Assembly (NCBI RefSeq): GCF_007747445.1
Contig: NZ_CP036425.1
Location: forward strand, 3,456,175-3,520,174
DNA from: Poriferisphaera corsica
GTDB taxonomy: Bacteria; Planctomycetota; Phycisphaerae; Phycisphaerales; Phycisphaeraceae
DNA: 64,000 nt
Direction of reading: 5' to 3'
Part shown: piece after piece, positions 1 to 64,000 of the stretch
How the letters are laid out: each line of letters starts with the position of its first letter
Numbering within the stretch: the first letter of the stretch is position 1
The notes under the pieces: model-generated
Databases searched by the model: none
What the model was told of the DNA's origin: nothing
The model's input: the letters and a program-made list of their open reading frames with translations, nothing else
Position numbers and translations under genes: made by a program

Positions 1-2259
1 TTCGCCGGCTTCGATCAAATGCCCAACGGCCATCACGTCTTCTTCTACAACGACAACGGCTCAATGACCCTCAACCTCGACTCACCCGATGACCTACCCA
101 CTATCGACATCCCTGTATACGCCAATTCAGCACCATTCGATATTGTCCTCCCAACCAACGCGACTTCTTGGATCAAATCCACCCATGCCACCACACTCAA
201 CTTCGACGGCAAAATAAATACCCATGCAGGTAACGGAAACAGTGCCGACACCTGTAACGCCATCTCACTCGGCAACGCCAGCACCCACGCCACACATCAA
301 CTCAATTTCTCTCATAACAGCTCACTCAAAGTCAACACGCAATCAAATAACAGCTACGCAATCCTTGGCATAAAAGACACGCTCGACTTCAACGACTTCC
401 ACGGCCAAATCAGCCTGACAAACAGCCTCCCTAACAGCAACACCATACACAATGCTGCTATTGGTGGCCGGATCATCAAATTCAACACGATCAGTCAAGA
501 TGCTTCAATAACAACTCAATCCATCAGTTCTCAACCCAGCACCTACTCCATCTTTGCCCAAGCAAATGCACAAACTGATGCCATCACCATCAACTCACTC
601 GCTGGCACAATCAGCTCAACCTCAGTAAACACACAACAATTTGGCTACACACATGCTTTAGGCGCGGCGCAAGGCAATATCAAAATTCAATCCATCGAAG
701 AAACTGGCAGCATTTCCGCATCTGGCTCGGGCGTCTCGACCTATACCATCCTCGCCTTCCACAACGATATCAACATCGACAACATTCACGGCCAAATAGC
801 CGCCGAAAACACCAACCAAAGCCACCTCTCTAACACAACCGCAATTCACGCATCACGTGGCGGCATCAACATCGGCTCTATCTCACAAACAGCCGTCATT
901 TCCGCCAATGCCAGCAACGCCATCCGCACCGCAGGCCTACGCACCGCAACCAGCTACACCAACGGCAGCATCAACATCAACAACAACTTCGCCGGCACAA
1001 TCAATGTCAACACCACACCAAACGATGGCAAAACCTCAATCGCATCTGCTATCGAATCTGTAAACAAGATCTACATCAACAAATTCGATTCCACCGGCTC
1101 CATCAACGTTGCAGGCAACAATCTCAATGCCTATGGCCTGCTTGCCGCTAATTCATTCGAATCCAATCAATTCGCCGGCACCATCAACACACTCGGACAA
1201 AACAACAGTATCGGCATCAAAGCCTCCCAGATTGACATGTTCAAAAACACCGGCACGATCGACGTTCAAGGCGATAACTTCGTCTGCGGAATCCTCGCCG
1301 ACACCGTTCAGCTCTGGGAAGTCTCCGGCATCATCTCCGCCACATCCACAAACCCCAATCTCCAAGCCGCCGCGATCTCAACCTCACAATGGGATTCCAA
1401 CACAAAAACATGGTCAAATGAAGACGATCTCAGCGATCTCGTCCACCTCCAAACCGGCGCCAACATCATCGGCGACATCCGCCTCGGCACACGCGGTCTA
1501 AACGACTACGGCCTCGATCAACTCATCCTCGAAGGCTCCGGCTCCTTCAACCATAACCTCTACGGCATAGACGAACTCCAAATCGAAAGCGATCCAAACA
1601 ATCCCGGCTCAATCCCTCGCTGGAATCTCGACCTCGCACTCACTCCCGACGCAGCTGATCAGCAACGCAACATTGTCAACATACTCTACATCGGCGGCAG
1701 CGCCTTCAGTGCCACCAACCTCACTGTCAACACACTCAAAATGAACACCTTCGGCGAACTCGCCATCGATCTCGACAACCTGTCCGCACTCACCATCAAA
1801 AACGCCGAACTTGATGGCATACTCACCCTCGATAACAAACCCACCGACTACCAGCTCGGCGACACCTTAACCGTCTTCACCGCCGACAGCATCACCGGCA
1901 AATTCGATCGTCACGATGCATGTCTCGACAGCAAACATTCTATCGCACTCGACTACACCTCAACCGAAATCATCGGCACCATCGCACTCAACGGCGACAC
2001 CGACTTCTCAGGCACAATCGATAACACCGACTTCAACAACATGGCCGCCGCATACCTCAGCAACGATCGCACATTCTCATGGACATATGGCGACTTCAAT
2101 CAAGACGGCCGCGTCAACGACACCGACCTCTACATGATGCAATACAACACCGATCTCACCTTCGATCAGATCAAAGCCCGCCTCATCCCCGAGCCCACAA
2201 CCCTCACCCTCTTCTCCCTCACTGCTCTCCCACTTCTTCGCCGCAAACGACGCGTCTAA
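1..2259 (+). CDS. PEP-CTERM surface protein with dockerin-like repeat (5' end outside window)
   Basis: The reading frame is open from base 1, so the true start and the signal peptide lie upstream; the first ATG is at 19. Counted from that ATG, the body (residues 1-560) is Asn/Ser/Thr/Ile-rich with recurring short GxIN/GTIN strands, which suggests a secreted beta-solenoid. Residues about 660-705 hold two DxDxxGxID-type calcium loops (DTDFSGTIDNTDF and DFNQDGRVNDTDL), a dockerin type I-like pair. The C-terminus has PEP, a short hydrophobic stretch and RRKRR, a PEP-CTERM sorting signal. By family knowledge it is exported and processed by an exosortase such as the one at 31138-33198. A terminator follows directly. 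The ligand or function of the body is unknown. Confidence 0.85.
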   Translation, partial: FAGFDQMPNGHHVFFYNDNGSMTLNLDSPDDLPTIDIPVYANSAPFDIVLPTNATSWIKSTHATTLNFDGKINTHAGNGNSADTCNAISLGNASTHATHQLNFSHNSSLKVNTQSNNSYAILGIKDTLDFNDFHGQISLTNSLPNSNTIHNAAIGGRIIKFNTISQDASITTQSISSQPSTYSIFAQANAQTDAITINSLAGTISSTSVNTQQFGYTHALGAAQGNIKIQSIEETGSISASGSGVSTYTILAFHNDINIDNIHGQIAAENTNQSHLSNTTAIHASRGGINIGSISQTAVISANASNAIRTAGLRTATSYTNGSININNNFAGTINVNTTPNDGKTSIASAIESVNKIYINKFDSTGSINVAGNNLNAYGLLAANSFESNQFAGTINTLGQNNSIGIKASQIDMFKNTGTIDVQGDNFVCGILADTVQLWEVSGIISATSTNPNLQAAAISTSQWDSNTKTWSNEDDLSDLVHLQTGANIIGDIRLGTRGLNDYGLDQLILEGSGSFNHNLYGIDELQIESDPNNPGSIPRWNLDLALTPDAADQQRNIVNILYIGGSAFSATNLTVNTLKMNTFGELAIDLDNLSALTIKNAELDGILTLDNKPTDYQLGDTLTVFTADSITGKFDRHDACLDSKHSIALDYTSTEIIGTIALNGDTDFSGTIDNTDFNNMAAAYLSNDRTFSWTYGDFNQDGRVNDTDLYMMQYNTDLTFDQIKARLIPEPTTLTLFSLTALPLLRRKRRV

Positions 2260-2288
2260 TACTCAATTAGACATCTACAAAAAGCAAA

Positions 2289-2316
2289 AGCTCGAACATC
2301 TGTTCGAGCTTTTTTA
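2289..2316 (+). terminator. Rho-independent terminator of the PEP-CTERM/dockerin gene
   Basis: An 11-bp perfect inverted repeat (AAGCTCGAACA / TGTTCGAGCTT) with a 1-2 nt loop is followed by a run of T, 30 nt after the stop codon. Confidence 0.85.
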
Positions 2317-2327
2317 ATCCACAGCAA

Positions 2328-2714
2328 TCACACCTTCACCCCTCGATACGGCATCACACATACCTGCACCTCATCCTCATACAACACCATCCCCACTTGC
2401 TTACTCCGCAACACCTCCGTCTTCACGCCACCCCGCTCAAGCAAACGGCAAAGCTCATACCCCTTCTCAATACAATCATGCGCATCCTTCTTAAACCAGC
2501 TCACCCCCTTAGGCTCAGCCGTCACTTTCTTCGATTTCGACAACCGTTCAGGCATCTCCAAATGCAAATCAAACCATCTCAATACATCCCGCAACAACTC
2601 TCGCACCTGTGCTTCCGTCTCTACCGCGTCCCTCATCTCATACGCAGCCTGAAAAACTCCCATCTTCTCATGCGAATACTCATCAATCTGATCAACAACA
2701 AACCTGATAAACAT
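2328..2714 (-). CDS. conserved hypothetical protein, 128 aa
   Basis: Begins MFIRFVVDQIDE and has no signal peptide or membrane segment. It is charged, with likely helices at residues 15-70 (heptad-like RELLRDVLRWFDLHL) and a C-terminal beta-rich part (VGMVLYEDEVQVCVMP). The start resembles small conserved bacterial proteins beginning MFIRFVV, which often have a short helical domain and no known role. It lies 35 nt downstream of the next minus-strand gene, so the two may be cotranscribed. No function is proposed. Confidence 0.65.
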   Translation of the reverse strand: MFIRFVVDQIDEYSHEKMGVFQAAYEMRDAVETEAQVRELLRDVLRWFDLHLEMPERLSKSKKVTAEPKGVSWFKKDAHDCIEKGYELCRLLERGGVKTEVLRSKQVGMVLYEDEVQVCVMPYRGVKV

Positions 2715-2749
2715 TGAATAAAACCTTTATTTTTAAAACACCTCACACA

Positions 2750-4459
2750 TTACTCTGCTTCACACATCTCACCCTTATCAAACAGATACATTTCCACGCC
2801 TGCCTGATTACCCTCTCGCATACCACCAACCGGTACCCCCGGCCCCACCATCGAGTAACTCGCCCATAATCGTCCACGCTCTGGATCACCACACAACTCT
2901 ACAAACATATCATTCACAACAACATCATCCCGCACAGCCAAACCCATAAACTTCACACCAGCTTCAGACCGCCTCGATAACTGAACGACAATCTTACTCA
3001 ATAAATCATCTCGCCTTGCATCCGTTCTCTTCAATACATCTTCTTCCCGACACGTAACCACACGATCCCACCCCGGCAAGACCTCCCAAGCATTCCGTTG
3101 CCATCTCCCCGTCACACGATTCCAATACACACAATTCTTCTCGAACCGCTTAAAATCCAGCCTTTTCCCATCAACCCCCTCCCAAACATATGGCTGAACA
3201 TCACCCTCCTTAAACCGATGTTTCAAATCCATCACCGATAGCGGATCCAACTGCCCGCCTTCCTGCGACCTAATCCTCATCTTCTTCACAACAACCCTGT
3301 CATCACGCTCATACTCAAACCCCTTCATCTTCGTCCATTCCCAATCCACACCTCTATCATTAAGATAGATTGGCCAATCCGCCACCACACGCTTCTCGTA
3401 CAGATCCACCATCATCACATGATCAAACGGCATCACTTCAATCCCCCAACCTCCAATCTTCGGCATCATCTCTCGCGGAACAACTCCCCTTTCATACCGC
3501 CCAACCAACATCACAAAACCTTCACCAATCTCATACCCCTCACATGCCAACTGCATCCCCCAATTCATCTCACCACCCGCCTCTCTAACAATCTGTTCAA
3601 TCTCTTCAACCTCACCACCGTCCTTCTCATACCAAAGCAAATCATCCTGCAAACCAACAAGATAACCTTCCCCGCAATCAATCAACAGGTAATCACCCAT
3701 TCTTCCCATATGAAACGTAACCCCATCACCCGGTACCCGTTTTAACATAGACATTGTCGGCTTAGCTTTCGCGATCACCCGGCTCACGACCTCACCCCGC
3801 TTCGCATCAAAGCGTAAACCCCGCAGCTCATGCTCCTGCGCACCACATACCGCCGAAGCCAAAAGTCGAAACCGATCCGGAAACCGCGAACAAAAATCAA
3901 ACCCCCAATCGCTTGGCCAATCCACCCAATCACTCGCCCAACGATGATCCATCCACTTCCCTAACTTCCACTCCCCATACATCATCCCCTGCCCTTGATA
4001 ACCCGACACCGCTCTCCAAACCATAAACCCCAACCCACCAGCACTCCCCCAAAATAAAACCACCCCTGCAAGCAAACTCACAAAACTACCTCGCCACCGA
4101 CCTCTCACCTTCCCCATACTCTTTGCCCCACACTCAGCACACGCCGCCTTCTTATTCTCCAACACATACCCACATCGTTTGCAATACCGCTCTCCCACCT
4201 TCACCTCACTCACTTTCTTACGATACCGCAACCATCGCCAAACAAAAATCAACCCCAATATAGCCAACCCAATAATTGAAATCTCAATCCAGAAAAATAT
4301 CACCAAATCCCACAAATCAACACGCGTCACTTCCACCCACATCAACAACTCATCCCGCCCCCCATCAATCGGCAACATCTCTTTGACGTGATCCCCTTTA
4401 TTCATCACCAACCGCCCTGCTGATTCCACCACTTCTAAATTTGCCTGTTCAGTTGCCAT
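2750..4459 (-). CDS. membrane protein with N-terminal zinc ribbon, unknown function, 569 aa
   Basis: I chose the ATG at 4459, which has GAGGG nine bases upstream, over a TTG five codons earlier at 4474. An N-terminal hydrophobic helix (VIFFWIEISIIGLAILGLIFVW, here split only in description as about residues 52-73) is followed by a zinc ribbon, CKRCGY...CAECGA, at about residues 93-113. A second membrane helix (SLLAGVVLFWGSAGGLGFMV) follows at about 126-146. The remaining 420 residues form a large, probably extracytoplasmic domain rich in Trp, Asp and Arg that I do not recognise. Zinc ribbon plus two helices also occurs in two smaller proteins of this window (43443-43811, 58183-58659). The large domain may sense or bind something, but nothing here shows that. 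Confidence 0.7.
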   Translation of the reverse strand: MATEQANLEVVESAGRLVMNKGDHVKEMLPIDGGRDELLMWVEVTRVDLWDLVIFFWIEISIIGLAILGLIFVWRWLRYRKKVSEVKVGERYCKRCGYVLENKKAACAECGAKSMGKVRGRWRGSFVSLLAGVVLFWGSAGGLGFMVWRAVSGYQGQGMMYGEWKLGKWMDHRWASDWVDWPSDWGFDFCSRFPDRFRLLASAVCGAQEHELRGLRFDAKRGEVVSRVIAKAKPTMSMLKRVPGDGVTFHMGRMGDYLLIDCGEGYLVGLQDDLLWYEKDGGEVEEIEQIVREAGGEMNWGMQLACEGYEIGEGFVMLVGRYERGVVPREMMPKIGGWGIEVMPFDHVMMVDLYEKRVVADWPIYLNDRGVDWEWTKMKGFEYERDDRVVVKKMRIRSQEGGQLDPLSVMDLKHRFKEGDVQPYVWEGVDGKRLDFKRFEKNCVYWNRVTGRWQRNAWEVLPGWDRVVTCREEDVLKRTDARRDDLLSKIVVQLSRRSEAGVKFMGLAVRDDVVVNDMFVELCGDPERGRLWASYSMVGPGVPVGGMREGNQAGVEMYLFDKGEMCEAE

Positions 4460-5148
4460 GCATTTTGCCCTCAATCATGTATTACGAATACTCAATGATA
4501 AGACGAAATGACCCGTTAACAATTTCAGTCAATCCCTTCCCCATCAACCAACCTGCCCATTCAAATCTAGTGCGCTCACATCACGCTGATCTTCAACCAA
4601 AATTTCCAGCCACCTCTAAATCTCCAAAATTGAAACTGAATCGCATTCATACATGCGCGACGGATTTTGGCGCACAAGAATTTTCTAAAGCGCGCATCCG
4701 TGCGCAAAATCACTTGCGGATAAGCACTTGTTTTTTCCAATCACTTCCCAAAACGGACAAAAATTCATTCATTTTCATTCCAAACGTGCGCTTTCTAGCT
4801 GATTTCTGACCTTTTCTGATTTCTATGTTAACTATCTATTGATGAGTTAGTTGCGCTAATAACCAACTCTCAGAGATGCTTTTGTGCGCTCTTGGAAGTT
4901 TTATCATTTTTGCTTAACCGCTGAACAAACCGCGCGCACGCGCTCTTCCAACTGCTGAACATTTCGCGCGCACAATCCCATCACCCCCCCCATTCCCCGC
5001 CCACGTCGCTCCCCCCTACCTCATCCCCCCACTACCTCGCCCACTCCTTACCTCGCCCACTCCTTACCTCGCTCCCCCTTACTTGCTCCCCAACAAAATT
5101 TATCCCACATGATCGGCTATCAACCGAGTTGAAATTGAGTCACATTCA
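4460..5148. other. long AT-rich intergenic region with GCGC-motif cluster and C-rich tract
   Basis: No plausible gene. Bases 4655-4976 hold at least seven copies of a GCGCAC/GTGCGC core in otherwise AT-rich DNA, for example GCGCACAA at 4670, GTGCGCAAAA at 4700, TTTTGTGCGC at 4880, CGCGCGCACG at 4931 and CGCGCGCACAAT at 4965. Bases 4980-5090 are a C-rich, almost G-free tract. The same core recurs at 44796-45101. It may be a multi-site protein-binding region; its role is unknown. Confidence 0.5.
5033..5080. repeat. short tandem repeat, 16-nt unit, 2 full copies plus a diverged third
   Basis: Unit TACCTCGCCCACTCCT occurs perfectly at 5033-5048 and 5049-5064, followed by a diverged copy beginning TACCTCGCTCCCCCT. 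It lies inside a pyrimidine-rich tract. Confidence 0.8.
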
Positions 5149-5182
5149 CATAAAAAGCCCGTCGCTAATTGCCACGGGCTTT
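5149..5182 (-). terminator. Rho-independent terminator downstream of hisF
   Basis: The 9-bp stem AAAGCCCGT/ACGGGCTTT (5154-5162 with 5174-5182) is followed on the minus strand by TTTTTA. It lies about 175 nt beyond the hisF stop. Confidence 0.75.
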
Positions 5183-5355
5183 CGTTCGTCTCTAGTTTTC
5201 GTTCAGATCTTAAGCCCCTGCCGACTGATCTGAAAATCACTTGTAACAATCCCGCTTAAGCTAGACTTCCAATCAATCCACCCACCAATGATCTGATGAA
5301 AAGCTGATAGCCCGAAAAGCGACGACTCAATGTGCTGAACGTGTCAGCTAAAAGC

Positions 5356-6195
5356 TTAATTCGCAACAGGTTCGAGCATTCGCATCGGCAAGCCGGCTTT
5401 CGCCAAATATTCTTTGGTTTCTTGAATCGTGTACTCGCCGTAGTGGAAGATGCTCGCTGCAAGTGCAGCATCTGCACGGGTTTCCGTCAACACCTGACGC
5501 ATATGCTCTGGGCTGCCGCAGCCGCCCGAGGCAACGACCGGCACATTCACCGCGTCCGCGATGAGCTTCGTAATCTCAATGTCATACCCGTCCTTCGTGC
5601 CGTCACCGTCCATACTCGTGAGGATGATTTCACCCGCACCAAGCTCGACGACCTGCTTTGCAAACGCCACTGGGTCCAGGCCGGTCGGCTTGCGCCCGCC
5701 GTGGGTGTGGATTTCAAACCCATATCCGGGCTTGATTGTGGACTCAACAGGGCTGTCCGTATTTTTGCATCGCGCACGTAACTCGTTCATTGGAACGCGT
5801 TTAGGATCGATGTTAACGACCGTTGCACAGCGGCCGAAACGCTGAGCGGTTAATTTGACGATATTGGGATCGAAGACCGCTGCTGTATTGATGCTGACCT
5901 TTTCTGCGCCGGCCTGAATCAGGCGGGTCACATCGTCGATCGTACGAATACCGCCGCCAACAGTGAAAGGCATAAAGCATTGCTCAGCAACACGTTGCAC
6001 CATATCTAGCGTGATATCCCGTCCCTCATGAGTGGCCGTGATATCCAAAAAAACCAGCTCATCGGCGCCCTGTTCATCGTACTTCTTAGCCACTTCCACA
6101 GGATCACCCGCGTCACGCAACTGCACGAAGTTGACGCCCTTTACAACTCGCCCTTCATTCACATCCAGGCACGGAATAATTCGGTTCGTAATCAT
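5356..6195 (-). CDS. hisF: imidazole glycerol phosphate synthase subunit HisF
   Basis: Cyclase subunit of IGP synthase. With HisH it converts PRFAR and glutamine-derived ammonia to imidazole glycerol phosphate and AICAR in cytoplasmic histidine biosynthesis. Starting at the second ATG (6195, preceded by GGTGAG) puts the two catalytic aspartates of the (beta/alpha)8 barrel at exactly D11 (PCLDV) and D130 (VVNID), the usual family numbers; an ATG at 6207 would add four residues. Phosphate-binding VGGGIR (79-84) and VASGGCG are present. At 279 aa it is about 25 residues longer than typical HisF because of an insertion after D130, before [10 protein letters not shown]. No other his gene is nearby. 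Confidence 0.95.
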
Positions 6196-6306
6196 AAGAC
6201 TCACCATTTTACCTCACTCAAGCACAATCACAATCATCCCCCCCTGTTTCTCCCCCGATCATTCCTGTCACCTCCATTACCCCCAACTTCCGTCCCCTAT
6301 CAAGTC

Positions 6307-6324
6307 ATTTCGCAAAACGCTCTA
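6307..6324 (+). repeat. 18-nt dispersed repeat, copy 1
   Basis: ATTTCGCAAAACGCTCTA occurs identically at 43428-43445, 37 kb away, also in intergenic DNA. The second copy forms one end of an imperfect inverted repeat (see 43321-43445). Confidence 0.6.
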
Positions 6325-6618
6325 GAAAGATTGATAAAAATTGATTTGCTCCTGCCCGTGATCTGGACAAGACGAAAAGTAAATCTGCAACTTGATCTGA
6401 ATCAGGAAAACTGGAAAAAAGAGTTCGCCTATTTAACAAGCCTATGCGCTGATTAGATTGGCTACTAATAAAATATTAGGTACGTAAAGATTCTGCTAAA
6501 AATGAAAAAGAATTGAGGAGCTAAAGAATTTTTATCGCTGTTATTGCCCTGTTAACAGCGATTATTTCGCATTTGATATTTTATACACTTCTTTGTGAAA
6601 ATTAGTATCGGATACGTG

Positions 6619-6800
6619 TTGAATGAAACGATAAATCTGATAAATTCTTAGTGCACCTCTTGGGAGGGGTGACATCGTCAGTTCTGCGATGTACTTCTGA
6701 AAAGACTAAATTAACTTTTTAAGCCAAAGCGAACTCCTACCAAATGCTAAGGCTTATTGACTTTCCGTAACGGACTACTCTTACACGAGGGAGATACGAG
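6619..6800 (+). promoter_or_regulatory. promoter and structured leader of the first choice-of-anchor E-like gene
   Basis: TTGAAT (6619-6624), a 16-nt spacer and TAAATT (6641-6646) form a plausible sigma-70 promoter. Ten nt after the -10 is a hairpin CACCTC-TTGGGA-GGGGTG (6654-6671), then a second hairpin ACATCG/CGATGT (6673-6693). AAGCC/GGCTT and TCCG/CGGA pairs lie further down. A GAGGGA Shine-Dalgarno precedes the ATG. The same promoter spacing and CTCTTGG-type hairpin occur upstream of 7796. Confidence 0.55.
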
Positions 6801-7451
6801 ATGCTTCGTACTAAGGCCATTTGTGCAGCAATTGCCTGTGCTGCACTGACCGGGGCAACAGCTTCGGCGGCAACTATTTCTGACACGGCAAGCTTTACTT
6901 ACCCATTAACCAACTCAACGCATGGCGTTACGTTGCAACAGTTCGATAGTTCCCTGGGAACATTGACAGATGTGGCTTTAACGTTCAATACAACCATTAT
7001 GGCTGATTTGAGCTTGGAAAATGATTCAATCGCAACCGCAAGTATCATTGCATGGTTGATGGCTCAATTCGAAATTGCTGTGCCTAGCAACGGCACATCG
7101 ACAATCTCATTTAATGAGATGTATAACGCAACATTGGATCCAACTGATGGCGTAGCGGGCTCTGGATCGGACTACGCTGTATTTGAAGACATCAGTAAAT
7201 CCAGCGGGATCCAAGATATTTCACCCGTCGATTTCACACCCTTTATTGGGCTGGGAACAATTAATATCAATATGACCGATCAGGTTGGTTTCGGAGCGTT
7301 TGGCGCTTCAGAAGCAACACTGAAGTATGTTGATTTGATGGCACAGGGTGCAGTCAATGTGACCTATACATACACGGCCCCAGTGCCAGAGCCAGCATCA
7401 TTGGCATTGATGGGATTGGGTGGCCTGCTGGTTCTTCGCCGCAGAAAATAA
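6801..7451 (+). CDS. PEP-CTERM protein, choice-of-anchor E-like, copy 1 (216 aa)
   Basis: Signal peptide at residues 1-24 (MLRTKAICAAIACAAL..ASAA), then a beta-rich domain opening ISDTASFTYPLTNSTHGVTL and containing LQQFDSSLGTLTDVALTF. This fits the 'choice-of-anchor E' class of secreted proteins that carry different C-terminal anchors. The C-terminus has VPEPASLALMGLGGLLVLRRRK, a PEP-CTERM signal (PEP, hydrophobic helix, Arg cluster). It should be exported by Sec, cut near PEP by an exosortase, and placed on the cell surface or in the matrix. The next gene is a paralog with shared segments (FD.SLGTL, DGVAGSG, VPEPASLALMGLGGL), so this is a tandem duplication. Each copy has its own promoter, leader and terminator. 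The molecular role of the domain is not known to me. Confidence 0.88.
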   Translation: MLRTKAICAAIACAALTGATASAATISDTASFTYPLTNSTHGVTLQQFDSSLGTLTDVALTFNTTIMADLSLENDSIATASIIAWLMAQFEIAVPSNGTSTISFNEMYNATLDPTDGVAGSGSDYAVFEDISKSSGIQDISPVDFTPFIGLGTININMTDQVGFGAFGASEATLKYVDLMAQGAVNVTYTYTAPVPEPASLALMGLGGLLVLRRRK

Positions 7452-7482
7452 CTTCAGGTTATATAATTTAAATTCAATTTCT

Positions 7483-7517
7483 ATAAGCCAACATCCTGTG
7501 ATGTTGGCTTATTTTTT
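7483..7517 (+). terminator. Rho-independent terminator after copy 1
   Basis: The 12-bp stem ATAAGCCAACAT/ATGTTGGCTTAT (7483-7494 with 7501-7512) is followed by TTTTT. Confidence 0.9.
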
Positions 7518-7630
7518 ACGTATTTTCAGGTTATTCCGATTATATGATTATAAAGAAACGTTGCTAATACGCCTCTAAAAGACATCTTAATACATAAGCA
7601 TCTTTTAATAAAATACTTATCACATCTTTC

Positions 7631-7795
7631 TTGACATTATTCTCGCCTGTGGTACATTTGTCGCACACTTCTCTTGGAGGAGAAGTCCATTTGTAAAAAG
7701 ATAAGACTGGGTGGGAACACCTAATTTCAGACGAGAGCCTGTCAGCTTGTTGTTGTATTTATGCACCAAGTTGTGGGCGCACGAGGAGAAACACG
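7631..7795 (+). promoter_or_regulatory. promoter and structured leader of the second choice-of-anchor E-like gene
   Basis: A consensus TTGACA (7631-7636), 16-nt spacer and TACATT (7653-7658) form a strong promoter. Twelve nt downstream lies the hairpin ACTTCTC/GAGAAGT (7667-7686) with a CTCTTGGAGGAG core resembling the leader hairpin at 6654. A second hairpin, GGTG-GGAA-CACC (7710-7721), has a GNRA-type loop. CGAGGAGAAAC supplies the ribosome site. The leader is about 130 nt. Confidence 0.65.
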
Positions 7796-8443
7796 ATGCA
7801 AAAAATGACTTCAATAGTTGCCGCTTTGGCATTGACCGGTTTGGGTGCGAGTGCTGCGAATGCTGCACAGATCAGCGACATGGACACGTTCTCAATGGCG
7901 TTGTCACCCAACAGCACGACTGTCTCACTCGATCAGTTCGATGCTTCTTTGGGTACGCTGAACTGGGTCAAGATTGAGATTGATGCGACGGTTAACGCTA
8001 ACGTGACGGCAGAAAACAACTCAACTTTGAACGCTCCTTTGTATCAAATCAGCTTGACTGCAAACTTTGATGCAACAGCGCCAACGACTTCAGTCAGCAC
8101 GGTCAACAATGGTGTTTGGGCTGCAGCTCTTCTGGCCACTGACGGTGTAGCGGGTTCTGGTCCTGACTTCAATGACTTCGGTACATTGACACAGTCGGAC
8201 AGCGCATCACAGACATTGATTAGCGGCTTTGCTGCATATATTGGTGCTGGTACATTTGACGTAGACGTTGATGGCAGTGCTGGTTTCGCATTCAGCGGTT
8301 CAACTGATTCAACTTTGGATGTGAGTGACTTGCTTGGCGATGGTACTGTCAAAGTTACTTACGATTACACCGAGGTTCCAGAGCCTGCATCACTTGCCCT
8401 GATGGGTCTTGGTGGTCTCGCGATGCTTCGCCGCAAGAAGTAA
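7796..8443 (+). CDS. PEP-CTERM protein, choice-of-anchor E-like, copy 2 (215 aa)
   Basis: Paralog of the preceding gene with the same plan: signal peptide to about residue 23 (ending AANAAQ), a beta-rich Thr/Ser/Asp domain with LDQFDASLGTLNWVKIEI, and the PEP-CTERM tail VPEPASLALMGLGGLAMLRRKK. The conserved DGVAGSG loop sits at mid-domain in both. A consensus promoter and good Shine-Dalgarno (ACGAGGAG) suggest strong expression. Expected location is the cell surface after exosortase processing. The two copies differ enough that the duplication is not recent. The function is unknown. Confidence 0.88.
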   Translation: MQKMTSIVAALALTGLGASAANAAQISDMDTFSMALSPNSTTVSLDQFDASLGTLNWVKIEIDATVNANVTAENNSTLNAPLYQISLTANFDATAPTTSVSTVNNGVWAAALLATDGVAGSGPDFNDFGTLTQSDSASQTLISGFAAYIGAGTFDVDVDGSAGFAFSGSTDSTLDVSDLLGDGTVKVTYDYTEVPEPASLALMGLGGLAMLRRKK

Positions 8444-8472
8444 AACCGATCGATATTTAGATATCAAACGAC

Positions 8473-8500
8473 AAAGGCTGGTCATTTGCACCGGCCTTTG
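8473..8500 (+). terminator. Rho-independent terminator after copy 2
   Basis: Stem AAAGGCTGG/CCGGCCTTT (8473-8481 with 8491-8499), 9 bp with one wobble, followed by TGTTAT. The T run is weak. Confidence 0.65.
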
Positions 8501-8503
8501 TTA

Positions 8504-8841
8504 TGCGCGCATGGCGAGAAGCTGCACAAATGAACGGCCCATCACAATGCATTTTCAATGGGCGTAGGGGTATTAACGTACGTCTAAGGGCAAACGGTTA
8601 AAACATATTGCCCGCGGATAACGTGTGGTGGTAGAAGTATGGACGTAAAAAGTGATTGGTGCGGTCGAAAAGTAGGTGGCATGTGGTCTAAAGTTACTCA
8701 CCGCTTCAGCGTGTCGTATCACGCGATAGCGTTTGGCAATTTAAAGATGCTGCATTGTATTGGGGGCGTATGGCTTATTGACTGAATGGTCGACAAGCCG
8801 AAGTCTATCTGGTGCGATGCGTTAAAAGGTTGGACACTGGT
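8504..8841. other. intergenic region, nothing recognised
   Basis: About 340 bases between the terminator and the next gene. No open frame with coding character, convincing promoter or repeat was found. Confidence 0.4.
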
Positions 8842-9924
8842 ATGGTGAGATTGGTTCCACACAAATCATGCGACATACGATGGCGGGATTCGGATTGTTC
8901 GAATTTCAGATTGAAGTTGCCATGGCTGGAGATGGATGTTGAGGTAGGCCCGGAGGATCGGCCTTGGATACGCAAAGCGATCGAGGACATCAGCACCAAT
9001 CAGTTAGAGACGAAATCAGCACAGCGATTTTTAAAACGCTTTGATGGACATCATGTTTCATTTGCGGCGCCTGACCCAGAGAAATTAGATAGTTATGAGC
9101 GTGAGCTAGTGTATTTAACACCTTTTCATAGGCGGATGGACGACCCGGGAAGTTTGATTGAGATTGCATTGGGATGTGAATCAACGGAACATTTTTTGCC
9201 GGCCATGTGGATGTGGGATGATGAGAGCGTGCTATCACAATCACGAATCAAGGGATCAGATTTGCATGACCCGGCGACACTGGTGAGTGGGCTGACAGGT
9301 TGCAGGCTAGGGAATGAGGCGACAACACGGGGTGACCGCGAGGCACTGTGGCAAAAACTACGAATGATGCGAGAGCGAAGCAATGCTCGGCACATAGAGG
9401 GAATAGCTGTTGTTTGCAGACAGTTATTATATGTGACGGACCACATTAAACATGTGACGAAACCGGCATGGCGGATGTTTCCGGAGAGTATTGAGACGTG
9501 TGAAAGGCTGATTGAACGGCACAATGCGGTGAGCATGCGCGTCATTGGCGCCTGTGACGAGTCTTTACTCTTGAAGATACAGTCTAAGCATATATTAGAA
9601 CCGCTGACTTTATTGATGCGTTTGTTTTCATATTCAGCGCATTATTCGCCGGTGGCGTTCACGTGGTTCGTAGATATGTTTTGGGATTATGTCCATCCAT
9701 CGTTGGCGTGCGTCATGGGTGAGGGGATAGAGAGCGAGATGGACACGAGGCGGATGGGGGTGAAGGTCAGCGAGGGTGAGATATTATCGAGCAGGTTGCC
9801 GCTGGTTCAGAGGCCAACAGCTCATTTTGCAGCACAAATTTGTGAAACGGCGGGGCATCTTGCGGTCGCGATTGATCGAGAAATGCACCGTCTGATTGAA
9901 ACAATGATTGTAGGTGAGGCGTAG
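8842..9924 (+). CDS. hypothetical protein, 360 aa
   Basis: Soluble protein without signal peptide or membrane helix that I do not recognise. The frame extends upstream to a GTG at 8812; I prefer the ATG at 8842 because neither has a good Shine-Dalgarno and AAAAGG lies before the ATG. It is rich in His, Met, Trp and Arg. Segments include RKAIEDIS, LVYLTPFHRRMDD, a central basic helix (REALWQKLRMMRERSNARH) and a predicted helical C-terminus with CETAGHLAVAIDREMHRLIE. The DNA is G-rich like its neighbours. A GNAT-like gene follows 48 nt later, so the two may be cotranscribed. No function is proposed. Confidence 0.65.
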   Translation: MVRLVPHKSCDIRWRDSDCSNFRLKLPWLEMDVEVGPEDRPWIRKAIEDISTNQLETKSAQRFLKRFDGHHVSFAAPDPEKLDSYERELVYLTPFHRRMDDPGSLIEIALGCESTEHFLPAMWMWDDESVLSQSRIKGSDLHDPATLVSGLTGCRLGNEATTRGDREALWQKLRMMRERSNARHIEGIAVVCRQLLYVTDHIKHVTKPAWRMFPESIETCERLIERHNAVSMRVIGACDESLLLKIQSKHILEPLTLLMRLFSYSAHYSPVAFTWFVDMFWDYVHPSLACVMGEGIESEMDTRRMGVKVSEGEILSSRLPLVQRPTAHFAAQICETAGHLAVAIDREMHRLIETMIVGEA

Positions 9925-9972
9925 ATTGGGATGGATGTATTGTTCATGGTTAACTAATGAGGTAAGAGCATC

Positions 9973-10659
9973 ATGAGAGCATCAAGACAAGCGCAAAAGC
10001 AGACAGGAGAAATACTGAAGCCGCTTCGATCACGGACACATAATGCGGCTCCACATCGGTTTTCTGAATTTTTAGGCGTTGAGAAGAATGGTGTTTCGGG
10101 GAGGCCCACTTCAACGTTGTACGATACGAAGGTGGTGTTATCGACGGGTGAGTTTAATTTACGTCCGCAGTCACACCAGGACTTGCCGGAGATGATCGAG
10201 TTTGAACGTGATCCGATTTTGATGAAGTATTTTGGAGGTGTTGTTACGCCTGAAAGGGCGACGCTTCGATTTAATTTGGCGAGATGGCATTACCATGCGT
10301 TTGGATATACGGTGTTTACCGCGCTCCGGCGGCCCAAGAATCAGTTTGCAGGATTTGCGGGGTTATCGCATTTGAATTTTGATTTTTCATCGGAACATAC
10401 AGAATTGATTGTGTGCCTGACGAAGCCGAATTGGGATCATCATATCGCGATGGATTTATCGAAATCGCTGTTGAATTATGCGTTTAAGAAATTGGGTAAA
10501 AAAGCGGTGTATATGCGGTTTGAGAAGCGGAACTATCCCGCATGGAAAGCTGTCGTGAGAGATTTCGAATTTACTGATGTGCCAGAAACACTGTATAGGA
10601 CGTTTAATAACAGAACATATGAGTTATTACGGATTACGCCGGAATTACTGACGAGATAG
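9973..10659 (+). CDS. GNAT-family (RimJ/RimL-like) acetyltransferase-like protein, 228 aa
   Basis: Start ATG with GAGGTAA 7 nt upstream. Residues 1-55 are a basic, poorly ordered N-terminus. From about residue 57 there is a GNAT-like fold: FNLRPQSHQDLPEMIEFERDP (strand 1/helix 1), then FTALRRPKNQFAGFAGLSHLNF (central strands), ELIVCLTKPNWDHHIAMDLSKSLLNYAFKKLG (the part where GNATs bind acetyl-CoA) and KKAVYMRFEKRNYPAWKAVVRDFEF. This resembles acetyltransferases acting on protein N-termini or small amines. The acetyl-CoA motif is not a clean (Q/R)xxGxG, so activity is uncertain. It is followed by a strong terminator and is probably cotranscribed with the unknown gene before it. Confidence 0.6.
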   Translation: MRASRQAQKQTGEILKPLRSRTHNAAPHRFSEFLGVEKNGVSGRPTSTLYDTKVVLSTGEFNLRPQSHQDLPEMIEFERDPILMKYFGGVVTPERATLRFNLARWHYHAFGYTVFTALRRPKNQFAGFAGLSHLNFDFSSEHTELIVCLTKPNWDHHIAMDLSKSLLNYAFKKLGKKAVYMRFEKRNYPAWKAVVRDFEFTDVPETLYRTFNNRTYELLRITPELLTR

Positions 10660-10679
10660 ACTGAGATATCGCAAAAAAA

Positions 10680-10713
10680 ACGGGCGTACTATAGAGTACG
10701 CCCGTTGTTTTTT
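10680..10713 (+). terminator. Rho-independent terminator after the GNAT-like gene
   Basis: The 11-bp perfect stem ACGGGCGTACT/AGTACGCCCGT (10680-10690 with 10695-10705) is followed by TGTTTTTT. Confidence 0.92.
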
Positions 10714-11638
10714 GGTAGAAACTGCATGCAAGCATGACAAGGAGCTGATCGATATGACCTTTGAACGAATCATGCGCTGCACATAGGTGCAGTTGTATAC
10801 GAAGCATTGCCCTGCATCGAATTCCCGGATGCCTAATGCATGATTAGTTACAGCTCTGCCATAGCTTCTACCATCACCCTGCCCTAAGCCTCGGAATTTG
10901 CCCTGCGAAAGCCCTGTAAAGCATGTTCAATCTACATGCTTAAAGCAATGGATGATTTGTAAAAACCTCGATGTGTTCTCGCGGTGCTGTGTTTTCTTTG
11001 CGACGGGTATCCTGAGATTAAGTCCCGGATTCTGATGATTACGGGTTGCACCTGGAAATGCATGAAACGGGATACCTTAAAGAGTGTGACATTCTCTGCC
11101 CGTCAAAATGTCTGTGTCACTTGCGAAAACGCGGCATGGAAAGTGCGAGAACATCGCTATCATCGAGGTTGGATCACTGAGATTGTCAAAGAACGGTGCG
11201 AAGGCGTATCAAAGAGTTGTGAACTGCCTTTTGTATTTAAAGTGTCTTAAGGCATAAACATCATTATCGTCTAAAGATTCTTTTATCTTAATATGAACCG
11301 GCTTTTCTACGACATTGATGAGTTACCGGACAGGTTCGTAAGTGATATGGGCGAGCAGTTAGTGCAAGCAAACCGTAAGATTTGTTAGCTTCTTGAGTTT
11401 TGTTTATTCGCTCACTGGGTTTTTAATGCGATAACGCAAGATTACTCAAGAATAAATCAGCAGAACGTTCATTCGAACGCTGGGGGATTGCGGCATGGCG
11501 TTGCATGTCTTGCCAGAAAAAACTCACGAATCAATCAGGAAGTGAGGAACATTCTGATGGATGAGTACGTCATATCTATGGGCGGCTGTACGGTCGATCG
11601 GTATTCGTGACACATATATATGAGATCAGGAGCACGTG
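10714..11638. other. 925-bp non-coding stretch with several hairpins
   Basis: No believable gene; an 88-codon frame at 10984-11250 lacks a ribosome site and coding character. Hairpins include CTGCAC-ATAG-GTGCAG (10777-10792) and AAGCATG/CATGCTT (10919-10941). GCCCTGC/GCCCTGT is repeated four times within 10806-10920. It could hold a non-coding RNA or decayed sequence; I cannot tell which. Confidence 0.4.
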
Positions 11639-12367
11639 ATGAGGCAGAAACCGGAACGTTATGTTTTGGGTACAGGTGTGTTGATGCTGTCCTTGGTAAT
11701 GGGGATGACGGGTAGCGTTTGGGGGCAAACAGAAGGTAAAAGCGAGAAGGATGTCGTCAAGCAGCGGATGAATCACCTGCAAAAGCGGGTATATCAGCTG
11801 GAAGATGAAGTCGATGAACTGCAGATGCAACTGACCATGATGGAAGAGCTGGAATCGAAACTGGCTAACCTACAGGCAGAGATGGCGCATCTACAACTGA
11901 GCGTGCATGATCGCGGTGACTTGGTGAAAGGTGAAGGGGCGGATGGAAAAAAGAATGCCAAGAGCGGAGCCAATCTGGTTGAGGAACCCACGTACCGGTA
12001 CAAATATGATCTGGTGTTTGATCGACAGCGAGAAAAAGTTCGGTATCGGGACGATGATGGGGATCTGCATGAACGCTGGCGAACGGTGACGGATCGAAGC
12101 AAAGTAGGCGTGCGGATGTTTGTGATTAATGATGAAGATTTCCCAATACGGCTCGAGCTTGAGGTTCAGGTATTACGGAATTCTCGAACGAATGTAAATC
12201 CTGATTCAAGAAGGGTGTTGGGAACGGGTGTGGTGAGTACGCCGCTGCTGGAGCCGGGCGAGATTCATGAGGTCACGAAGTGGATACATGTGGATGACGC
12301 GTTGCGTGTAAAGCAAGCTGATGTGGTTGGTGCGAAGGGATATCGTACGCCTCAGTTGCAACGGTAG
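11639..12367 (+). CDS. secreted coiled-coil protein, paralog 1 (242 aa)
   Basis: ATG at 11639 with AGGAG six nt upstream; a GTG one codon earlier is too close. Residues 1-29 are a signal peptide (LGTGVLMLSLVMGMTGSVWGQ). Residues 38-90 form a coiled coil (heptads in LQKRVYQLEDEVDELQMQL and on). From about residue 120 there is a beta domain containing KVGVRMFVIN, VLGTGVVSTPLLEPGEIHEV and TKWIHVDDA. The next gene has the same order and corresponding C-terminal motifs, so they are diverged paralogs. Likely periplasmic or cell-envelope. No family name is recognised and the role is unknown. Confidence 0.75.
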   Translation: MRQKPERYVLGTGVLMLSLVMGMTGSVWGQTEGKSEKDVVKQRMNHLQKRVYQLEDEVDELQMQLTMMEELESKLANLQAEMAHLQLSVHDRGDLVKGEGADGKKNAKSGANLVEEPTYRYKYDLVFDRQREKVRYRDDDGDLHERWRTVTDRSKVGVRMFVINDEDFPIRLELEVQVLRNSRTNVNPDSRRVLGTGVVSTPLLEPGEIHEVTKWIHVDDALRVKQADVVGAKGYRTPQLQR

Positions 12368-12417
12368 GCTGAGGTTAACTGAACGAAGAACGAATACGGA
12401 TGTGATTCCTATATCCG

Positions 12418-12449
12418 AAGGGCCTGCGTTGATTAACGCGGGCCTTTTT
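12418..12449 (+). terminator. Rho-independent terminator between the coiled-coil paralogs
   Basis: Stem GGCCTGCGTT/AACGCGGGCC (12421-12430 with 12435-12444, one wobble), extended by AA/TT, followed by TTTTT. It separates the two paralogs into distinct transcripts. Confidence 0.85.
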
Positions 12450-12556
12450 GATGCGCAGCGGTATGAAACTATTTCTGGATGTATCCGTCAATAAAGATGA
12501 AGATAGCATGGATATTGTGCGCACTTCACTGTATTTAAAAAAGCGATAGCGAGGCA

Positions 12557-13465
12557 ATGATGCGAGCGAAACAACTTCTGATTGTGGTCTTGAGCGTGAT
12601 TTTGGGTTTTGGTGGCGTGCAGATGTTTGAATTGGACAATGTGGCGGAGGGGCAATTCGTCTCAAAAACATACAAAACAAAAAAAACATCTGATCAATCG
12701 AAGAGCAAAAATGAATCCGAGAAGAAACCTGGGTATGACAAGGACACGATTGTTATGCCGATGGGGAAACGGAGCAGCGGCGATGATTACGATCGAAGAC
12801 GTGCGGAGCGTTTAGAAGATGAGTTAGATGATCTAGAGGACGAGAACGATCGTTTAAAACGGCAGATGTTGGAAATGCAGGGGGAATTGCAGAAGCTGGG
12901 GAATGCGAATCAGTCGGCAAAAGAAGATTTGGCGCGACGGGAACGCGAGTTAGAAGAAGCAGGCAAAACGCAGGGGCGCGAGATTGCGTGGCTACGTGAA
13001 GAATTTGGGAAGATTAAAAATGAGCGTACCCAGAAGACGGATATCGTGCGTAAAGCGAATGAACTGGTGCTGCAATACGCGACGGAGAGCGAGTGGGAAT
13101 GGAAGCCTGAGTTGATTTGGGATGAGCAACGGGGTGATATCTATTTCACACATGAAAATGGGGCGCAAGAAAAGCAATCGTTCTGGAGTATGAATCCGAA
13201 GAAGGTGGGTGTGCGGGCGATTTTTCTGAATACAAGCCAAAAGGCGGGCTCGTACTATTTGCGATTTCGTGTGCTGAAAAAGCCGTTTGATGAGAGCGGG
13301 GAAGTAAAAGATGGCAAGGCGATCGTGATGGGGTACGCGGTTTATACGACGCCGTTTTTGGCGGCAGGCGAGGCGTGTGAACTTGAGCGTTGGATTCCGG
13401 TACGTGAGGCAGAGATGGCAGGTGAGATCGAGATGATGGAAGTGATGCGGCGGGTGGAACGATAA
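12557..13465 (+). CDS. secreted coiled-coil protein, paralog 2 (302 aa)
   Basis: Two consecutive ATGs (12557, 12560) follow GAGG; the second has better spacing. The signal peptide or anchor at residues 5-23 (LLIVVLSVILGFGGVQMFE) is followed by a basic linker, a long charged coiled coil (residues 78-160, RRRAERLEDELDDLEDENDR and on) and a beta domain from about 175. The C-terminal motifs KVGVRAIFLN, VMGYAVYTTPFLAAGE and ERWIPVREAEM match KVGVRMFVIN, VLGTGVVSTPLLEPGE and TKWIHVDDA of the upstream gene. Probably exported and anchored in the envelope. The coiled coil suggests oligomerisation. No known family is recognised. Confidence 0.75.
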   Translation: MMRAKQLLIVVLSVILGFGGVQMFELDNVAEGQFVSKTYKTKKTSDQSKSKNESEKKPGYDKDTIVMPMGKRSSGDDYDRRRAERLEDELDDLEDENDRLKRQMLEMQGELQKLGNANQSAKEDLARRERELEEAGKTQGREIAWLREEFGKIKNERTQKTDIVRKANELVLQYATESEWEWKPELIWDEQRGDIYFTHENGAQEKQSFWSMNPKKVGVRAIFLNTSQKAGSYYLRFRVLKKPFDESGEVKDGKAIVMGYAVYTTPFLAAGEACELERWIPVREAEMAGEIEMMEVMRRVER

Positions 13466-13955
13466 ACGCCAAGAGATGGGGAATATACTGAGACGGTGAT
13501 GTGATGATGTGAAAATATGCTGAACGTCATGTGATGTATGTTGTTGCTATCAAGAGAGATGGAAGCCGATTTGTGTGTATGGTGATTGGGGCTGTGGTTC
13601 ATGGTTGAAATAGTTGGCTGATGAGTGGTGTTATCGAGAGGTAGAAAAAATGAGGGAAGTGGGGAGGTGAAGGTGGATAATTACCCAAACCCGGACGGAT
13701 TTGGCTACAATGTCGATCCAAAGGGAGGGTGAAGTAAAGGGGATGAGTGAGGGGATCGGGGATGAAGTCAGGCTGAGGCGTATTGGCCTGTCGCTCGAAA
13801 AACTCAAAGCGCAAGTAAGATGGTGGGTGAGAGGGTGTGGGAAGCGACTTGAGTGAGCGAAAAGACGAAACAGCGAAAAGCGCGGCGCGTTTGAAGCTGG
13901 TGACTATGATTGCAGAGAAATCGACGCTGAGATGGATCGGCGAAACAGGTGAGCT
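13466..13955. other. purine-rich intergenic region upstream of the ketosynthase operon
   Basis: 490 bases, G-rich on this strand. No gene, repeat or terminator is convincing. A long minus-strand open frame here has Ser/Pro/His-rich content typical of a chance frame opposite G-rich DNA. The operon's promoter is presumably inside, but I cannot assign it. Confidence 0.4.
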
Positions 13956-15296
13956 ATGAGTAGACGCGTTGTCATAACAGGTCTTGGCCCGGTGAGTGGT
14001 TTGGGATTGGGGATTAAAGAAAACTGGGCGGCTGTCAGTGAAGGCCGAAGCGCGGTCAAGCGGATTGGCATGTTCGATCCGAGCGGTTTTGATTGTCATG
14101 TTGGCGGTGAGATCGCGGAGTTGAAAGTTAAGAAGTTCGTGCCCAAGAGTTACCGTAAGGCAACGAAAGTGATGGCGCGTGATATTGAGATGGCGGTGGT
14201 AGCAGCAGATTTTGCAGCCAAGGATGCGGCGTTGAATACGCCGGGGACAATGGATAATGGGGACCAGATCTCATACTCAGGCGAACGTATCAGCGCACAG
14301 ATTGGTGCAGGGCTGATTGCTGCGGATATTAATGAATTGACGATGGCGTTGGCGGATTCGAAAGATGAGGCTGGCGAATTTGACATTCATAAATGGGGTC
14401 AAGAGGGGATGCAGAGTTTGACGCCGCTATGGTTATTGAAGTACTTGCCGAATATGTTGGCGAGTCATGTGGCGATCATTCATGACACACAGGGGCCAAG
14501 CAATACGATTACATGTGGCGATTCGTCGAGCGGTTTGAGCATCGGCGAGAGCCTGCGTGTGATTCAACGCGGGAGTGCGGATGCGGGGTTCTGTGGTGGG
14601 GCTGAGTCGAAGTTGAATTTGATGGCGTACATGCGTCAGGAATTGAATGGCCGACTGACGAAGGATTTGAATGGTGTGGGCGAAGCGGGCGGCGTGGTCA
14701 AGGTGTTTGATGAGGATTCAAGCGGAACGGTTTTGGGTGAAGGCGGCGGGATTGTGGTGCTTGAGGCGCTCGAGATGTATGAGGCGCGGGAAAAAAATGC
14801 AGGGCATGAGCCTTACGCGGAGGTTGTTGGTTTTGGTGCATCGCAGACGGTGCATAAGGAAAGCCGCAACTTAAAGACGGATCCAGAAGGTCGAGCGATC
14901 GCCAGTGCGATCCGAGCGGCTTTGAATGAAGGTGATGTCAGTGCGGATGAGATTGATGTGGTGTATGCATATGGGAGCGGGATTAAGGCATACGATGTAG
15001 GGGAAGCGGCGGCACTGAAAAAAGTGTTTGGCGAACGGCTGAGCGGGATGCCGATCGTGACGACCAAGGCATTGGTGGGTAATTGCGGCGCAGGTGGCGG
15101 CGGCTTTGACGTGTGTATCGCGGCAAAGAGCGTCAAAGAAGGACTAATACCAGCGGTCGTAGGCCGCGAGAAGCCAATCGAAGGTATGCAGGGTAACAGC
15201 GATAGTGAATCAAAAGAGATTCGTTATGCGCTAGTTCTCAGTACGGGCGTTGGCGGACAGAACACAGCAATTTTACTCAAAAACCACAGAGCCTAG
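13956..15296 (+). CDS. catalytically degenerate beta-ketoacyl synthase-fold protein (chain-length-factor-like)
   Basis: 446 aa with the thiolase/KAS II fold throughout (RRVVITGLGPVSGLG start, GEGGGIVVLEAL, VGGQNTAILL end). Ungapped alignment around the GPS...IG motif puts Asp189 (TCGDSS) where FabF has the nucleophilic Cys. The two catalytic histidines are Tyr339 (YAYGSG in place of AHGT) and Asn376 (LVGNCGAG in place of MGHL). The Cys-His-His triad is therefore absent and condensation is not expected. Such proteins pair with an active ketosynthase, as chain-length factors do in type II polyketide systems. The intact partner is encoded at 15674, separated only by a small helical protein gene. 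AGGTGAG precedes the ATG. The product is unknown. Confidence 0.85.
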   Translation: MSRRVVITGLGPVSGLGLGIKENWAAVSEGRSAVKRIGMFDPSGFDCHVGGEIAELKVKKFVPKSYRKATKVMARDIEMAVVAADFAAKDAALNTPGTMDNGDQISYSGERISAQIGAGLIAADINELTMALADSKDEAGEFDIHKWGQEGMQSLTPLWLLKYLPNMLASHVAIIHDTQGPSNTITCGDSSSGLSIGESLRVIQRGSADAGFCGGAESKLNLMAYMRQELNGRLTKDLNGVGEAGGVVKVFDEDSSGTVLGEGGGIVVLEALEMYEAREKNAGHEPYAEVVGFGASQTVHKESRNLKTDPEGRAIASAIRAALNEGDVSADEIDVVYAYGSGIKAYDVGEAAALKKVFGERLSGMPIVTTKALVGNCGAGGGGFDVCIAAKSVKEGLIPAVVGREKPIEGMQGNSDSESKEIRYALVLSTGVGGQNTAILLKNHRA

Positions 15297-15321
15297 TTAG
15301 GCTAACGAAAGGAGCTTTCCA

Positions 15322-15681
15322 TTGGGCAGAGACCATCGCAAACTAAGAGCATTCGAGGCAGCAGACACACTCGCTCAGGTCGTGTACAAGGAAACAGCTG
15401 ACTATCCGGAAGAAGGTATTAAAGATATCCTGCGTCACGCAGCGATTCGTGTTCCGACGAACATTGTTGACGGCTGTGCACGTTCAACAATGCGTGAATA
15501 CATTAACTGTCTGACGGTCGCGTTTGGCGCGCTTCGTGAAGTTGGTTACTTGGTCGAGCTTTCCGAGAAATTGGAATATATCGATGAAGATCGTTTTGAT
15601 GTGATGAATGATGCATATGATGAATCTGCGAAACTGCTGGCAGGTTTGATCCGTTCTTTGAAGGAACGCAAGAGTGAGTAG
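15322..15681 (+). CDS. four-helix bundle protein (S23 ribosomal-protein-like family), 119 aa
   Basis: TTG start with AAAGGAG seven nt upstream. The sequence fits the S23/four-helix-bundle family: a helix with LRAFEAADTLAQVVYKET, then the hallmark LRHAAIRVPTNIVDGCAR (family: LRRAAvSIPsNIAEG.gR), a helix YINCLTVAFGALREVGYLVELS, and a C-terminal LLAGLIRSLKERK. These proteins form oligomeric bundles; many are encoded within 23S rRNA intervening sequences, others stand alone with unknown role. It starts 25 nt after the degenerate ketosynthase and overlaps the active ketosynthase by 8 nt, so translation is probably coupled. That placement suggests a structural or regulatory partner of the ketosynthases, which is inference. 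Confidence 0.8.
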   Translation: MGRDHRKLRAFEAADTLAQVVYKETADYPEEGIKDILRHAAIRVPTNIVDGCARSTMREYINCLTVAFGALREVGYLVELSEKLEYIDEDRFDVMNDAYDESAKLLAGLIRSLKERKSE

Positions 15682-16984
15682 AAGAGAAGCGAGTGATCGC
15701 GTGGTCGTGACGGGGGTGGGATGGATCACGCCACTCGGTCATGATGTCGAAGAAGTTTGGGGGAACTTGCTTGCGGGCAAGTGCGGTATCGGTGAAACAG
15801 CTCACTTTGATGCGAGCACGTTCCCGACGAAGTTCTGCGCGCAAGTGAAGGACTATGATTATCGCAAGTACGTGAAGCAACCTGAGCTTCATGAAGGCAT
15901 TGGCCTGAACACGGCATATGCACTTGGGGCAGCGTCCCAGGCGTGGTCACGTTCCGGGCTTGATGCTTATGACGCGTCAGGTGATCTGAATCACGAACGG
16001 CTTGGGATTTATCTCGGGTCGGGCGAGGGTTCGTTAGATTTTGACAACTATGTCGGAGCGAACCTGCACGCTTGGTCGGCGGATGATCGCGAGATCGAGT
16101 CGGTGAAGTGGGCGGAGATCGCGAAGCAGCGATTTGAAGCGACGCGAGAAGTTGAGCAGGAACCCAACATGCCACTGACCCATCTAGCGATGGAGTTTGA
16201 GGCTATGGGACCAGCCTACAACTGCTTGACGGCGTGCGCTGCGTCGACACAGGCGATTGGCGAAGCGACGGAGATTTTACGTCGCAATGATGCTGATGTG
16301 ATGATCACGGGTGGCGCACACACGATGATTCATCCGTTTGGTGTGACTGGGTTCAATCGCTTGACGGCATTGTCGAACCGAAATGATGATTTCATGACAG
16401 CAAGTCGTCCGTTTAGTGCTGACCGTGATGGTTTTGTGCTGGGCGAGGGTGCTGGGATCATGATTCTTGAGCGTTATGAGCATGCAAAAGCTCGCGGCGC
16501 GAAGATCTTGGCTGAGATTACGGGCTTTGGTTCGACGGCTGATGCGTATCGTATTACGGATATGCATCCTGAAGGCCGCGGTGCTGCTGGCGCGATGAAT
16601 AAAGCGTTGGCTGATGCGGAGCGTGGCGTTGATGATGTGGATTACATCTCAGCACACGGGACGGGCACGAAGGAGAACGATTCGATTGAAACGAAAGGTA
16701 TTAAGGCTGTGTTTGGTGAAGAAGCACCAAACGTGCCAATCAGTTCGGTGAAATCGATGATGGGTCACTTGATTGCTGCGGCTGGCGTATGTGAAGCGAT
16801 CGTTTGTGTTCTGGGCATTCGTGACCAGAAGCTGCCACCTACAATCAACCTAAACAATCCTGACCCAGAGTGTAATCTTGATTACATTCCGAACGTGGCT
16901 AGAGAACGTAAGGTTGAGGTCTGTTTGTCGAACAGTTTTGGTTTTGGCGGACAGAACGACACGCTGATCATTGAAAAAGTTTGA
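15674..16984 (+). CDS. beta-ketoacyl-ACP synthase (KAS II/FabF-type), catalytically intact
   Basis: 436 aa, GTG start overlapping the previous gene by 8 nt. All catalytic residues are present: Cys188 (TACAAS), His328 (SAHGTGT) and His365 (MMGHLIAAAG), plus GEGAGIMILE and the C-terminal SNSFGFGGQN. It should catalyse decarboxylative condensation of malonyl-ACP with an acyl or polyketide primer in the cytoplasm. Pairing with a degenerate ketosynthase in the same operon points to a heterodimer making a special chain rather than ordinary fatty acid elongation. No ACP, ketoreductase, dehydratase or malonyltransferase gene is seen in the window, so those must come from elsewhere. A strong terminator follows. 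Confidence 0.92.
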   Translation: MSRREASDRVVVTGVGWITPLGHDVEEVWGNLLAGKCGIGETAHFDASTFPTKFCAQVKDYDYRKYVKQPELHEGIGLNTAYALGAASQAWSRSGLDAYDASGDLNHERLGIYLGSGEGSLDFDNYVGANLHAWSADDREIESVKWAEIAKQRFEATREVEQEPNMPLTHLAMEFEAMGPAYNCLTACAASTQAIGEATEILRRNDADVMITGGAHTMIHPFGVTGFNRLTALSNRNDDFMTASRPFSADRDGFVLGEGAGIMILERYEHAKARGAKILAEITGFGSTADAYRITDMHPEGRGAAGAMNKALADAERGVDDVDYISAHGTGTKENDSIETKGIKAVFGEEAPNVPISSVKSMMGHLIAAAGVCEAIVCVLGIRDQKLPPTINLNNPDPECNLDYIPNVARERKVEVCLSNSFGFGGQNDTLIIEKV

Positions 16985-17013
16985 TTGACTCGAACTTAAG
17001 ATGAAAAGATGAT

Positions 17014-17046
17014 AGAAGCAGTCGTTCACCGGCTGCTTCTTTTTTA
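17014..17046 (+). terminator. Rho-independent terminator of the ketosynthase operon
   Basis: Stem AGAAGCAG/CTGCTTCT (17014-17021 with 17033-17040), with further weak pairs inside, followed by TTTTTTA. Confidence 0.88.
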
Positions 17047-17209
17047 TTACTCATCATACCGTGATTGAAATTAATAAAATGAGCTGCTTGTTTTGCAGAT
17101 GACTTAGAGCATTTGTCGTCAAGAGACATTCGTTGATCAGTGCATTAACGAGGTCGTGAATAATGGAGCAACTTGCTCTAGCTCGATAGAAACGGAATTG
17201 ATTGAAATG

Positions 17210-18997
17210 ACATGGGAAGCCTGGTTTGTTGTCGGAGTCATTATTGCGGTGTTAATTGCACTGGTTAGGAATTTTGCGCCTGCCGATTTACTCTTGCTGA
17301 GTGGATTGACATTGGTCATGGTCATGGGAGGTTTGAGTGGCAGCGAGATGTTGCCGAGCGTTCAACAGGCGGTATCGGGATTCGGAAACCCGGGGATGCT
17401 GACGGTAGGTGTGCTGTTTGTGGTCGTTGAAGGATTGGCGCAGACGGGAGCGATGGCGAGGATCACGGGCCCGCTGCTGGGTTTGCCGAAGAGCGCGATT
17501 AGCGCACAAGCGAGATTAATTTTTCCTGTGGCGGGAATGAGCGCGTTTTTAAATAACACGCCGATCGTTGCGATGTTTATGCCGGTGATTGATGAATGGT
17601 GCAAGAAAGTCAAGATCAATCCTTCGAAGCTATATATCCCGCTTAGTTATGCGTCGATTTTTGGTGGGGCTTGCACACTGATCGGCACGAGTACGAATCT
17701 GATTGTGTATGGGATGATGACCGAACATGAGGGACTGCCAACATTAGGTATGTTTGATTTGGCTTGGGTAGGCGTGCCATGCGCCGTATTGGGGCTGGGG
17801 TATATTTTGTTGACGGGACGATGGATGTTGCCTGACCGCGTGCCTGCGGTTTCGCTGAACGATGACCCGAGACAATATACGGCTGAGATGATCGTGGAAG
17901 ATGGTGGTGCGATGATCGGCAAGACGATCATGCAGGCTGGATTGCGACATCTTTCAGGTTTGTACCTCGCTGAGATTGATCGCGGGAATCGATTGATGTG
18001 CGCGGTATCATCTAATGTGGTATTAGAAGCGAACGATCGACTGATTTTTGTGGGAGTAGTGGAGTCGGTCGTAGAATTGCGGAAGATGCGGGGGCTTGTG
18101 CCTGCCACAGATCAGGTTTTTAAGCTCGGGCATGAGGTGAGTGAACGGAAGCTGATCGAGGCGGTGGTGTCGAATCAATGCCCGATGATCGGCAAGACGA
18201 TTCGTGATGCGAAATTTAGGACAAATTATGGGGCGGCGGTAATTGCGGTGGGGCGTAGCGGCGAGCGCATCGAGCAGAAAATCGGTGATATTAAGTTGCA
18301 ACCGGGCGATACGCTTTTGCTGGAAGGAACGCAGGCGTTTGTTGATTTACAGCGCAATTCAAGAGACTTTTTCCTAGTCAGTGCATTGGAAGGATCTACG
18401 CCAGTACGGCATCATCGGGCATGGGTTGCGATCGGGATTTTAGGCGGAATGATCGCGATGGTGACGATGGGGTGGTTGAGTATGCTAACGAGCGCGCTGC
18501 TTGCGGCGGGGTTAATGATTGCGACTCGCTGCTGCACAGGAAGTGAGGCGAGGCGGAGCGTGAACTGGCAAGTGCTTTTGACGATTGGTGCGGCGTTAGG
18601 TCTTGGCATGGCGTTGCGCGAAAGTGGAGCGGCAGCAGTGATCTCAAATAAGATCATTGGCCTTGTCGGTGAAAATCCGGTGCTTGTGCTTGGGGCTGTC
18701 TATTTTGTAACAATGCTGTTTACGGAAGTGATTACGAATAACGCTGCGGCAGTTTTGGTGTTTCCGATTGCATATGCAGCGGCGGGAACATTAGGGGTGA
18801 GCTTCATGCCGTTTGCGATTGTGATCATGTTGGCGGCGAGCGCCAGTTTCGCAACACCAATCGGATATCAAACGAATCTAATGGTTTATGGGCCGGGCGG
18901 ATATCGATTTACAGACTACATGCGGTATGGGATTCCATTGAATCTACTGTTCATGACGACATCAATCGTTATAACACCGATTGTGTGGCCGTTCTAA
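17210..18997 (+). CDS. SLC13/DASS-type permease with two RCK-C (TrkA-C) domains, 595 aa
   Basis: I prefer the ATG at 17210, giving the family-like start MTWEAWFVVGVIIAVL, over a GTG at 17156 whose GAGG is only 2 nt away. Several N-terminal membrane helices include the motifs FLNNTPIVAMFMPV and GTSTNLIVYG (substrate/Na+ binding signature). There follow two soluble TrkA-C-like domains (about residues 225-305 and 315-385, each with MIGKTI and a GDxLL/DRLIF strand), then C-terminal helices with TEVITNNAAAVLVFPIA and ATPIGYQTNLMVYG. The family imports sulfate, dicarboxylates or similar anions with sodium; the exact substrate cannot be read here. It stands as a single gene. Confidence 0.9.
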   Translation, partial: TWEAWFVVGVIIAVLIALVRNFAPADLLLLSGLTLVMVMGGLSGSEMLPSVQQAVSGFGNPGMLTVGVLFVVVEGLAQTGAMARITGPLLGLPKSAISAQARLIFPVAGMSAFLNNTPIVAMFMPVIDEWCKKVKINPSKLYIPLSYASIFGGACTLIGTSTNLIVYGMMTEHEGLPTLGMFDLAWVGVPCAVLGLGYILLTGRWMLPDRVPAVSLNDDPRQYTAEMIVEDGGAMIGKTIMQAGLRHLSGLYLAEIDRGNRLMCAVSSNVVLEANDRLIFVGVVESVVELRKMRGLVPATDQVFKLGHEVSERKLIEAVVSNQCPMIGKTIRDAKFRTNYGAAVIAVGRSGERIEQKIGDIKLQPGDTLLLEGTQAFVDLQRNSRDFFLVSALEGSTPVRHHRAWVAIGILGGMIAMVTMGWLSMLTSALLAAGLMIATRCCTGSEARRSVNWQVLLTIGAALGLGMALRESGAAAVISNKIIGLVGENPVLVLGAVYFVTMLFTEVITNNAAAVLVFPIAYAAAGTLGVSFMPFAIVIMLAASASFATPIGYQTNLMVYGPGGYRFTDYMRYGIPLNLLFMTTSIVITPIVWPF

Positions 18998-19004
18998 TAG
19001 TTGA

Positions 19005-19286
19005 TTAGCTTTTTCCGGTACGCATACTTGTTGCTGAACCACTGCTGGACCCGAGGTCGACAAGAACTGCGAAGATAATGACCACGAGATAAATACCAGA
19101 GATGTGGCCGGAGGTTTGGTTGTATGCAAAAGCATAAGCGATCGTTGTGTAAGGGAAAAAGATGAAGCCAAGAACTGGCCACAGAATTGTTTCGTAAGCT
19201 CGCGACAAGTAACTGGTGAATAAGATAAGTATCACCATTAGTAGGCGAGGAAATGCAAGTGCGAGGCAGCCGAGTAAACATCCCAT
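19005..19286 (-). CDS. small conserved membrane protein, 93 aa
   Basis: Two or three hydrophobic helices: LALAFPRLLMVILILFTSYL, then ILWPVLGFIFFPYTTIAYAFAY, then HISGIYLVVIIFAVLVDLG. The pattern FPRL..LFT, LWP.LGF.F.PYTT.AYA and a terminal VDLG(S)SS matches a widespread family of uncharacterised bacterial inner-membrane proteins of 80-100 aa. It is convergent with the transporter gene; the stop codons are only 7 nt apart. No function is known. Confidence 0.8.
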   Translation of the reverse strand: MGCLLGCLALAFPRLLMVILILFTSYLSRAYETILWPVLGFIFFPYTTIAYAFAYNQTSGHISGIYLVVIIFAVLVDLGSSSGSATSMRTGKS

Positions 19287-19329
19287 GCGATGATGATAGC
19301 CAATGATTGTTACCGCTACAACAGTACTA

Positions 19330-19366
19330 CAAATAAAAGAGCTGCAGATCGGATCTGCAGCTCTTT
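19330..19366 (-). terminator. Rho-independent terminator of the fibro-slime gene
   Basis: A 15-bp perfect stem AAAGAGCTGCAGATC with its complement (19336-19350 with 19352-19366), followed on the minus strand by TTTTATTT. It lies just beyond the stop at 19385. Confidence 0.92.
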
Positions 19367-19384
19367 GTTAATATTTAGTTTCGA

Positions 19385-20203
19385 TTAATCGTATAACGGA
19401 CTGACCGTTGTCGGAGGAACTTCTTCCAGTTGGAGTGTGGTATCGATACGGAAGTTCGATTCGTCAGTGTGACGCTCGGCCATAAACACGTCCAATGTAT
19501 ATTCATTGCCTGGTTCGAGCCCGAGTTGTTCTGCTTTTTGATCAATATTAATTGACCCAGAAGCTTGGGGATGTATTGAACCAAGGTCAACAGCGAGCTT
19601 GCCATTGATGAAGACCCAGACATCGTCGTCACCTGTAAACTTAAATGCGAGTGCGTAGTCGCGTTCGGTAGGATCGGTGTATGTGAATTTTGTTCGGACT
19701 TCGAATGTCCAATGGAAGTTGTGCATCTTCCCATCTTTCGCGCGACCTGAATTGCCGTAGCCTTGATTATCGATGGGGAAAAAGTAGTTGGGACGCTCAC
19801 GAGCAAAGGTGTAGACTCCGCCGGGCTCGTCACGGTTATTGTCAAGCGTGATGGCAACGGGTATTGCAATGTTAACATTGGGTACATTGCGGTACCACTG
19901 ATCAAAGTTAGCTTTGGAACTGAAGGGTACTTTACGCCTACGATCATTGAAATAGGACATATTCAGTTTGGGGATACCATCTTCGCTCAGTTCGGATTCG
20001 ACCAGTTTCTTATAAACATATTTCGAAGGGCCATAAGTCACGTACCATTGTGAGAATTGCCAGTGGCCGAATGATTCGAAGTCTGGGTGCGAGGATTTAA
20101 AATCTCGTACAACGCCATGAAGTGTGATCTGATCCGCATTGACCAAGTTAGGTGTCATAAAGCATGTTGCCATAACGGCGCAAGCTGGGAATAATTTTTT
20201 CAA
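19385..20203 (-). CDS. fibro-slime domain secreted protein, 272 aa
   Basis: TTG start with AAAGGG eight nt upstream. Residues 1-23 are a signal peptide (LFPACAVMATCFMTPNLVNA). The rest is a single fibro-slime/PA14-like beta domain with the diagnostic FKFTGDDDVWVFINGKLAVDL, GSIHPQASGSI and a terminal LDVFMAERHTDESNFRIDTT. In bacteria and slime moulds the domain is found in adhesive, matrix or carbohydrate-binding surface proteins. No PEP-CTERM or other anchor follows, so it is probably secreted or attached through a partner. It lies about 200 nt downstream of the pilin-like genes on the same strand and may be a cargo or tip protein of that system (inference). Confidence 0.88.
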   Translation of the reverse strand: MKKLFPACAVMATCFMTPNLVNADQITLHGVVRDFKSSHPDFESFGHWQFSQWYVTYGPSKYVYKKLVESELSEDGIPKLNMSYFNDRRRKVPFSSKANFDQWYRNVPNVNIAIPVAITLDNNRDEPGGVYTFARERPNYFFPIDNQGYGNSGRAKDGKMHNFHWTFEVRTKFTYTDPTERDYALAFKFTGDDDVWVFINGKLAVDLGSIHPQASGSINIDQKAEQLGLEPGNEYTLDVFMAERHTDESNFRIDTTLQLEEVPPTTVSPLYD

Positions 20204-20409
20204 AGTTTAACCCTTTCGGTGCCTCCGAATGGGTGAAGAAACAAAAAACGGTGAAGAATTGGCTAGTGCCTGAATCCAGCCAATGTTGTTGATTGAAAGG
20301 TACTTTATGCTTGAGACGTATGCCAGTGATTTTAGAGAAGATAGGTCGAGTTGATTTTGCCTAACCGGAAAAGGTCGTAGAGATTAACAAAGACAGGCAG
20401 CGGAATCGC

Positions 20410-21042
20410 TTAGTAGTCAATGCGTCTGGGCATTGTTGAGGCGATCACACGTATTGTGGATTGTGAAGCAGACTCGATGGCCAGTGTGTTGTCACGATCA
20501 GGTACAACAGACAGATCTATTGAACCTCGCTCGAGTTGATAGATACCCTCATCGTTAATCCGATGCTTTGTATAGAATGCAGCTTTTTCTACACCTGAAA
20601 GCAATGGCTGCGCGAGTTCGCTATTGTCGTATGTAAAGTTGCCATTTTGGTCGACTCGCAGATAGAGCGTATTTTCTGAGGCATTATGTTCAATACGGAT
20701 AAGCCGCCCCTTGGGATCGATCATTTCTAGAAAATTGGACGTTATTGTGCTTTCTTCCTGAGTTGCATTCGTATCAAAATCTTTCGCTTCAGTAAGAGTG
20801 AGCGGGCCGTGCGCGGTTGAATTTCGAATCATCATCAACAGACGATTGATCACCATACGCGTTGATGCTTGTGTTGAAGCAGATTCTGCTGCGGAGGCAT
20901 ATGCTCGGAACGAGGTGTCGATAGCGACCATCGTCGCAGTTAATAACATTGCTGTAATCGCAAGCGAGACGAGCATTTCAACAAGCGAAAGTCCTCGTTG
21001 TTGATGGTATCGACGTTGAATATAAGGATTCGAATTTACCAT
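20410..21042 (-). CDS. prepilin-type protein, PilW/GspJ-like, 210 aa
   Basis: Prepilin leader RGLSLVEMLVSLAITAMLLTATMVA at residues 17-41: a basic leader ends at Gly18, and Glu at the +5 position (LSLVE) is followed by a hydrophobic helix, the type III signal peptide cut and methylated by PilD. The rest is a beta-rich minor pilin head with Ser/Thr/Asp. The length and the position after a PilX-like gene fit PilW or GspJ. Its start overlaps the end of the upstream gene by 7 nt, so translation is coupled. It probably assembles into an envelope-spanning pilus or pseudopilus. Confidence 0.85.
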   Translation of the reverse strand: MVNSNPYIQRRYHQQRGLSLVEMLVSLAITAMLLTATMVAIDTSFRAYASAAESASTQASTRMVINRLLMMIRNSTAHGPLTLTEAKDFDTNATQEESTITSNFLEMIDPKGRLIRIEHNASENTLYLRVDQNGNFTYDNSELAQPLLSGVEKAAFYTKHRINDEGIYQLERGSIDLSVVPDRDNTLAIESASQSTIRVIASTMPRRIDY

Positions 21043-23348
21043 GTTGTTGCACCGGCCTCGGTATATGTTGCCATATAAGGCTGAAGTTCAATTGGCCCAT
21101 TGATACCATCTGGAAGTGGGATCGTCGGGTCGTATGTCACTTGTATCACGCCAACACCATTAGGTGGCACTTCGGCTTCGAGATCACCATCGTCTGATGA
21201 GAAGTAGCCGATGGTTGTGTTGAACTGAGGGGATGTATTTCCGAGAACAGGGCCGGTATTGGATTTGGGTTCAAAGGTTGTGAGGATGGAGCCACGGACT
21301 TTGACTTGGCCACGCATATCGATGAGACCTGCCACGATTGTTCCGGTCAGATTGACGGTTTCATTGGAATCGGATGGCGCGACGAAAGTACCCATTTCTA
21401 TCGAATAGTTAGGCGCCAGAATAGCGGAACGCTCATAGAGCTGCTTTTCATCATCCGAGAGATGGGCGGAATCCTGTATTTTGAATTGTGTTTGACCAGT
21501 AAAAGCGATTTTATTGCGTGTATGTGTGTATTCTTTAGGAGAATCAGTCACGATGGCGCCCTCAAAGGTGCAATCTTCAAAACGCAGATTATTTGATGTC
21601 GTTTTAGATCCCAAATCGCTTGGCACTTCGTTGCCATCAACGGTCACGGATTTATCCGGATGCTTGTAGTCCTTGTTGCTTTCCTGCATACCTGCGTAGT
21701 TGTAGTTTGGATCGATATTATCGACTGCAGATTCAACAAATGTCACGCCAATAAATGTGCAATTGACAAATAGTGCGTTGGTCCCTTTGGGTATCCTGGT
21801 ATTCGTAAAGGTCATGTTTTTATAAACAGGCCGTTCATAGTAGTCGTATGGGTGAGCTGCACCATAAGGCACTTCTTCAACAGCGCCATCCGAATTGTAT
21901 AACGGTTTATTCGGATCATTGCTTGGATTTGAAGAAGCCTGCGCGAGCATTTGAAACTGGAGATCACCGGTAGCTTTGTTTCGAAACGTGGTTACGTCGA
22001 AATCACTGGCCTTAAAGTTGTAACTACTATTCTGGGAAGCATTGAACGTAAGTGGTGACTGCCTAAAATCTGGCGTGATCGAACCTTGGAAGTAGTCTTG
22101 ATACTTGGTTCCGCTGTTATCGAAATCAGCGGCACCATTGTTCCAATCATTTCGGCTAGCGGTGATGTAGATTTCGCCTCGGATCTTTGTATACCGGTCT
22201 AATGCATCAATCACACCATCGTTGTAACCAGGTCTTTTTGATGAGCCGAATGTATCAATCAGTTCGAGGAGTTGCTCTGCATCGGTATCGTTCACGCCTG
22301 CGGTACGTAAATCCGAACTGCTTACGGTTATGAGGTTGGTATCAGTATCGATACTGCCATAGTGATCCAGAAACAGATCAAACTCATCGATGAAGCCATC
22401 ATTGTTAACATCAAGGTTTTTATGCAGTGTTCCGAGTTCTGTTGGATTATTGATATTAATGCGGTTATCACCATCAGTATCGTGATATTGGCTATTACCA
22501 ATGAGTGAGCCAACAAGTGCATCCAGCTTTGCATCAAGCCCGGAGGACAAGCCACGGAAGTCTGAGAGCATCTGGATAGGATGTCCGTGTTCAAGATTCG
22601 TTTCGTTAAAGTTTGAACCGACGGGGCCATCAATCATGACGTTGCGACCAACCATCACACGAGAACGTGACAAAATCGCATAACGGATTTTTTTACCTAA
22701 TTTCAAATCCATCTTAATGGTGCGGGTCACACGATTGGGACCAGCAGGGCCATCGTGCGCTTTCACCGTAAGCCTGATCCATGTACTGTCGAGTGGATTG
22801 GTAGCGGAAACGGGAATGTCCATATCACGATAAGGTGGGCGTTGATAGTAAGAAGAGCTGTAGCTTTCCCCAGAGATTGGGTGCTGCTGCAAAGACGCTT
22901 GGAACGTCGGGGAACCAGGCGCAGTTGCAATCTCATCAAAGAAAACACTGGTTGGGCTGGATGTACCTTCACCATCTGGCGGAGCGTTATACCAACTATC
23001 GGAAGTGTAATGAAAATCATCTGTGATATCGCTGATGAGTTGATCACGTATTTTTAGCCACAAACTCGGAGCATTGCTTTCATTGATTAGACCATCACTT
23101 GTTCTGACAGTTTCAGCAGCATGCTTGATGCGATAGAGCATAAAGTTGACGCCGGTCTCTGCTGCAGCAAGCGAACGGTTGATCTTCAAGTGAGAATCTG
23201 CAGTCGCGAGATTACCTTGAGAAAGAATGGCCATTGCAGCAGATAGTGATCCAAATATCACAAGAAACATCATGGCAAGAACGATCGCTGCACCGCGTTG
23301 ACGTGGTGATGATTGATTGACTCTGATGATTGATTCGTTAGTACTCAT
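21036..23348 (-). CDS. large PilX/GspK-like pilus protein with internal calcium repeat, 770 aa
   Basis: The N-terminus RQRGAAIVLAMMFLVIFGSLSAAMAI (residues 16-41) is a PilX-N-type prepilin helix that, like PilX and GspK, lacks the +5 Glu. It is followed by NRSLAAAETGVNFMLYRIK. Residues about 285-330 hold DTDGDNRIN and DVNNDGFIDEFDL, a dockerin-like calcium pair. The C-terminal half (from about 500) is a beta-helix-like region (NTRIPKGTNALFVNCTFIGVTF). At 770 aa it is far longer than GspK (about 320) or PilX (about 200). GspK caps type II pseudopili and binds calcium, so a calcium-dependent tip role is reasonable but inferred. It sits in an operon with three other pilus genes. Confidence 0.8.
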   Translation of the reverse strand: MSTNESIIRVNQSSPRQRGAAIVLAMMFLVIFGSLSAAMAILSQGNLATADSHLKINRSLAAAETGVNFMLYRIKHAAETVRTSDGLINESNAPSLWLKIRDQLISDITDDFHYTSDSWYNAPPDGEGTSSPTSVFFDEIATAPGSPTFQASLQQHPISGESYSSSYYQRPPYRDMDIPVSATNPLDSTWIRLTVKAHDGPAGPNRVTRTIKMDLKLGKKIRYAILSRSRVMVGRNVMIDGPVGSNFNETNLEHGHPIQMLSDFRGLSSGLDAKLDALVGSLIGNSQYHDTDGDNRININNPTELGTLHKNLDVNNDGFIDEFDLFLDHYGSIDTDTNLITVSSSDLRTAGVNDTDAEQLLELIDTFGSSKRPGYNDGVIDALDRYTKIRGEIYITASRNDWNNGAADFDNSGTKYQDYFQGSITPDFRQSPLTFNASQNSSYNFKASDFDVTTFRNKATGDLQFQMLAQASSNPSNDPNKPLYNSDGAVEEVPYGAAHPYDYYERPVYKNMTFTNTRIPKGTNALFVNCTFIGVTFVESAVDNIDPNYNYAGMQESNKDYKHPDKSVTVDGNEVPSDLGSKTTSNNLRFEDCTFEGAIVTDSPKEYTHTRNKIAFTGQTQFKIQDSAHLSDDEKQLYERSAILAPNYSIEMGTFVAPSDSNETVNLTGTIVAGLIDMRGQVKVRGSILTTFEPKSNTGPVLGNTSPQFNTTIGYFSSDDGDLEAEVPPNGVGVIQVTYDPTIPLPDGINGPIELQPYMATYTEAGATTW

Positions 23349-23354
23349 GGCTAA

Positions 23355-23963
23355 TCAGCGTGTTACGATCCAGCTAAGGCTAGTCACATGCTCCTCTTGG
23401 TTGTTATTTGGATCTGTATACGCAATATCGACAGTGACACGTATGATGTCAGAGTCTGTGGTCATCGGCAGCGTGACGGATGAACTGATATTATCTTCAG
23501 GCACTTTCTCGACAGTGACGTACTGTGCCCATAAATTCATATCCGGAACGGTTTTTCGTAAGGCGTTAACTGGCGGTGAAAAGACAGTGCCCTGCCCTTT
23601 ATTGTTGCTCTGCATGATGCCTGCGAAATCATCAAGGTCATCTAAAAATTTAATGTTCGGCAGACCGTCAGACTTCAATTCATTCGGCTCTGGCCCAAAG
23701 TTTTGGTCGCCAGTGATCGGATCATGGAACGGTAAACTCAACGTCAATTCACGGATCTCATTGGCAAGCAACATTGCGGTGCCTGTACGGGCGGCCCAAT
23801 CGTTCTTCTTGTGATAAGCCTGCTGGGCAGCAACGATCGCAAGTACACCTGTCCCGACAATGACAGTCGTCAACGCTGCTTCAATCAGCGTGAAGCCCGC
23901 ATTGCGAGCATGACGTTTTCTTATGTCAGGATGAATGTTTTGCTTTTTCACGTTACGACTCAT
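23355..23963 (-). CDS. prepilin-type protein, PilV/GspI-like, 202 aa
   Basis: A basic leader (KRHARNAG) is followed by FTLIEAALTTVIVGTGVLAIVAA at residues 24-46, a canonical type IV prepilin motif (G/FTLIE). The head domain carries FHDPITGDQNFGPEPNELKSDGLPNIKFLDDLDDF, and the C-terminus IIRVTVDIAYTDPNNNQEEHVTSLSWIV is beta-rich. Minor pilins of the PilV/GspI type are similar in size. It ends 6 nt before the large PilX-like gene and follows PilC/GspF by 41 nt on the same strand. Confidence 0.83.
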   Translation of the reverse strand: MSRNVKKQNIHPDIRKRHARNAGFTLIEAALTTVIVGTGVLAIVAAQQAYHKKNDWAARTGTAMLLANEIRELTLSLPFHDPITGDQNFGPEPNELKSDGLPNIKFLDDLDDFAGIMQSNNKGQGTVFSPPVNALRKTVPDMNLWAQYVTVEKVPEDNISSSVTLPMTTDSDIIRVTVDIAYTDPNNNQEEHVTSLSWIVTR

Positions 23964-24004
23964 GTTTGGCCATGTACTTAATGAGTAATATGAGCTTGGC
24001 CGAG

Positions 24005-25231
24005 TTATTTAACGAGGGTAGAGAGTTTAAAGATTGGAAGAATAATCGCCATCGCGATGAAGCCAACAACTGAACCCATCACGATAATCATGATTGGTTC
24101 AATCATACTTGTCACAGTTTTAATCACTTCCTTCAATTGACGTGCGTAATAAGATGAAATCTCATCCAACACTTCACCGAGCTTACCCGATTCCTCACCT
24201 GCAGAGACCATCTGCACGACAGATTTAGGTAGATAAGGATTGCGTTGCAATGGCTGGGCAATTTTCTTGCCTTGCTTCACTGAGTTATGAACTGCATTCC
24301 AAAGTTTATGGAAGTGTCGATTACCTGAAATTTCACCCGTAATCGCAAGTGTATCAAGCATCGGAACACCCGCATTGACAAGCTCGCCCATCGTTTGCAA
24401 TGAACGAGAAATATAAAGTGCACGGAACATTTTCTTAAAAATGGGGATTCGTAACTTCATCGTATCCCACCACCAACCACCAGGATCTGTCTTTACGAAA
24501 AAGAATGCTGCAATCAATACCCCCATCATGCCAACACCGACAGCCCACCACCATTCCACCATAAACTCTGAAAGATTCATGAGGAATATTGTTGGCCAGG
24601 GCATCGCTGCTTCTTTACCCTCAAACACTGTAGCGAATCGCGGCAGCACAAAGGTTAGGAGGAAAATAGTCACCGCAATCGCCAGGCCGCCGATCACCAC
24701 GGGGTAAATCATCGCGCCGATCACCATCGCACGGGTTTCAATTTGTTGCTGCAGGTAAGCTGCGATACGTTCTAGCATCTTTGAGAAAGAGCCCGACATT
24801 TCCGAAGCACGAACCATGTTGATATACAGAGGATTAAATAATTTAGGATGCTTTGCCAATGCTTCGGAAAACTGCTTACCTGATTCTACATCCTGTTTAA
24901 TCTCTAAGAGAATCGTCTTAAATTTTTGGTTTTCAACTTGATCTGCAATACCATCCAGAGCAGCTCGAATTGAGATGCCAGCACGAATCATCACGGCAAG
25001 TTGTGTCGTAAAATTAAGTACATCCCGTTGTGTCGGCCCTGACTGATAATTAAGTGCACTCAGCTTTTGACCAAGCGATGCGGTAGATCTTTCGCTGACC
25101 GGCGTCAACTGCAGAACAACATTGCCTTGGCTGCGCAATTGTTTGGCTGCAGCCAGTGCGTTTTCTGATTTCAGAAAGCCGTTTGATTTCTCACCGGCCG
25201 ATGTCCGCATTTGGTATTTATAAGTTGGCAT
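24005..25231 (-). CDS. pilC: type IV pilus/type II secretion inner-membrane platform protein (PilC/GspF)
   Basis: 408 aa with two GspF domains. The first (residues about 65-190) has FTTQLAVMIRAGISIRAALDGIADQ and ASEMSGSFSKMLERIAAYLQQQIE. The second (about 270-390) has RSLQTMGELVNAGVPMLDTLAIT and SAGEESGKLGEVLDEISSYYARQL. Membrane helices follow each, and the C-terminus has the usual MIEPIMIIVMGSVVGFIAMAIILPIF. It recruits the assembly and retraction ATPases to the pilus base. It starts 57 nt after the PilT-like ATPase gene. I use pilC rather than gspF because the adjacent ATPase is PilT-like. Confidence 0.93.
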   Translation of the reverse strand: MPTYKYQMRTSAGEKSNGFLKSENALAAAKQLRSQGNVVLQLTPVSERSTASLGQKLSALNYQSGPTQRDVLNFTTQLAVMIRAGISIRAALDGIADQVENQKFKTILLEIKQDVESGKQFSEALAKHPKLFNPLYINMVRASEMSGSFSKMLERIAAYLQQQIETRAMVIGAMIYPVVIGGLAIAVTIFLLTFVLPRFATVFEGKEAAMPWPTIFLMNLSEFMVEWWWAVGVGMMGVLIAAFFFVKTDPGGWWWDTMKLRIPIFKKMFRALYISRSLQTMGELVNAGVPMLDTLAITGEISGNRHFHKLWNAVHNSVKQGKKIAQPLQRNPYLPKSVVQMVSAGEESGKLGEVLDEISSYYARQLKEVIKTVTSMIEPIMIIVMGSVVGFIAMAIILPIFKLSTLVK

Positions 25232-25288
25232 CTATCAGCGATTCCATTAACTATGCTTAATCATGTCGTTTAATACCCGACTCGAGTT

Positions 25289-26344
25289 TTAGGCCGCTAA
25301 CGCTCGCTCAATCTTTTCAGGAAACGCAGCTTGCGCAATCGCATCTTCACGGGAAATCATCCCATTGAAGTACAACTCAGAAATCGCACTATCTAACGAG
25401 TTCATCCCAAGCGATCGATTTGTATCAATCACGTTTGGAATCTCAAACGCACGGTTTTCACGAATTAAGTTTCGTACAGCAGGTGTACAGAGCATAATCT
25501 CAACCGCTGGCACCATGCCTTTGGTATCGAGACGTTTAAAAAGTGTTTGGGAAACAACAGCCTGCAGAGTATTCGCAAGCATTGATCTAATCTGGTTCTG
25601 CTCATCAGCAGGATACATATCGATGATACGCTCAATTGTTTGCGACGCGTTGACAGTGTGGAGAGTTGAGAAAACTAGATGGCCTGTTTCAGCGGCAGTA
25701 ATTGCAGCAGCGGTCGTTTCAAGATCACGCATCTCACCAACAAGAATAATGTCTGGGTCTTGACGCAAAACATGTCGCAAACCTGAAGCAAATGATGGCG
25801 TATCTTCGCCAAGCTCACGCTGCTCGATAATGCACTTAGCTGAAGACATCGTATACTCAATTGGATCTTCAAGCGTGATGATATGCTTTTGATAGCGATA
25901 ATTCATCTGATCAATCATCGCTGCCAATGTTGTTGATTTACCCGAACCTGTATCACCCGTCACAAGCACAAGACCGCGTGGCAAGTATGTCAAACGGCTA
26001 ATCACTTCCGGTAGATTCAAACTCTCTAATTCAGGTATGACTGTTTTAATAGAACGTAGCGAGATACCTACAGTGCCACGTTGCATGTGAGCATTCACGC
26101 GAAATCGGCCTATATCTTTGATCGCATATGAAAAATCAACATCTTTTACCTTGTTAAAAACCTTCATATGCTCTGGCGTTGCCATATGCTCAAGCATTGC
26201 CGTCGTCGACTCTTTCGTGAGCATCGGATAATCCATCGGCATCATTACCGTATGAACTCGCGCCATGGGCTTATGACCGGTGACAAGATGAATGTCGGAC
26301 GCGTCATGCTGAAGGGCAGTCGTCAGAATAGTATCCAGATCCAT
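25289..26344 (-). CDS. pilT: PilT-family pilus retraction ATPase, 351 aa
   Basis: Secretion ATPase of the PilT type. Walker A is GDTGSGKST (residues 130-138), the Asp box is ITLEDPIEY, Walker B is DPDIILVGEMRD (196-207), the His box HLVFSTLHT, and the PilT-specific C-terminal motif is AVRNLIRE (family AIRNLIRE). Length is typical for PilT (340-370), and the N-terminus (DASDIHLVTGHKPMARV) matches. It forms a cytoplasmic hexamer powering pilus retraction or pseudopilus dynamics. It is the first gene of the minus-strand pilus operon; no PilB, PilQ or PilD gene is in the window. Confidence 0.93.
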   Translation of the reverse strand: MDLDTILTTALQHDASDIHLVTGHKPMARVHTVMMPMDYPMLTKESTTAMLEHMATPEHMKVFNKVKDVDFSYAIKDIGRFRVNAHMQRGTVGISLRSIKTVIPELESLNLPEVISRLTYLPRGLVLVTGDTGSGKSTTLAAMIDQMNYRYQKHIITLEDPIEYTMSSAKCIIEQRELGEDTPSFASGLRHVLRQDPDIILVGEMRDLETTAAAITAAETGHLVFSTLHTVNASQTIERIIDMYPADEQNQIRSMLANTLQAVVSQTLFKRLDTKGMVPAVEIMLCTPAVRNLIRENRAFEIPNVIDTNRSLGMNSLDSAISELYFNGMISREDAIAQAAFPEKIERALAA

Positions 26345-26562
26345 TTATTCGTTCTCATGCCTAAAGGTAATGTAACGCAATGAACCAATTGACACAGTGT
26401 CTGCAGGCGATTGCGTTATCGAATATCGGCCTTTGATAAAGAACGAATAAGATGTTTCTCTAGTCAAGCTGTATTACCTGAATAAGCTAATATGTATAGA
26501 AGTGATCTCCGGCAAACTCGTCACAACCGCTACAATCCGAATCACGATAATACTCCAACACC

Positions 26563-26593
26563 CATAAAAAAAGCAGCCTATAAGAGCTGCTTT
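26563..26593 (-). terminator. Rho-independent terminator of the 188-aa PEP-CTERM gene
   Basis: Stem AAAGCAGC/GCTGCTTT (26570-26577 with 26586-26593), followed on the minus strand by a T run (TTTTATG). Confidence 0.88.
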
Positions 26594-26628
26594 AATACTT
26601 TATATAACATACCTAATTTGCTAATTAA

Positions 26629-27195
26629 TCATCTCGCATGTCTTCCTCTACGGCTCATGACCGCGAAAATGGCAAGCGTTAAGATTGAAGACGATGCTGG
26701 TTCTGGTATTTCATTCGGCTGAAGAGGAAACGGGAAATTAAACCCCCGCCTAGCTTCAGGCGTCGGGTACAAGTCTACTGGCCCACCTACATTTACCTTA
26801 CGAACATCTGGGCCATTCTGCCTCAAATAATTCTGATTTAAATTTAATGGCGTCTCATTGTAAGCCAACAAAGTGGTTGTACGTACTGCTCCAAGCTTAT
26901 CAAAAATCGCAAACACCTCTGCCGCACCATACGAGAGTTCGTCAATACGCACGATTTGGCCTAACGGAGTCTGGGTTTCTGATGCGCTACCTACAAAACC
27001 TTTTGCAGCACCCATCGTGACCGCTTCAATATAATTTCTCGGTGTTGATCCAAGTAAATCTTGCACCGATTGGAATTGGTAGGAAGTTCCATTCGCCGTA
27101 GCGTTATGGAATGGTGCAGCCTGAATACTTCCTGTCATACTCATTGATGCCAAACCAATGGCAATACCCATTACACAAGCGTGTATCAATCTCAT
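26629..27195 (-). CDS. small PEP-CTERM protein, 188 aa
   Basis: The signal peptide covers residues 1-27 (ACVMGIAIGLASMSMTGSIQA). The middle (about 30-155) has no recognised domain and contains SVQDLLGSTPRNYIEAVTMGAA and ELSYGAAEVFAIFDKLGAVRT. The C-terminus is IPEPASSSILTLAIFAVMSRRGRHAR: PEP motif, hydrophobic stretch and basic end. AGGAGAG precedes the ATG. It is expected to be exported and cleaved by an exosortase. It is monocistronic with its own terminator, between the pilus operon and gpsA. Whether it is a matrix or surface protein is unknown. Confidence 0.83.
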   Translation of the reverse strand: MRLIHACVMGIAIGLASMSMTGSIQAAPFHNATANGTSYQFQSVQDLLGSTPRNYIEAVTMGAAKGFVGSASETQTPLGQIVRIDELSYGAAEVFAIFDKLGAVRTTTLLAYNETPLNLNQNYLRQNGPDVRKVNVGGPVDLYPTPEARRGFNFPFPLQPNEIPEPASSSILTLAIFAVMSRRGRHAR

Positions 27196-27533
27196 AGCTT
27201 CTCTCCTGTTTGACTCCCATAAAAAACGTCGGACTCAAAGCTCATAAGACTCAAGTATTCGGCATTTTCTATACTAGTCGGTGCGTTATCGGCACCTGCG
27301 ATGATGTGACCCCACTCCCCGCACTTCAATGGGCATGGCTCATAGAAGCAACTAAACACGATTCTATTTCATTAACAAGTTCGTTCAACAATTTATTCAT
27401 CAATCGTGCGATAAATTGCACTATAATCCGTATAGCAAGCACAGACTATCTATTTATTAGAAATATAAGACCATCCATTTCTATTTTTATGCTTTCATGT
27501 TGCGACTATTCTATTCATTGACTACATGGGTAT
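27196..27533. other. intergenic region upstream of the small PEP-CTERM gene
   Basis: About 340 bases, AT-rich toward the right. It should carry the minus-strand promoter of the 188-aa PEP-CTERM gene. I see no repeat or other gene. Confidence 0.4.
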
Positions 27534-27565
27534 AGAAAAAGAGATGACCTACAAGCCATCTCTTT
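27534..27565 (-). terminator. Rho-independent terminator of gpsA
   Basis: Stem AAAGAGATG/CATCTCTTT (27538-27546 with 27557-27565), followed on the minus strand by TTTTTCTA. It begins 32 nt after the gpsA stop. Confidence 0.88.
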
Positions 27566-27596
27566 TATCTAAATTACCTAAACGCTATAAACTGAA

Positions 27597-28613
27597 CTAT
27601 CGTATCTGCTCAGCCTTCAAACCTCGACTCATCAACTTCGATATGCCTTCTAATGGATCGAGCCCTTGGAAGAGCACCATATTCAGTGCTTCTGTAATCG
27701 GCATTTCAATCTTAAATTTCTCCGACAGTTGTAATACCGATTTGGTAGTTGGCACACCTTCCACAATTCCTGGAATCGCATCCAACACATCGTCTAACTT
27801 TCTTCCACGACCAAGCTGCTCGCCGCATGTACGGTTTCGACCTGTTGGCGAAAAACAAGTCGTCGCCAAGTCGCCGACACCTGAAATCCCAAAAAAGGTT
27901 TCCTGACTTGCTCCCATAGCCAACCCCAAACGGGTGATCTCTGCCAATCCGCGTGAAAGCAATGCTGATTTAGCATTGATGCCAGCCTGCAATCCGTCCA
28001 GCATCCCAGCCGCCAACGCAATCACATTCTTCGTCGCACCAGCAAGCTCCACACCCAATAGATCCGAGTTCGTATAGACGCGGAACCAATGTGTGTTGAA
28101 AGTTTCTTGAAGTTCTTTTGCAAAATCCGCATCATCCGATGCTGCACAAACCGTTGCAGGTAAACATTTTGCCAATTCATCTGCCACCGATGGCCCAGAA
28201 ATGCACGCCAATGATCGCTCCTGCTTACCTAACGGCGAGAGTACATCCGTAATGATCTGTGTTGGTCGCAGCAAAGTATCTGTTTCAATACCCTTTGAAA
28301 GCGACGCAATCGGCAAACCTGCTGGCAAAGCATCCGCCAAACGAGACCAGACGGTTCGGACATATTGCGTTGGTACAGCATTGATCACGAAATCCACATC
28401 ACGAAATGCTCGATCTGACTCTGAAGTCAACTTGATCGCGTCCGGCAACTTGTACCCAGGCAGGTAACGTGAATTTTCACGTGTCTGAATCATTTCGGCG
28501 GTGTAATCGGCAAACGCCCCCCAAATCGTGACGCTATATCCTTTATTTTCAAGGAGTAACGCGGAAACGGTTGCCATGGCACCGTCACCAATAATGGTTA
28601 TTTTTTTTGACAT
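27597..28613 (-). CDS. gpsA: glycerol-3-phosphate dehydrogenase [NAD(P)+]
   Basis: 338 aa, the normal length. It reduces dihydroxyacetone phosphate to sn-glycerol-3-phosphate, the phospholipid backbone. The N-terminal Rossmann motif is GDGAMATVSALLLENKGY (canonical GxGxxGT is slightly altered). SLSKGIE and ISGPSVADEL follow in the middle. The catalytic region is LAGATKNVIALAAGMLDGL, with the substrate-binding GISGVGDLATTCFSPTGRNRTCGEQLG and the C-terminal GIVEGVPTTKSV all present. It stands alone with its own terminator and is separated from the divergent polysaccharide locus by about 690 bases. Confidence 0.94.
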   Translation of the reverse strand: MSKKITIIGDGAMATVSALLLENKGYSVTIWGAFADYTAEMIQTRENSRYLPGYKLPDAIKLTSESDRAFRDVDFVINAVPTQYVRTVWSRLADALPAGLPIASLSKGIETDTLLRPTQIITDVLSPLGKQERSLACISGPSVADELAKCLPATVCAASDDADFAKELQETFNTHWFRVYTNSDLLGVELAGATKNVIALAAGMLDGLQAGINAKSALLSRGLAEITRLGLAMGASQETFFGISGVGDLATTCFSPTGRNRTCGEQLGRGRKLDDVLDAIPGIVEGVPTTKSVLQLSEKFKIEMPITEALNMVLFQGLDPLEGISKLMSRGLKAEQIR

Positions 28614-29302
28614 GCTCTCTCTTTTGCTTTGTGGCTATCGATTATCTCTATTTCTCTTCGATGATCCGCATCAGCGATCTTACCTCTTGTTAAGAATGGG
28701 CTTACAGTAGCAACCTCATTTTAAGCAGAGACAAGGAAACAATATTCTGGTCAGTAATCAGCACGCTGGCAAGTCATAGCCCCCAGAATTTTGAACCTCG
28801 AACATGCAACTCACTCTCAACAATATGCCAAATATAGATACGACGCATGGATTGCCTATCTCCCCTAATCCATGCGAATTGCTAAACATATGTTAGAAAT
28901 GGCCTTAAATTCACATGAATAGTCACATTTCCCGGAACACGGGTGGTTTACAACTCGTAGATATGGATAATAGTTATCATAGTTAAGTGTGTGAGTCCTA
29001 TCTGTCATTGGGATGCTTAATCACCCTCAGTAAAAGTTTAAATTAGAATTAGAGCAACCGCTTTTATTTGCCGAGAAAGTCAGGGACAGCAGACATCCTG
29101 CTGGGCAGACTTGTAAGTGAATGGCATGCTCAAGAGCAGAGAAATCTCTTTTGGTCATTAAATCTTAAACATTTTTTACTTACTTGGTCACAAGATTCAT
29201 GTGCGTTAATCTGGGTTATTTATTAAGATAGACGCACATATCCAAGGGGTGTTTCAGTTACCCACGTGGACGCACAGAGTCAGGAACAGCCGATTCAGGA
29301 GC
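28614..29302. other. long divergent intergenic region before the exopolysaccharide/exosortase locus
   Basis: 690 bases without a gene. It contains GGATAAT-A-GTTATCA (28965-28979), a near match to the 7-1-7 Fur-type palindrome, and CCCGGAACACGGG followed by TGGTTTACAAC (28931-28954), whose right part resembles the 3' flank of the 36-nt repeats. No certain promoter was found. The length suggests regulated expression of the locus. Confidence 0.45.
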
Positions 29303-30763
29303 ATGACGTTGACGAATAGCCGAGACTTGAGGATCCGGAGAGGTGTGCAGATCGCACTCTTGGGGGTTGTGGCCCTTGTGACTCTCCTGAGTGGATGTGA
29401 AACCGATTCATTCTTTAACCCAGCGGTGGTTGGGCGTTGGGAACATACGCCTGTCACCTTGCCAATCCTTGAACGATTGGAAGTTATTGAAGGTGAAGAT
29501 ACCTCTTCATTAGCAGTCACCTCTGTTCGACCAGAAGATCTTATCCCCGATGTGCGTGAATACGTCATCGGTCCCGGTGACCTTCTTACCGTCACCGTAT
29601 TCGAACTCGTATCTCCAGGTCTTGAATCTGTACAAACCAGACGTGTCGATGAAACAGGCCTTATCCGCCTCCCAATCATCGGCCCAGTCCGTGCAGCAAA
29701 TCTAAGCTCCAGCGAACTCGAAAAAGAAATCGCAATCGTCTTAGAGAATAAGAACATCCTGCGTAACGCTACTGTCAGCGTCATTCTGCAGGAATCACGC
29801 CAAAATACATTCAGCGTCGTCGGTGAACCCCTTCAAGGTGGTACCGCCATCGGCACTTATGTCATCCCTAAACCTGACTTCCGTCTTCTCGACGCAATCG
29901 CACTCGCAAGAGGTGCCCCAGGTCGTACCAAGCGTCTACGTATCTTCCGTCAAACACCTTTGACAGCAGAAGTTGCAGGCGAAATCCAACCAGCACAAAC
30001 ATCTCCAGAAAATCAGCCTGTGGCGCCTGCACCAAGCAATCCATCAAAACTGATTGACGAATTGCTTGAAGGCATCGACGAAAGTGATGCCCAAGCACCT
30101 TCAGCACCCGTTAGTTCAAAAGCACCTGCCGCAATCGAAGGCGGGCTTGATAGCAGCACCAACAGTCCACAATGGGTATTCGCTGGTGGCAAATGGGTCA
30201 AAGTCAATCAGCCAGTCGCTGGTGGTGCAACTGGCGACCAGATCGCTGAAACCGATGAACTCGGTGAACTCATCACCCAGCGTATCATCGAAATCCCATA
30301 CGATCGTCTCCTCGATGGCGACCTGCGTTACAACATCGTCATCCGTCGCGGCGACATCATCCGCGTCCCCGACCCAACTGCTGGCTTCGTCTATATCATG
30401 GGCGAGATCGCTCGTCCCGGTGCCTACACCGTGCCCGGTGAACGCGACCTCACGATCAAACAGCTCGTCGCTTCTGCTGGCGGCCTCTCACAGCTCGCAA
30501 TTCCTGAACGCGTCGACCTAACCCGCCGCATCGAAGACAGTGAAGAAGCAACGATCCGCATTAACGTTCGTTCCATCTTCGAGGGCTCCGAACCAGACTT
30601 GTACCTCAAGCCAAACGATCTGATCAATGTCGGCACCAACTTCGTTGCCACGCCACTTGCGATCTTCCGTAACGGCTTCCGCATGACCTACGGCTTCGGC
30701 TTCATCCTTGACCGTAACTTCGGTCCTGATGTCTTCGGCCCAGTCGACACGACAAGTAACTAA
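29303..30763 (+). CDS. Wza-like polysaccharide export lipoprotein with SLBB domains, 486 aa
   Basis: I chose ATG 29303, preceded by CAGGAG; a GTG at 29249 would put an odd extension before the signal. The signal peptide ends in a lipobox, VTLLSGC (Cys about residue 32), giving an outer-membrane lipoprotein. A poly-export domain follows (about 75-160: YVIGPGDLLTVTVFELVSPGLE, DETGLIRLPIIGPVRA), then SLBB-type domains at about 165-210 and 355-430 (VYIMGEIARPGAYTVPGERDLTIKQLVASAGG). Between them is a Pro/Ala/Ser-rich linker. The family forms the outer-membrane pore for capsule or EPS export. It is the first gene of the exosortase locus. Confidence 0.92.
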   Translation: MTLTNSRDLRIRRGVQIALLGVVALVTLLSGCETDSFFNPAVVGRWEHTPVTLPILERLEVIEGEDTSSLAVTSVRPEDLIPDVREYVIGPGDLLTVTVFELVSPGLESVQTRRVDETGLIRLPIIGPVRAANLSSSELEKEIAIVLENKNILRNATVSVILQESRQNTFSVVGEPLQGGTAIGTYVIPKPDFRLLDAIALARGAPGRTKRLRIFRQTPLTAEVAGEIQPAQTSPENQPVAPAPSNPSKLIDELLEGIDESDAQAPSAPVSSKAPAAIEGGLDSSTNSPQWVFAGGKWVKVNQPVAGGATGDQIAETDELGELITQRIIEIPYDRLLDGDLRYNIVIRRGDIIRVPDPTAGFVYIMGEIARPGAYTVPGERDLTIKQLVASAGGLSQLAIPERVDLTRRIEDSEEATIRINVRSIFEGSEPDLYLKPNDLINVGTNFVATPLAIFRNGFRMTYGFGFILDRNFGPDVFGPVDTTSN

Positions 30764-33198
<2,435 letters not shown>

Positions 33199-33268
33199 AA
33201 TCCAAGGATTGAGATTACTTTCAACTAATACAACATTAGATTGAATTTTGATACAGAGGAGTCGGTTA

Positions 33269-36200
33269 ATGGCCGGTCGCGTAAACACTAAATTCGTATT
33301 CATGCTCAGCGCAATCATCATCTTCCTCGTCGTCGGACTCGCCGGCGTCTACATGGTATTTATGCGCAATAACCCACAAGAACTCATGCGCAACGGCGAC
33401 AAGTTCGTCAGTGAAAAGGAATATTTCCTCGCGATCGAATCCTACGCCAAAGCGGTTGCAAAAGATCCAACGAACACGGACTATCTCGAAAAATACATCA
33501 CCCTCTTCCCTGAGCTGAAAATCGAAGGCATTGTCGATGCGCGCCGCTATCTCGGCCAAAAACGCACCGCATATAAAATGCTCTCAGAACTCGCCACTGA
33601 CGATCTTGCCAAACAATCCGCCTACTACGAGCTGATTCTCGATTCTACAAAACGACTTAGCCGCACCTATGCCGACTCACTTTATAACGAAGCTGATGAA
33701 TGGCTCTCCAACTACCCCGACAACGTCATCGCTCGCAAATACCGCGGTATCGCCCGTGTCATCACTATTCACGGAAACATGACCGACGCCGATCGTGAAC
33801 AAGCTTTCAACGACCTCGAAACTGCTGGCAAAACACTTGAGAACGATCCCGACATCCCATACTACATCGCACAGTACCTGCTTTTTGAAGGCTCCCGTCT
33901 CGACACAGAACAAGGCGACCGTCAACTCGCAGCCGAACTTCGTGACGCCGCCGCACAATACGCGGAACAATACGCAACACGACTTAATAACGAGCCTGAA
34001 CACCTCATTAACTATGCTCGCCTCATGATCAGCCCTCAGCTGTCCCCTCGCATACCCATTGGCGCTTCCGAAGAATACAAGCAACAGGTACTCAACAACG
34101 CCAATGCTCGCGTAGCATCCATGAAACCCATCATCGATCAACTCGAGCAAATCACGCTAACAGACCAGTCACTCGATCCATATTATTGTGCGCAGATCGC
34201 GGACTTACTCCTCCGTACAGACACCAGAATCATTAAACGTGAAAATCGGAATCCAACGACCAGTGGCGTACAGCGCGCGATTGCAATCCTTGATTCATCA
34301 TTCCAAAGCAAAACAAACAGCGTTTTCCTCATGCGTGAACTCGGCAAATACTACCGCCTCCAAGGCGATGTCGAACTCGCCCTGCCCTTCTACCAAAAGG
34401 CTATGAATACGCCCAACATCACAAACGCTGCAGAATTCCTGATCAACCGCATGATTCAATTCGATGCCGCTAAAAGTTGTGGCGAAATCATGATCGTTCA
34501 GGCAGCTCGTGAAAAAGATGTAGACAAAAAAGCAAAACTCCTCGCCGGTGTCGACAAAACCATCGACTACATTACAAAGCGTGATGACGCACCGATCATT
34601 GCCGAAACTTTACGAGCCAAGAAGCTGGTCGCAGAAGAAAAACTCAACGAAGCAATGCCTCTTCTTGAAAAATGCCTCAAGCAGCTTGGTAATTCAGACC
34701 CACAACTTATGCAGCTTGCCGCTGAAGCCCGCCTCAAACAAGGCAACTGGGGTTCAGCAATCTCACTCTTCGAAGAGTACCTCCAAGTCCGCCCAACAGA
34801 CACACGCACCATGCGCCGTATCGCAGCCTTGTATATCCAACACAAGCAGCACGCAAAAGCGCGCCCAATCATCAACAAACTCCTCGCCATTGACGATACA
34901 GACAAATCCGTCCTCGCTCTCCACGCTGTGATCCTCGCGTACGAAAGCAACATCGATGAAGCCATCAATGTCTATCTCGGCCTTAATCCCGATGAAAACC
35001 CATCCTACTACCAGATGCTCACACAGCTCTACCTCGCCAAAAAGGATGTAGATAGTGCCCGCGAATCAGCACTGAAATATTTCGAAGCTGATCCTTCAAA
35101 TATCCAGGCTCTTCAGTCCGCACTTAACCTCATCGAGGCCCCCGAACAACGTCAGCAGCTCATGCAGATCGCATCCGATGCGGGTGCTGATGCACGTACC
35201 ATCCGCCTGATGTCAGAAAAGCAAGCCGGCAATCTAGAAGACCTTGCACCTGAAGAACTCGCGAACCTCATCAATGAAGGTGTCGATGATCCATTCCAAA
35301 AACTCCTCAATGAAATCACCGTCTACGCTCGTTCAAAACAAAAAGAAGCTCTCAAAACCGCAATCGACAAAGCCTCCGAAATGAAGCCCAACGATCCAAG
35401 AGTTCTTGAGCTCCAATACAACTACGCTGTCTCGGAAAAACAATTCGAAGAAGCCGAAAAACTACTTCCAAAAATCTCTGAACTCGACATCGATAAAGCG
35501 CAAGGCAACATCTTCCGTGGAAAACTCTATGCCGTTCAAGGCCAATACGATCTCGCCGAAGCTTCCTACAGCCGCGCACTCGCACTCACAGACGTCAACT
35601 CAAGCCTCTGGACTCAATACGCTCAAGTTTTGCTCATCAACAAAAAACTCCCCGAAGCTGAAGACGCTTACAAAAAATCAATTCAACAAAAACCCGACAA
35701 CGTCTCCGCACATCGCGGCCTCGCCCAACTTTTCCACCAGACTGGTCGTGGCATTGATGCACTTAACCAAATCAAACTCGCTAGAAAATTCGAGCCTCGC
35801 AACGCCGAAATCCTCAACATCTATCTCCAGCTCGAACAACAATATGGCAACAAAGAAGCCGTAAAATCCATCCGCGAGCAAATCGCAACCGCAATGCCTC
35901 AAGACTTCAACAACCGTCGCATCCTTGCAGGCCTCTACGCAGACCTCGAAGATTTCGACAAAGCCATCACCACCATGCAAGCGATCGTCAAAGAAGAAGG
36001 CGAAAACAGCTTCAATATCCTCGCTCTCGCAAACATCTTTGCCGTCAGTGGCAAAGCGAATGATGGCGAAACCGTCATACGTCAGTACATTGCTGGCCGC
36101 ATCGACGAGGTCACCGTTCAGGATCATCTCATCCTCGCTCGCTACCTCGCACAATACAGCCGCGATCGGGACAGCATCCTCAAAGCCTTCCAGGTTGCCA

Positions 36201-37813
36201 TGGATGCCGAAGATCCCAAAGCAAGACTCGCCAGCCGTGAATTCGCTGACCTGCTCTTCAACCGTAAGCTCCTTGCTGAAGCTTCCGAAGTTTACAAGAG
36301 TATCCTCGAATCCGATCCTGCCGACGTTCGCGTCGTGCTCCGCCTAGCTGAAACTTACATCAAAAACGATCAATTCGATGATGCAGCCAAACTCCTCGAA
36401 GGTTTCGACACCGAAGCCGCCGAATTCGGCACATCCGAAAGTCTCGTACTCCGTGCTCTGATCGCTATGAATCAAAAGGACTACGACGAAGCAATCAAGC
36501 TCACCAACCAAGCAATCCGCAACGACCGTGAAAACGGCCGACTCTACTACCAACGCGCTCGTATGCTCAGCATGCAACCCGACCGCCTCGAAGACGCGCT
36601 CAAAGACTACAACCGCACCCTCGAACTTGAGCCAAGCATGATCACGCCTCGTCGTGAACTCGCACAAATTCATGTCCGTCGCGGCTACATCGACGACGCA
36701 ATCCGCGAACTCGAAAACCTCCTCTCAATCAACGACCGTGACCTCATCGGCCGCTTGCAGCTCATCCAGGTTCTTCAAACAAACAACATGATCCTTGATG
36801 CCAAAGCACGCATCCAAGAAGGGGCCGACATCTTCCCGGATGATCCTCGTTGGCCACTCATGCTCGGCGACCTTGAATTAAAACAAGGCAACTTCAAAGA
36901 AGCTGTCAACGCTAAAATCGCCGCGATGAACATCGCACCAAACGACAACACACTCACACAGATCGGCAACCTTGTCATTCAAGCAAACCGACCCGATAAA
37001 CTCATCGAAATCTACGACATGTATCCCACCAACGCCAACAACGGCTACGCCCGCGCTCAAAGAGGTCGCGCTCTAATTATGCTCGGCCAACAAGATGCCG
37101 GCGAGGATATGCTCAAAAAAGCTTTTGATGACACCAACAACTACTCACAATTCACCACCGTGGCTCAACAAGTCAAGCTCGCACTGGATGAAGATTATCT
37201 CCGAACACTCATGAGCAGCCAGACCATCGCTGAAAGACAACTCTGGTCAGAACTACTCACCGCCGAGTTAGCACTCAGCAATAACGATCACGCAGCCGTT
37301 GCTGAGATCGTTAAAAAAGCACTGCCTCTCCTACAAGGCGACCTCAAAACACGCGCTCTCCGCTTACTCGCAAGCTCCAGCTACGTGATCGATGACATCA
37401 CCGCCGCAAAGGATGCTTACGAAACCATCCTCACAATCAACCCCAAGGACATCGGCACACTCAACAACCTCGCTTACCTCCTCTCCGAGGATCTCAAATC
37501 ACCGCAACAAGCCGTTGCTCTTGCCGAAGACGCTTACACCGCTGCTCCAAACAACCCTCAAATTCTCGACACCTATGGCTGGATCCTCTACCGTCTCGAA
37601 GACTACAGCAAAGCAAGAACAATCCTCGAACAAAGTGTCCAAATCAAACCTCTACCCACAACACTCATCCACCTAGGCACCGTCTATCAAGAACTCAACA
37701 TGCTCAGCCAGGCCATCAGCGCTCTCGAAGAAGGCCTCAAGCTCGCTCAAAACTCAAATGACGAAGAAAACATACTACAAGCCCAAAATCTTCTGAAGGA
37801 ATTGGGCCAGTAA
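33269..37813 (+). CDS. giant TPR protein of the exosortase locus (PrsT-like), 1514 aa
   Basis: ATG 33269 with GAGGAG upstream; an in-frame TTG at 33248 is less likely. Residues 10-32 are a single membrane anchor (VFMLSAIIIFLVVGLAGVYMVFM). The rest is a chain of tetratricopeptide repeats to the C-terminus, for example YFLAIESYAKAVAKDPTNTD, YDLAEASYSRALALTDVNS and DITAAKDAYETILTINPKD. EPS loci with exosortases commonly encode a TPR protein (PrsT/PEP-TPR), usually about 900 aa with a lipobox; this one is longer and has a helix instead. It probably acts as a periplasmic scaffold between polymer export and PEP-CTERM sorting. It follows the exosortase gene by 70 nt. Confidence 0.9.
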   Translation: MAGRVNTKFVFMLSAIIIFLVVGLAGVYMVFMRNNPQELMRNGDKFVSEKEYFLAIESYAKAVAKDPTNTDYLEKYITLFPELKIEGIVDARRYLGQKRTAYKMLSELATDDLAKQSAYYELILDSTKRLSRTYADSLYNEADEWLSNYPDNVIARKYRGIARVITIHGNMTDADREQAFNDLETAGKTLENDPDIPYYIAQYLLFEGSRLDTEQGDRQLAAELRDAAAQYAEQYATRLNNEPEHLINYARLMISPQLSPRIPIGASEEYKQQVLNNANARVASMKPIIDQLEQITLTDQSLDPYYCAQIADLLLRTDTRIIKRENRNPTTSGVQRAIAILDSSFQSKTNSVFLMRELGKYYRLQGDVELALPFYQKAMNTPNITNAAEFLINRMIQFDAAKSCGEIMIVQAAREKDVDKKAKLLAGVDKTIDYITKRDDAPIIAETLRAKKLVAEEKLNEAMPLLEKCLKQLGNSDPQLMQLAAEARLKQGNWGSAISLFEEYLQVRPTDTRTMRRIAALYIQHKQHAKARPIINKLLAIDDTDKSVLALHAVILAYESNIDEAINVYLGLNPDENPSYYQMLTQLYLAKKDVDSARESALKYFEADPSNIQALQSALNLIEAPEQRQQLMQIASDAGADARTIRLMSEKQAGNLEDLAPEELANLINEGVDDPFQKLLNEITVYARSKQKEALKTAIDKASEMKPNDPRVLELQYNYAVSEKQFEEAEKLLPKISELDIDKAQGNIFRGKLYAVQGQYDLAEASYSRALALTDVNSSLWTQYAQVLLINKKLPEAEDAYKKSIQQKPDNVSAHRGLAQLFHQTGRGIDALNQIKLARKFEPRNAEILNIYLQLEQQYGNKEAVKSIREQIATAMPQDFNNRRILAGLYADLEDFDKAITTMQAIVKEEGENSFNILALANIFAVSGKANDGETVIRQYIAGRIDEVTVQDHLILARYLAQYSRDRDSILKAFQVAMDAEDPKARLASREFADLLFNRKLLAEASEVYKSILESDPADVRVVLRLAETYIKNDQFDDAAKLLEGFDTEAAEFGTSESLVLRALIAMNQKDYDEAIKLTNQAIRNDRENGRLYYQRARMLSMQPDRLEDALKDYNRTLELEPSMITPRRELAQIHVRRGYIDDAIRELENLLSINDRDLIGRLQLIQVLQTNNMILDAKARIQEGADIFPDDPRWPLMLGDLELKQGNFKEAVNAKIAAMNIAPNDNTLTQIGNLVIQANRPDKLIEIYDMYPTNANNGYARAQRGRALIMLGQQDAGEDMLKKAFDDTNNYSQFTTVAQQVKLALDEDYLRTLMSSQTIAERQLWSELLTAELALSNNDHAAVAEIVKKALPLLQGDLKTRALRLLASSSYVIDDITAAKDAYETILTINPKDIGTLNNLAYLLSEDLKSPQQAVALAEDAYTAAPNNPQILDTYGWILYRLEDYSKARTILEQSVQIKPLPTTLIHLGTVYQELNMLSQAISALEEGLKLAQNSNDEENILQAQNLLKELGQ

Positions 37814-37861
37814 AGAACAAAACTCGATAAAATAGCTCGTTTGCATGATCACTGAAGGCTT

Positions 37862-40105
37862 ATGGGAATCAATGCCGTGATGAACAACAATAACACTAAC
37901 GTTCCGGCCTCGGCCGCAAATCCTCTGGGGAACAAATTTAAACCGGTTGATCCGGTTAAGATTTTGCGTCAGTACCTCTGGCTCATCATCCCCGTTTGCT
38001 TACTTAGCCCCATCTTCGCTGGCGGTGTCTGGTTCATCTGGAACAAAACCGCTCCGAAATGGCAAAGTAAACAGGTCTTCCAAGTTCAAGCAGGCAACGT
38101 CGACGTACGTAAAGCCAGCATGGATGACCTCTCCACCGGCCAGATCAACATGATCGAAGCCTACATGCAAACACAATCCATGCGCATGCAATCTGAAGAC
38201 GTCTTCGCTAGCGCTCTCAACAACCCAGACCTCAAGAAAACCGATTGGTACCTCAGCTTCAACGACAAGAAGCCCCAAATGGTTAAGTCGCTCAAAAACG
38301 AAGTCATCGGCACATACATCCCACGTGATTCCCTCCTCATTGTGCTGAGCGCTTCCACCAAAAACGGTGATGACAGCAAAGAAATCGTCGCCGCCGTCCG
38401 TGACGCCTACCTCAGAAGCCTTCAAACCTCCAGTGTTGGCGATCGCCGCCTCGCTGAAGCCGCATTGGTTGAAGAGCTGAAGCGCGCGGAACAAGCCATC
38501 GAACGTCTCAACCGCAACATCCAGACCTACGCTTCTGAAAAGAACGTGGTTCTTCAACGTCAATCCAGCATCGATCTTCAAGTCAAAGAATACACCGAGC
38601 AACTCGTTCAACTCGAAGCCAGTCTCATTATGACCAAAAAGACCTACGACATCCTCGTAGCTCAACAGTCAAGCGGCGACCTCAACAACTTCCCTCCCGA
38701 AGACGAGCAAGCCGTCGATCAACTCCCAATCATCCTGGGCATGCAACAGCAGCTCAACTCCCTCGAAAGTGATCTCAAAGCTCACCTTCGCATGTATCCA
38801 AAAAATCACCAAACCTCTATCTATAAGCAAAATCTTTACGAAGAGGCACTCGACAAACTCAGCCGTGAACGCAACCAAAGACTTCGCGACATTCAGGCCG
38901 CGAAAATCTCAGAAGCTCAAAACGGTATCGAAACCTTCACAAATCAAATCTCGGGAGTCAGACCAAATCTTGACAGAGCACAAAAAGAGCTCACAGATCT
39001 CAGCTCTAACATCCAGTTCTACCAGAACCTCATCGCTCAGCGTGATGCCGAAATGCTCAACAAAGAGAAAACCCAACAAGCGCTCAACGACTTGCGTCTC
39101 TCACTCAACCGCTCTGACCTCGACCGCGTCCAAGCCATTGGACGCGTCACCGCACCAATCCTAGTTTCACCTAAAATCACAGTCATCGTCCCCGTCATCA
39201 CTTTCTTACTCGTTGGTACGGCCATTGGACTCATTTTCCTCAAAGAAGTTCTCAACCAATACATCTCCTCACCCGGCGATGTCAAACTCATCAACGGAGC
39301 AGAACTTCTTAGCGTCATTCCTTCTTCCACCGAAGACAAACAATCTAAATCACCGATTGAGCGCATCGTACTCAACCACCCAACCAGCCTCATCGCGGAA
39401 AGTTACCGACAAACGCGTACCGCAATCCTCCGTAAAATGGAACGCAGTGGCTACAAAACGCTCATGATCGTTGCCGCTCAGCCCGGCAGTGGCGCTTCCG
39501 TTAACATTCACAACATCGCAACCAGCCTCTCTGTGAACGGTAAAAACGTCGTCATCCTCGACGCAAACATCCGTAAACCCAACCAACACATCCTCTGCAA
39601 CACAAACTCAAACCTCGGCTGGACTGATCTCATCACAGGTCACGGCGACCTCTCAAACATCATCTGTGACAGCAACAACAGTGAGCCCGCCCTCGTCCCC
39701 GTCGGCAACACCACTGTCGCACCAGAAGCCTTTGAATCTAAAGACTTCCGCGAATTGCTCACAAATCTCGAAGCACGTTACGACTACGTCATCATCGATG
39801 CACCACCACTACTCCTCACATCTGACAGCCAGATCCTCAGCAAGATCGTTGACGCAGTTGCGATCGTCGTACACGCCGCTCAAGACAAACGTGGCATGGT
39901 CGAACGACTCCAAAACAAAATGCGTGGCAACCGTGCAGAACTCCTCGGCCTCATCCTCAATGGCGTCCAATCTAGCGCTGGCGGTTACTTCAAAAAGAAC
40001 TACGAAGCTTTCCACCGCTACAGCGCCTCCGCAAACGAACGCGGCAACGCCTCTCGCGCCGCCGCTGTCTCCGCGATGCAGGACCAAACCGACAGCAACG
40101 CTTAA
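37862..40105 (+). CDS. Wzz/BY-kinase-like chain-length protein with altered Walker A, 747 aa
   Basis: An N-terminal Wzz domain with membrane helices at about residues 38-60 and 439-463 flanks a long periplasmic coiled coil (about 180-420). A cytoplasmic CpsD/CapB-type ATPase domain spans about 500-700. Walker A' (VVILDANIRKPN, about 563-574) and Walker B (YVIIDAPP, about 642-650) are intact, but Walker A reads AQPGSGASVN: the GKS/T lysine is Ala545. Tyrosines are scattered in GGYFKKNYEAFHRYSAS near the end. Normal BY-kinases control EPS chain length by ATP-dependent autophosphorylation; loss of the lysine suggests weak or no kinase activity. SD GAAGG precedes the ATG. Confidence 0.9.
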   Translation: MGINAVMNNNNTNVPASAANPLGNKFKPVDPVKILRQYLWLIIPVCLLSPIFAGGVWFIWNKTAPKWQSKQVFQVQAGNVDVRKASMDDLSTGQINMIEAYMQTQSMRMQSEDVFASALNNPDLKKTDWYLSFNDKKPQMVKSLKNEVIGTYIPRDSLLIVLSASTKNGDDSKEIVAAVRDAYLRSLQTSSVGDRRLAEAALVEELKRAEQAIERLNRNIQTYASEKNVVLQRQSSIDLQVKEYTEQLVQLEASLIMTKKTYDILVAQQSSGDLNNFPPEDEQAVDQLPIILGMQQQLNSLESDLKAHLRMYPKNHQTSIYKQNLYEEALDKLSRERNQRLRDIQAAKISEAQNGIETFTNQISGVRPNLDRAQKELTDLSSNIQFYQNLIAQRDAEMLNKEKTQQALNDLRLSLNRSDLDRVQAIGRVTAPILVSPKITVIVPVITFLLVGTAIGLIFLKEVLNQYISSPGDVKLINGAELLSVIPSSTEDKQSKSPIERIVLNHPTSLIAESYRQTRTAILRKMERSGYKTLMIVAAQPGSGASVNIHNIATSLSVNGKNVVILDANIRKPNQHILCNTNSNLGWTDLITGHGDLSNIICDSNNSEPALVPVGNTTVAPEAFESKDFRELLTNLEARYDYVIIDAPPLLLTSDSQILSKIVDAVAIVVHAAQDKRGMVERLQNKMRGNRAELLGLILNGVQSSAGGYFKKNYEAFHRYSASANERGNASRAAAVSAMQDQTDSNA

Positions 40106-40132
40106 CCTATCCATTAGTTAGTAAGCAAGGAT

Positions 40133-41140
40133 ATGATTTTGAACTCGAAAACGATCATCACGGGTGGAGCTGGGTTTATTGGATCGCACCTCACCGAACG
40201 CCTCAAAGCCGAAGGTAGGCACCTGATCCTCATCGACAACCTCTCCACCGGCCGACGCTCAAATGTCGAGTATCTGCTTGATGATCGTTGTCAATTAATC
40301 GTTCAGGACGTCGCCGATGCCTTCCAAGATCTTTCAATCATGGATGGTGTCTGCGAAGTCTATCATCTCGCCGCTTCCGTTGGCGTAAAACGTGTCGTCG
40401 ATGACCCCACTGGCATGATCCAGACCAACATCCACGACACAACGCTCGTACTCGAAGCCGCCGCTGCAACCGATGCCGCCGTACTCGTCACCTCATCCTC
40501 CGAAGTCTATGGCAAATGCCCTGTCCTCCCACTACGTGAAGACATGGAACTCGTCTACGGCCCCACCACCGCCTCACGCTGGGCTTACGGCATGAGCAAA
40601 GCCATCGACGAACACCTCGCCATCGACCTACATCGCAGCAAAAATCTCAAATCCGTCATCGTCCGCCTCTTCAACACCATCGGCCCCAGACAAGTCGGCA
40701 TGTACGGCATGGTCGTACCCAACTTCGTCCAACGCGCCGTCCGCAAACAAACCATCAACGTCTTCGGTGACGGCTCACAAACCCGAGCTTTCTGCGATGT
40801 CCGCGACATCACACGCGCCATGACCGAACTCATGGCCACCAAATCTTGCTACGGCAAAGTCTACAACCTCGGCTCAACGCACGAAATCACAATCAATGAT
40901 CTCGCTGACCTCACCAACCAAATCGCAAGCAGCGATCAAGGCAAAACACATATCCCCTACGAAGACATCTACGGCAAGAACTTCGAAGACCCCATGCACC
41001 GTCTTCCCGACAACTCAAAAGTCAAAGCCGCAATCAACTTCAACCCGAAATACACACTCACTCAAACCATCACCGAACTCGTCAAACTCGAGCAACAAGC
41101 ACTCGAATCCGAACTCGTCGACGCAAAGGATAACTGTTGA
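40133..41140 (+). CDS. NAD-dependent sugar-nucleotide epimerase/dehydratase, 335 aa
   Basis: Extended short-chain dehydrogenase. The Rossmann motif is TGGAGFIGSH (residues 10-19), followed by LIDNLSTGRRSNV. Catalytic Ser122/Ser123 (TSSSEVYG), Tyr152 and Lys156 (YGMSK) are present, with RLFNTIGPRQ and FGDGSQTRAFCDVRD toward the C-terminus, as in UDP-glucose 4-epimerase and UDP-glucuronate decarboxylase relatives. It makes a nucleotide-sugar precursor in the cytoplasm; the precise sugar cannot be read. It starts 27 nt after the BY-kinase-like gene (AAGGAT upstream) and its stop overlaps the next gene, so it belongs to the EPS operon. Confidence 0.92.
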   Translation: MILNSKTIITGGAGFIGSHLTERLKAEGRHLILIDNLSTGRRSNVEYLLDDRCQLIVQDVADAFQDLSIMDGVCEVYHLAASVGVKRVVDDPTGMIQTNIHDTTLVLEAAAATDAAVLVTSSSEVYGKCPVLPLREDMELVYGPTTASRWAYGMSKAIDEHLAIDLHRSKNLKSVIVRLFNTIGPRQVGMYGMVVPNFVQRAVRKQTINVFGDGSQTRAFCDVRDITRAMTELMATKSCYGKVYNLGSTHEITINDLADLTNQIASSDQGKTHIPYEDIYGKNFEDPMHRLPDNSKVKAAINFNPKYTLTQTITELVKLEQQALESELVDAKDNC

Positions 41141-42369
41141 GCCTACTCCAATTGGCACAATCCGATCTTAATGTGGGGACCACACAAACCGTGCTCACCA
41201 CAATTAAGCCCTTCATGGGCGTTTTCTTCATCGCCTTTATCGGCGCATTTATTGCAACGCCCATCATGCGCATGCTCGCCATCAAAAACGGCATCGTTGA
41301 TTGGCCCGATCTACACCGCAAAAACCACATCGAACCCATCGCATACCTCGGCGGCATCGGCATCTTCTTCGGATGGTTCGCCGGCATCGCCTATTGCTAT
41401 ATCGCCAGCGGACACGACGGCAACAACCACCTCGACTTCTTCATGCTCATCAGCATCGTACTCGGCGCACTCGCCATCACACTCACCGGCCTCTTCGACG
41501 ATGTCTACGGTATCTCGCCTCGCGTTAAAGTCGGCGGACAACTCTTCGCCGCCGCCGCACTCGCTCACCAGAAAATCGGCATCGAGCTCATCGAAAACAT
41601 CAGCAAAATCTTCGAAATCCCCGCCTTCCCAGGCTCCGATCTCCTCTACTACATCCTCGGCACCGCCGTCATCGCCATCTTCGTCGTTGGCGGTTGCAAC
41701 GCGCTCAACCTCATCGACGGTCTCGACGGCCTCGCTGGTGGCGTCACCGCCATCGCCTCACTCGGCTTCCTCGTCCTCGCCGCTCTCGCCGCCAACGATT
41801 CATTCGAATTCTCTCTCATCCTCGTCATGTGTCTCGCCATCCTCGGCGCAACACTCGGCTACCTACCCTACAACTTCAACCCCGCATCCATCTTCATGGG
41901 CGACGCCGGCTCACTCCTCCTCGGCTTCCTCTGCATCTCAACCATACTCCTATTCTCAAAAACCGGCACAGAATCCCTCAAGCTCGTCACCGCCGCACTC
42001 ATCATCTTCGCACTACCCATCACAGACACATCACTCGCCATCTTCCGACGTAAAATGCGTGGCAAGCCCATCATGTCTCCTGACAACGAACACATGCACC
42101 ACCTCTTCCGTCGCTCAGGCCTCTCCGTCAAAAAATCAGTCTTCTGCATGTACGCCATCGCCATCCTCTTCGCCGTCATCGGTTGCACGATGGTCGCTCT
42201 AGAATTCCCTTGGCGATTCATGCTCGCCGTCGCTTTCTTCATCTACGGCTTCATCCTCGTCACCTCCTACAAACACGGCCACAAACTCGCACTACTCGAC
42301 AAAATCAAACAAGAACAAGACGCCGCACAACCCGACGAAGAACCCATCCCCGCACAAGCCGACGCCTAA
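41137..42369 (+). CDS. WecA/MraY-family undecaprenyl-phosphate sugar-1-phosphate transferase, 410 aa
   Basis: TTG start overlapping the epimerase stop by 4 nt (TTGA). There are about ten membrane helices. Family motifs: DLHRKNHIEPIAYLGGIGIF (cytoplasmic loop), LFDDVYGISPRVK, NALNLIDGLDGLAGG (catalytic aspartates), FMGDAGSLLLGF and DNEHMHHLFRRSG. This is closer to WecA/TagO-type polyisoprenyl-phosphate HexNAc-1-P transferases than to MraY because of the HMHHLF end. It would start the EPS repeat unit on the lipid carrier at the inner membrane. It is the last gene of the locus; no glycosyltransferase, flippase or polymerase follows. Confidence 0.92.
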   Translation: MSLLQLAQSDLNVGTTQTVLTTIKPFMGVFFIAFIGAFIATPIMRMLAIKNGIVDWPDLHRKNHIEPIAYLGGIGIFFGWFAGIAYCYIASGHDGNNHLDFFMLISIVLGALAITLTGLFDDVYGISPRVKVGGQLFAAAALAHQKIGIELIENISKIFEIPAFPGSDLLYYILGTAVIAIFVVGGCNALNLIDGLDGLAGGVTAIASLGFLVLAALAANDSFEFSLILVMCLAILGATLGYLPYNFNPASIFMGDAGSLLLGFLCISTILLFSKTGTESLKLVTAALIIFALPITDTSLAIFRRKMRGKPIMSPDNEHMHHLFRRSGLSVKKSVFCMYAIAILFAVIGCTMVALEFPWRFMLAVAFFIYGFILVTSYKHGHKLALLDKIKQEQDAAQPDEEPIPAQADA

Positions 42370-42399
42370 ATCCCCTCCATATTTCAAACCAAGCGAAAC

Positions 42400-42435
42400 A
42401 AGCCCATGACCGCCGGTCATGGGGTGTCTTACAAT
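42400..42435 (+). repeat. 36-nt palindromic repeat, copy A
   Basis: Begins AAGCCC, contains ACC-GCC-GGT at its centre and ends GGGTGTCTTACAAT. A 9-bp perfect stem (positions 4-12 with 16-24) has a 3-nt loop. It lies 30 nt after the stop of the WecA-like gene. Confidence 0.75.
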
Positions 42436-42659
42436 TCATTCCCCTCTGCCTGCAACCAATCTTCACGATCCGCTCAAATCCGCATACCGTAATCCTTATT
42501 ACCCCCCGCATAAAGACCCATGCTGCTCGCAACATGACCCCTTCCTCTTTCATCTTGAAAATCAGCCTGTCGCAATAGTCATACTCCAATCATTAAGACG
42601 CCCCTTTACGCCTCAATATCCCATCATTCACTTTGGCACACCGTTTGTACTATCTCATT

Positions 42660-43034
42660 CTGTGAGATGACTTCTATGTATCCCACACCTAGGATTTAGC
42701 AGTATCGAAAACGGTACAAAAGTAGATTACGTAATGCATCGCAAGGCTTGATACAACATCAGCCGCAGTAGGCGTACAACAACGCGTTAACCAAACGCCA
42801 ACAACCTACTATTCAACGCATAGGCATTCACGTAATCGCTTTTAGAAACTTGAAATTCCAGCAGGCTCGCAGCCCTTTTTCTGATAGCGGACGAAGCTAG
42901 CACGCTCGCAGTCAGCCGCTACGTACACCACGCGAGTGTACCTAACGGGCTAGATAACTGGCTACTTCAACCTGCTGTGTAGATAGATCAAACAGGCTCG
43001 TTGTATCCAAACAGTACACCGAGCCTGTTTTTTC
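42660..43034 (+). ncRNA. candidate structured non-coding RNA ending in an intrinsic terminator
   Basis: No gene lies upstream that the terminator at 42991-43034 could serve; the nearest stop is 620 nt away. The segment contains hairpins GTACAC/GTGTAC (42923-42941) and an outer pair AGCGG/CCGCT, and GCTCGCAG twice. It does not match tmRNA, RNase P, 6S or SRP RNA signatures that I checked by eye. The 5' end is not determined. Confidence 0.3.
42991..43034 (+). terminator. Rho-independent terminator without an obvious gene
   Basis: The 10-bp perfect stem AACAGGCTCG/CGAGCCTGTT (42991-43000 with 43020-43029) is followed by TTTTTC. Confidence 0.85.
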
Positions 43035-43140
43035 TTGCGCCCTTCCCCCCCTGTTTCGTCTCATCAAATTTCCAAACCCACCCCTGACATCCCGCGCAAC
43101 AATCATCCGAACGAACGACTCAATGTATATCAATCCCCAC

Positions 43141-43176
43141 AAGCTCACGACCGTCGGTTGTGGGGTGTACTACAAC
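43141..43176 (+). repeat. 36-nt palindromic repeat, copy B
   Basis: Ungapped match to copy A at 28 of 36 positions, with the GACCG-T-CGGT centre and GGGGTGT tail. The stem is kept by a T-A to C-G double change and wobble pairs. Confidence 0.75.
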
Positions 43177-43320
43177 CCAACAATCCCTCGCCCTCAATCT
43201 CAATATTGACTTCATATCTAACCAGCCAATAGGCGGGATCACACCACAATCACCGTATATCTTTCCCCCCTCAAAATTCCCCAGCCATCAAACCGCCATT
43301 CCCACGCATTTCCAACACTA

Positions 43321-43445
43321 GAGCAAGTTGCGTGATTATCTGGAACATCCGATTATTCAGAATTCAGCAGCCAACTCTTGTAATAGGTACCCTTTACGAA
43401 ACGACCCTTTGGTCAACGATTCAGGTAATTTCGCAAAACGCTCTA
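43321..43445. repeat. imperfect inverted repeat (about 125 bp element) carrying the 18-nt dispersed repeat
   Basis: The left end (TAGAGC...TTGCG..ATTA.CTG) and the reverse complement of the right end agree at about 21 of 29 positions. The right end is ATTTCGCAAAACGCTCTA (43428-43445), identical to 6307-6324. It may be a small non-autonomous element or a decayed binding site; there is no transposase. Confidence 0.45.
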
Positions 43446-43811
43446 ACCACTCGCACTTTCCTTCTTTTCTCCCCACACCGGCGGATTCAAAATCTGCAAC
43501 ACCAACAACGCAATCACAACAAACGGCAACGACAGCAAATACGTAATCGAAATCACACCACTAAAAAACCCCGTCACAAAAACCAACAACACCAAATACA
43601 ACAACACACTCCCCAACACCACCAGCCACAACTTGCCCATAAACTGAATCCGCGGCGCCCACACCAATCCACACTCACTACACTCCCTCACACCCAATGG
43701 ATGATTATGGTTGTATTGCTTCTTCGTATGCATCGCCGTCTTCGTTCCGCATTTCGGACAAAGCTCACCCGTATGCCGATCCCGTCTTGGCCCATCATTC
43801 ATTTCATTCAT
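43443..43811 (-). CDS. zinc-ribbon membrane protein, 122 aa
   Basis: The N-terminal cytoplasmic part contains a four-cysteine zinc ribbon, CPKCGTKTAMH...CSECGLVW (about residues 18-51). Two membrane helices follow: FMGKLWLVVLGSVLLYLVLLVFV (58-80) and ISITYLLSLPFVVIALLVLQIL (about 86-108). The domain order resembles the other zinc-ribbon membrane proteins in this window. It is divergent from the MOSC gene with 111 nt between starts. No function is known; related small proteins are common in planctomycetes. Confidence 0.7.
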   Translation of the reverse strand: MNEMNDGPRRDRHTGELCPKCGTKTAMHTKKQYNHNHPLGVRECSECGLVWAPRIQFMGKLWLVVLGSVLLYLVLLVFVTGFFSGVISITYLLSLPFVVIALLVLQILNPPVWGEKKESASG

Positions 43812-43910
43812 AACAACACAAGCTCCATATTCCCTACCCCCTTCTACTTATCCCAACACAGTATCCACCTCGTGCAACAAATTGCCATACTGATACAACT
43901 CCCTTCATCA

Positions 43911-43922
43911 TATAATCATTTC
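43911..43922 (+). promoter_or_regulatory. -10 element giving a candidate leaderless mRNA for the MOSC gene
   Basis: A perfect TATAAT (43911-43916) ends 6 nt before the ATG at 43923, and no Shine-Dalgarno precedes it. Transcription would start at or next to the A of the ATG. No good -35 is seen at normal spacing (TTGCCA is 23 nt away). Confidence 0.5.
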
Positions 43923-44669
43923 ATGCCTGTTCACTTTCAACAACAATCTGCACAACTCCTCGCCATCTTCGTCGGCAAACCCACCACCAAAGGCTCCAAC
44001 TCCGCAACCATATGGCACGATAAACCTTGGACCTCCGCCATCCACAAGCAGCCCGTCAACCAAACCATCCAACTCAACGAAAACAACCTCCTCGGCGACG
44101 CGCAAGCCGACCTCAAAAACCACGGCGGCCCCCATCGCGCACTCCTAATCTACCCCGCCGATCACTACCCATACTGGCGCAAACAACTCAACCTCCCCAC
44201 ACTCCCCTACGGCGCCTTCGGCGAAAACCTCACCATCCCCCACTTCACCGAATCACGCGTCCACATCGGCGACACCTTCACCCTCGGCTCAACCATCATC
44301 CAAGCATCTCAACCCCGACCACCCTGCTGGAAACTCGCTCGCCGCTGGAAAATCAAAAACCTCGCCATACAAGTCCAAAACACCGGCTTCGCCGGCTGGT
44401 ACGCCCGCGTCCTACAAACCGGAACCATCTCCCCATCCGACACTCTCACACTCATCGATCGCCCCTGCCCCGACTGGTCAATCGACACCATCGCCCGCCT
44501 CAAATACGACTCCACCCCCAACCGCCCCGAATACGCCCAGCTCGCCGACTGCCCCCATCTCCCCCCATACCTTCGTGATCGCTTCGCAAAAAAGCACACA
44601 TCCCCCGCACACTCTCTCCACCACAACCACGACACCACCCCTCGCACCCACGGCCCAAACATCGACTAA
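43923..44669 (+). CDS. MOSC domain protein (YiiM-like), 248 aa
   Basis: Start at ATG 43923; the open frame continues 590 nt upstream but that part is low-complexity and antisense to the zinc-ribbon gene. MOSC domain features: LLAIFVGKPTT (start), LLGDAQADLKNHGGPHRALLIYPADHYPYW, YGAFGENLTIPHF, HIGDTFTLGSTIIQASQPRPPCWKLARRW with the invariant Cys, and TGFAGWYARVLQTG. YiiM-type MOSC proteins carry a molybdenum cofactor and reduce N-hydroxylated compounds such as 6-hydroxylaminopurine. The basic His/Thr-rich tail after about residue 220 is unusual. The gene is extremely C-rich (44521-44580: 31 C, 9 G). Confidence 0.9.
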   Translation: MPVHFQQQSAQLLAIFVGKPTTKGSNSATIWHDKPWTSAIHKQPVNQTIQLNENNLLGDAQADLKNHGGPHRALLIYPADHYPYWRKQLNLPTLPYGAFGENLTIPHFTESRVHIGDTFTLGSTIIQASQPRPPCWKLARRWKIKNLAIQVQNTGFAGWYARVLQTGTISPSDTLTLIDRPCPDWSIDTIARLKYDSTPNRPEYAQLADCPHLPPYLRDRFAKKHTSPAHSLHHNHDTTPRTHGPNID

Positions 44670-45140
44670 CCTCCCCATCCCCATCCGCCTTCATTCCCCC
44701 CCTAATCCTCCCAATGATTCGCCCCATACCACTTTCCATCGAATACATCCCATCTCCCAATTCTTTCTCCGATCAGCCACCTTCTCACGCCAATCCGCGC
44801 GCACAAAACCAAAAATCTCACCAATTTACCCCCAATTTCTCACCATTTTTCATCCAAAGCTGCCCGATTCGTGTCCAAAACGCGCGAATTCCACCCCATA
44901 ATTGACCTCATTGACACCCGCAAACACCCATTTCACCAAAAACGCGCGCACAAACGCACCGCTCATCCACTTCAAACCCGCCTCATCTCCGATCAAGCAA
45001 AACATTTTTAACATTAACAACCTCTTATTTAACTATTTCAATCATTTAGCCTTTTGATTTTCTAACCCATTTTCACTTTTTGATTTTTCATTTTGTGCGC
45101 GTTCATCACGCCCCCCTCCTCTTCAATTCGCCCCCCCTCA
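44670..45140. other. AT-rich intergenic region with the second GCGC-motif cluster
   Basis: About 470 bases with no gene. CGCGCGCACAAA occurs at 44796 and again at 44943; CGCGCG at 44881; TTTTGTGCGCG at 45091. Between the motifs the DNA is strongly AT-rich (44999-45095). It mirrors the cluster at 4655-4976. Confidence 0.5.
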
Positions 45141-45142
45141 AG

Positions 45143-45431
45143 TTGCAGCCCACGTCCTGACTGCTACAATTAGCGTTCGGCCAATGCCTCGCGGCAGCGG
45201 CTGTCATTGCTGTTAATAGGCATGGATTGCATATTAACCGGCTCAATAACATTGTTTTGGATGATCGGCAGACCGATTCAAACCCTTCTTTAGGACGTGC
45301 ATGATGCCATCCCAAGGGTACTCGGCCGCGATCTTTTAACCTTATAACGCCCTTATTTACCCGGTAGCACAGGTTAATCAGCTCCATATAAGTAAGCTGA
45401 TTGCGAGGGCCCCTACCAAGGAGTTTTTTAG
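45143..45431 (+). promoter_or_regulatory. promoter and structured leader of rpsB
   Basis: TTGCAG (45143-45148), 16-nt spacer and TACAAT (45165-45170) predict a start near 45177 and a leader of about 255 nt. Next to the gene, GGTAG (45363-45367) pairs with CTACC (45413-45417) around a perfect 8-bp hairpin AATCAGCT/AGCTGATT (45376-45383 with 45395-45402). The AAGGAG ribosome site follows directly (45418-45423). This fits an autoregulatory ribosomal-protein leader, but is not shown. Confidence 0.55.
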
Positions 45432-46310
45432 ATGGCATCACTCGTCAAGGATCTCGTCGAAGCAGGCGTCCATTTCGGACACCGTGCAACGCACTGGAAC
45501 CCAAAAATGGCGCCGTACATCTACGGCAAGCGTAACAAGATCCATATCATCGACGTCAAGGAAACCATCAAAGGTCTTCTTCTCGCTCGTAAATTCATCA
45601 CCAAAACCGTTTCCTCCGGCAGAGACGTCCTCTTCGTAGGTACCAAGCGTCAAGCTCGCGGTTCACTTCAGAAGCACGTCAGCGATGTCGAAATGCACTG
45701 GGTCACTGAACGTTGGCTCGGCGGCACGCTCACCAACTTCCGTACCATCCGTGAGCGTCTGAAACGTCTCGAAGAACTCGAGCGTATCGAAGAGTCAGGC
45801 GACATCGCGAACTACTCCAAGAAAATGGAGTCACAGCTTCGCCGTGAGAAATCAAAGATCCTTCGCAACCTCGAAGGTATCCGTAACATGAACAAGCTGC
45901 CCGGCGCGATGATCGTCATCGACCCAAGCACCGAGCACAACGCAGTCAAGGAAGCCCGCAAACTTGGCATCCCAACGATCTGCCTCATCGACACCGACAG
46001 CGATCCAGATTACGCAGACATCCCCATCCCGGGTAACGATGATGCGATGCGTGCGATCGAAGTGGTTGTCACTTCACTTTGTGCAGCAGTCGCGGAAGGC
46101 AAGAGCAACCGCGTCGCTCAGAAGGAAGGCAAAGATTCGGGCGATGCTCCGAAGCCACGCCGCCGCTCAAACCGTGCACAGTTCTCAGCATCTGCTTCTG
46201 GCGACAAGCCTGCTGAAGCAAAGCCAGTTGAGGCAAAGCCGGTCGAAGAGAAGCCAGTTGAAGCGAAGCCTGCGGAAGCAGCACCTGCACCAGCTGAAAA
46301 AGCTGAATAA
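45432..46310 (+). CDS. rpsB: 30S ribosomal protein S2
   Basis: 292 aa. The S2 core (residues 1-230) has [65 protein letters not shown] and [14 protein letters not shown]...[11 protein letters not shown]. It binds late to the 30S body and is needed for S1 docking. The last about 60 residues are a Pro/Ala/Glu/Lys repeat tail ([20 protein letters not shown]), beyond the usual 240-255 aa. AAGGAG lies 8 nt before the ATG. It is followed by tsf, the standard rpsB-tsf order, but an intrinsic terminator separates them. Confidence 0.98.
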
Positions 46311-46324
46311 TCAACGACACATAC

Positions 46325-46356
46325 AATCCGGTTGCCCAATGGCAGCCGGATTTGTT
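46325..46356 (+). terminator. Rho-independent terminator between rpsB and tsf
   Basis: Stem AATCCGG/CCGGATT with inner GCC/GGC (46325-46352), followed by TGTTTA. The moderate T run may allow partial read-through into tsf. Confidence 0.65.
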
Positions 46357-46583
46357 TACCCCACCCCCCCTATTTTCCACTCACCCCCTCCTATCATCCC
46401 CACACCCACATCTCCGCATCCTCTGAAAAACTCAGTTGATTGCGAGCATCAGCTTTAATGACACGATGCGGGCAAGCTCACAAACTCATCACAACAACAC
46501 CGTACAATCAATTCGGCCATTGCATTCTGCAAGGCCGATGACATGAACAAGAATCCAACCTCGTTTTCTCCAAGGAGATTACC

Positions 46584-47387
46584 ATGGCGACAATCACCGC
46601 CAAGGACGTAATGGCACTCCGCAAGGCTTCTGGCCTGGGTATGATGGAAGCCAAGAAAGCCCTCACCGAAACCAACGGCGACATGGAAGCAGCCAAAGAA
46701 CTGCTCCGTAAAAAGGGTTTAGCCAAGATGGACGGTCGTACCGACCGCGAGTCTGCTGAAGGCAAAATCGCAATCGCTGTCGAAGGCAGCAAGGGCGCGA
46801 TCGTCCTCGTGAACACTGAAACCGACTTCACCGCAAACAACGATATGTTCATCGAAAAAGTGCAGATCATTGCGAATGAAGCACTCAAGAACGACGCTGG
46901 CGAAGTGGTCGTTAACGATTCAATGCAAACATTGATCGACGACATCCGCGTCACGACCAAAGAGAACGCACAGTTCGGCAAAGGCAAAGTCCTTGGCGGC
47001 GGCAACGCAACCATCGGCTCATACCTTCACTTCACCGGCAAGATCGGCGTCCTCGTCGAACTTGAAGGCGAAGCATCCGACGATTTGCTCAAAGATCTCT
47101 GCATGCACATCTCCGCGATCAGCCCTGCCCCGCTTGGCGTGAACGAAGACGAGATTCCTGCGGACATCATCGAGAAGGAACGCGAAATTGCGAAGGCACA
47201 AGCGATTGAGTCTGGCAAGCCAGAAGCGATTGCTGAGAAAATGGTCGAAGGCAAGATCCGCAAGTACTTGGACGAAGTCACACTGACACGTCAGAAGTTC
47301 GTCAAAGACGACAAGAAGCAGATCAAGGATATCCTTCCTGCTGGCGTGAGCATCAAGCAGTTCGTTCGCTACCAGATCGGCGGCTAA
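46584..47387 (+). CDS. tsf: elongation factor Ts
   Basis: 267 aa. The N-terminal UBA-like domain (ITAKDVMALRKASGLGMMEAKKALTETNGDMEAAKELLRKKG, residues 4-45) and the core with ETDFTANNDMF (the TDFVA-type motif contacting EF-Tu) are clear. The C-terminus has LTRQKFVKDDKKQIKDIL. It exchanges GDP for GTP on EF-Tu in the cytoplasm. CAAGGAG precedes the ATG with good spacing. A probable own promoter lies in the 270-nt gap (TACAAT at 46502). Confidence 0.98.
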   Translation: MATITAKDVMALRKASGLGMMEAKKALTETNGDMEAAKELLRKKGLAKMDGRTDRESAEGKIAIAVEGSKGAIVLVNTETDFTANNDMFIEKVQIIANEALKNDAGEVVVNDSMQTLIDDIRVTTKENAQFGKGKVLGGGNATIGSYLHFTGKIGVLVELEGEASDDLLKDLCMHISAISPAPLGVNEDEIPADIIEKEREIAKAQAIESGKPEAIAEKMVEGKIRKYLDEVTLTRQKFVKDDKKQIKDILPAGVSIKQFVRYQIGG

Positions 47388-47414
47388 GACCGACTGATAT
47401 GACATAAAATTAAC

Positions 47415-47443
47415 AGCCCGTGCATGTTTGCACGGGCTTTTTT
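47415..47443 (+). terminator. Rho-independent terminator of tsf
   Basis: The 10-bp perfect stem AGCCCGTGCA/TGCACGGGCT (47415-47424 with 47429-47438) is followed by TTTTT. Confidence 0.92.
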
Positions 47444-47503
47444 AGTTGTAAGCTAGAAAATGTAAAAATGTGCATTTATATCGCGACAATTCATTAAATC
47501 GTA

Positions 47504-47537
47504 TTGCATTCTTCTGAAATTTAAGCAAGATTCCTGT
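47504..47537 (+). promoter_or_regulatory. promoter of the acyltransferase gene, possibly leaderless
   Basis: TTGCAT (47504-47509), a 16-nt spacer and CAAGAT (47526-47531, weak) end 6 nt before the ATG at 47538. There is no Shine-Dalgarno. Confidence 0.4.
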
Positions 47538-48752
47538 ATGCCAGAGACCGTTGCCGCGACCCCGGCCAATATCCCAACAACCAGCACAGCGACCAAGTCA
47601 CTCACGATCAATATCGTCCGAGCGATTGGCGCGTTGGTTGTCTTGATACACCATGCGAATGGGTATTTTCTGCGAGCTGAGCCAACTTACGATACTGCAT
47701 GGCAAGGGATTTCGCGCGTAACAACGACTTATGGTTGGACTGGCGTGACTTTGTTTTTTGTGATTAGTGGACTGTGCATTCATTTACCCCAAGCCAGGTC
47801 ACAAGCTACAAAATTGAATCTAAAAAAGTACACGATCCGTAGACTGGTCCGGCTGTATCCGACATATTTCATCGTGTGTTTCGGTTTGATTGGTATGTTG
47901 ATGTTGAATAACCAATTCCAAGGCGGAATCAAATCGATCATCGGCCATGTGTTTTTGTGGTACAACGAGTTTAATCCGGTGAAAGGTGAATCGTATAGTG
48001 TTGGGCCGTTCTGGTCATTGGCGGCGGAGATTCATCTATATTTTCTTTATGCGATTTGTTACCCATTGATCGTACGGCTTGGTGTTAAGCGGGTCACTCA
48101 GGTGACATTGGGTGTAACGATTATCTACTATGTCGCGCATCATTTTCTTTTTCTGTCTGGTTCTGAATTACCAAGCTATATACAGCCGCGTGATTTTGCG
48201 GTGGCGCGTTTCGGGGAATGGATGCTGGGCGCATATCTTGCGGAATTATGGTGTACGAAGAAGCTGAGTTACCAAACGCTGCCTTTGATCAAAAACAGTA
48301 AACAATTATTAATCCTATCTATTGGTTTGATTGCTGTTCCGATCGCATTGAGTGAGATATGGCGTGATCAATTTTATGTCTATATCATCAATATTCCGAT
48401 TGCGATAGCCTCGTTTTATTTAATCGCTTATTTGCTGATCCGAGAAGACGAGAATCGCGGGGCAAGCAGAAAGGGGCTGAAGCATTTCACGGTACATCTC
48501 TTAGATAAGATTGGTGATCGTTCTTACAGTTTGTATTTAATCCATCTTGCAGTGATCTCCATTGTGGGCCGCATTATTTTTACAAAGGTTTTGAAGATCC
48601 AGGACATTGATGCGTATGCGGGTTCATTTTCATTATTTGCGGTCACCATATTGGGTATTGCGGTCTCGTTTTTGTTAACTGAATTGCTCTACCAATTGGT
48701 TGAGAAACCATCGCACAAACTGGCTCGCCGTTTAACTCGGCCTACGAAATAG
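47538..48752 (+). CDS. acyltransferase 3 family membrane protein (OafA-like), 404 aa
   Basis: About ten membrane helices. Family motifs: RAIGALVVLIHHANGYFL (the conserved His of helix 1 region), FFVISGLCIHLP, KYTIRRLVRLYPTYFIVC, and GPFWSLAAEIHLYFLYAICYP; the C-terminus has GDRSYSLYLIHLAVI. These enzymes O-acetylate or otherwise acylate extracellular sugars at the cytoplasmic membrane. It stands alone between tsf and the lipoprotein pair. The acceptor may be envelope or exopolysaccharide sugars, which is inference. No Shine-Dalgarno is seen; see the promoter entry. Confidence 0.92.
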   Translation: MPETVAATPANIPTTSTATKSLTINIVRAIGALVVLIHHANGYFLRAEPTYDTAWQGISRVTTTYGWTGVTLFFVISGLCIHLPQARSQATKLNLKKYTIRRLVRLYPTYFIVCFGLIGMLMLNNQFQGGIKSIIGHVFLWYNEFNPVKGESYSVGPFWSLAAEIHLYFLYAICYPLIVRLGVKRVTQVTLGVTIIYYVAHHFLFLSGSELPSYIQPRDFAVARFGEWMLGAYLAELWCTKKLSYQTLPLIKNSKQLLILSIGLIAVPIALSEIWRDQFYVYIINIPIAIASFYLIAYLLIREDENRGASRKGLKHFTVHLLDKIGDRSYSLYLIHLAVISIVGRIIFTKVLKIQDIDAYAGSFSLFAVTILGIAVSFLLTELLYQLVEKPSHKLARRLTRPTK

Positions 48753-48821
48753 AGACCGCTCTCGGTATTTACATTTTTTGATGCATTCCTTATAACTATT
48801 ACAGCATACGATCAGGAGTGC

Positions 48822-49541
48822 ATGATGAGATTAAATCTAATTCTGGTGATCATTCTTATCGCTTTTGCAGGTGCGGGTTGTACGACATCGCATGGGATTG
48901 CGAAAAATGATGTGAAGTTTACGCAGGTGATGGCGGAAAATAAGACAAGTATCGGCTTGGTTAGCTATAGCGTAGCGCATGATGGGAATTATGAAGAGAA
49001 GCAGATGCTGCAGGCAAACGCGCGGACTGCTGAGCAAAATGGGGTGATTGGTTTGTTGGTTGGCATGGGCGTAGAAGCGACTATGAAGTGGAATATTCCT
49101 ACGGAAGAACAGAGGCATGCGGTACGGATACTGGACGAGAAAGTGAGACGGCAGCTTGTATCTAACCTAGGGATAGAGGTGCCGCCACTGCTTACGTATC
49201 AAGCAATCGCTCCGGCAAAGGGTTTGCATCAACGCAAAAAAATTAAGTATGCGATCACGGGACATCGGCTTGCGTCGGGGTTGGTGGTGGATTTCAGTTT
49301 CACACAGAAATATGTGAGCATGTTTGATTACGAATCGGTCGTGCGTGGCAAGTGGACGATTTATGATACGGACGGGAAAGCGAAGTTAGTGATTCATACA
49401 GAGAACATGTTGCCTGAAATGCATCGGGTGGAGGATACGCGGGAGATAGAGCATCATACGTACTACCTGAATACGATCCGTGAGGCGACGGAGGATTTTG
49501 CGATTTTCCTTTATGAGGCGCTGCAAGAGCAAAAAGAGTAG
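48822..49541 (+). CDS. lipoprotein, paralog 1 of a tandem pair (239 aa)
   Basis: AGGAG precedes the ATG. The signal peptide ends in a lipobox (AGAGC, Cys about residue 20), so the mature protein is lipid-anchored. The mature part begins TTSHGIAKNDVKFTQ, includes GHRLASGLVVDFSF and ends REATEDFAIFLYEAL. The downstream gene shares CT..HGIA.ND..FT, HRLA and EATEDFA at the same relative positions. It has no recognised domain. Predicted periplasm- or outer-membrane-facing; the function is unknown. Confidence 0.75.
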   Translation: MMRLNLILVIILIAFAGAGCTTSHGIAKNDVKFTQVMAENKTSIGLVSYSVAHDGNYEEKQMLQANARTAEQNGVIGLLVGMGVEATMKWNIPTEEQRHAVRILDEKVRRQLVSNLGIEVPPLLTYQAIAPAKGLHQRKKIKYAITGHRLASGLVVDFSFTQKYVSMFDYESVVRGKWTIYDTDGKAKLVIHTENMLPEMHRVEDTREIEHHTYYLNTIREATEDFAIFLYEALQEQKE

Positions 49542-49612
49542 GGTAAGTAAAGATGTGTGCGTTGAGGTGTGTGGAGAGGGGAGAGGGAGTGGTTGCATGC
49601 AAGTGACGAGAG

Positions 49613-49648
49613 ATTGCAAGACACCCTGCAACCGGCGGGCGCGGGCTT
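49613..49648 (-). repeat. 36-nt palindromic repeat, copy C (reverse orientation)
   Basis: Read on the minus strand it begins AAGCCC, has CCC-GCC-GGT at the centre and ends GGGTGTCTTGCAAT. It aligns without gaps to copy A. Seven of nine stem pairs remain, one by an A-T to G-C double change. It lies between the lipoprotein paralogs. Confidence 0.7.
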
Positions 49649-49745
49649 GAAGAATATATGGATATTGGTGTGTGTGGGGGGGATACTTATATCATGAAGG
49701 GATGGGGGGACGTACACTGATCTTGATTCTAGATCAGGAGATATC

Positions 49746-50459
49746 ATGTTGAAATCATGTCTATGGGTGTGCATTTGCTTGATGATGATTGGTATTGCTG
49801 GCTGCACGATGCCGCATGGGATTGCGGAGAACGATACGCAGTTTACGAGGCCGCTATTGACGAAAAAGTCGCCGATATCGTTGGCGAATGTGACGATTCT
49901 GCATGCGGGCGATCCGGAGACGAATGATATTTATGGTGTGCATACATCAAGACAGGCGAAGAAGTTGGCGGCGGGGGGGGCATCAAATTTAGTGGATATG
50001 AATGACAATCGGCCGACGTCTGGACAGGCCGAGGCGATGGGCGTGCTGGATGATCGGATGGTGATGCAGATGCGTGAAGAATTGTCGACTCAGCTTGGGC
50101 CAATGGTGACGTATCGGCAAGCGATCCCGACGGTGCATGATGAGAATCCGCAGCATGTGCAGCAATTTATCCAGCGACATCGGCTGGCAGCTGCGATTGA
50201 TGTGAAGATTACGATGATGTTCCAAGCATTATTAGGAGGCGAAGCAAAGCCTGCGATACGGACTGAATGGCGGCTGATTGATCCTGAGAGTGAGGTCAGG
50301 CTGGCGATCAATACGCTGACGATGTTGCGGGTTGATGAGAAAGTTGGGGATACACGCGATGAGTCGCATCATGCGGCATATTTGGCAGCGGTAAGCGAAG
50401 CGACGGAAGATTTTGCGGTATATTTTTACCAGGCGATGACACCGCCAAGAGTGAAGTAG
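49746..50459 (+). CDS. lipoprotein, paralog 2 of a tandem pair (237 aa)
   Basis: ATCAGGAG precedes the ATG. Lipobox GIAGC (Cys about residue 20), then TMPHGIAENDTQFTR, a middle region with QAEAMGVLDDRMVMQMREEL, HRLAAAIDVKITMM and a C-terminal SEATEDFAVYFYQAM. These landmarks match the previous gene, so the pair arose by duplication. The two copies are separated by about 200 nt containing a palindromic repeat. Function unknown. Confidence 0.75.
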   Translation: MLKSCLWVCICLMMIGIAGCTMPHGIAENDTQFTRPLLTKKSPISLANVTILHAGDPETNDIYGVHTSRQAKKLAAGGASNLVDMNDNRPTSGQAEAMGVLDDRMVMQMREELSTQLGPMVTYRQAIPTVHDENPQHVQQFIQRHRLAAAIDVKITMMFQALLGGEAKPAIRTEWRLIDPESEVRLAINTLTMLRVDEKVGDTRDESHHAAYLAAVSEATEDFAVYFYQAMTPPRVK

Positions 50460-50805
50460 GCGAAGCGTGATTATTGGGACAGAGAAAGACCCCACCAGTA
50501 CAATATTCGTACAGCCATACCGGTACAGTTAAAATTATATAATGATTATAGGTATAATTGTTCCCTTTAAAGCTAGTTTTGAGCTTGTTGCGAAGTATTT
50601 TCATCTCTTTTTGAATTATACTGCTTTTACGTGTTTCGCATTATGCTGCATTTAAACAGGCGTATGTTGGGCAAGTTACGGCGAGTTATCAAAGATTGGG
50701 ATTGCTCGAAAAACAGATTTCAGCCTGACAAACGTCTATTAGATGCGGCAAATAGCCGAAACATGCCAATAACATCAGTTTGAATCAGAAGAAGAGGTGG
50801 ATCAG
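50460..50805. other. intergenic region upstream of ilvE
   Basis: 346 bases. TATAAT occurs at 50538 and 50553 in an AT-rich stretch, without a convincing -35. No repeat or gene was found. Confidence 0.4.
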
Positions 50806-51783
50806 ATGATCACACAATCCCCCCCGGAAGTGGCTTGCTCGGCGCCGGAGCTTGGCGGTGTACAAAGCCGTGAGGCGGTTTCGGCCGATACGTGTAACGT
50901 GACACGACAGATTTGGCTAAATGGGAAGCTTGTGCCGGCGGATCAGGCGACTGTATCGGTTTACGATCATGGTCTGCTATATGGGGATGGCGTGTTTGAA
51001 GGAATACGGCTATACAACGGGCGGGTATTCAAGGCGGGGACGCATTTGAAGCGGCTGTATGAGTCGGCGCACTCGATCCGGCTGGAGATCCCGTACACGC
51101 TAGAAGAGTTGGACGCAGCGACGCGACAGACAGCTGATGCGAATGGGCAGCGGGATGGGTACGTGCGGCTGTGCGTGACGAGAGGTGCGGGGACGCTTGG
51201 GATTCATCCGTTTAAGGAATGCAAGCCGAACGTGTTTATTATCGTTGATAAGATTTCGGTGTATCCGGCGGAGTTGTATGAAACTGGGTTGGAGATCATC
51301 ACGGCATCAACGATTCGGAATCATCCATGCGCGCTGTCGCCACGCATTAAGTCGATGAACTATCTAAATAATGTACTGGCAAAGATTGAGGCGATTGATG
51401 CGGGTGTATTGGAAGCGGTGATGCTAAATCATGAGGGGTTTGTGGCGGAATGCACTGCGGACAACTTGTTTGTGGTGCGAGAGTATTTGGGCGAGTTAAC
51501 GCTGATCACGCCGCCTTCGAGTGCTGGGATCTTAGAAGGGGTGACGCGGAACGAGATCATCAAGCTTGCGAAGAAGTTGGGGATTGCGTTTCGTGAGGAG
51601 AACCTGACGAAGCATGATTTGTACACGTCAGGGGAAATTTTCTTAACGGGTACGGCGGCAGAAGTCATACCGGTCACGAAAATCGATAACCGAGTGATTG
51701 GGGGAGGTGAGCCGGGCGAGATGACGTTGCGGTTGCGTGAGGCGTTTCAGTCGCTTGTGGCTGAAGATGCCCCTGAGGATTAA
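50806..51783 (+). CDS. ilvE: branched-chain amino acid aminotransferase
   Basis: ATG 50806 has AGAGGTGG at good spacing; a GTG three codons earlier is inside that site. A 30-residue N-terminal extension precedes the fold. Class IV PLP aminotransferase motifs: IWLNGKLVPADQATVSVYDHGLLYGDGVFEGIRLY, the PLP lysine Lys182 (SPRIKSMNYLNN), LNHEGFVAECTADNLFVV and GEIFLTGTAAEVIPV. It transfers the amino group between glutamate and the keto acids of Leu, Ile and Val. Some class IV relatives act on D-alanine; the FEGIRLY and TGTAAE forms favour IlvE. Confidence 0.92.
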   Translation: MITQSPPEVACSAPELGGVQSREAVSADTCNVTRQIWLNGKLVPADQATVSVYDHGLLYGDGVFEGIRLYNGRVFKAGTHLKRLYESAHSIRLEIPYTLEELDAATRQTADANGQRDGYVRLCVTRGAGTLGIHPFKECKPNVFIIVDKISVYPAELYETGLEIITASTIRNHPCALSPRIKSMNYLNNVLAKIEAIDAGVLEAVMLNHEGFVAECTADNLFVVREYLGELTLITPPSSAGILEGVTRNEIIKLAKKLGIAFREENLTKHDLYTSGEIFLTGTAAEVIPVTKIDNRVIGGGEPGEMTLRLREAFQSLVAEDAPED

Positions 51784-51817
51784 ATCAGGGAAAAACAAGT
51801 ATAAATACCTCTAAGCG

Positions 51818-51846
51818 CCCACACTCTACGCGTGTGGGTTCTTTTT
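51818..51846 (+). terminator. Rho-independent terminator of ilvE
   Basis: The 7-bp stem CCCACAC/GTGTGGG (51818-51824 with 51832-51838) is followed by TTCTTTTT. It lies immediately before the truD -10 element. Confidence 0.8.
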
Positions 51847-51847
51847 A

Positions 51848-51859
51848 TACAATGTGTGC
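51848..51859 (+). promoter_or_regulatory. -10 element giving a candidate leaderless mRNA for truD
   Basis: TACAAT (51848-51853) ends 6 nt before the ATG at 51860, with no Shine-Dalgarno. The ilvE terminator occupies the space where a -35 would be, so no good -35 is present. Confidence 0.4.
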
Positions 51860-53134
51860 ATGAATGAGTCATACAAGAAAAGTCCGTTGCCTGAACCGTG
51901 TTATCTGACGGCTGATATTGAGGGGACAGGGGGCGTGATTAAGCAGCGGCCAGAGGATTTTTTGGTTGAGGAGTTGCCGCTGTATGAGGCAGGTGGCGAG
52001 GGGGAGCATGTGTATTTGTTTATTGAGAAGCGCGAGATGACGACGCTGGATGTGGCGAGGCGGATTGCGCGGGCGTTTCATGTGCGGAAGTCGGATGTGG
52101 GGTATGCGGGGTTGAAGGATAAGTATGCGATCACACGCCAACACTTTTCTGTGTATCTGCCTAAGACGGGGACGGAGGATGAGGGGTTACAAAATTTACT
52201 GCTGCATAAGAATATGACACTGCTTTGGCATGATCGGCATTTGAATAAACTGCGGAGAGGACATCATGGGGGGAACCGGTTTGTGGTGCGGATTAGAGAT
52301 ATTGAGATTTCGGCGATCATGCGGGCTAAGAAAGCGTTGGATGTGCTATTGAAGCAAGGCGTGCCGAACCGGTTTGGGATGCAGCGGTTTGGGTACCGGA
52401 ACAATTCGCATACGCTGGGGTACCTGCTTTTGACGAAGCAGTATGAGGCGTTTATGGATGAGATGCTGGGGTATGGGACGGAGCTGGATACGGAGCAGTT
52501 GCGTGTGGCGAGAGGGCATTATCGGGACGGGGATTTGGATGCGGCGATTGAGGCGTGGCCGAAGGCGCTACGGTTCGATCGGCAATTGGTAGATAATCTG
52601 CGGCAAGGGAAGTCGGCGGAACGTGCGGTGTTGGCGGTGGATTCGACACAACTCAATTTGCTGATATCGGCGGTGCAGTCGGCGGCGTTTAATGATGTGG
52701 TGGAGCGACGTGTAGGTGATGGCACGTTTAATCGGTTGATGGCTGGTGATTTGGCGTTTATTCATGGGAACCGCGCGGTATTTGCGGTGGATGAAGCAAC
52801 GGCGGCACTAGAAAATGGTGAAGGTGGCCGAATTAGCTCGTTTGAGATTTCGCCGTCCGGGCCAATGTGGGGGGCCAATATGACTCAGGCGGAAGGTGTG
52901 GTTGGGGAATTAGAACTCGAAGCGCTGAATAGACAGCAATTGACGCCGGAACAGATGGTGGCGCATGACCGGAAGATTTCAATTGATGGGGCGAGAAGGC
53001 CGCTGCGTATTGAGATGAAAAATCTGGATATGGATGGCGGTTGCGATGAGCATGGGAATTATATTCGTTTGGCTTTTGACTTGCCGCGTGGCGCGTTTGC
53101 GACGAATATTTTAGATGAGATTATGAAAATATAA
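51860..53134 (+). CDS. truD: tRNA pseudouridine(13) synthase
   Basis: 424 aa from the ATG (a GTG two codons earlier is possible). TruD-family landmarks: IKQRPEDFLVEELPLYEAGGEGEHVYLFIEKR at the N-terminus, the catalytic Asp87 in GYAGLKDKYAITRQHFSV, then KLRRGHHGGNRFVVRIRD and NRFGMQRFGYRNNSHTLG. The TRUD insertion domain occupies the middle. It converts U13 of certain tRNAs to pseudouridine. A methyltransferase gene follows by 28 nt. The gene is strongly G-rich (52501-52560: 29 G, 10 C). Confidence 0.94.
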   Translation: MNESYKKSPLPEPCYLTADIEGTGGVIKQRPEDFLVEELPLYEAGGEGEHVYLFIEKREMTTLDVARRIARAFHVRKSDVGYAGLKDKYAITRQHFSVYLPKTGTEDEGLQNLLLHKNMTLLWHDRHLNKLRRGHHGGNRFVVRIRDIEISAIMRAKKALDVLLKQGVPNRFGMQRFGYRNNSHTLGYLLLTKQYEAFMDEMLGYGTELDTEQLRVARGHYRDGDLDAAIEAWPKALRFDRQLVDNLRQGKSAERAVLAVDSTQLNLLISAVQSAAFNDVVERRVGDGTFNRLMAGDLAFIHGNRAVFAVDEATAALENGEGGRISSFEISPSGPMWGANMTQAEGVVGELELEALNRQQLTPEQMVAHDRKISIDGARRPLRIEMKNLDMDGGCDEHGNYIRLAFDLPRGAFATNILDEIMKI

Positions 53135-53162
53135 CTCATCATATTGATCCGGAGTCTTTGAC

Positions 53163-53924
53163 ATGGCAAAAACGAATGAAGTGCCAGCATACTGTGCGCA
53201 TGAGGGGGTGTATCGACAGATTGAGGCGAAGGAATCCAAGACGTGGAATGAGCATATTGGGCAGCCTGCGATCGAGAAGGCGTATGTTCGATTTCTGGAT
53301 GATCTTTGTGAGGACGGAGTGATTCATGAGCCTAAGCGTCTATTAGAGCTTGGGTGCGGTACGGGGCAATTACTGCGATATTTATGCGGGCGGTTTGGAA
53401 GTTTGGGGCATGGGATTGATGTGAGCAAGACAGCGATTAAGCTGGCGAAAGCGCAGACGGACGTTAAGGGGATTACGTTTCAGACGGGGGACGTGACGGA
53501 TTTAGCGGCGAAACATGCGGGGAAATATGATCTGGTGGTAGATGGGCTATGCTTGCACTGCTTGACGGATGAGGAGGATCGGGACGCTTTTATTGAGTCT
53601 GTTCATGAGGCACTTACTAAGGAGGGGATTGGGATTATTTATACGATGGCAACGCCGATATTGCGGAAAGAATTCCAAGAGCAGTTTGGGAAGCTGTATG
53701 GGAAACGGACTTATTTTGTGACGGCGGATGCGGACAAGTATTCGGATGCGGAAGTGATTGATGGACAACTACAGATTCCGACTCGTTATTTCGAGCATTA
53801 CAAGAACATCATGAAGAGTTTGGTAGATCATGGTTTGCTGCCGATGGCGTTTCGTGTGAAATTGCCAACAGAGAGCAAACCGCTGACACATTTAGCGGTG
53901 GCGGTGAAGAAGGTTGAGTTGTAG
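53163..53924 (+). CDS. class I SAM-dependent methyltransferase, 253 aa
   Basis: CGGAG precedes the ATG at good spacing. The Rossmann methyltransferase core has motif I LLELGCGTGQLLRYL (about residues 59-73), motif II GHGIDVSKTAIKLAK, TGDVTDL, and motif IV YDLVVDGLCLHCLTDEEDR followed by ALTKEGIGIIYTM. The C-terminal part (RYFEHYKNIMKSLVDHGLLPM) is typical of small-molecule methyltransferases. The substrate is not evident. Close spacing to truD suggests cotranscription, though the functions need not be linked. Confidence 0.88.
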   Translation: MAKTNEVPAYCAHEGVYRQIEAKESKTWNEHIGQPAIEKAYVRFLDDLCEDGVIHEPKRLLELGCGTGQLLRYLCGRFGSLGHGIDVSKTAIKLAKAQTDVKGITFQTGDVTDLAAKHAGKYDLVVDGLCLHCLTDEEDRDAFIESVHEALTKEGIGIIYTMATPILRKEFQEQFGKLYGKRTYFVTADADKYSDAEVIDGQLQIPTRYFEHYKNIMKSLVDHGLLPMAFRVKLPTESKPLTHLAVAVKKVEL

Positions 53925-54004
53925 TCGATTGACTGTGCGTGTGTATACAGAAGAAAAAGAAAAAGAGGGGAAGTGAAGGCGGCTGAGGGGGAAGGAGGGG
54001 GGGA

Positions 54005-54631
54005 TTAAGCGTGGATCTGAATTTGTGTTTCGAGGGGCATGGCGGGGAGAGATGCATCGCGGGCGTTGATGAGTGTGACGGACTGAAGGTTACGGATAGC
54101 CTCGGGGAACTTGCCATCAACGAGGCCGATGGCGGCGGCAGCTTCGGGGCAGCCGAGCGGTTCGTCGGGGAGCGTTGATTTGAGGAGGGTGAGACGCGGG
54201 GCATTTAGTTGAGCTGCGATATGAGCTGAGATGGAATCGCTGGTGAATTGCCAACAATGTTCGACAGGGAAGCCGTGGATTTCTTCGTACTCTAACCAAG
54301 CAATAGGCTCAACGATGGCGAGACGATTGTTCTGCCAAACAGGGGCGCATTCATTGATGTTGTGAACAAGGATGGCGTTATTCAGGATTTCTGCGAGCAG
54401 GTAGGCGTTGAGGGACATGCCTCGGACAGCAAGCCAGTGGGCACGTTGCTCGTCGAGGCCGAAGTTTTTGTCGATGATTCGGACTGCGTCTGCGGAACGC
54501 GCGCCGCCAACGACGAGAAGGAAGTTCGTATCGTTCGTCGTTGCGATGAATTGTTCGAGCACATGGAGTAGTTGGGGAAAATCAAGAAGACTTCCGCCGA
54601 CTTTGAGAACGTGTACATCTTTACAACTCAT
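54005..54631 (-). CDS. amino acid kinase-fold protein, 208 aa
   Basis: N-terminal KVGGSLLDFPQLL is the phosphate-binding start of the amino acid kinase fold (aspartokinase/UMP kinase). FLLVVGGARSADAVRIIDKNFGLD and FTSDSISAHIAAQLNAPRLTLLKST complete the ATP and substrate regions. At 208 aa it is shorter than aspartokinase or UMP kinase and similar to MfnE-like kinases of methanofuran synthesis, some of which occur in planctomycetes with C1-transfer genes. That link is suggestive only; no other C1 gene besides the folate cyclo-ligase is nearby. Confidence 0.75.
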   Translation of the reverse strand: MSCKDVHVLKVGGSLLDFPQLLHVLEQFIATTNDTNFLLVVGGARSADAVRIIDKNFGLDEQRAHWLAVRGMSLNAYLLAEILNNAILVHNINECAPVWQNNRLAIVEPIAWLEYEEIHGFPVEHCWQFTSDSISAHIAAQLNAPRLTLLKSTLPDEPLGCPEAAAAIGLVDGKFPEAIRNLQSVTLINARDASLPAMPLETQIQIHA

Positions 54632-54717
54632 GGAACTGCCTAACTGAAAACTTCTAAGTTTGATCGTTTAACTATCGCGCATTTTCAAACTTGTTGTTTG
54701 TGATTTCTGATCGCATC

Positions 54718-54753
54718 TATTCCAAACACCCTGTCACCGGCGGTGGCAGGCTT
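54718..54753 (-). repeat. 36-nt palindromic repeat, copy D (reverse orientation)
   Basis: Read on the minus strand it begins AAGCCT, has CACC-GCC-GGTG at the centre and GACAGGGTGTTTGGAAT after it. Eight of nine stem pairs are kept, two by compensatory double changes (G-C to C-G, C-G to T-A) relative to copy A. Confidence 0.7.
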
Positions 54754-54893
54754 GAAGAAAAACGTGCATCTCAATGTGACTTGTATAACTGCTGATTAGC
54801 CACAAAAGCGAAAGGGCGCGTGATTGATACGGTTGGTGAGGTGTTGTGGTTCGATGGGGAGGGATGAGAGTGGGGTGGGGTATGGGGGGGGGA

Positions 54894-55550
54894 TTATGTT
54901 TCTTCCCAAAGGTTGTCTTCATCGATGGCGACTTCATCGCGTTGATAGAGCGCGTTTTCGGTGATGACGAGATCAACGACGCAGTCATGATCGTTGCCGG
55001 GAAGGTCGGCGAGGATTTGGCATTCAAAGGCCAATGCGATGCGGATGGTAAGCGGATTTTTGTCGAAGTATTTATCGTAGTATCCGCCACCCTGTCCGAG
55101 GCGAGCGCCGAATTGTGTGGCGGCGATGCATGGCGTGATGGTGACATCGGGGCTGCCGAGGAATTGCTTACCTTTGCGGGGCTCGAGGATGCCTTGATCG
55201 GAGGGTTTGAGAACGTCGGTGGATTCGAGTTCAACGACTTTCATGGGCGCGTCTGGTTTGACGATCCCTTTTGCGTTGCCGAGTTTGGGGACACAGACTT
55301 TCTTACCGAGAGTGAGGAGTTGCTCGATGAGGGGGAGCGTGTCGACCTCACTGCCGTAACCGATGTAGCAGAAAATGACCTCGGCACGCTGGATCGCGTT
55401 TTGCTCAAGAACAGCTTCGTTGATCTTGCTGCTGGCGGCCTGGCGGACGGAATCGCTTAATTCTTTACGAACCTCACGTACGGCTGCACGAACCTGATCT
55501 TTGGTGTGGCTGACGGCGTTGGCCAAAATATCATCTCTTTCACTCATCAC
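54894..55550 (-). CDS. 5-formyltetrahydrofolate cyclo-ligase
   Basis: 218 aa. The N-terminal helix KDQVRAAVREVRKELSD is followed by EVIFCYIGYGSEVDTLPLIEQLLTLGKKVCVPKL and the family signature RLGQGGGYYDKYFDKN, which binds ATP and the folate. It converts 5-formyl-THF to 5,10-methenyl-THF with ATP in the cytoplasm. It is a minus-strand gene; a repeat lies between it and the amino-acid-kinase-fold gene. Usual symbols for this family are fau, ygfA or fthC; I leave the symbol open. Confidence 0.93.
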   Translation of the reverse strand: MMSERDDILANAVSHTKDQVRAAVREVRKELSDSVRQAASSKINEAVLEQNAIQRAEVIFCYIGYGSEVDTLPLIEQLLTLGKKVCVPKLGNAKGIVKPDAPMKVVELESTDVLKPSDQGILEPRKGKQFLGSPDVTITPCIAATQFGARLGQGGGYYDKYFDKNPLTIRIALAFECQILADLPGNDHDCVVDLVITENALYQRDEVAIDEDNLWEET

Positions 55551-55950
55551 CCTATTTTACCGCATTGAGCGAGATCTCTCATCCTGGAGGGCTGAAATGT
55601 GGCAATGATAGGGAGAAAATCGAGCATATCATTTGAATCTATATCGGCTGAGATCATTTACGTGGGCTGTGAGAAGCCCCCCGCATCGGTGGTACTGGGG
55701 TTGTAGCAATGGGCTATGAGTAATGAGGTCTGAGAGGACAGGGGCGGATTGATATCAGGGGCAATTCCTGCAACAATACCGCATCCCATCCCCCCGGAAG
55801 CCCCGGGAGGTGGACAGCTTGCATGCTGGCCATGAATGGAGATTGATGGGATGTGGTGGTCTTCATTATGGAGACGGGTGGGTGAAATTATTTTTAAGAC
55901 TGACAATGAGGGCCGATGCCCGCGAAATACACTCAGGAGTTTATGACCTC
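55551..55950. other. intergenic region upstream of efp
   Basis: 400 bases. At 55674-55710 there is a degenerate relative of the 36-nt repeat (AAGCCC...GGTACTGGGGTTGTAGCAAT). A GC-rich hairpin CCCCGGAAGCCCCGGGG-like stem lies near 55793-55812. The divergent promoters of the cyclo-ligase and efp should be here. Confidence 0.4.
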
Positions 55951-56514
55951 ATGAAAGCAAACGACATCCGCCCCGGCATGGCACTGATCGTCGATGGCCA
56001 ACTCTGGCAGATCATCAAAATCGATCATGTTAAACCTGGCAAAGGCCCAGCTTTTGTTCAGACCAAGATGAAGAACCTGCAGACGGGTTCAAATATTGAG
56101 AAACGTTTCCGTACTGCGGAAGACGTTGAGGGTGTAAACCTTGATCGCCGCTCGATGGAGTATTTATATTCCGAATCGGCGGGTGCGGTGTTTATGGATC
56201 TTGAGTCATACGATCAGACGACAATCCCGAAGGATGTGCTTGGCGATTCGTTGCTGTACACGAAGCCAAATCAGGAGATTTTGGGTCTTGTGTATAACGG
56301 CAATGTTCTGTCGATCGAGCTGCCTGCGGCGGTTGATCTTGAAATCACCGATACACCTCCGGGCGTGAAGAATGCGACCGTGACCAATGTGATGAAAGAA
56401 GCAACATTGGAGACGGGTTTGAAAACACGCGTGCCTGACTTTGTGAACACGGGTGAGGTGGTTCGTGTGTCCACGACAACAGGTGAATACATGTCACGGG
56501 TCACACAGAAGTAA
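55951..56514 (+). CDS. efp: elongation factor P
   Basis: 187 aa starting at MKANDIRPGM; the frame continues upstream to 55810 but that extension is not part of EF-P. The KOW-like N-terminal domain has Lys31 at the tip of the KPGKGPAF loop, the residue modified in many bacteria. Two OB domains follow, with DRRSMEYLYSESAGAVFMDLESYDQ and the C-terminal VKNATVTNVMKEATLETGLKTRVPDFVNTGEVVRVSTTTGEYMSR. It rescues ribosomes stalled at polyproline. AGGAG is 11 nt upstream; a 3-codon frame (ATG at 55943) ends in a TGA overlapping the efp ATG. A terminator follows. Confidence 0.97.
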   Translation: MKANDIRPGMALIVDGQLWQIIKIDHVKPGKGPAFVQTKMKNLQTGSNIEKRFRTAEDVEGVNLDRRSMEYLYSESAGAVFMDLESYDQTTIPKDVLGDSLLYTKPNQEILGLVYNGNVLSIELPAAVDLEITDTPPGVKNATVTNVMKEATLETGLKTRVPDFVNTGEVVRVSTTTGEYMSRVTQK

Positions 56515-56584
56515 CCCCCTTTATTAGGGGCGTGTTGACTGTTTCGATGGTTGACATAAACCTTTAAAACGAAAAACCTAAAAG

Positions 56585-56617
56585 AAAGCGGCCTACAGTG
56601 CGTAGACCGCTTTTTTT
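56585..56617 (+). terminator. Rho-independent terminator of efp
   Basis: Stem AAAGCGG/CCGCTTT plus inner CTAC/GTAG (56585-56613), followed by TTTTTTT. Confidence 0.92.
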
Positions 56618-56710
56618 ATCGCTACCTGAAATATGAGCGTCTTCATGTTGGTGAGGAAATAACCGATAAAAACGGGGTACGACGATCCAGAATTGCATAC
56701 GAGGCCCATC

Positions 56711-58156
56711 ATGAAACGCGCACTGATCTTCATCACGTTCCTGCTTACGCTTTTAACGACTGCGGCTGCGCAAGAAAACGAAGTGGCTGATAGCTCTGCG
56801 TCGAAGCCTGAGAAGCCAATGATCTCACCGTATTCTGCGGCAGAGCAGCATTTGCAGGCGGTGTATGATTCACTTACCTATTTGGATAACCAGTTGCCGG
56901 TGATCGCGGTGGCGGCGGAGGAGACGGCGTTGAGGTTAGCGGCGGATCGTAAGGCAAAGCTGCATTATGTTGCGCCGTCGACATCGTTCACGACACCATC
57001 GCCATATTTTCTGGAGTACACATCGCGGCCAGGATCGTTATTGGCATCAAGGACGACTAATCCGACCCACAACATGCCTGTGACATCGGGGGATGTCACG
57101 TTGCTGTTTTTATCGCCGGACACACCGACGTTCCGTTCGGATAGCAATGCGAAGGACTATGATTTTGATGGTGATACGGCGGTAAATATACAGATGCTTG
57201 CAGACTTTGCGTTGCTGATTAAACAAGCGAGCGCACACCAGACGGCAGGATCATTTATCGTGACGTTCGCGCCGATTTCGCTAATTGAATCAATGGGAAT
57301 GGATATTGACGCAATTCCTCATGACTTGTTGATTGATACATCAGCGAATCCGGATTCGCCATCACCATTGAAGACGTATCACACGACATTGCCTGCGGGA
57401 TGGACGTTTTATTCGGAGCTATTTTGTGCTGCGACCCGGCATTTTCGTGACAACATTCCGGTGGTGAAAAAATCGTTTGAGTTGGATTCACGACAAGTCA
57501 GGTTCTTGGATTACATACACACGCCATACCATAGCGATCGACCTGCACCTGATCCGATCAAGCCAATGGCATTGGGTGGGAAATATTTAAAGACGTTGCA
57601 AAATGTTGTGCGTGACTTACAGACAGCATCGTTTGGTGCGATTGAAAATACGATTGATCGGATGCGGATTGCGGTGGCAGAGGAGTCGAGAATTTATGTT
57701 AAACCATCAGGGCCGTTTATTCAGTATTTAACGCCAGTCTATTCTCTGAATAGTTCGGTTACGACATTGCCGAAGTTCCCTGGGATCTTTACACCATGGC
57801 GCAATCAGGATCCGACCAATTCTGATTTCATGATTGTGATTGGGGATCATGAGCCGGCTTATTCGGAATTTTTCGGTTCATGGGAAGAGCTGGATCGTAT
57901 TAAGCAGTTGCCACTGGCGGCGGCGTGGGTGCTAGAAGGTTATAACACGCGGCAGTCGGAATTGAAGATGCCTGCAAAACGGCCAACCAATTTCCCACAT
58001 GAATATTTTGGTGATATTTTGATTGATAAGTGTGGGAATGTGGGGGATGCGCTGATTAATATTCCGGACTATGATACGAATCTTGGGCCTTCGTCATCGT
58101 TCACGTCGCTGACGATCTATCAGACGATTAGTATGCCGTTTGTTATGGATGATTAG
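56711..58156 (+). CDS. secreted protein of unknown function, 481 aa
   Basis: ATG 56711 follows ACGAGG; an in-frame TTG at 56693 is less likely. The signal peptide is residues 1-20 (KRALIFITFLLTLLTTAAAQ). The mature protein has AAEETALRLAADRKAKLHYV, then VTLLFLSPDTPTFRSDSNAKDYDFDGDTAV, then LDSRQVRFLDYIHTPYHSDR. A C-terminal part (about 380-481) has FMIVIGDHEPAYSEFFGSWEELDRIKQLPLAAAWVLEGYNTR and DILIDKCGNVGDALINIPDYD. No PEP-CTERM or lipobox is present. I do not recognise a family; it is probably periplasmic or extracellular. Confidence 0.7.
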   Translation: MKRALIFITFLLTLLTTAAAQENEVADSSASKPEKPMISPYSAAEQHLQAVYDSLTYLDNQLPVIAVAAEETALRLAADRKAKLHYVAPSTSFTTPSPYFLEYTSRPGSLLASRTTNPTHNMPVTSGDVTLLFLSPDTPTFRSDSNAKDYDFDGDTAVNIQMLADFALLIKQASAHQTAGSFIVTFAPISLIESMGMDIDAIPHDLLIDTSANPDSPSPLKTYHTTLPAGWTFYSELFCAATRHFRDNIPVVKKSFELDSRQVRFLDYIHTPYHSDRPAPDPIKPMALGGKYLKTLQNVVRDLQTASFGAIENTIDRMRIAVAEESRIYVKPSGPFIQYLTPVYSLNSSVTTLPKFPGIFTPWRNQDPTNSDFMIVIGDHEPAYSEFFGSWEELDRIKQLPLAAAWVLEGYNTRQSELKMPAKRPTNFPHEYFGDILIDKCGNVGDALINIPDYDTNLGPSSSFTSLTIYQTISMPFVMDD

Positions 58157-58182
58157 TTTTTTATGCAGGCCGTGAGGGGCAA

Positions 58183-58659
58183 TCATTCCGATACACTTTC
58201 ATTCATCGTCGGATTGGTCGTTGCATTTTGATGCTCGGAATTAGGCGATTGCGTTGGTTGGATGGGTTGTACTTTGTTCGTCGTGATATTGACTGGCGGC
58301 GGAACGGTCTGAATTGTCTGAGTTTTGACAACAGTAAACGTTAATAAGAAGAATAAGATCAGTGAAAAAATGATCATTACGATGCCGCCCCAGATGAGTC
58401 CGGTGCGACGTTTCTTTTCGCTGCCGACTTTGACGATACCGACTTTGCGGAGGTCGTTGCCGCATTCGGGGCATATCATGTGTTCAATGCCGAGGACGAT
58501 GTAGCCGCAATGGCCGCAGATAGATTCGCCTTCCCTGCCTTCATGCTTGAGGTTGGTACGCTTCCATGTGAAACCGAGAATAACGAGGATAACGCCGCCC
58601 ATCAGTATGAGCAGTAATGAGAGGATGATCATTCCGCCCCAAGAAAAATTGATCGTCAT
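58183..58659 (-). CDS. zinc-ribbon membrane protein, 158 aa
   Basis: I chose ATG 58659, which has GGAGAG upstream; an ATG five codons earlier (58674) is also possible. An N-terminal membrane helix (MIILSLLLILMGGVILVILGF) is followed by a zinc ribbon, CGHCGYIVLGIEHMICPECGND (two CxxC pairs). A second helix (WGGIVMIIFSLILFFLLTFTV) follows, then a Gln/Pro/Thr/Asn-rich tail of about 50 residues, probably outside. The helix-ribbon-helix plan resembles the N-terminus of the 569-aa protein at 2750. Function unknown. Confidence 0.7.
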   Translation of the reverse strand: MTINFSWGGMIILSLLLILMGGVILVILGFTWKRTNLKHEGREGESICGHCGYIVLGIEHMICPECGNDLRKVGIVKVGSEKKRRTGLIWGGIVMIIFSLILFFLLTFTVVKTQTIQTVPPPVNITTNKVQPIQPTQSPNSEHQNATTNPTMNESVSE

Positions 58660-58779
58660 AGCTGGTCTCTCCATTGCGTGAGGTTACATAACATCTTACA
58701 TAAGATAGACGATGTAGAACGCATATATTTTCATGTTTCACATGCTACTGAGGATTATGCGATGATAGAATTCACCATA

Positions 58780-59016
58780 TCAGAGAACATGTATCATTCG
58801 AAGAAAACCGATGATAATCAGAATTGATAGAATCGCAGTTAGCACAAGTGCTGTTATGAGGTAGCAATGCCGCTTTTGTGTTAAAACCTCCCCATTCAAT
58901 GTGGTCTCGTAGGTACAACTGCCCCACATATCGAAAAGCAGGAAGATTGCCAACAACACTAGGCCAAGCAATGCGGGCAGCCAAATAAAAATTCCAAATA
59001 TCAAGAAAAACCACAT
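58780..59016 (-). CDS. small membrane protein, 78 aa
   Basis: Two strong hydrophobic segments (WFFLIFGIFIWLPALLGLVLL with AIFLLF, and CYLITALVLTAILSILIII) flank a short polar loop, DMWGSCTYETTLNGEVLTQKRH. The hydrophobicity pattern favours a real membrane protein. It has no recognised family and no clear Shine-Dalgarno. It lies 120 nt upstream of the zinc-ribbon gene on the same strand. Confidence 0.5.
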   Translation of the reverse strand: MWFFLIFGIFIWLPALLGLVLLAIFLLFDMWGSCTYETTLNGEVLTQKRHCYLITALVLTAILSILIIIGFLRMIHVL

Positions 59017-59142
59017 TCGTCTACCACAATCATTGTTGGATTAATTTTCATGACACTTGTGGATATGATTCCATATCTTGATTGATTTATCAATACATTC
59101 AACAGTTTCTTAGATCACATCGCCAATCAGCTTCATCAATAC

Positions 59143-59155
59143 TACAATCTGCTTT
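59143..59155 (+). promoter_or_regulatory. -10 element giving a candidate leaderless mRNA for the methyltransferase
   Basis: TACAAT (59143-59148) ends 7 nt before the ATG at 59156, and no Shine-Dalgarno is present. No clear -35. Confidence 0.4.
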
Positions 59156-59953
59156 ATGTGCAGCAACCCAGAACATCACCAACAGCGCGATAAACCGACG
59201 CATAATCGGTTGTACCATGATTTGGCTTATTTGTGGCCGCTACTGTCGCCGCCGGATAATTACATTGCGGAAACGTCGATCTTACAGCAAGTTATTGAGG
59301 ACAAGCTGAGTGGGCAAGTGAAGGCGGCAGATGAAGCTGGTGAACAATTGCTGATTACAGAGCTTGGGGCTGGGGGCGGGCATGCGCTGTTTCACTTGCG
59401 TGATCATTTCAAATGCACGGCTGTCGATATTTCTGAGGATATGCTGCATCACTGCAAGCATTTAAATCCGGGCGTGATTTGTGTTGCGACAGACATGCGG
59501 AATGTATCGCTTGAGGAAAAACAGGACGTGATTTTGATTCACGATTCGATAGACTACCTCACCACCGAAGAAGATATTCTGTTGACGTTTGAGAATGCAC
59601 GCAAAAATTTGAAACCGCATGGGTTATTGATTGTTGCGCCGACGTATACGACTGAAACATTTGAATCAGGTGAGTCAGCAACGGATCACCAGTCTAGCCG
59701 TGAGTTAGACGTGACGTATACTACCCGTGTGATTGATCCTGATACTGATGACGATCTATTTGAGATGCATCTCGAATATCACATCACGGATTTACGCACA
59801 AACTTCGCCACGGTCGAGCACGACATCCATCTCTGTGGACTCTTCTCCATTGCAGCCTGGGCATCGCTGCTCAGTCGAAGCGGCTTCGACCCTGAGCTTT
59901 TTGAACAAACCGAGGAGACGGCTTGGACGCTGTTTGCGGCCACGCTCACCTAA
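59156..59953 (+). CDS. class I SAM-dependent methyltransferase, 265 aa
   Basis: Motif I is LLITELGAGGGHALFHL (about residues 65-81), then FKCTAVDISEDMLHHCK, VICVATDMRN, and motif IV QDVILIHDSIDYLTTEEDILLTFENARKNLKPHGLLIVAPTY. The C-terminal half has LDVTYTTRVIDPDTDDDLFEMHLEYHI and ends WASLLSRSGFDPELFEQTEETAWTLFAATL, as in small-molecule methyltransferases of the Methyltransf_11/25 type. The N-terminus (LYHDLAYLWPLLSPPDNY) resembles a group seen beside transport and regulatory genes. The substrate is unknown. It stands alone. Confidence 0.85.
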   Translation: MCSNPEHHQQRDKPTHNRLYHDLAYLWPLLSPPDNYIAETSILQQVIEDKLSGQVKAADEAGEQLLITELGAGGGHALFHLRDHFKCTAVDISEDMLHHCKHLNPGVICVATDMRNVSLEEKQDVILIHDSIDYLTTEEDILLTFENARKNLKPHGLLIVAPTYTTETFESGESATDHQSSRELDVTYTTRVIDPDTDDDLFEMHLEYHITDLRTNFATVEHDIHLCGLFSIAAWASLLSRSGFDPELFEQTEETAWTLFAATLT

Positions 59954-60451
59954 CTCCTGCATTGCTTTCATCATTGCATGTGCTTCGGTAACACCCGAAA
60001 AGCCATTACTACCTATAAACATACTATTTCTCCTATTCCATGTTTGTATCGTTTGACGAGCCGCGTACCAATCGCGCAGGTTTTATGCTACTGATGTAAA
60101 ACATCACAACCTTTCAAACGAAAAGACCGATAGCTTAGCCAAGCTTTTCGCTGCTCTTCATCAATACGAACGGCTCTTTAATTTTCATTGGAAACCATCC
60201 ACCATCTCCCCCCACCGCTTACCCTTACCCCCCATCAACTCACTCCCCATCCTTTCCCAATCCTTGCCTAACGCCTTACCCATCAACCATATCGACGAGA
60301 AGCATACTGCTGCTTTATGAGCATTCAGTTCGCATTTTGCAAGTCAAATATGAAATATGGGGTTTTATTCAGCCTGGGCACTGATCTTGCATAATGCTAA
60401 CACATATTTCATGTTTTACGTGATCAATCGATCGATGACTGTTCATGTTGA
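59954..60451. other. intergenic region, nothing recognised
   Basis: About 500 bases with a C-rich stretch (60195-60285) and an AT-rich right half. No gene, repeat or promoter is convincing. Confidence 0.4.
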
Positions 60452-60489
60452 ATAAAAAAAGGATCACTAATTATCGATTAGCGATCCTT
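60452..60489 (-). terminator. Rho-independent terminator of the SulP gene
   Basis: Stem AAGGATC/GATCCTT extended by CTAA/TTAG with one mismatch (60459-60489), followed on the minus strand by TTTTTTTATT. Confidence 0.9.
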
Positions 60490-60528
60490 AACAATCTCAA
60501 TATTTCTATTTCTTCAACTAAGCAAAGG

Positions 60529-62268
60529 CTAGCCTAGGCGATCGGTGGCAACGTGGTAATGTGGGTCATTTGAGACATCCACATCGACAAGATCACCGGC
60601 TTTACTGAGGAGCGCCTGACATTCATCACTGAGGTGACGCAGGTGAAGGACTTTACCTTCTGAACGATAGCGTTCGGCGAGTTTGTGGATTGCTTCCATA
60701 CCGGATTGGTCGTAGACGCGCGAGTAATAGAAGTCGATGATGGTAACACGGGGATCGTCTTTGGGATCGAACATGGTTCGGAATGAGTGAACTGAGCCGA
60801 AGAAAACGGGGCCGTGCATTTGGTAGATTTTTTGTCCCACTTCATCAAACTTCACATCGGCTCCAACGTTGGTTGCGTGCTTCCATGCGAAGACGAGGGC
60901 TGAGACGACAACACCTAAAATGACGGCGGTGGCGAGGTCGTGCATGATGGCGGTATAGCCCGCAACAAGAATGATGACAAAGAGATCTTCATGCGGGATT
61001 TTCTTGAACATCTTGAGCGATGCCCATTCGAAAGTTCCGACAACGACCATGAACATGACACCGACGAGAGCTGCGATCGGGATCATTTCAATCCATGGGC
61101 CAAGGAAAAGAACAATACAGAGGAGTCCGACGGCGGCAACGACGCCGGAAAGACGACCTTTACCACCGGAGTTTACGTTGATAAGGCTCTGGCCGATCAT
61201 GGCACAACCGCCCATACCGCCGAAGAATCCGCAGACAACGTTGGCGAGCCCCTGCCCGACGCATTCCTTATTACCGCGGCCACGCGTTTCGGTGATCTCA
61301 TCGATGAGTGATAAGGTCATGAGCGATTCGATGAGGCCGACACCTGCGAGGATGAGTGAGTACGGGAGGATGATGAGGATTGCAGCCCAAAGGCCGGCAA
61401 AGGTAAAGATACCGTCAGGCAAAATTTTTGGGATGACAAGTGTGGGGAGCCCGCCTTTGATTTTCTGTTCTGGGGTACTGGCAATCGCGGCGGCGATATG
61501 TTCTTGAGTCAAAACGTCCTTGCCTTCAGCGGCTTGATGCCCTTGCTCGTAGGCAATCTGTTCAGCTTCTTCTTTGATTTCGCGTTGCGCGAGGACTACA
61601 GATTGTGCTTTGACCGAATCGTTGAGTACATCATAGACGGTATTGGCTTTGATATCGTTACCGAATGGCTGGAAAGTGTTGATGCCAATACCGATGCCGG
61701 TCACGACGAGGATCGCGACAAGCGAGGCGGGAACTGCTCGGGTGAGCTTGGGAAGGAAGAAGATAATGCCCATCGTGAGCGCGACCAAGCCCAGCATGAT
61801 GCCGAGGTTCGGGCCGGTGATCCAGTGTTTGAATCCATCGGAGCCGAGGATTTTGAAGGATTCGAACTGAGCCATGAAGATAACAATGGCAAGACCATTC
61901 ACGAATCCAAGCATGACAGGGTGCGGCACGATTCGGATGAACTTACCGAGACGCAATAGCCCAACAAGCACTTGAATTAGACCTGCGAGAATGACCGCAG
62001 CAAAGAGATATTGCTCGCCATGCATAGCGACCAGAGCGACAACAACCACAGCCATGGCACCGGTGGCGCCAGAGATCATGCCAGGGCGGCCACCGAAAAT
62101 GGCAGTGATGAGGCCAATCATGAATGCGGAATAGAGGCCCATGATTGGCGAGACACCCGCGACAAAAGCAAATGCCACAGCCTCAGGCACGAGCGCCAGT
62201 GCGACGGTGATGCCAGAGAGGATGTCGTCTTTGTAGGACGCTGGTTGTTTAAAGAATAAACTGAACAT
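60529..62268 (-). CDS. SulP/SLC26-family anion transporter with STAS domain, 579 aa
   Basis: I chose ATG 62268 with GGAGA nine nt upstream; an ATG at 62301 would add eleven residues. The SulP signature is in residues 1-50 ([36 protein letters not shown]), followed by about 14 membrane spans including [18 protein letters not shown] and [23 protein letters not shown]...[26 protein letters not shown]. An extra polar loop (about 205-280, [22 protein letters not shown] and around) is larger than usual. The C-terminal STAS domain starts at about 495 ([11 protein letters not shown], then [12 protein letters not shown]). It imports sulfate, bicarbonate or another anion, not resolved here. Confidence 0.93.
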
Positions 62269-62864
62269 ACGGATTGTTTCTCCAGCGCGATTCGTGCGCA
62301 TAATTGGGAAATCTTATTGATCTATCAGCCACCAAACACCCATAAAAACAGCAATATCAGCCATTTACGAATATAAATATCGCTTCGATCGGCATCGGTC
62401 AAGAGTGATACCGTCCGCGTTCGCATGCGGCTGTGGATGTCATAAACACAGATACCTTGGGATTTGTGCTCCCCACACAGGCGTCAGGGAATAGGTATGG
62501 GGGGGGGCCAAAATATACCCTTGCAGGAGGCTCGGGTCAAAGGTGTGACGCACTGATTCGCAGGACAAATCATCGCGCAAATGGCTGATTTGTAGGCTGT
62601 TTACTCTCGATGTGGGCAAATCATGAACTGAGGCATGACACGAATGTCTACCCAACACATAAAGGATATTGACCTCATTCACAATGAAATCCATCTATTC
62701 GAGAAGCAAATGCATCATTTTTTGGGAAACAAGTCATTGAAGAGTGTATTTGAAACAGGTTCAAAACCACTCCTATGTATTAAAATAGCATCGTTAAGTT
62801 CATCATTTATTAATGATCACATCGACAAAATATGATCCTTTCACATGAGGTCAACGGATTACTG
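62269..62864. other. intergenic region between the SulP gene and the glycosidase
   Basis: About 600 bases. A G-run (62500-62509) follows a C/G-rich stretch at 62468-62490. A 66-codon frame at 62635-62835 has no ribosome site and is not accepted. No clear promoter. Confidence 0.4.
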
Positions 62865-64000
62865 ATGCGGAAATACTTTATTGCTTTTGTGTTGTCATTG
62901 TCTGGGGTGGGTATCGTCCAAGGTAAGAGTACGGATACCTTGGCGTATTGGCGATTTGAGGATGGCAAGCCATTAACGAATCTCAATAATGAGCCAAACG
63001 CTCAACCAGCCACTGGCCAGACGGTGAGTGATGTCACGGGTAACAACAATAGGTTGCGTACATTTAACACGGATGTACGCCGCTACCCACCTGACACTTC
63101 GCCCACATTCTCACAGCGTGTCGGAGCGATCAAGCTCCAGAAAAATATCAGCAACAATCAGTCCATGCATTTCACTGGGATGCAGGATCTTTACACCTTC
63201 GGCGGGCCACTGGAAAAAACCAAACTCAAAGCGTTCACACTTGAAGTCGCAGTTCGCATTCAGAGCATCGGAGTGACCAATGACGAGTTCCAAGTCATTG
63301 TTGGCAAAGATGGGCAGCCGGTGAAAAAGATGGGAAATGCGCCGCTTCAGCTCACGATTGCGGGACGAACCGAAGAAGATACGGTCAAGCATGCTCCTGC
63401 GATACAGATCTTTGACCGTGAAGGTAATTTTCATAATGCAGCGAGCCAAACACCACTGCCCAAAGACGCGTGGGTCTGGTTGGCTGCGGTATGTGATGGC
63501 GAAACACTCAAGCTGTTTGTCGATCGCGGCAAGGGCTACCGTATGGAAGCCAATGTTGACGGTATTAAAGGCGGGCTGATCGAAAGCAAAGGCGGCTGGA
63601 CGATTGGCCGAGGCATGTTTCGTTTGGCACCAGGTCAATGGGTACAGCAAGGATGGATTGATGAGGTTCGAATCACAAGCCGCGCACTGAACGTCCGCGA
63701 GTTTGTCGGCTACAAAAGATCCAAACAAGAGCGTGACCTAGACGAATCTCAAGCAGAGCGGATGTCCAGCGACATCGAAATCCGTGAACTCGTTAAAGAC
63801 ATCGCGGATCCGTGCATGATCAAGGCTGGCGATACGTTCTATATCTCAGGCACAGGCGCCCCGAATGGTTTTGATGCCTACTCATCTAAAGATCTCAAGA
63901 ACTGGAAGAAGCACACAGGGATCTTTAAGAAAACCAAAGATTCATGGGGCACACATTGGTTCTGGGCACCCTCAATTATCCCCAATGGCGAAAAGTTTGA
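62865..64000 (+). CDS. secreted LamG-like + GH43-type glycosidase (3' end outside window)
   Basis: The frame is open from ATG 62865 to the window edge (378 codons). Residues 1-20 are a signal peptide (RKYFIAFVLSLSGVGIVQG). Residues about 25-290 form a concanavalin-like LamG domain: TLAYWRFEDGKPLTNL, LKAFTLEVAVRIQSI, WVWLAAVCDGETLKLFVDRG and the closing GWIDEVRITSRALNVREF. From about 320 a five-bladed beta-propeller begins: DIADPCMIKAGDTFYISGTG supplies the first GH43 catalytic Asp, then YSSKDLKNWKK and WFWAPSIIPNG, the WAP motif. GH43 enzymes cut arabinan, xylan and related side chains. Only the first blades are visible, so the substrate is open. Confidence 0.85.
   Translation, partial: MRKYFIAFVLSLSGVGIVQGKSTDTLAYWRFEDGKPLTNLNNEPNAQPATGQTVSDVTGNNNRLRTFNTDVRRYPPDTSPTFSQRVGAIKLQKNISNNQSMHFTGMQDLYTFGGPLEKTKLKAFTLEVAVRIQSIGVTNDEFQVIVGKDGQPVKKMGNAPLQLTIAGRTEEDTVKHAPAIQIFDREGNFHNAASQTPLPKDAWVWLAAVCDGETLKLFVDRGKGYRMEANVDGIKGGLIESKGGWTIGRGMFRLAPGQWVQQGWIDEVRITSRALNVREFVGYKRSKQERDLDESQAERMSSDIEIRELVKDIADPCMIKAGDTFYISGTGAPNGFDAYSSKDLKNWKKHTGIFKKTKDSWGTHWFWAPSIIPNGEKF

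What the first reader, a model, noticed from the sequence alone, without database searches (positions are those of the whole stretch)
42400..54753. 36-nt palindromic repeat family with compensatory stem changes
Four intergenic copies (42400 and 43141 on plus; 49613 and 54718 on minus) align without gaps. Each has a 9-bp stem, a 3-nt loop and a GGGTGT-type 3' flank. Stem positions differ between copies in matched pairs (T-A to C-G, A-T to G-C, G-C to C-G, C-G to T-A), which indicates selection on the hairpin. Weaker relatives may lie at 55674-55710 and 28931-28954. They occur in both orientations, like REP-type elements, and do not look like terminators because no T run follows.
Basis: seen in the sequence. 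Interest (0 to 1): 0.7.

Follow-up and report, generated by a model that had tools for sequence, protein, structure and literature searches.

The report
Strand-locked hairpin repeats marking skew jumps
These repeats are copies of a small mobile hairpin, probably spread by an enzyme encoded in the same marine bacterium, and nearly all examined copies point toward sharp, origin-like jumps in strand composition that recur along its chromosome.

Summary
The four copies are real and belong to a large family: 74 exact and 162 near copies (up to 3 mismatches; control 0) in a 4.29-Mb genome that matches Poriferisphaera corsica KS4 in length. Stem pairing is kept through matched changes. One Y1/HUH transposase gene (P0001; predicted fold like ISDra2, IS608 and E. 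coli RAYT) has an inverted pair of copies behind it, and 12 of 29 examined homologues in relatives have hairpins of the same design beside them (AAG foot, CCC base, mostly 9-bp stem). So this is a REP/RAYT-type system with an AAG foot, not GTAG or CGTC.

Unexpected: in the two regions read, GC skew forms a sawtooth, falling slowly and jumping up about every 37 kb, whatever the gene direction. 113 of 115 scorable copies lie on the C-rich strand; 46 of 47 point toward the nearest jump. The sister species shows the sawtooth in 400 kb without any copy there, so the repeats record the asymmetry rather than cause it. I infer strand-specific insertion into single-stranded DNA. The cause of the sawtooth is unknown; many origin-like sites is the boldest reading not excluded.

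The parts
42399..42427 (+). repeat copy, core; perfect 9-bp stem CCCATGACC/GGTCATGGG, loop GCC, 5' foot CAAG, 3' GTGT
42428..42457 (+). weakly conserved 3' tail of this copy
43140..43168 (+). repeat copy, core; two G-T wobbles in the stem
43169..43198 (+). 3' tail of this copy
49621..49649 (-). repeat copy, core; three imperfect pairs
49591..49620 (-). 3' tail of this copy
54726..54754 (-). repeat copy, core; one C-A pair
54696..54725 (-). 3' tail of this copy
46137..47137 (.). upward GC-skew jump, best estimate near 46637 (G000 3502811), at rpsB-tsf (names by my reading); all four copies point toward it
4787..5787 (.). second upward GC-skew jump, best estimate near 5287 (G000 3461461); no copy beside it in the window

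Best explanation
The repeat is the short non-autonomous partner of a REP/RAYT-type system. A Y1 HUH transposase (P0001, G000:C1:3329508-3330047, outside the window) recognises a single-stranded hairpin with an AAG foot, CCC stem base, 9-bp stem and 3-nt loop, and moves or copies it into other intergenic sites. Shown: family size, covariation, the gene with its own pair of copies, hairpins of the same design beside part of its homologues, conserved catalytic residues and predicted fold, and the fixed local orientation. Inferred: that P0001 moves these copies, that insertion is into single-stranded DNA of one polarity, and that the process exposing this strand also leaves the sawtooth composition. 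The sawtooth itself does not need the repeats.
For: 74 exact and 162 near copies, control 0. 96.0% of cells paired against 80.2% in shuffles, covariation score 0.433 against 0.124, 0 of 500 shuffles as high for either. Y1_Tnp hit with copies at 3330060(+) and 3330115(-) just behind the gene. H99, H101, W144, Y165 invariant in 25 homologues. AlphaFold2 pLDDT 88.8; Foldseek best hits ISDra2, IS200/IS608 and E. coli RAYT 4er8. AAG-foot hairpins 2.25 per kb near homologue genes against 0.08 per kb far away, 15 of 29 loci, 12 with an AAGCC foot by my reading. Hairpin-rich genomes have a homologue more often: 25 of 31 against 21 of 70, p 3e-6. Orientation: 113 of 115 on the C-rich strand, 46 of 47 toward the nearest upward jump, with copy density rising with skew strength. 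Sister genome has the sawtooth without copies in the stretch read.
Against: No movement or cleavage was shown. 17 of 29 homologue loci have no AAGCC hairpin by the scan used, 6 of 31 hairpin-rich genomes lack a detected homologue and 21 of 70 others have one. P0001 barely passes Pfam Y1_Tnp (23.1 bits, cut-off 23), fails NCBIfam REP_Tyr_transpos (17.5, cut-off 80) and finds no PDB sequence. Strand logic is open: if jumps are origins, the exposed lagging-strand template would be the G/T-rich strand, yet the AAG foot lies 5' of the hairpin on the C-rich strand, so the transferred strand may be the complement. One member of the P0001 pair breaks the orientation rule.
Confidence: 0.75

Rival explanations
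1. The orientation comes from a target-sequence preference: the enzyme inserts into C/A-rich or pyrimidine-rich single strands, so copies follow composition directly and say nothing about replication or exposure.
For: Copy density rises with skew strength; T at -1 and C or T at -3 are preferred.
Against: 113 of 115 is extreme for a short target motif, but I did not model what a motif alone would give.
Confidence: 0.25
2. The repeats are polar functional sites of chromosome biology (comparable to Chi, KOPS or pause sites; names recalled), kept by selection around the skew jumps.
For: 46 of 47 point to the nearest jump and 57% lie within 5 kb, against 26% for uniform positions.
Against: The sister genome has jumps and no copy in 400 kb and only 2 in the whole genome; in my reading several P. 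corsica jumps have no copy nearby.
Confidence: 0.1
3. The hairpin works as RNA, as a transcript-end stabiliser or terminator behind genes.
For: 41 of 56 tandem copies are sense and copies are enriched between convergent genes; a simple scan lists the reverse strand of 42399 as terminator-like.
Against: G-T and A-C mismatches are about equal; antisense and divergent copies keep the same composition-bound orientation; of the four window copies the scan lists only this one, and 19 such sites were found against 13.8 in shuffles.
Confidence: 0.08

Closest known systems
REP elements with RAYT/TnpA_REP (GTAG superfamily)
   Same: Short palindrome in many intergenic copies, unpaired foot 5' of the stem, transposase gene with copies beside it, HUH/Y1 fold
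   Different: Foot is CAAG (AAG in homologues), not GTAG or CGTC; nearly all copies single; orientation bound to local skew
TnpA_Y1 class 3 of Quentin et al. (PMC6006769)
   Same: Planctomycetes, about 180 aa, W[TA], atypical hairpins beside the gene
   Different: Y motif is YIxxH, not YV..EQ; foot is AAG, not CnGA
IS200/IS605 elements (IS608, ISDra2)
   Same: Fold; published strand-specific insertion at forks
   Different: No full IS found here; copies carry no gene
Replication skew domains of human DNA (N-domains; shape recalled, only listing of PMC4729899 seen)
   Same: Abrupt upward skew jumps with slow decline between them
   Different: Bacterial chromosome, about 37-kb spacing, on top of a large-scale trend; origins not shown

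Membership tests
REP element | short palindrome, many dispersed, mainly intergenic copies | tested here: met
   162 copies; 5 of 118 in called genes, 5 at stretch edges
GTAG or CGTC REP superfamily | GTAG or CGTC motif at one end | tested here: not met
   CAAG and GTGT ends; definition from PMC3733652
RAYT / TnpA_REP | HUH and Tyr residues on a Y1 transposase fold | tested here: met
RAYT / TnpA_REP | gene flanked by copies of its own REP | tested here: met
   inverted pair behind the gene; a degenerate CAAGCCCC...GGGTGT without stem before it
RAYT / TnpA_REP | score over NCBIfam REP_Tyr_transpos cut-off | tested here: not met
   17.5 bits, cut-off 80
RAYT / TnpA_REP | cleaves single-stranded REP | not testable with these tools
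   needs the protein
REPIN | inverted doublet as the unit | tested here: not met
   of 118 copies, neighbours within 2 kb: 26 pairs same strand, 1 inverted, the one at P0001
TnpA_Y1 class 3 | Y motif YV[VI]xEQ and CnGA foot | tested here: not met
   its profile was not available

The most novel reading that the evidence does not exclude
The Poriferisphaera chromosome has on the order of 100 origin-like sites (extrapolated from 22 jumps in 856 kb), from which strand-asymmetric DNA synthesis spreads both ways in addition to ordinary oriC replication, and the repeats are strand-specific insertions that report its direction.
Probability: 0.3. Interest if true: 0.95.

Novelty: new variant of a known kind. 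Interest (0 to 1): 0.78.

Why it matters
It points to a REP/transposase group with an AAG foot, with at least 5 pattern hits in 31 of 101 genomes searched. It also supplies natural marks of strand polarity that coincide with a sawtooth composition pattern which my searches did not find described in bacteria, and makes local DNA synthesis or strand exposure testable in a cultured organism.

Tried and rejected
Rfam search of the window at gathering scores: no match. PDB sequence search with P0001 up to E 1: none. Genome-contig scan with P0001: no relative confirmed; the further scan then allowed was not used. Replichore as the cause of polarity: not supported, since both orientations occur in most 0.3-Mb bins while local skew predicts orientation. 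Gene direction as the cause of skew: rejected, since GC3 skew of neighbouring genes correlates 0.85 for same-strand (128) and opposite-strand (66) pairs and intergenic DNA alone shows the jump. Repeats as the cause of the sawtooth: rejected. Missing DnaA: rejected. A long-loop variant has two copies. What lies at jumps: genes within 1 kb are better conserved (13 orthologues, median identity 90%, against medians of 70-77% further off), while distances to gene starts and ends are near random values; no motif search was done. Limits: gene calls are my own dicodon caller, not annotation. The 118 copies examined singly come mainly from low-mismatch listings; the 47 copies of the two contiguous regions are free of that bias. 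Jumps were called at a change of 0.4 between 4-kb halves; downward changes that large also occur, at 42 of 8964, 69 of 7840 and, in the sister, 223 of 7840 scan positions.

Full report
Observation. The pattern CAAGCNNNNNACCGCCGGTNNNNGGGTGT (up to 3 mismatches) finds the four reported copies in the window and nothing else; 100 shuffles give none. The covariance model finds the same four; the suggested weak copy at 55675 has E 0.56 and nothing is reported at 28931. Only one of the four stems is perfect.

Genome and family size. The window is G000:C1:3456175-3520174 of a 4,291,168-base contig, the published length of Poriferisphaera corsica KS4 (PMC7783415, passages). G001 has 5,234,020 bases, the published length of P. 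heterotrophicis ZRK32 (PMC10945688, passages; ANIb 72.89% there). The names rest on these lengths. G000 has 74 exact copies and 162 with up to 3 mismatches (88 on +, 74 on -), against 0 for the reversed pattern. The model search scored 150 candidates and reports 150 matches, so 150 may be a cap. At up to 2 mismatches G000 has 152, G001 has 2, three of the other 99 genomes have one each, and the reversed pattern has one.

Structure. In 118 copies (up to 3 mismatches, in fetched stretches) the commonest perfect stems are CCCACGACC 25, CCTGCCACC 18, CCCGCCACC 13, CCCATGACC 12 and CCCCGCACC 9. At the four pairs the pattern leaves free, 281 of 296 cells are Watson-Crick in the 74 exact copies; 2000 shuffles average 148, maximum 182. 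Over 59 distinct copies the structure beats 500 of 500 shuffles in cells paired, cells with double changes and covariation score; further pair types are reached by 3 of 500, and the number of pairs with a change on both sides (4) is no higher than in shuffles. G-T and A-C mismatches are 18 and 19 cells. A ~30-nt tail and T at -1 are conserved.

Transposase. Pfam Y1_Tnp has two hits in G000, a partial one at 580601 and P0001. P0001 is followed by an inverted pair of copies with 26 nt between them. In 25 aligned homologues H99, H101, W144 and Y165 are invariant and H169 nearly so. The model matches ISDra2, IS608 and 4er8, TM-scores 0.41 to 0.48 by query length. Of 29 loci examined, one per relative genome, 15 have an AAG-foot hairpin within 300 bases and 12 an AAGCC foot by my reading, 11 of these with 9-bp stems and 3-4-nt loops; 43 near hits against 5 far ones, symmetric hairpins counting twice. 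AAGCCCAC N11 GTGGG occurs in 47 of 101 genomes, up to 218 hits, with up to 2 control hits in a genome; palindromic copies count twice. G001 has no P0001 homologue at E 1e-5 and one hit of that pattern.

Context. Of 118 copies 56 lie between tandem genes, 42 between convergent and 10 between divergent ones, 5 in called genes, 5 at stretch edges; sampled intergenic space is 60, 16 and 24% by length. In tandem spaces 41 of 56 are sense.

Strand polarity. On the copy's own strand, flanks 100-1400 bases away average GC skew -0.38 and -0.33. Three of the 118 copies lacked flank; of the other 115, 113 are C-rich on both sides (binomial 3e-31, copies not fully independent). Tandem antisense copies are 14 of 14, divergent 10 of 10, convergent 41 of 42, tandem sense 40 of 41. 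The exceptions are 1162269 (3' side +0.08) and 3330060, one of the P0001 pair. Both G001 copies are on the C-rich strand. The 29-mers are not C-rich (1286 G, 1169 C).

Sawtooth. In 456 kb and 400 kb of contiguous G000 the skew declines over tens of kb and then jumps up over about 2 kb; averages go from about -0.43 to +0.27 in one region and -0.33 to +0.46 in the other. There are 12 and 10 jumps, median spacing 37 kb. Of 47 copies (up to 4 mismatches) 46 point to the nearest jump; the other is a P0001 copy near the region edge. 57% are within 5 kb, against 26% of uniform positions. No copy lies at |skew| under 0.1, and density is 6.5-fold over intergenic background above 0.5 (6 copies). Means of -0.07 and +0.11 show a separate large-scale trend. 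The sister's 400 kb has 11 jumps and no copy. Four G000 jumps (3396051, 3423141, 3502811, 3578121) lie within 1.4 kb of a sister jump relative to the same orthologue; others are offset or have no counterpart above threshold. Of eight other relatives, 100 kb each, G021 shows the sawtooth (largest upward change 0.46, downward 0.19), G038 and G039 are intermediate without such a difference, and G004, G007, G009, G031, G077 are flat.

Reading. A REP/RAYT-type system explains the repeats. Fixed polarity fits strand-specific single-strand insertion, as published for IS608-type enzymes (PMC6006769). But which strand is transferred is open, and a target preference is not excluded. The cause of the sawtooth is not shown.

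Literature seen. PMC6006769: abstract, passages, four sections. PMC3733652: abstract, passages, one section. PMC3116915 and PMC8266576: passages. PMC4403523: outline and one section, on putative double origins. No held paper has both 'GC skew' and 'sawtooth' or 'Phycisphaer' with 'extragenic palindrom'. Listings show no title or abstract start describing such a pattern in bacteria; these lists were partly capped and most subscription papers are not held.

Noticed in passing
G000:C1:420001-820000 and 3320001-3776174; G001:C1:1480001-1880000; G021:C18:200001-300000: Sawtooth GC skew with upward jumps about every 37 kb in both Poriferisphaera species, and two jumps in 100 kb of G021, another genus of the family.
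   Followed up: partly
G000 jumps near 3396051, 3461461, 3502811, 3536821, 3762771: Jumps fall at or beside housekeeping genes (by my reading ftsY, hisF, tsf, clpP, tpiA); genes within 1 kb are unusually conserved.
   Followed up: partly
G000:C1:844582-844618 and 4047779-4047815: Two copies with an 11-nt loop (C/T)TCCGGGGGCC in place of the 3-nt loop.
   Followed up: partly
G000:C1:723621-723936: Tandem array of copies with a period of about 72 bases.
   Followed up: no
G000:C1:573341-574683: Three antisense copies inside one called reading frame of 1161 codons that may be spurious.
   Followed up: no
G000:C1:361-837 and 230859-231335: Two DnaA-domain genes in G000 and in most of the 41 relatives searched.
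   Followed up: no
window 7383-7451 and 8375-8443: Two neighbouring genes end in similar sequence, PEP-CTERM-like by recall.
   Followed up: no
G000, regions 420001-820000 and 3320001-3776174: 14-mers of a CCCCCGGAA tandem repeat occur up to 11 times.
   Followed up: no
G000:C1:580601-580816: A second, short Y1_Tnp match in a 100-aa open frame.
   Followed up: no
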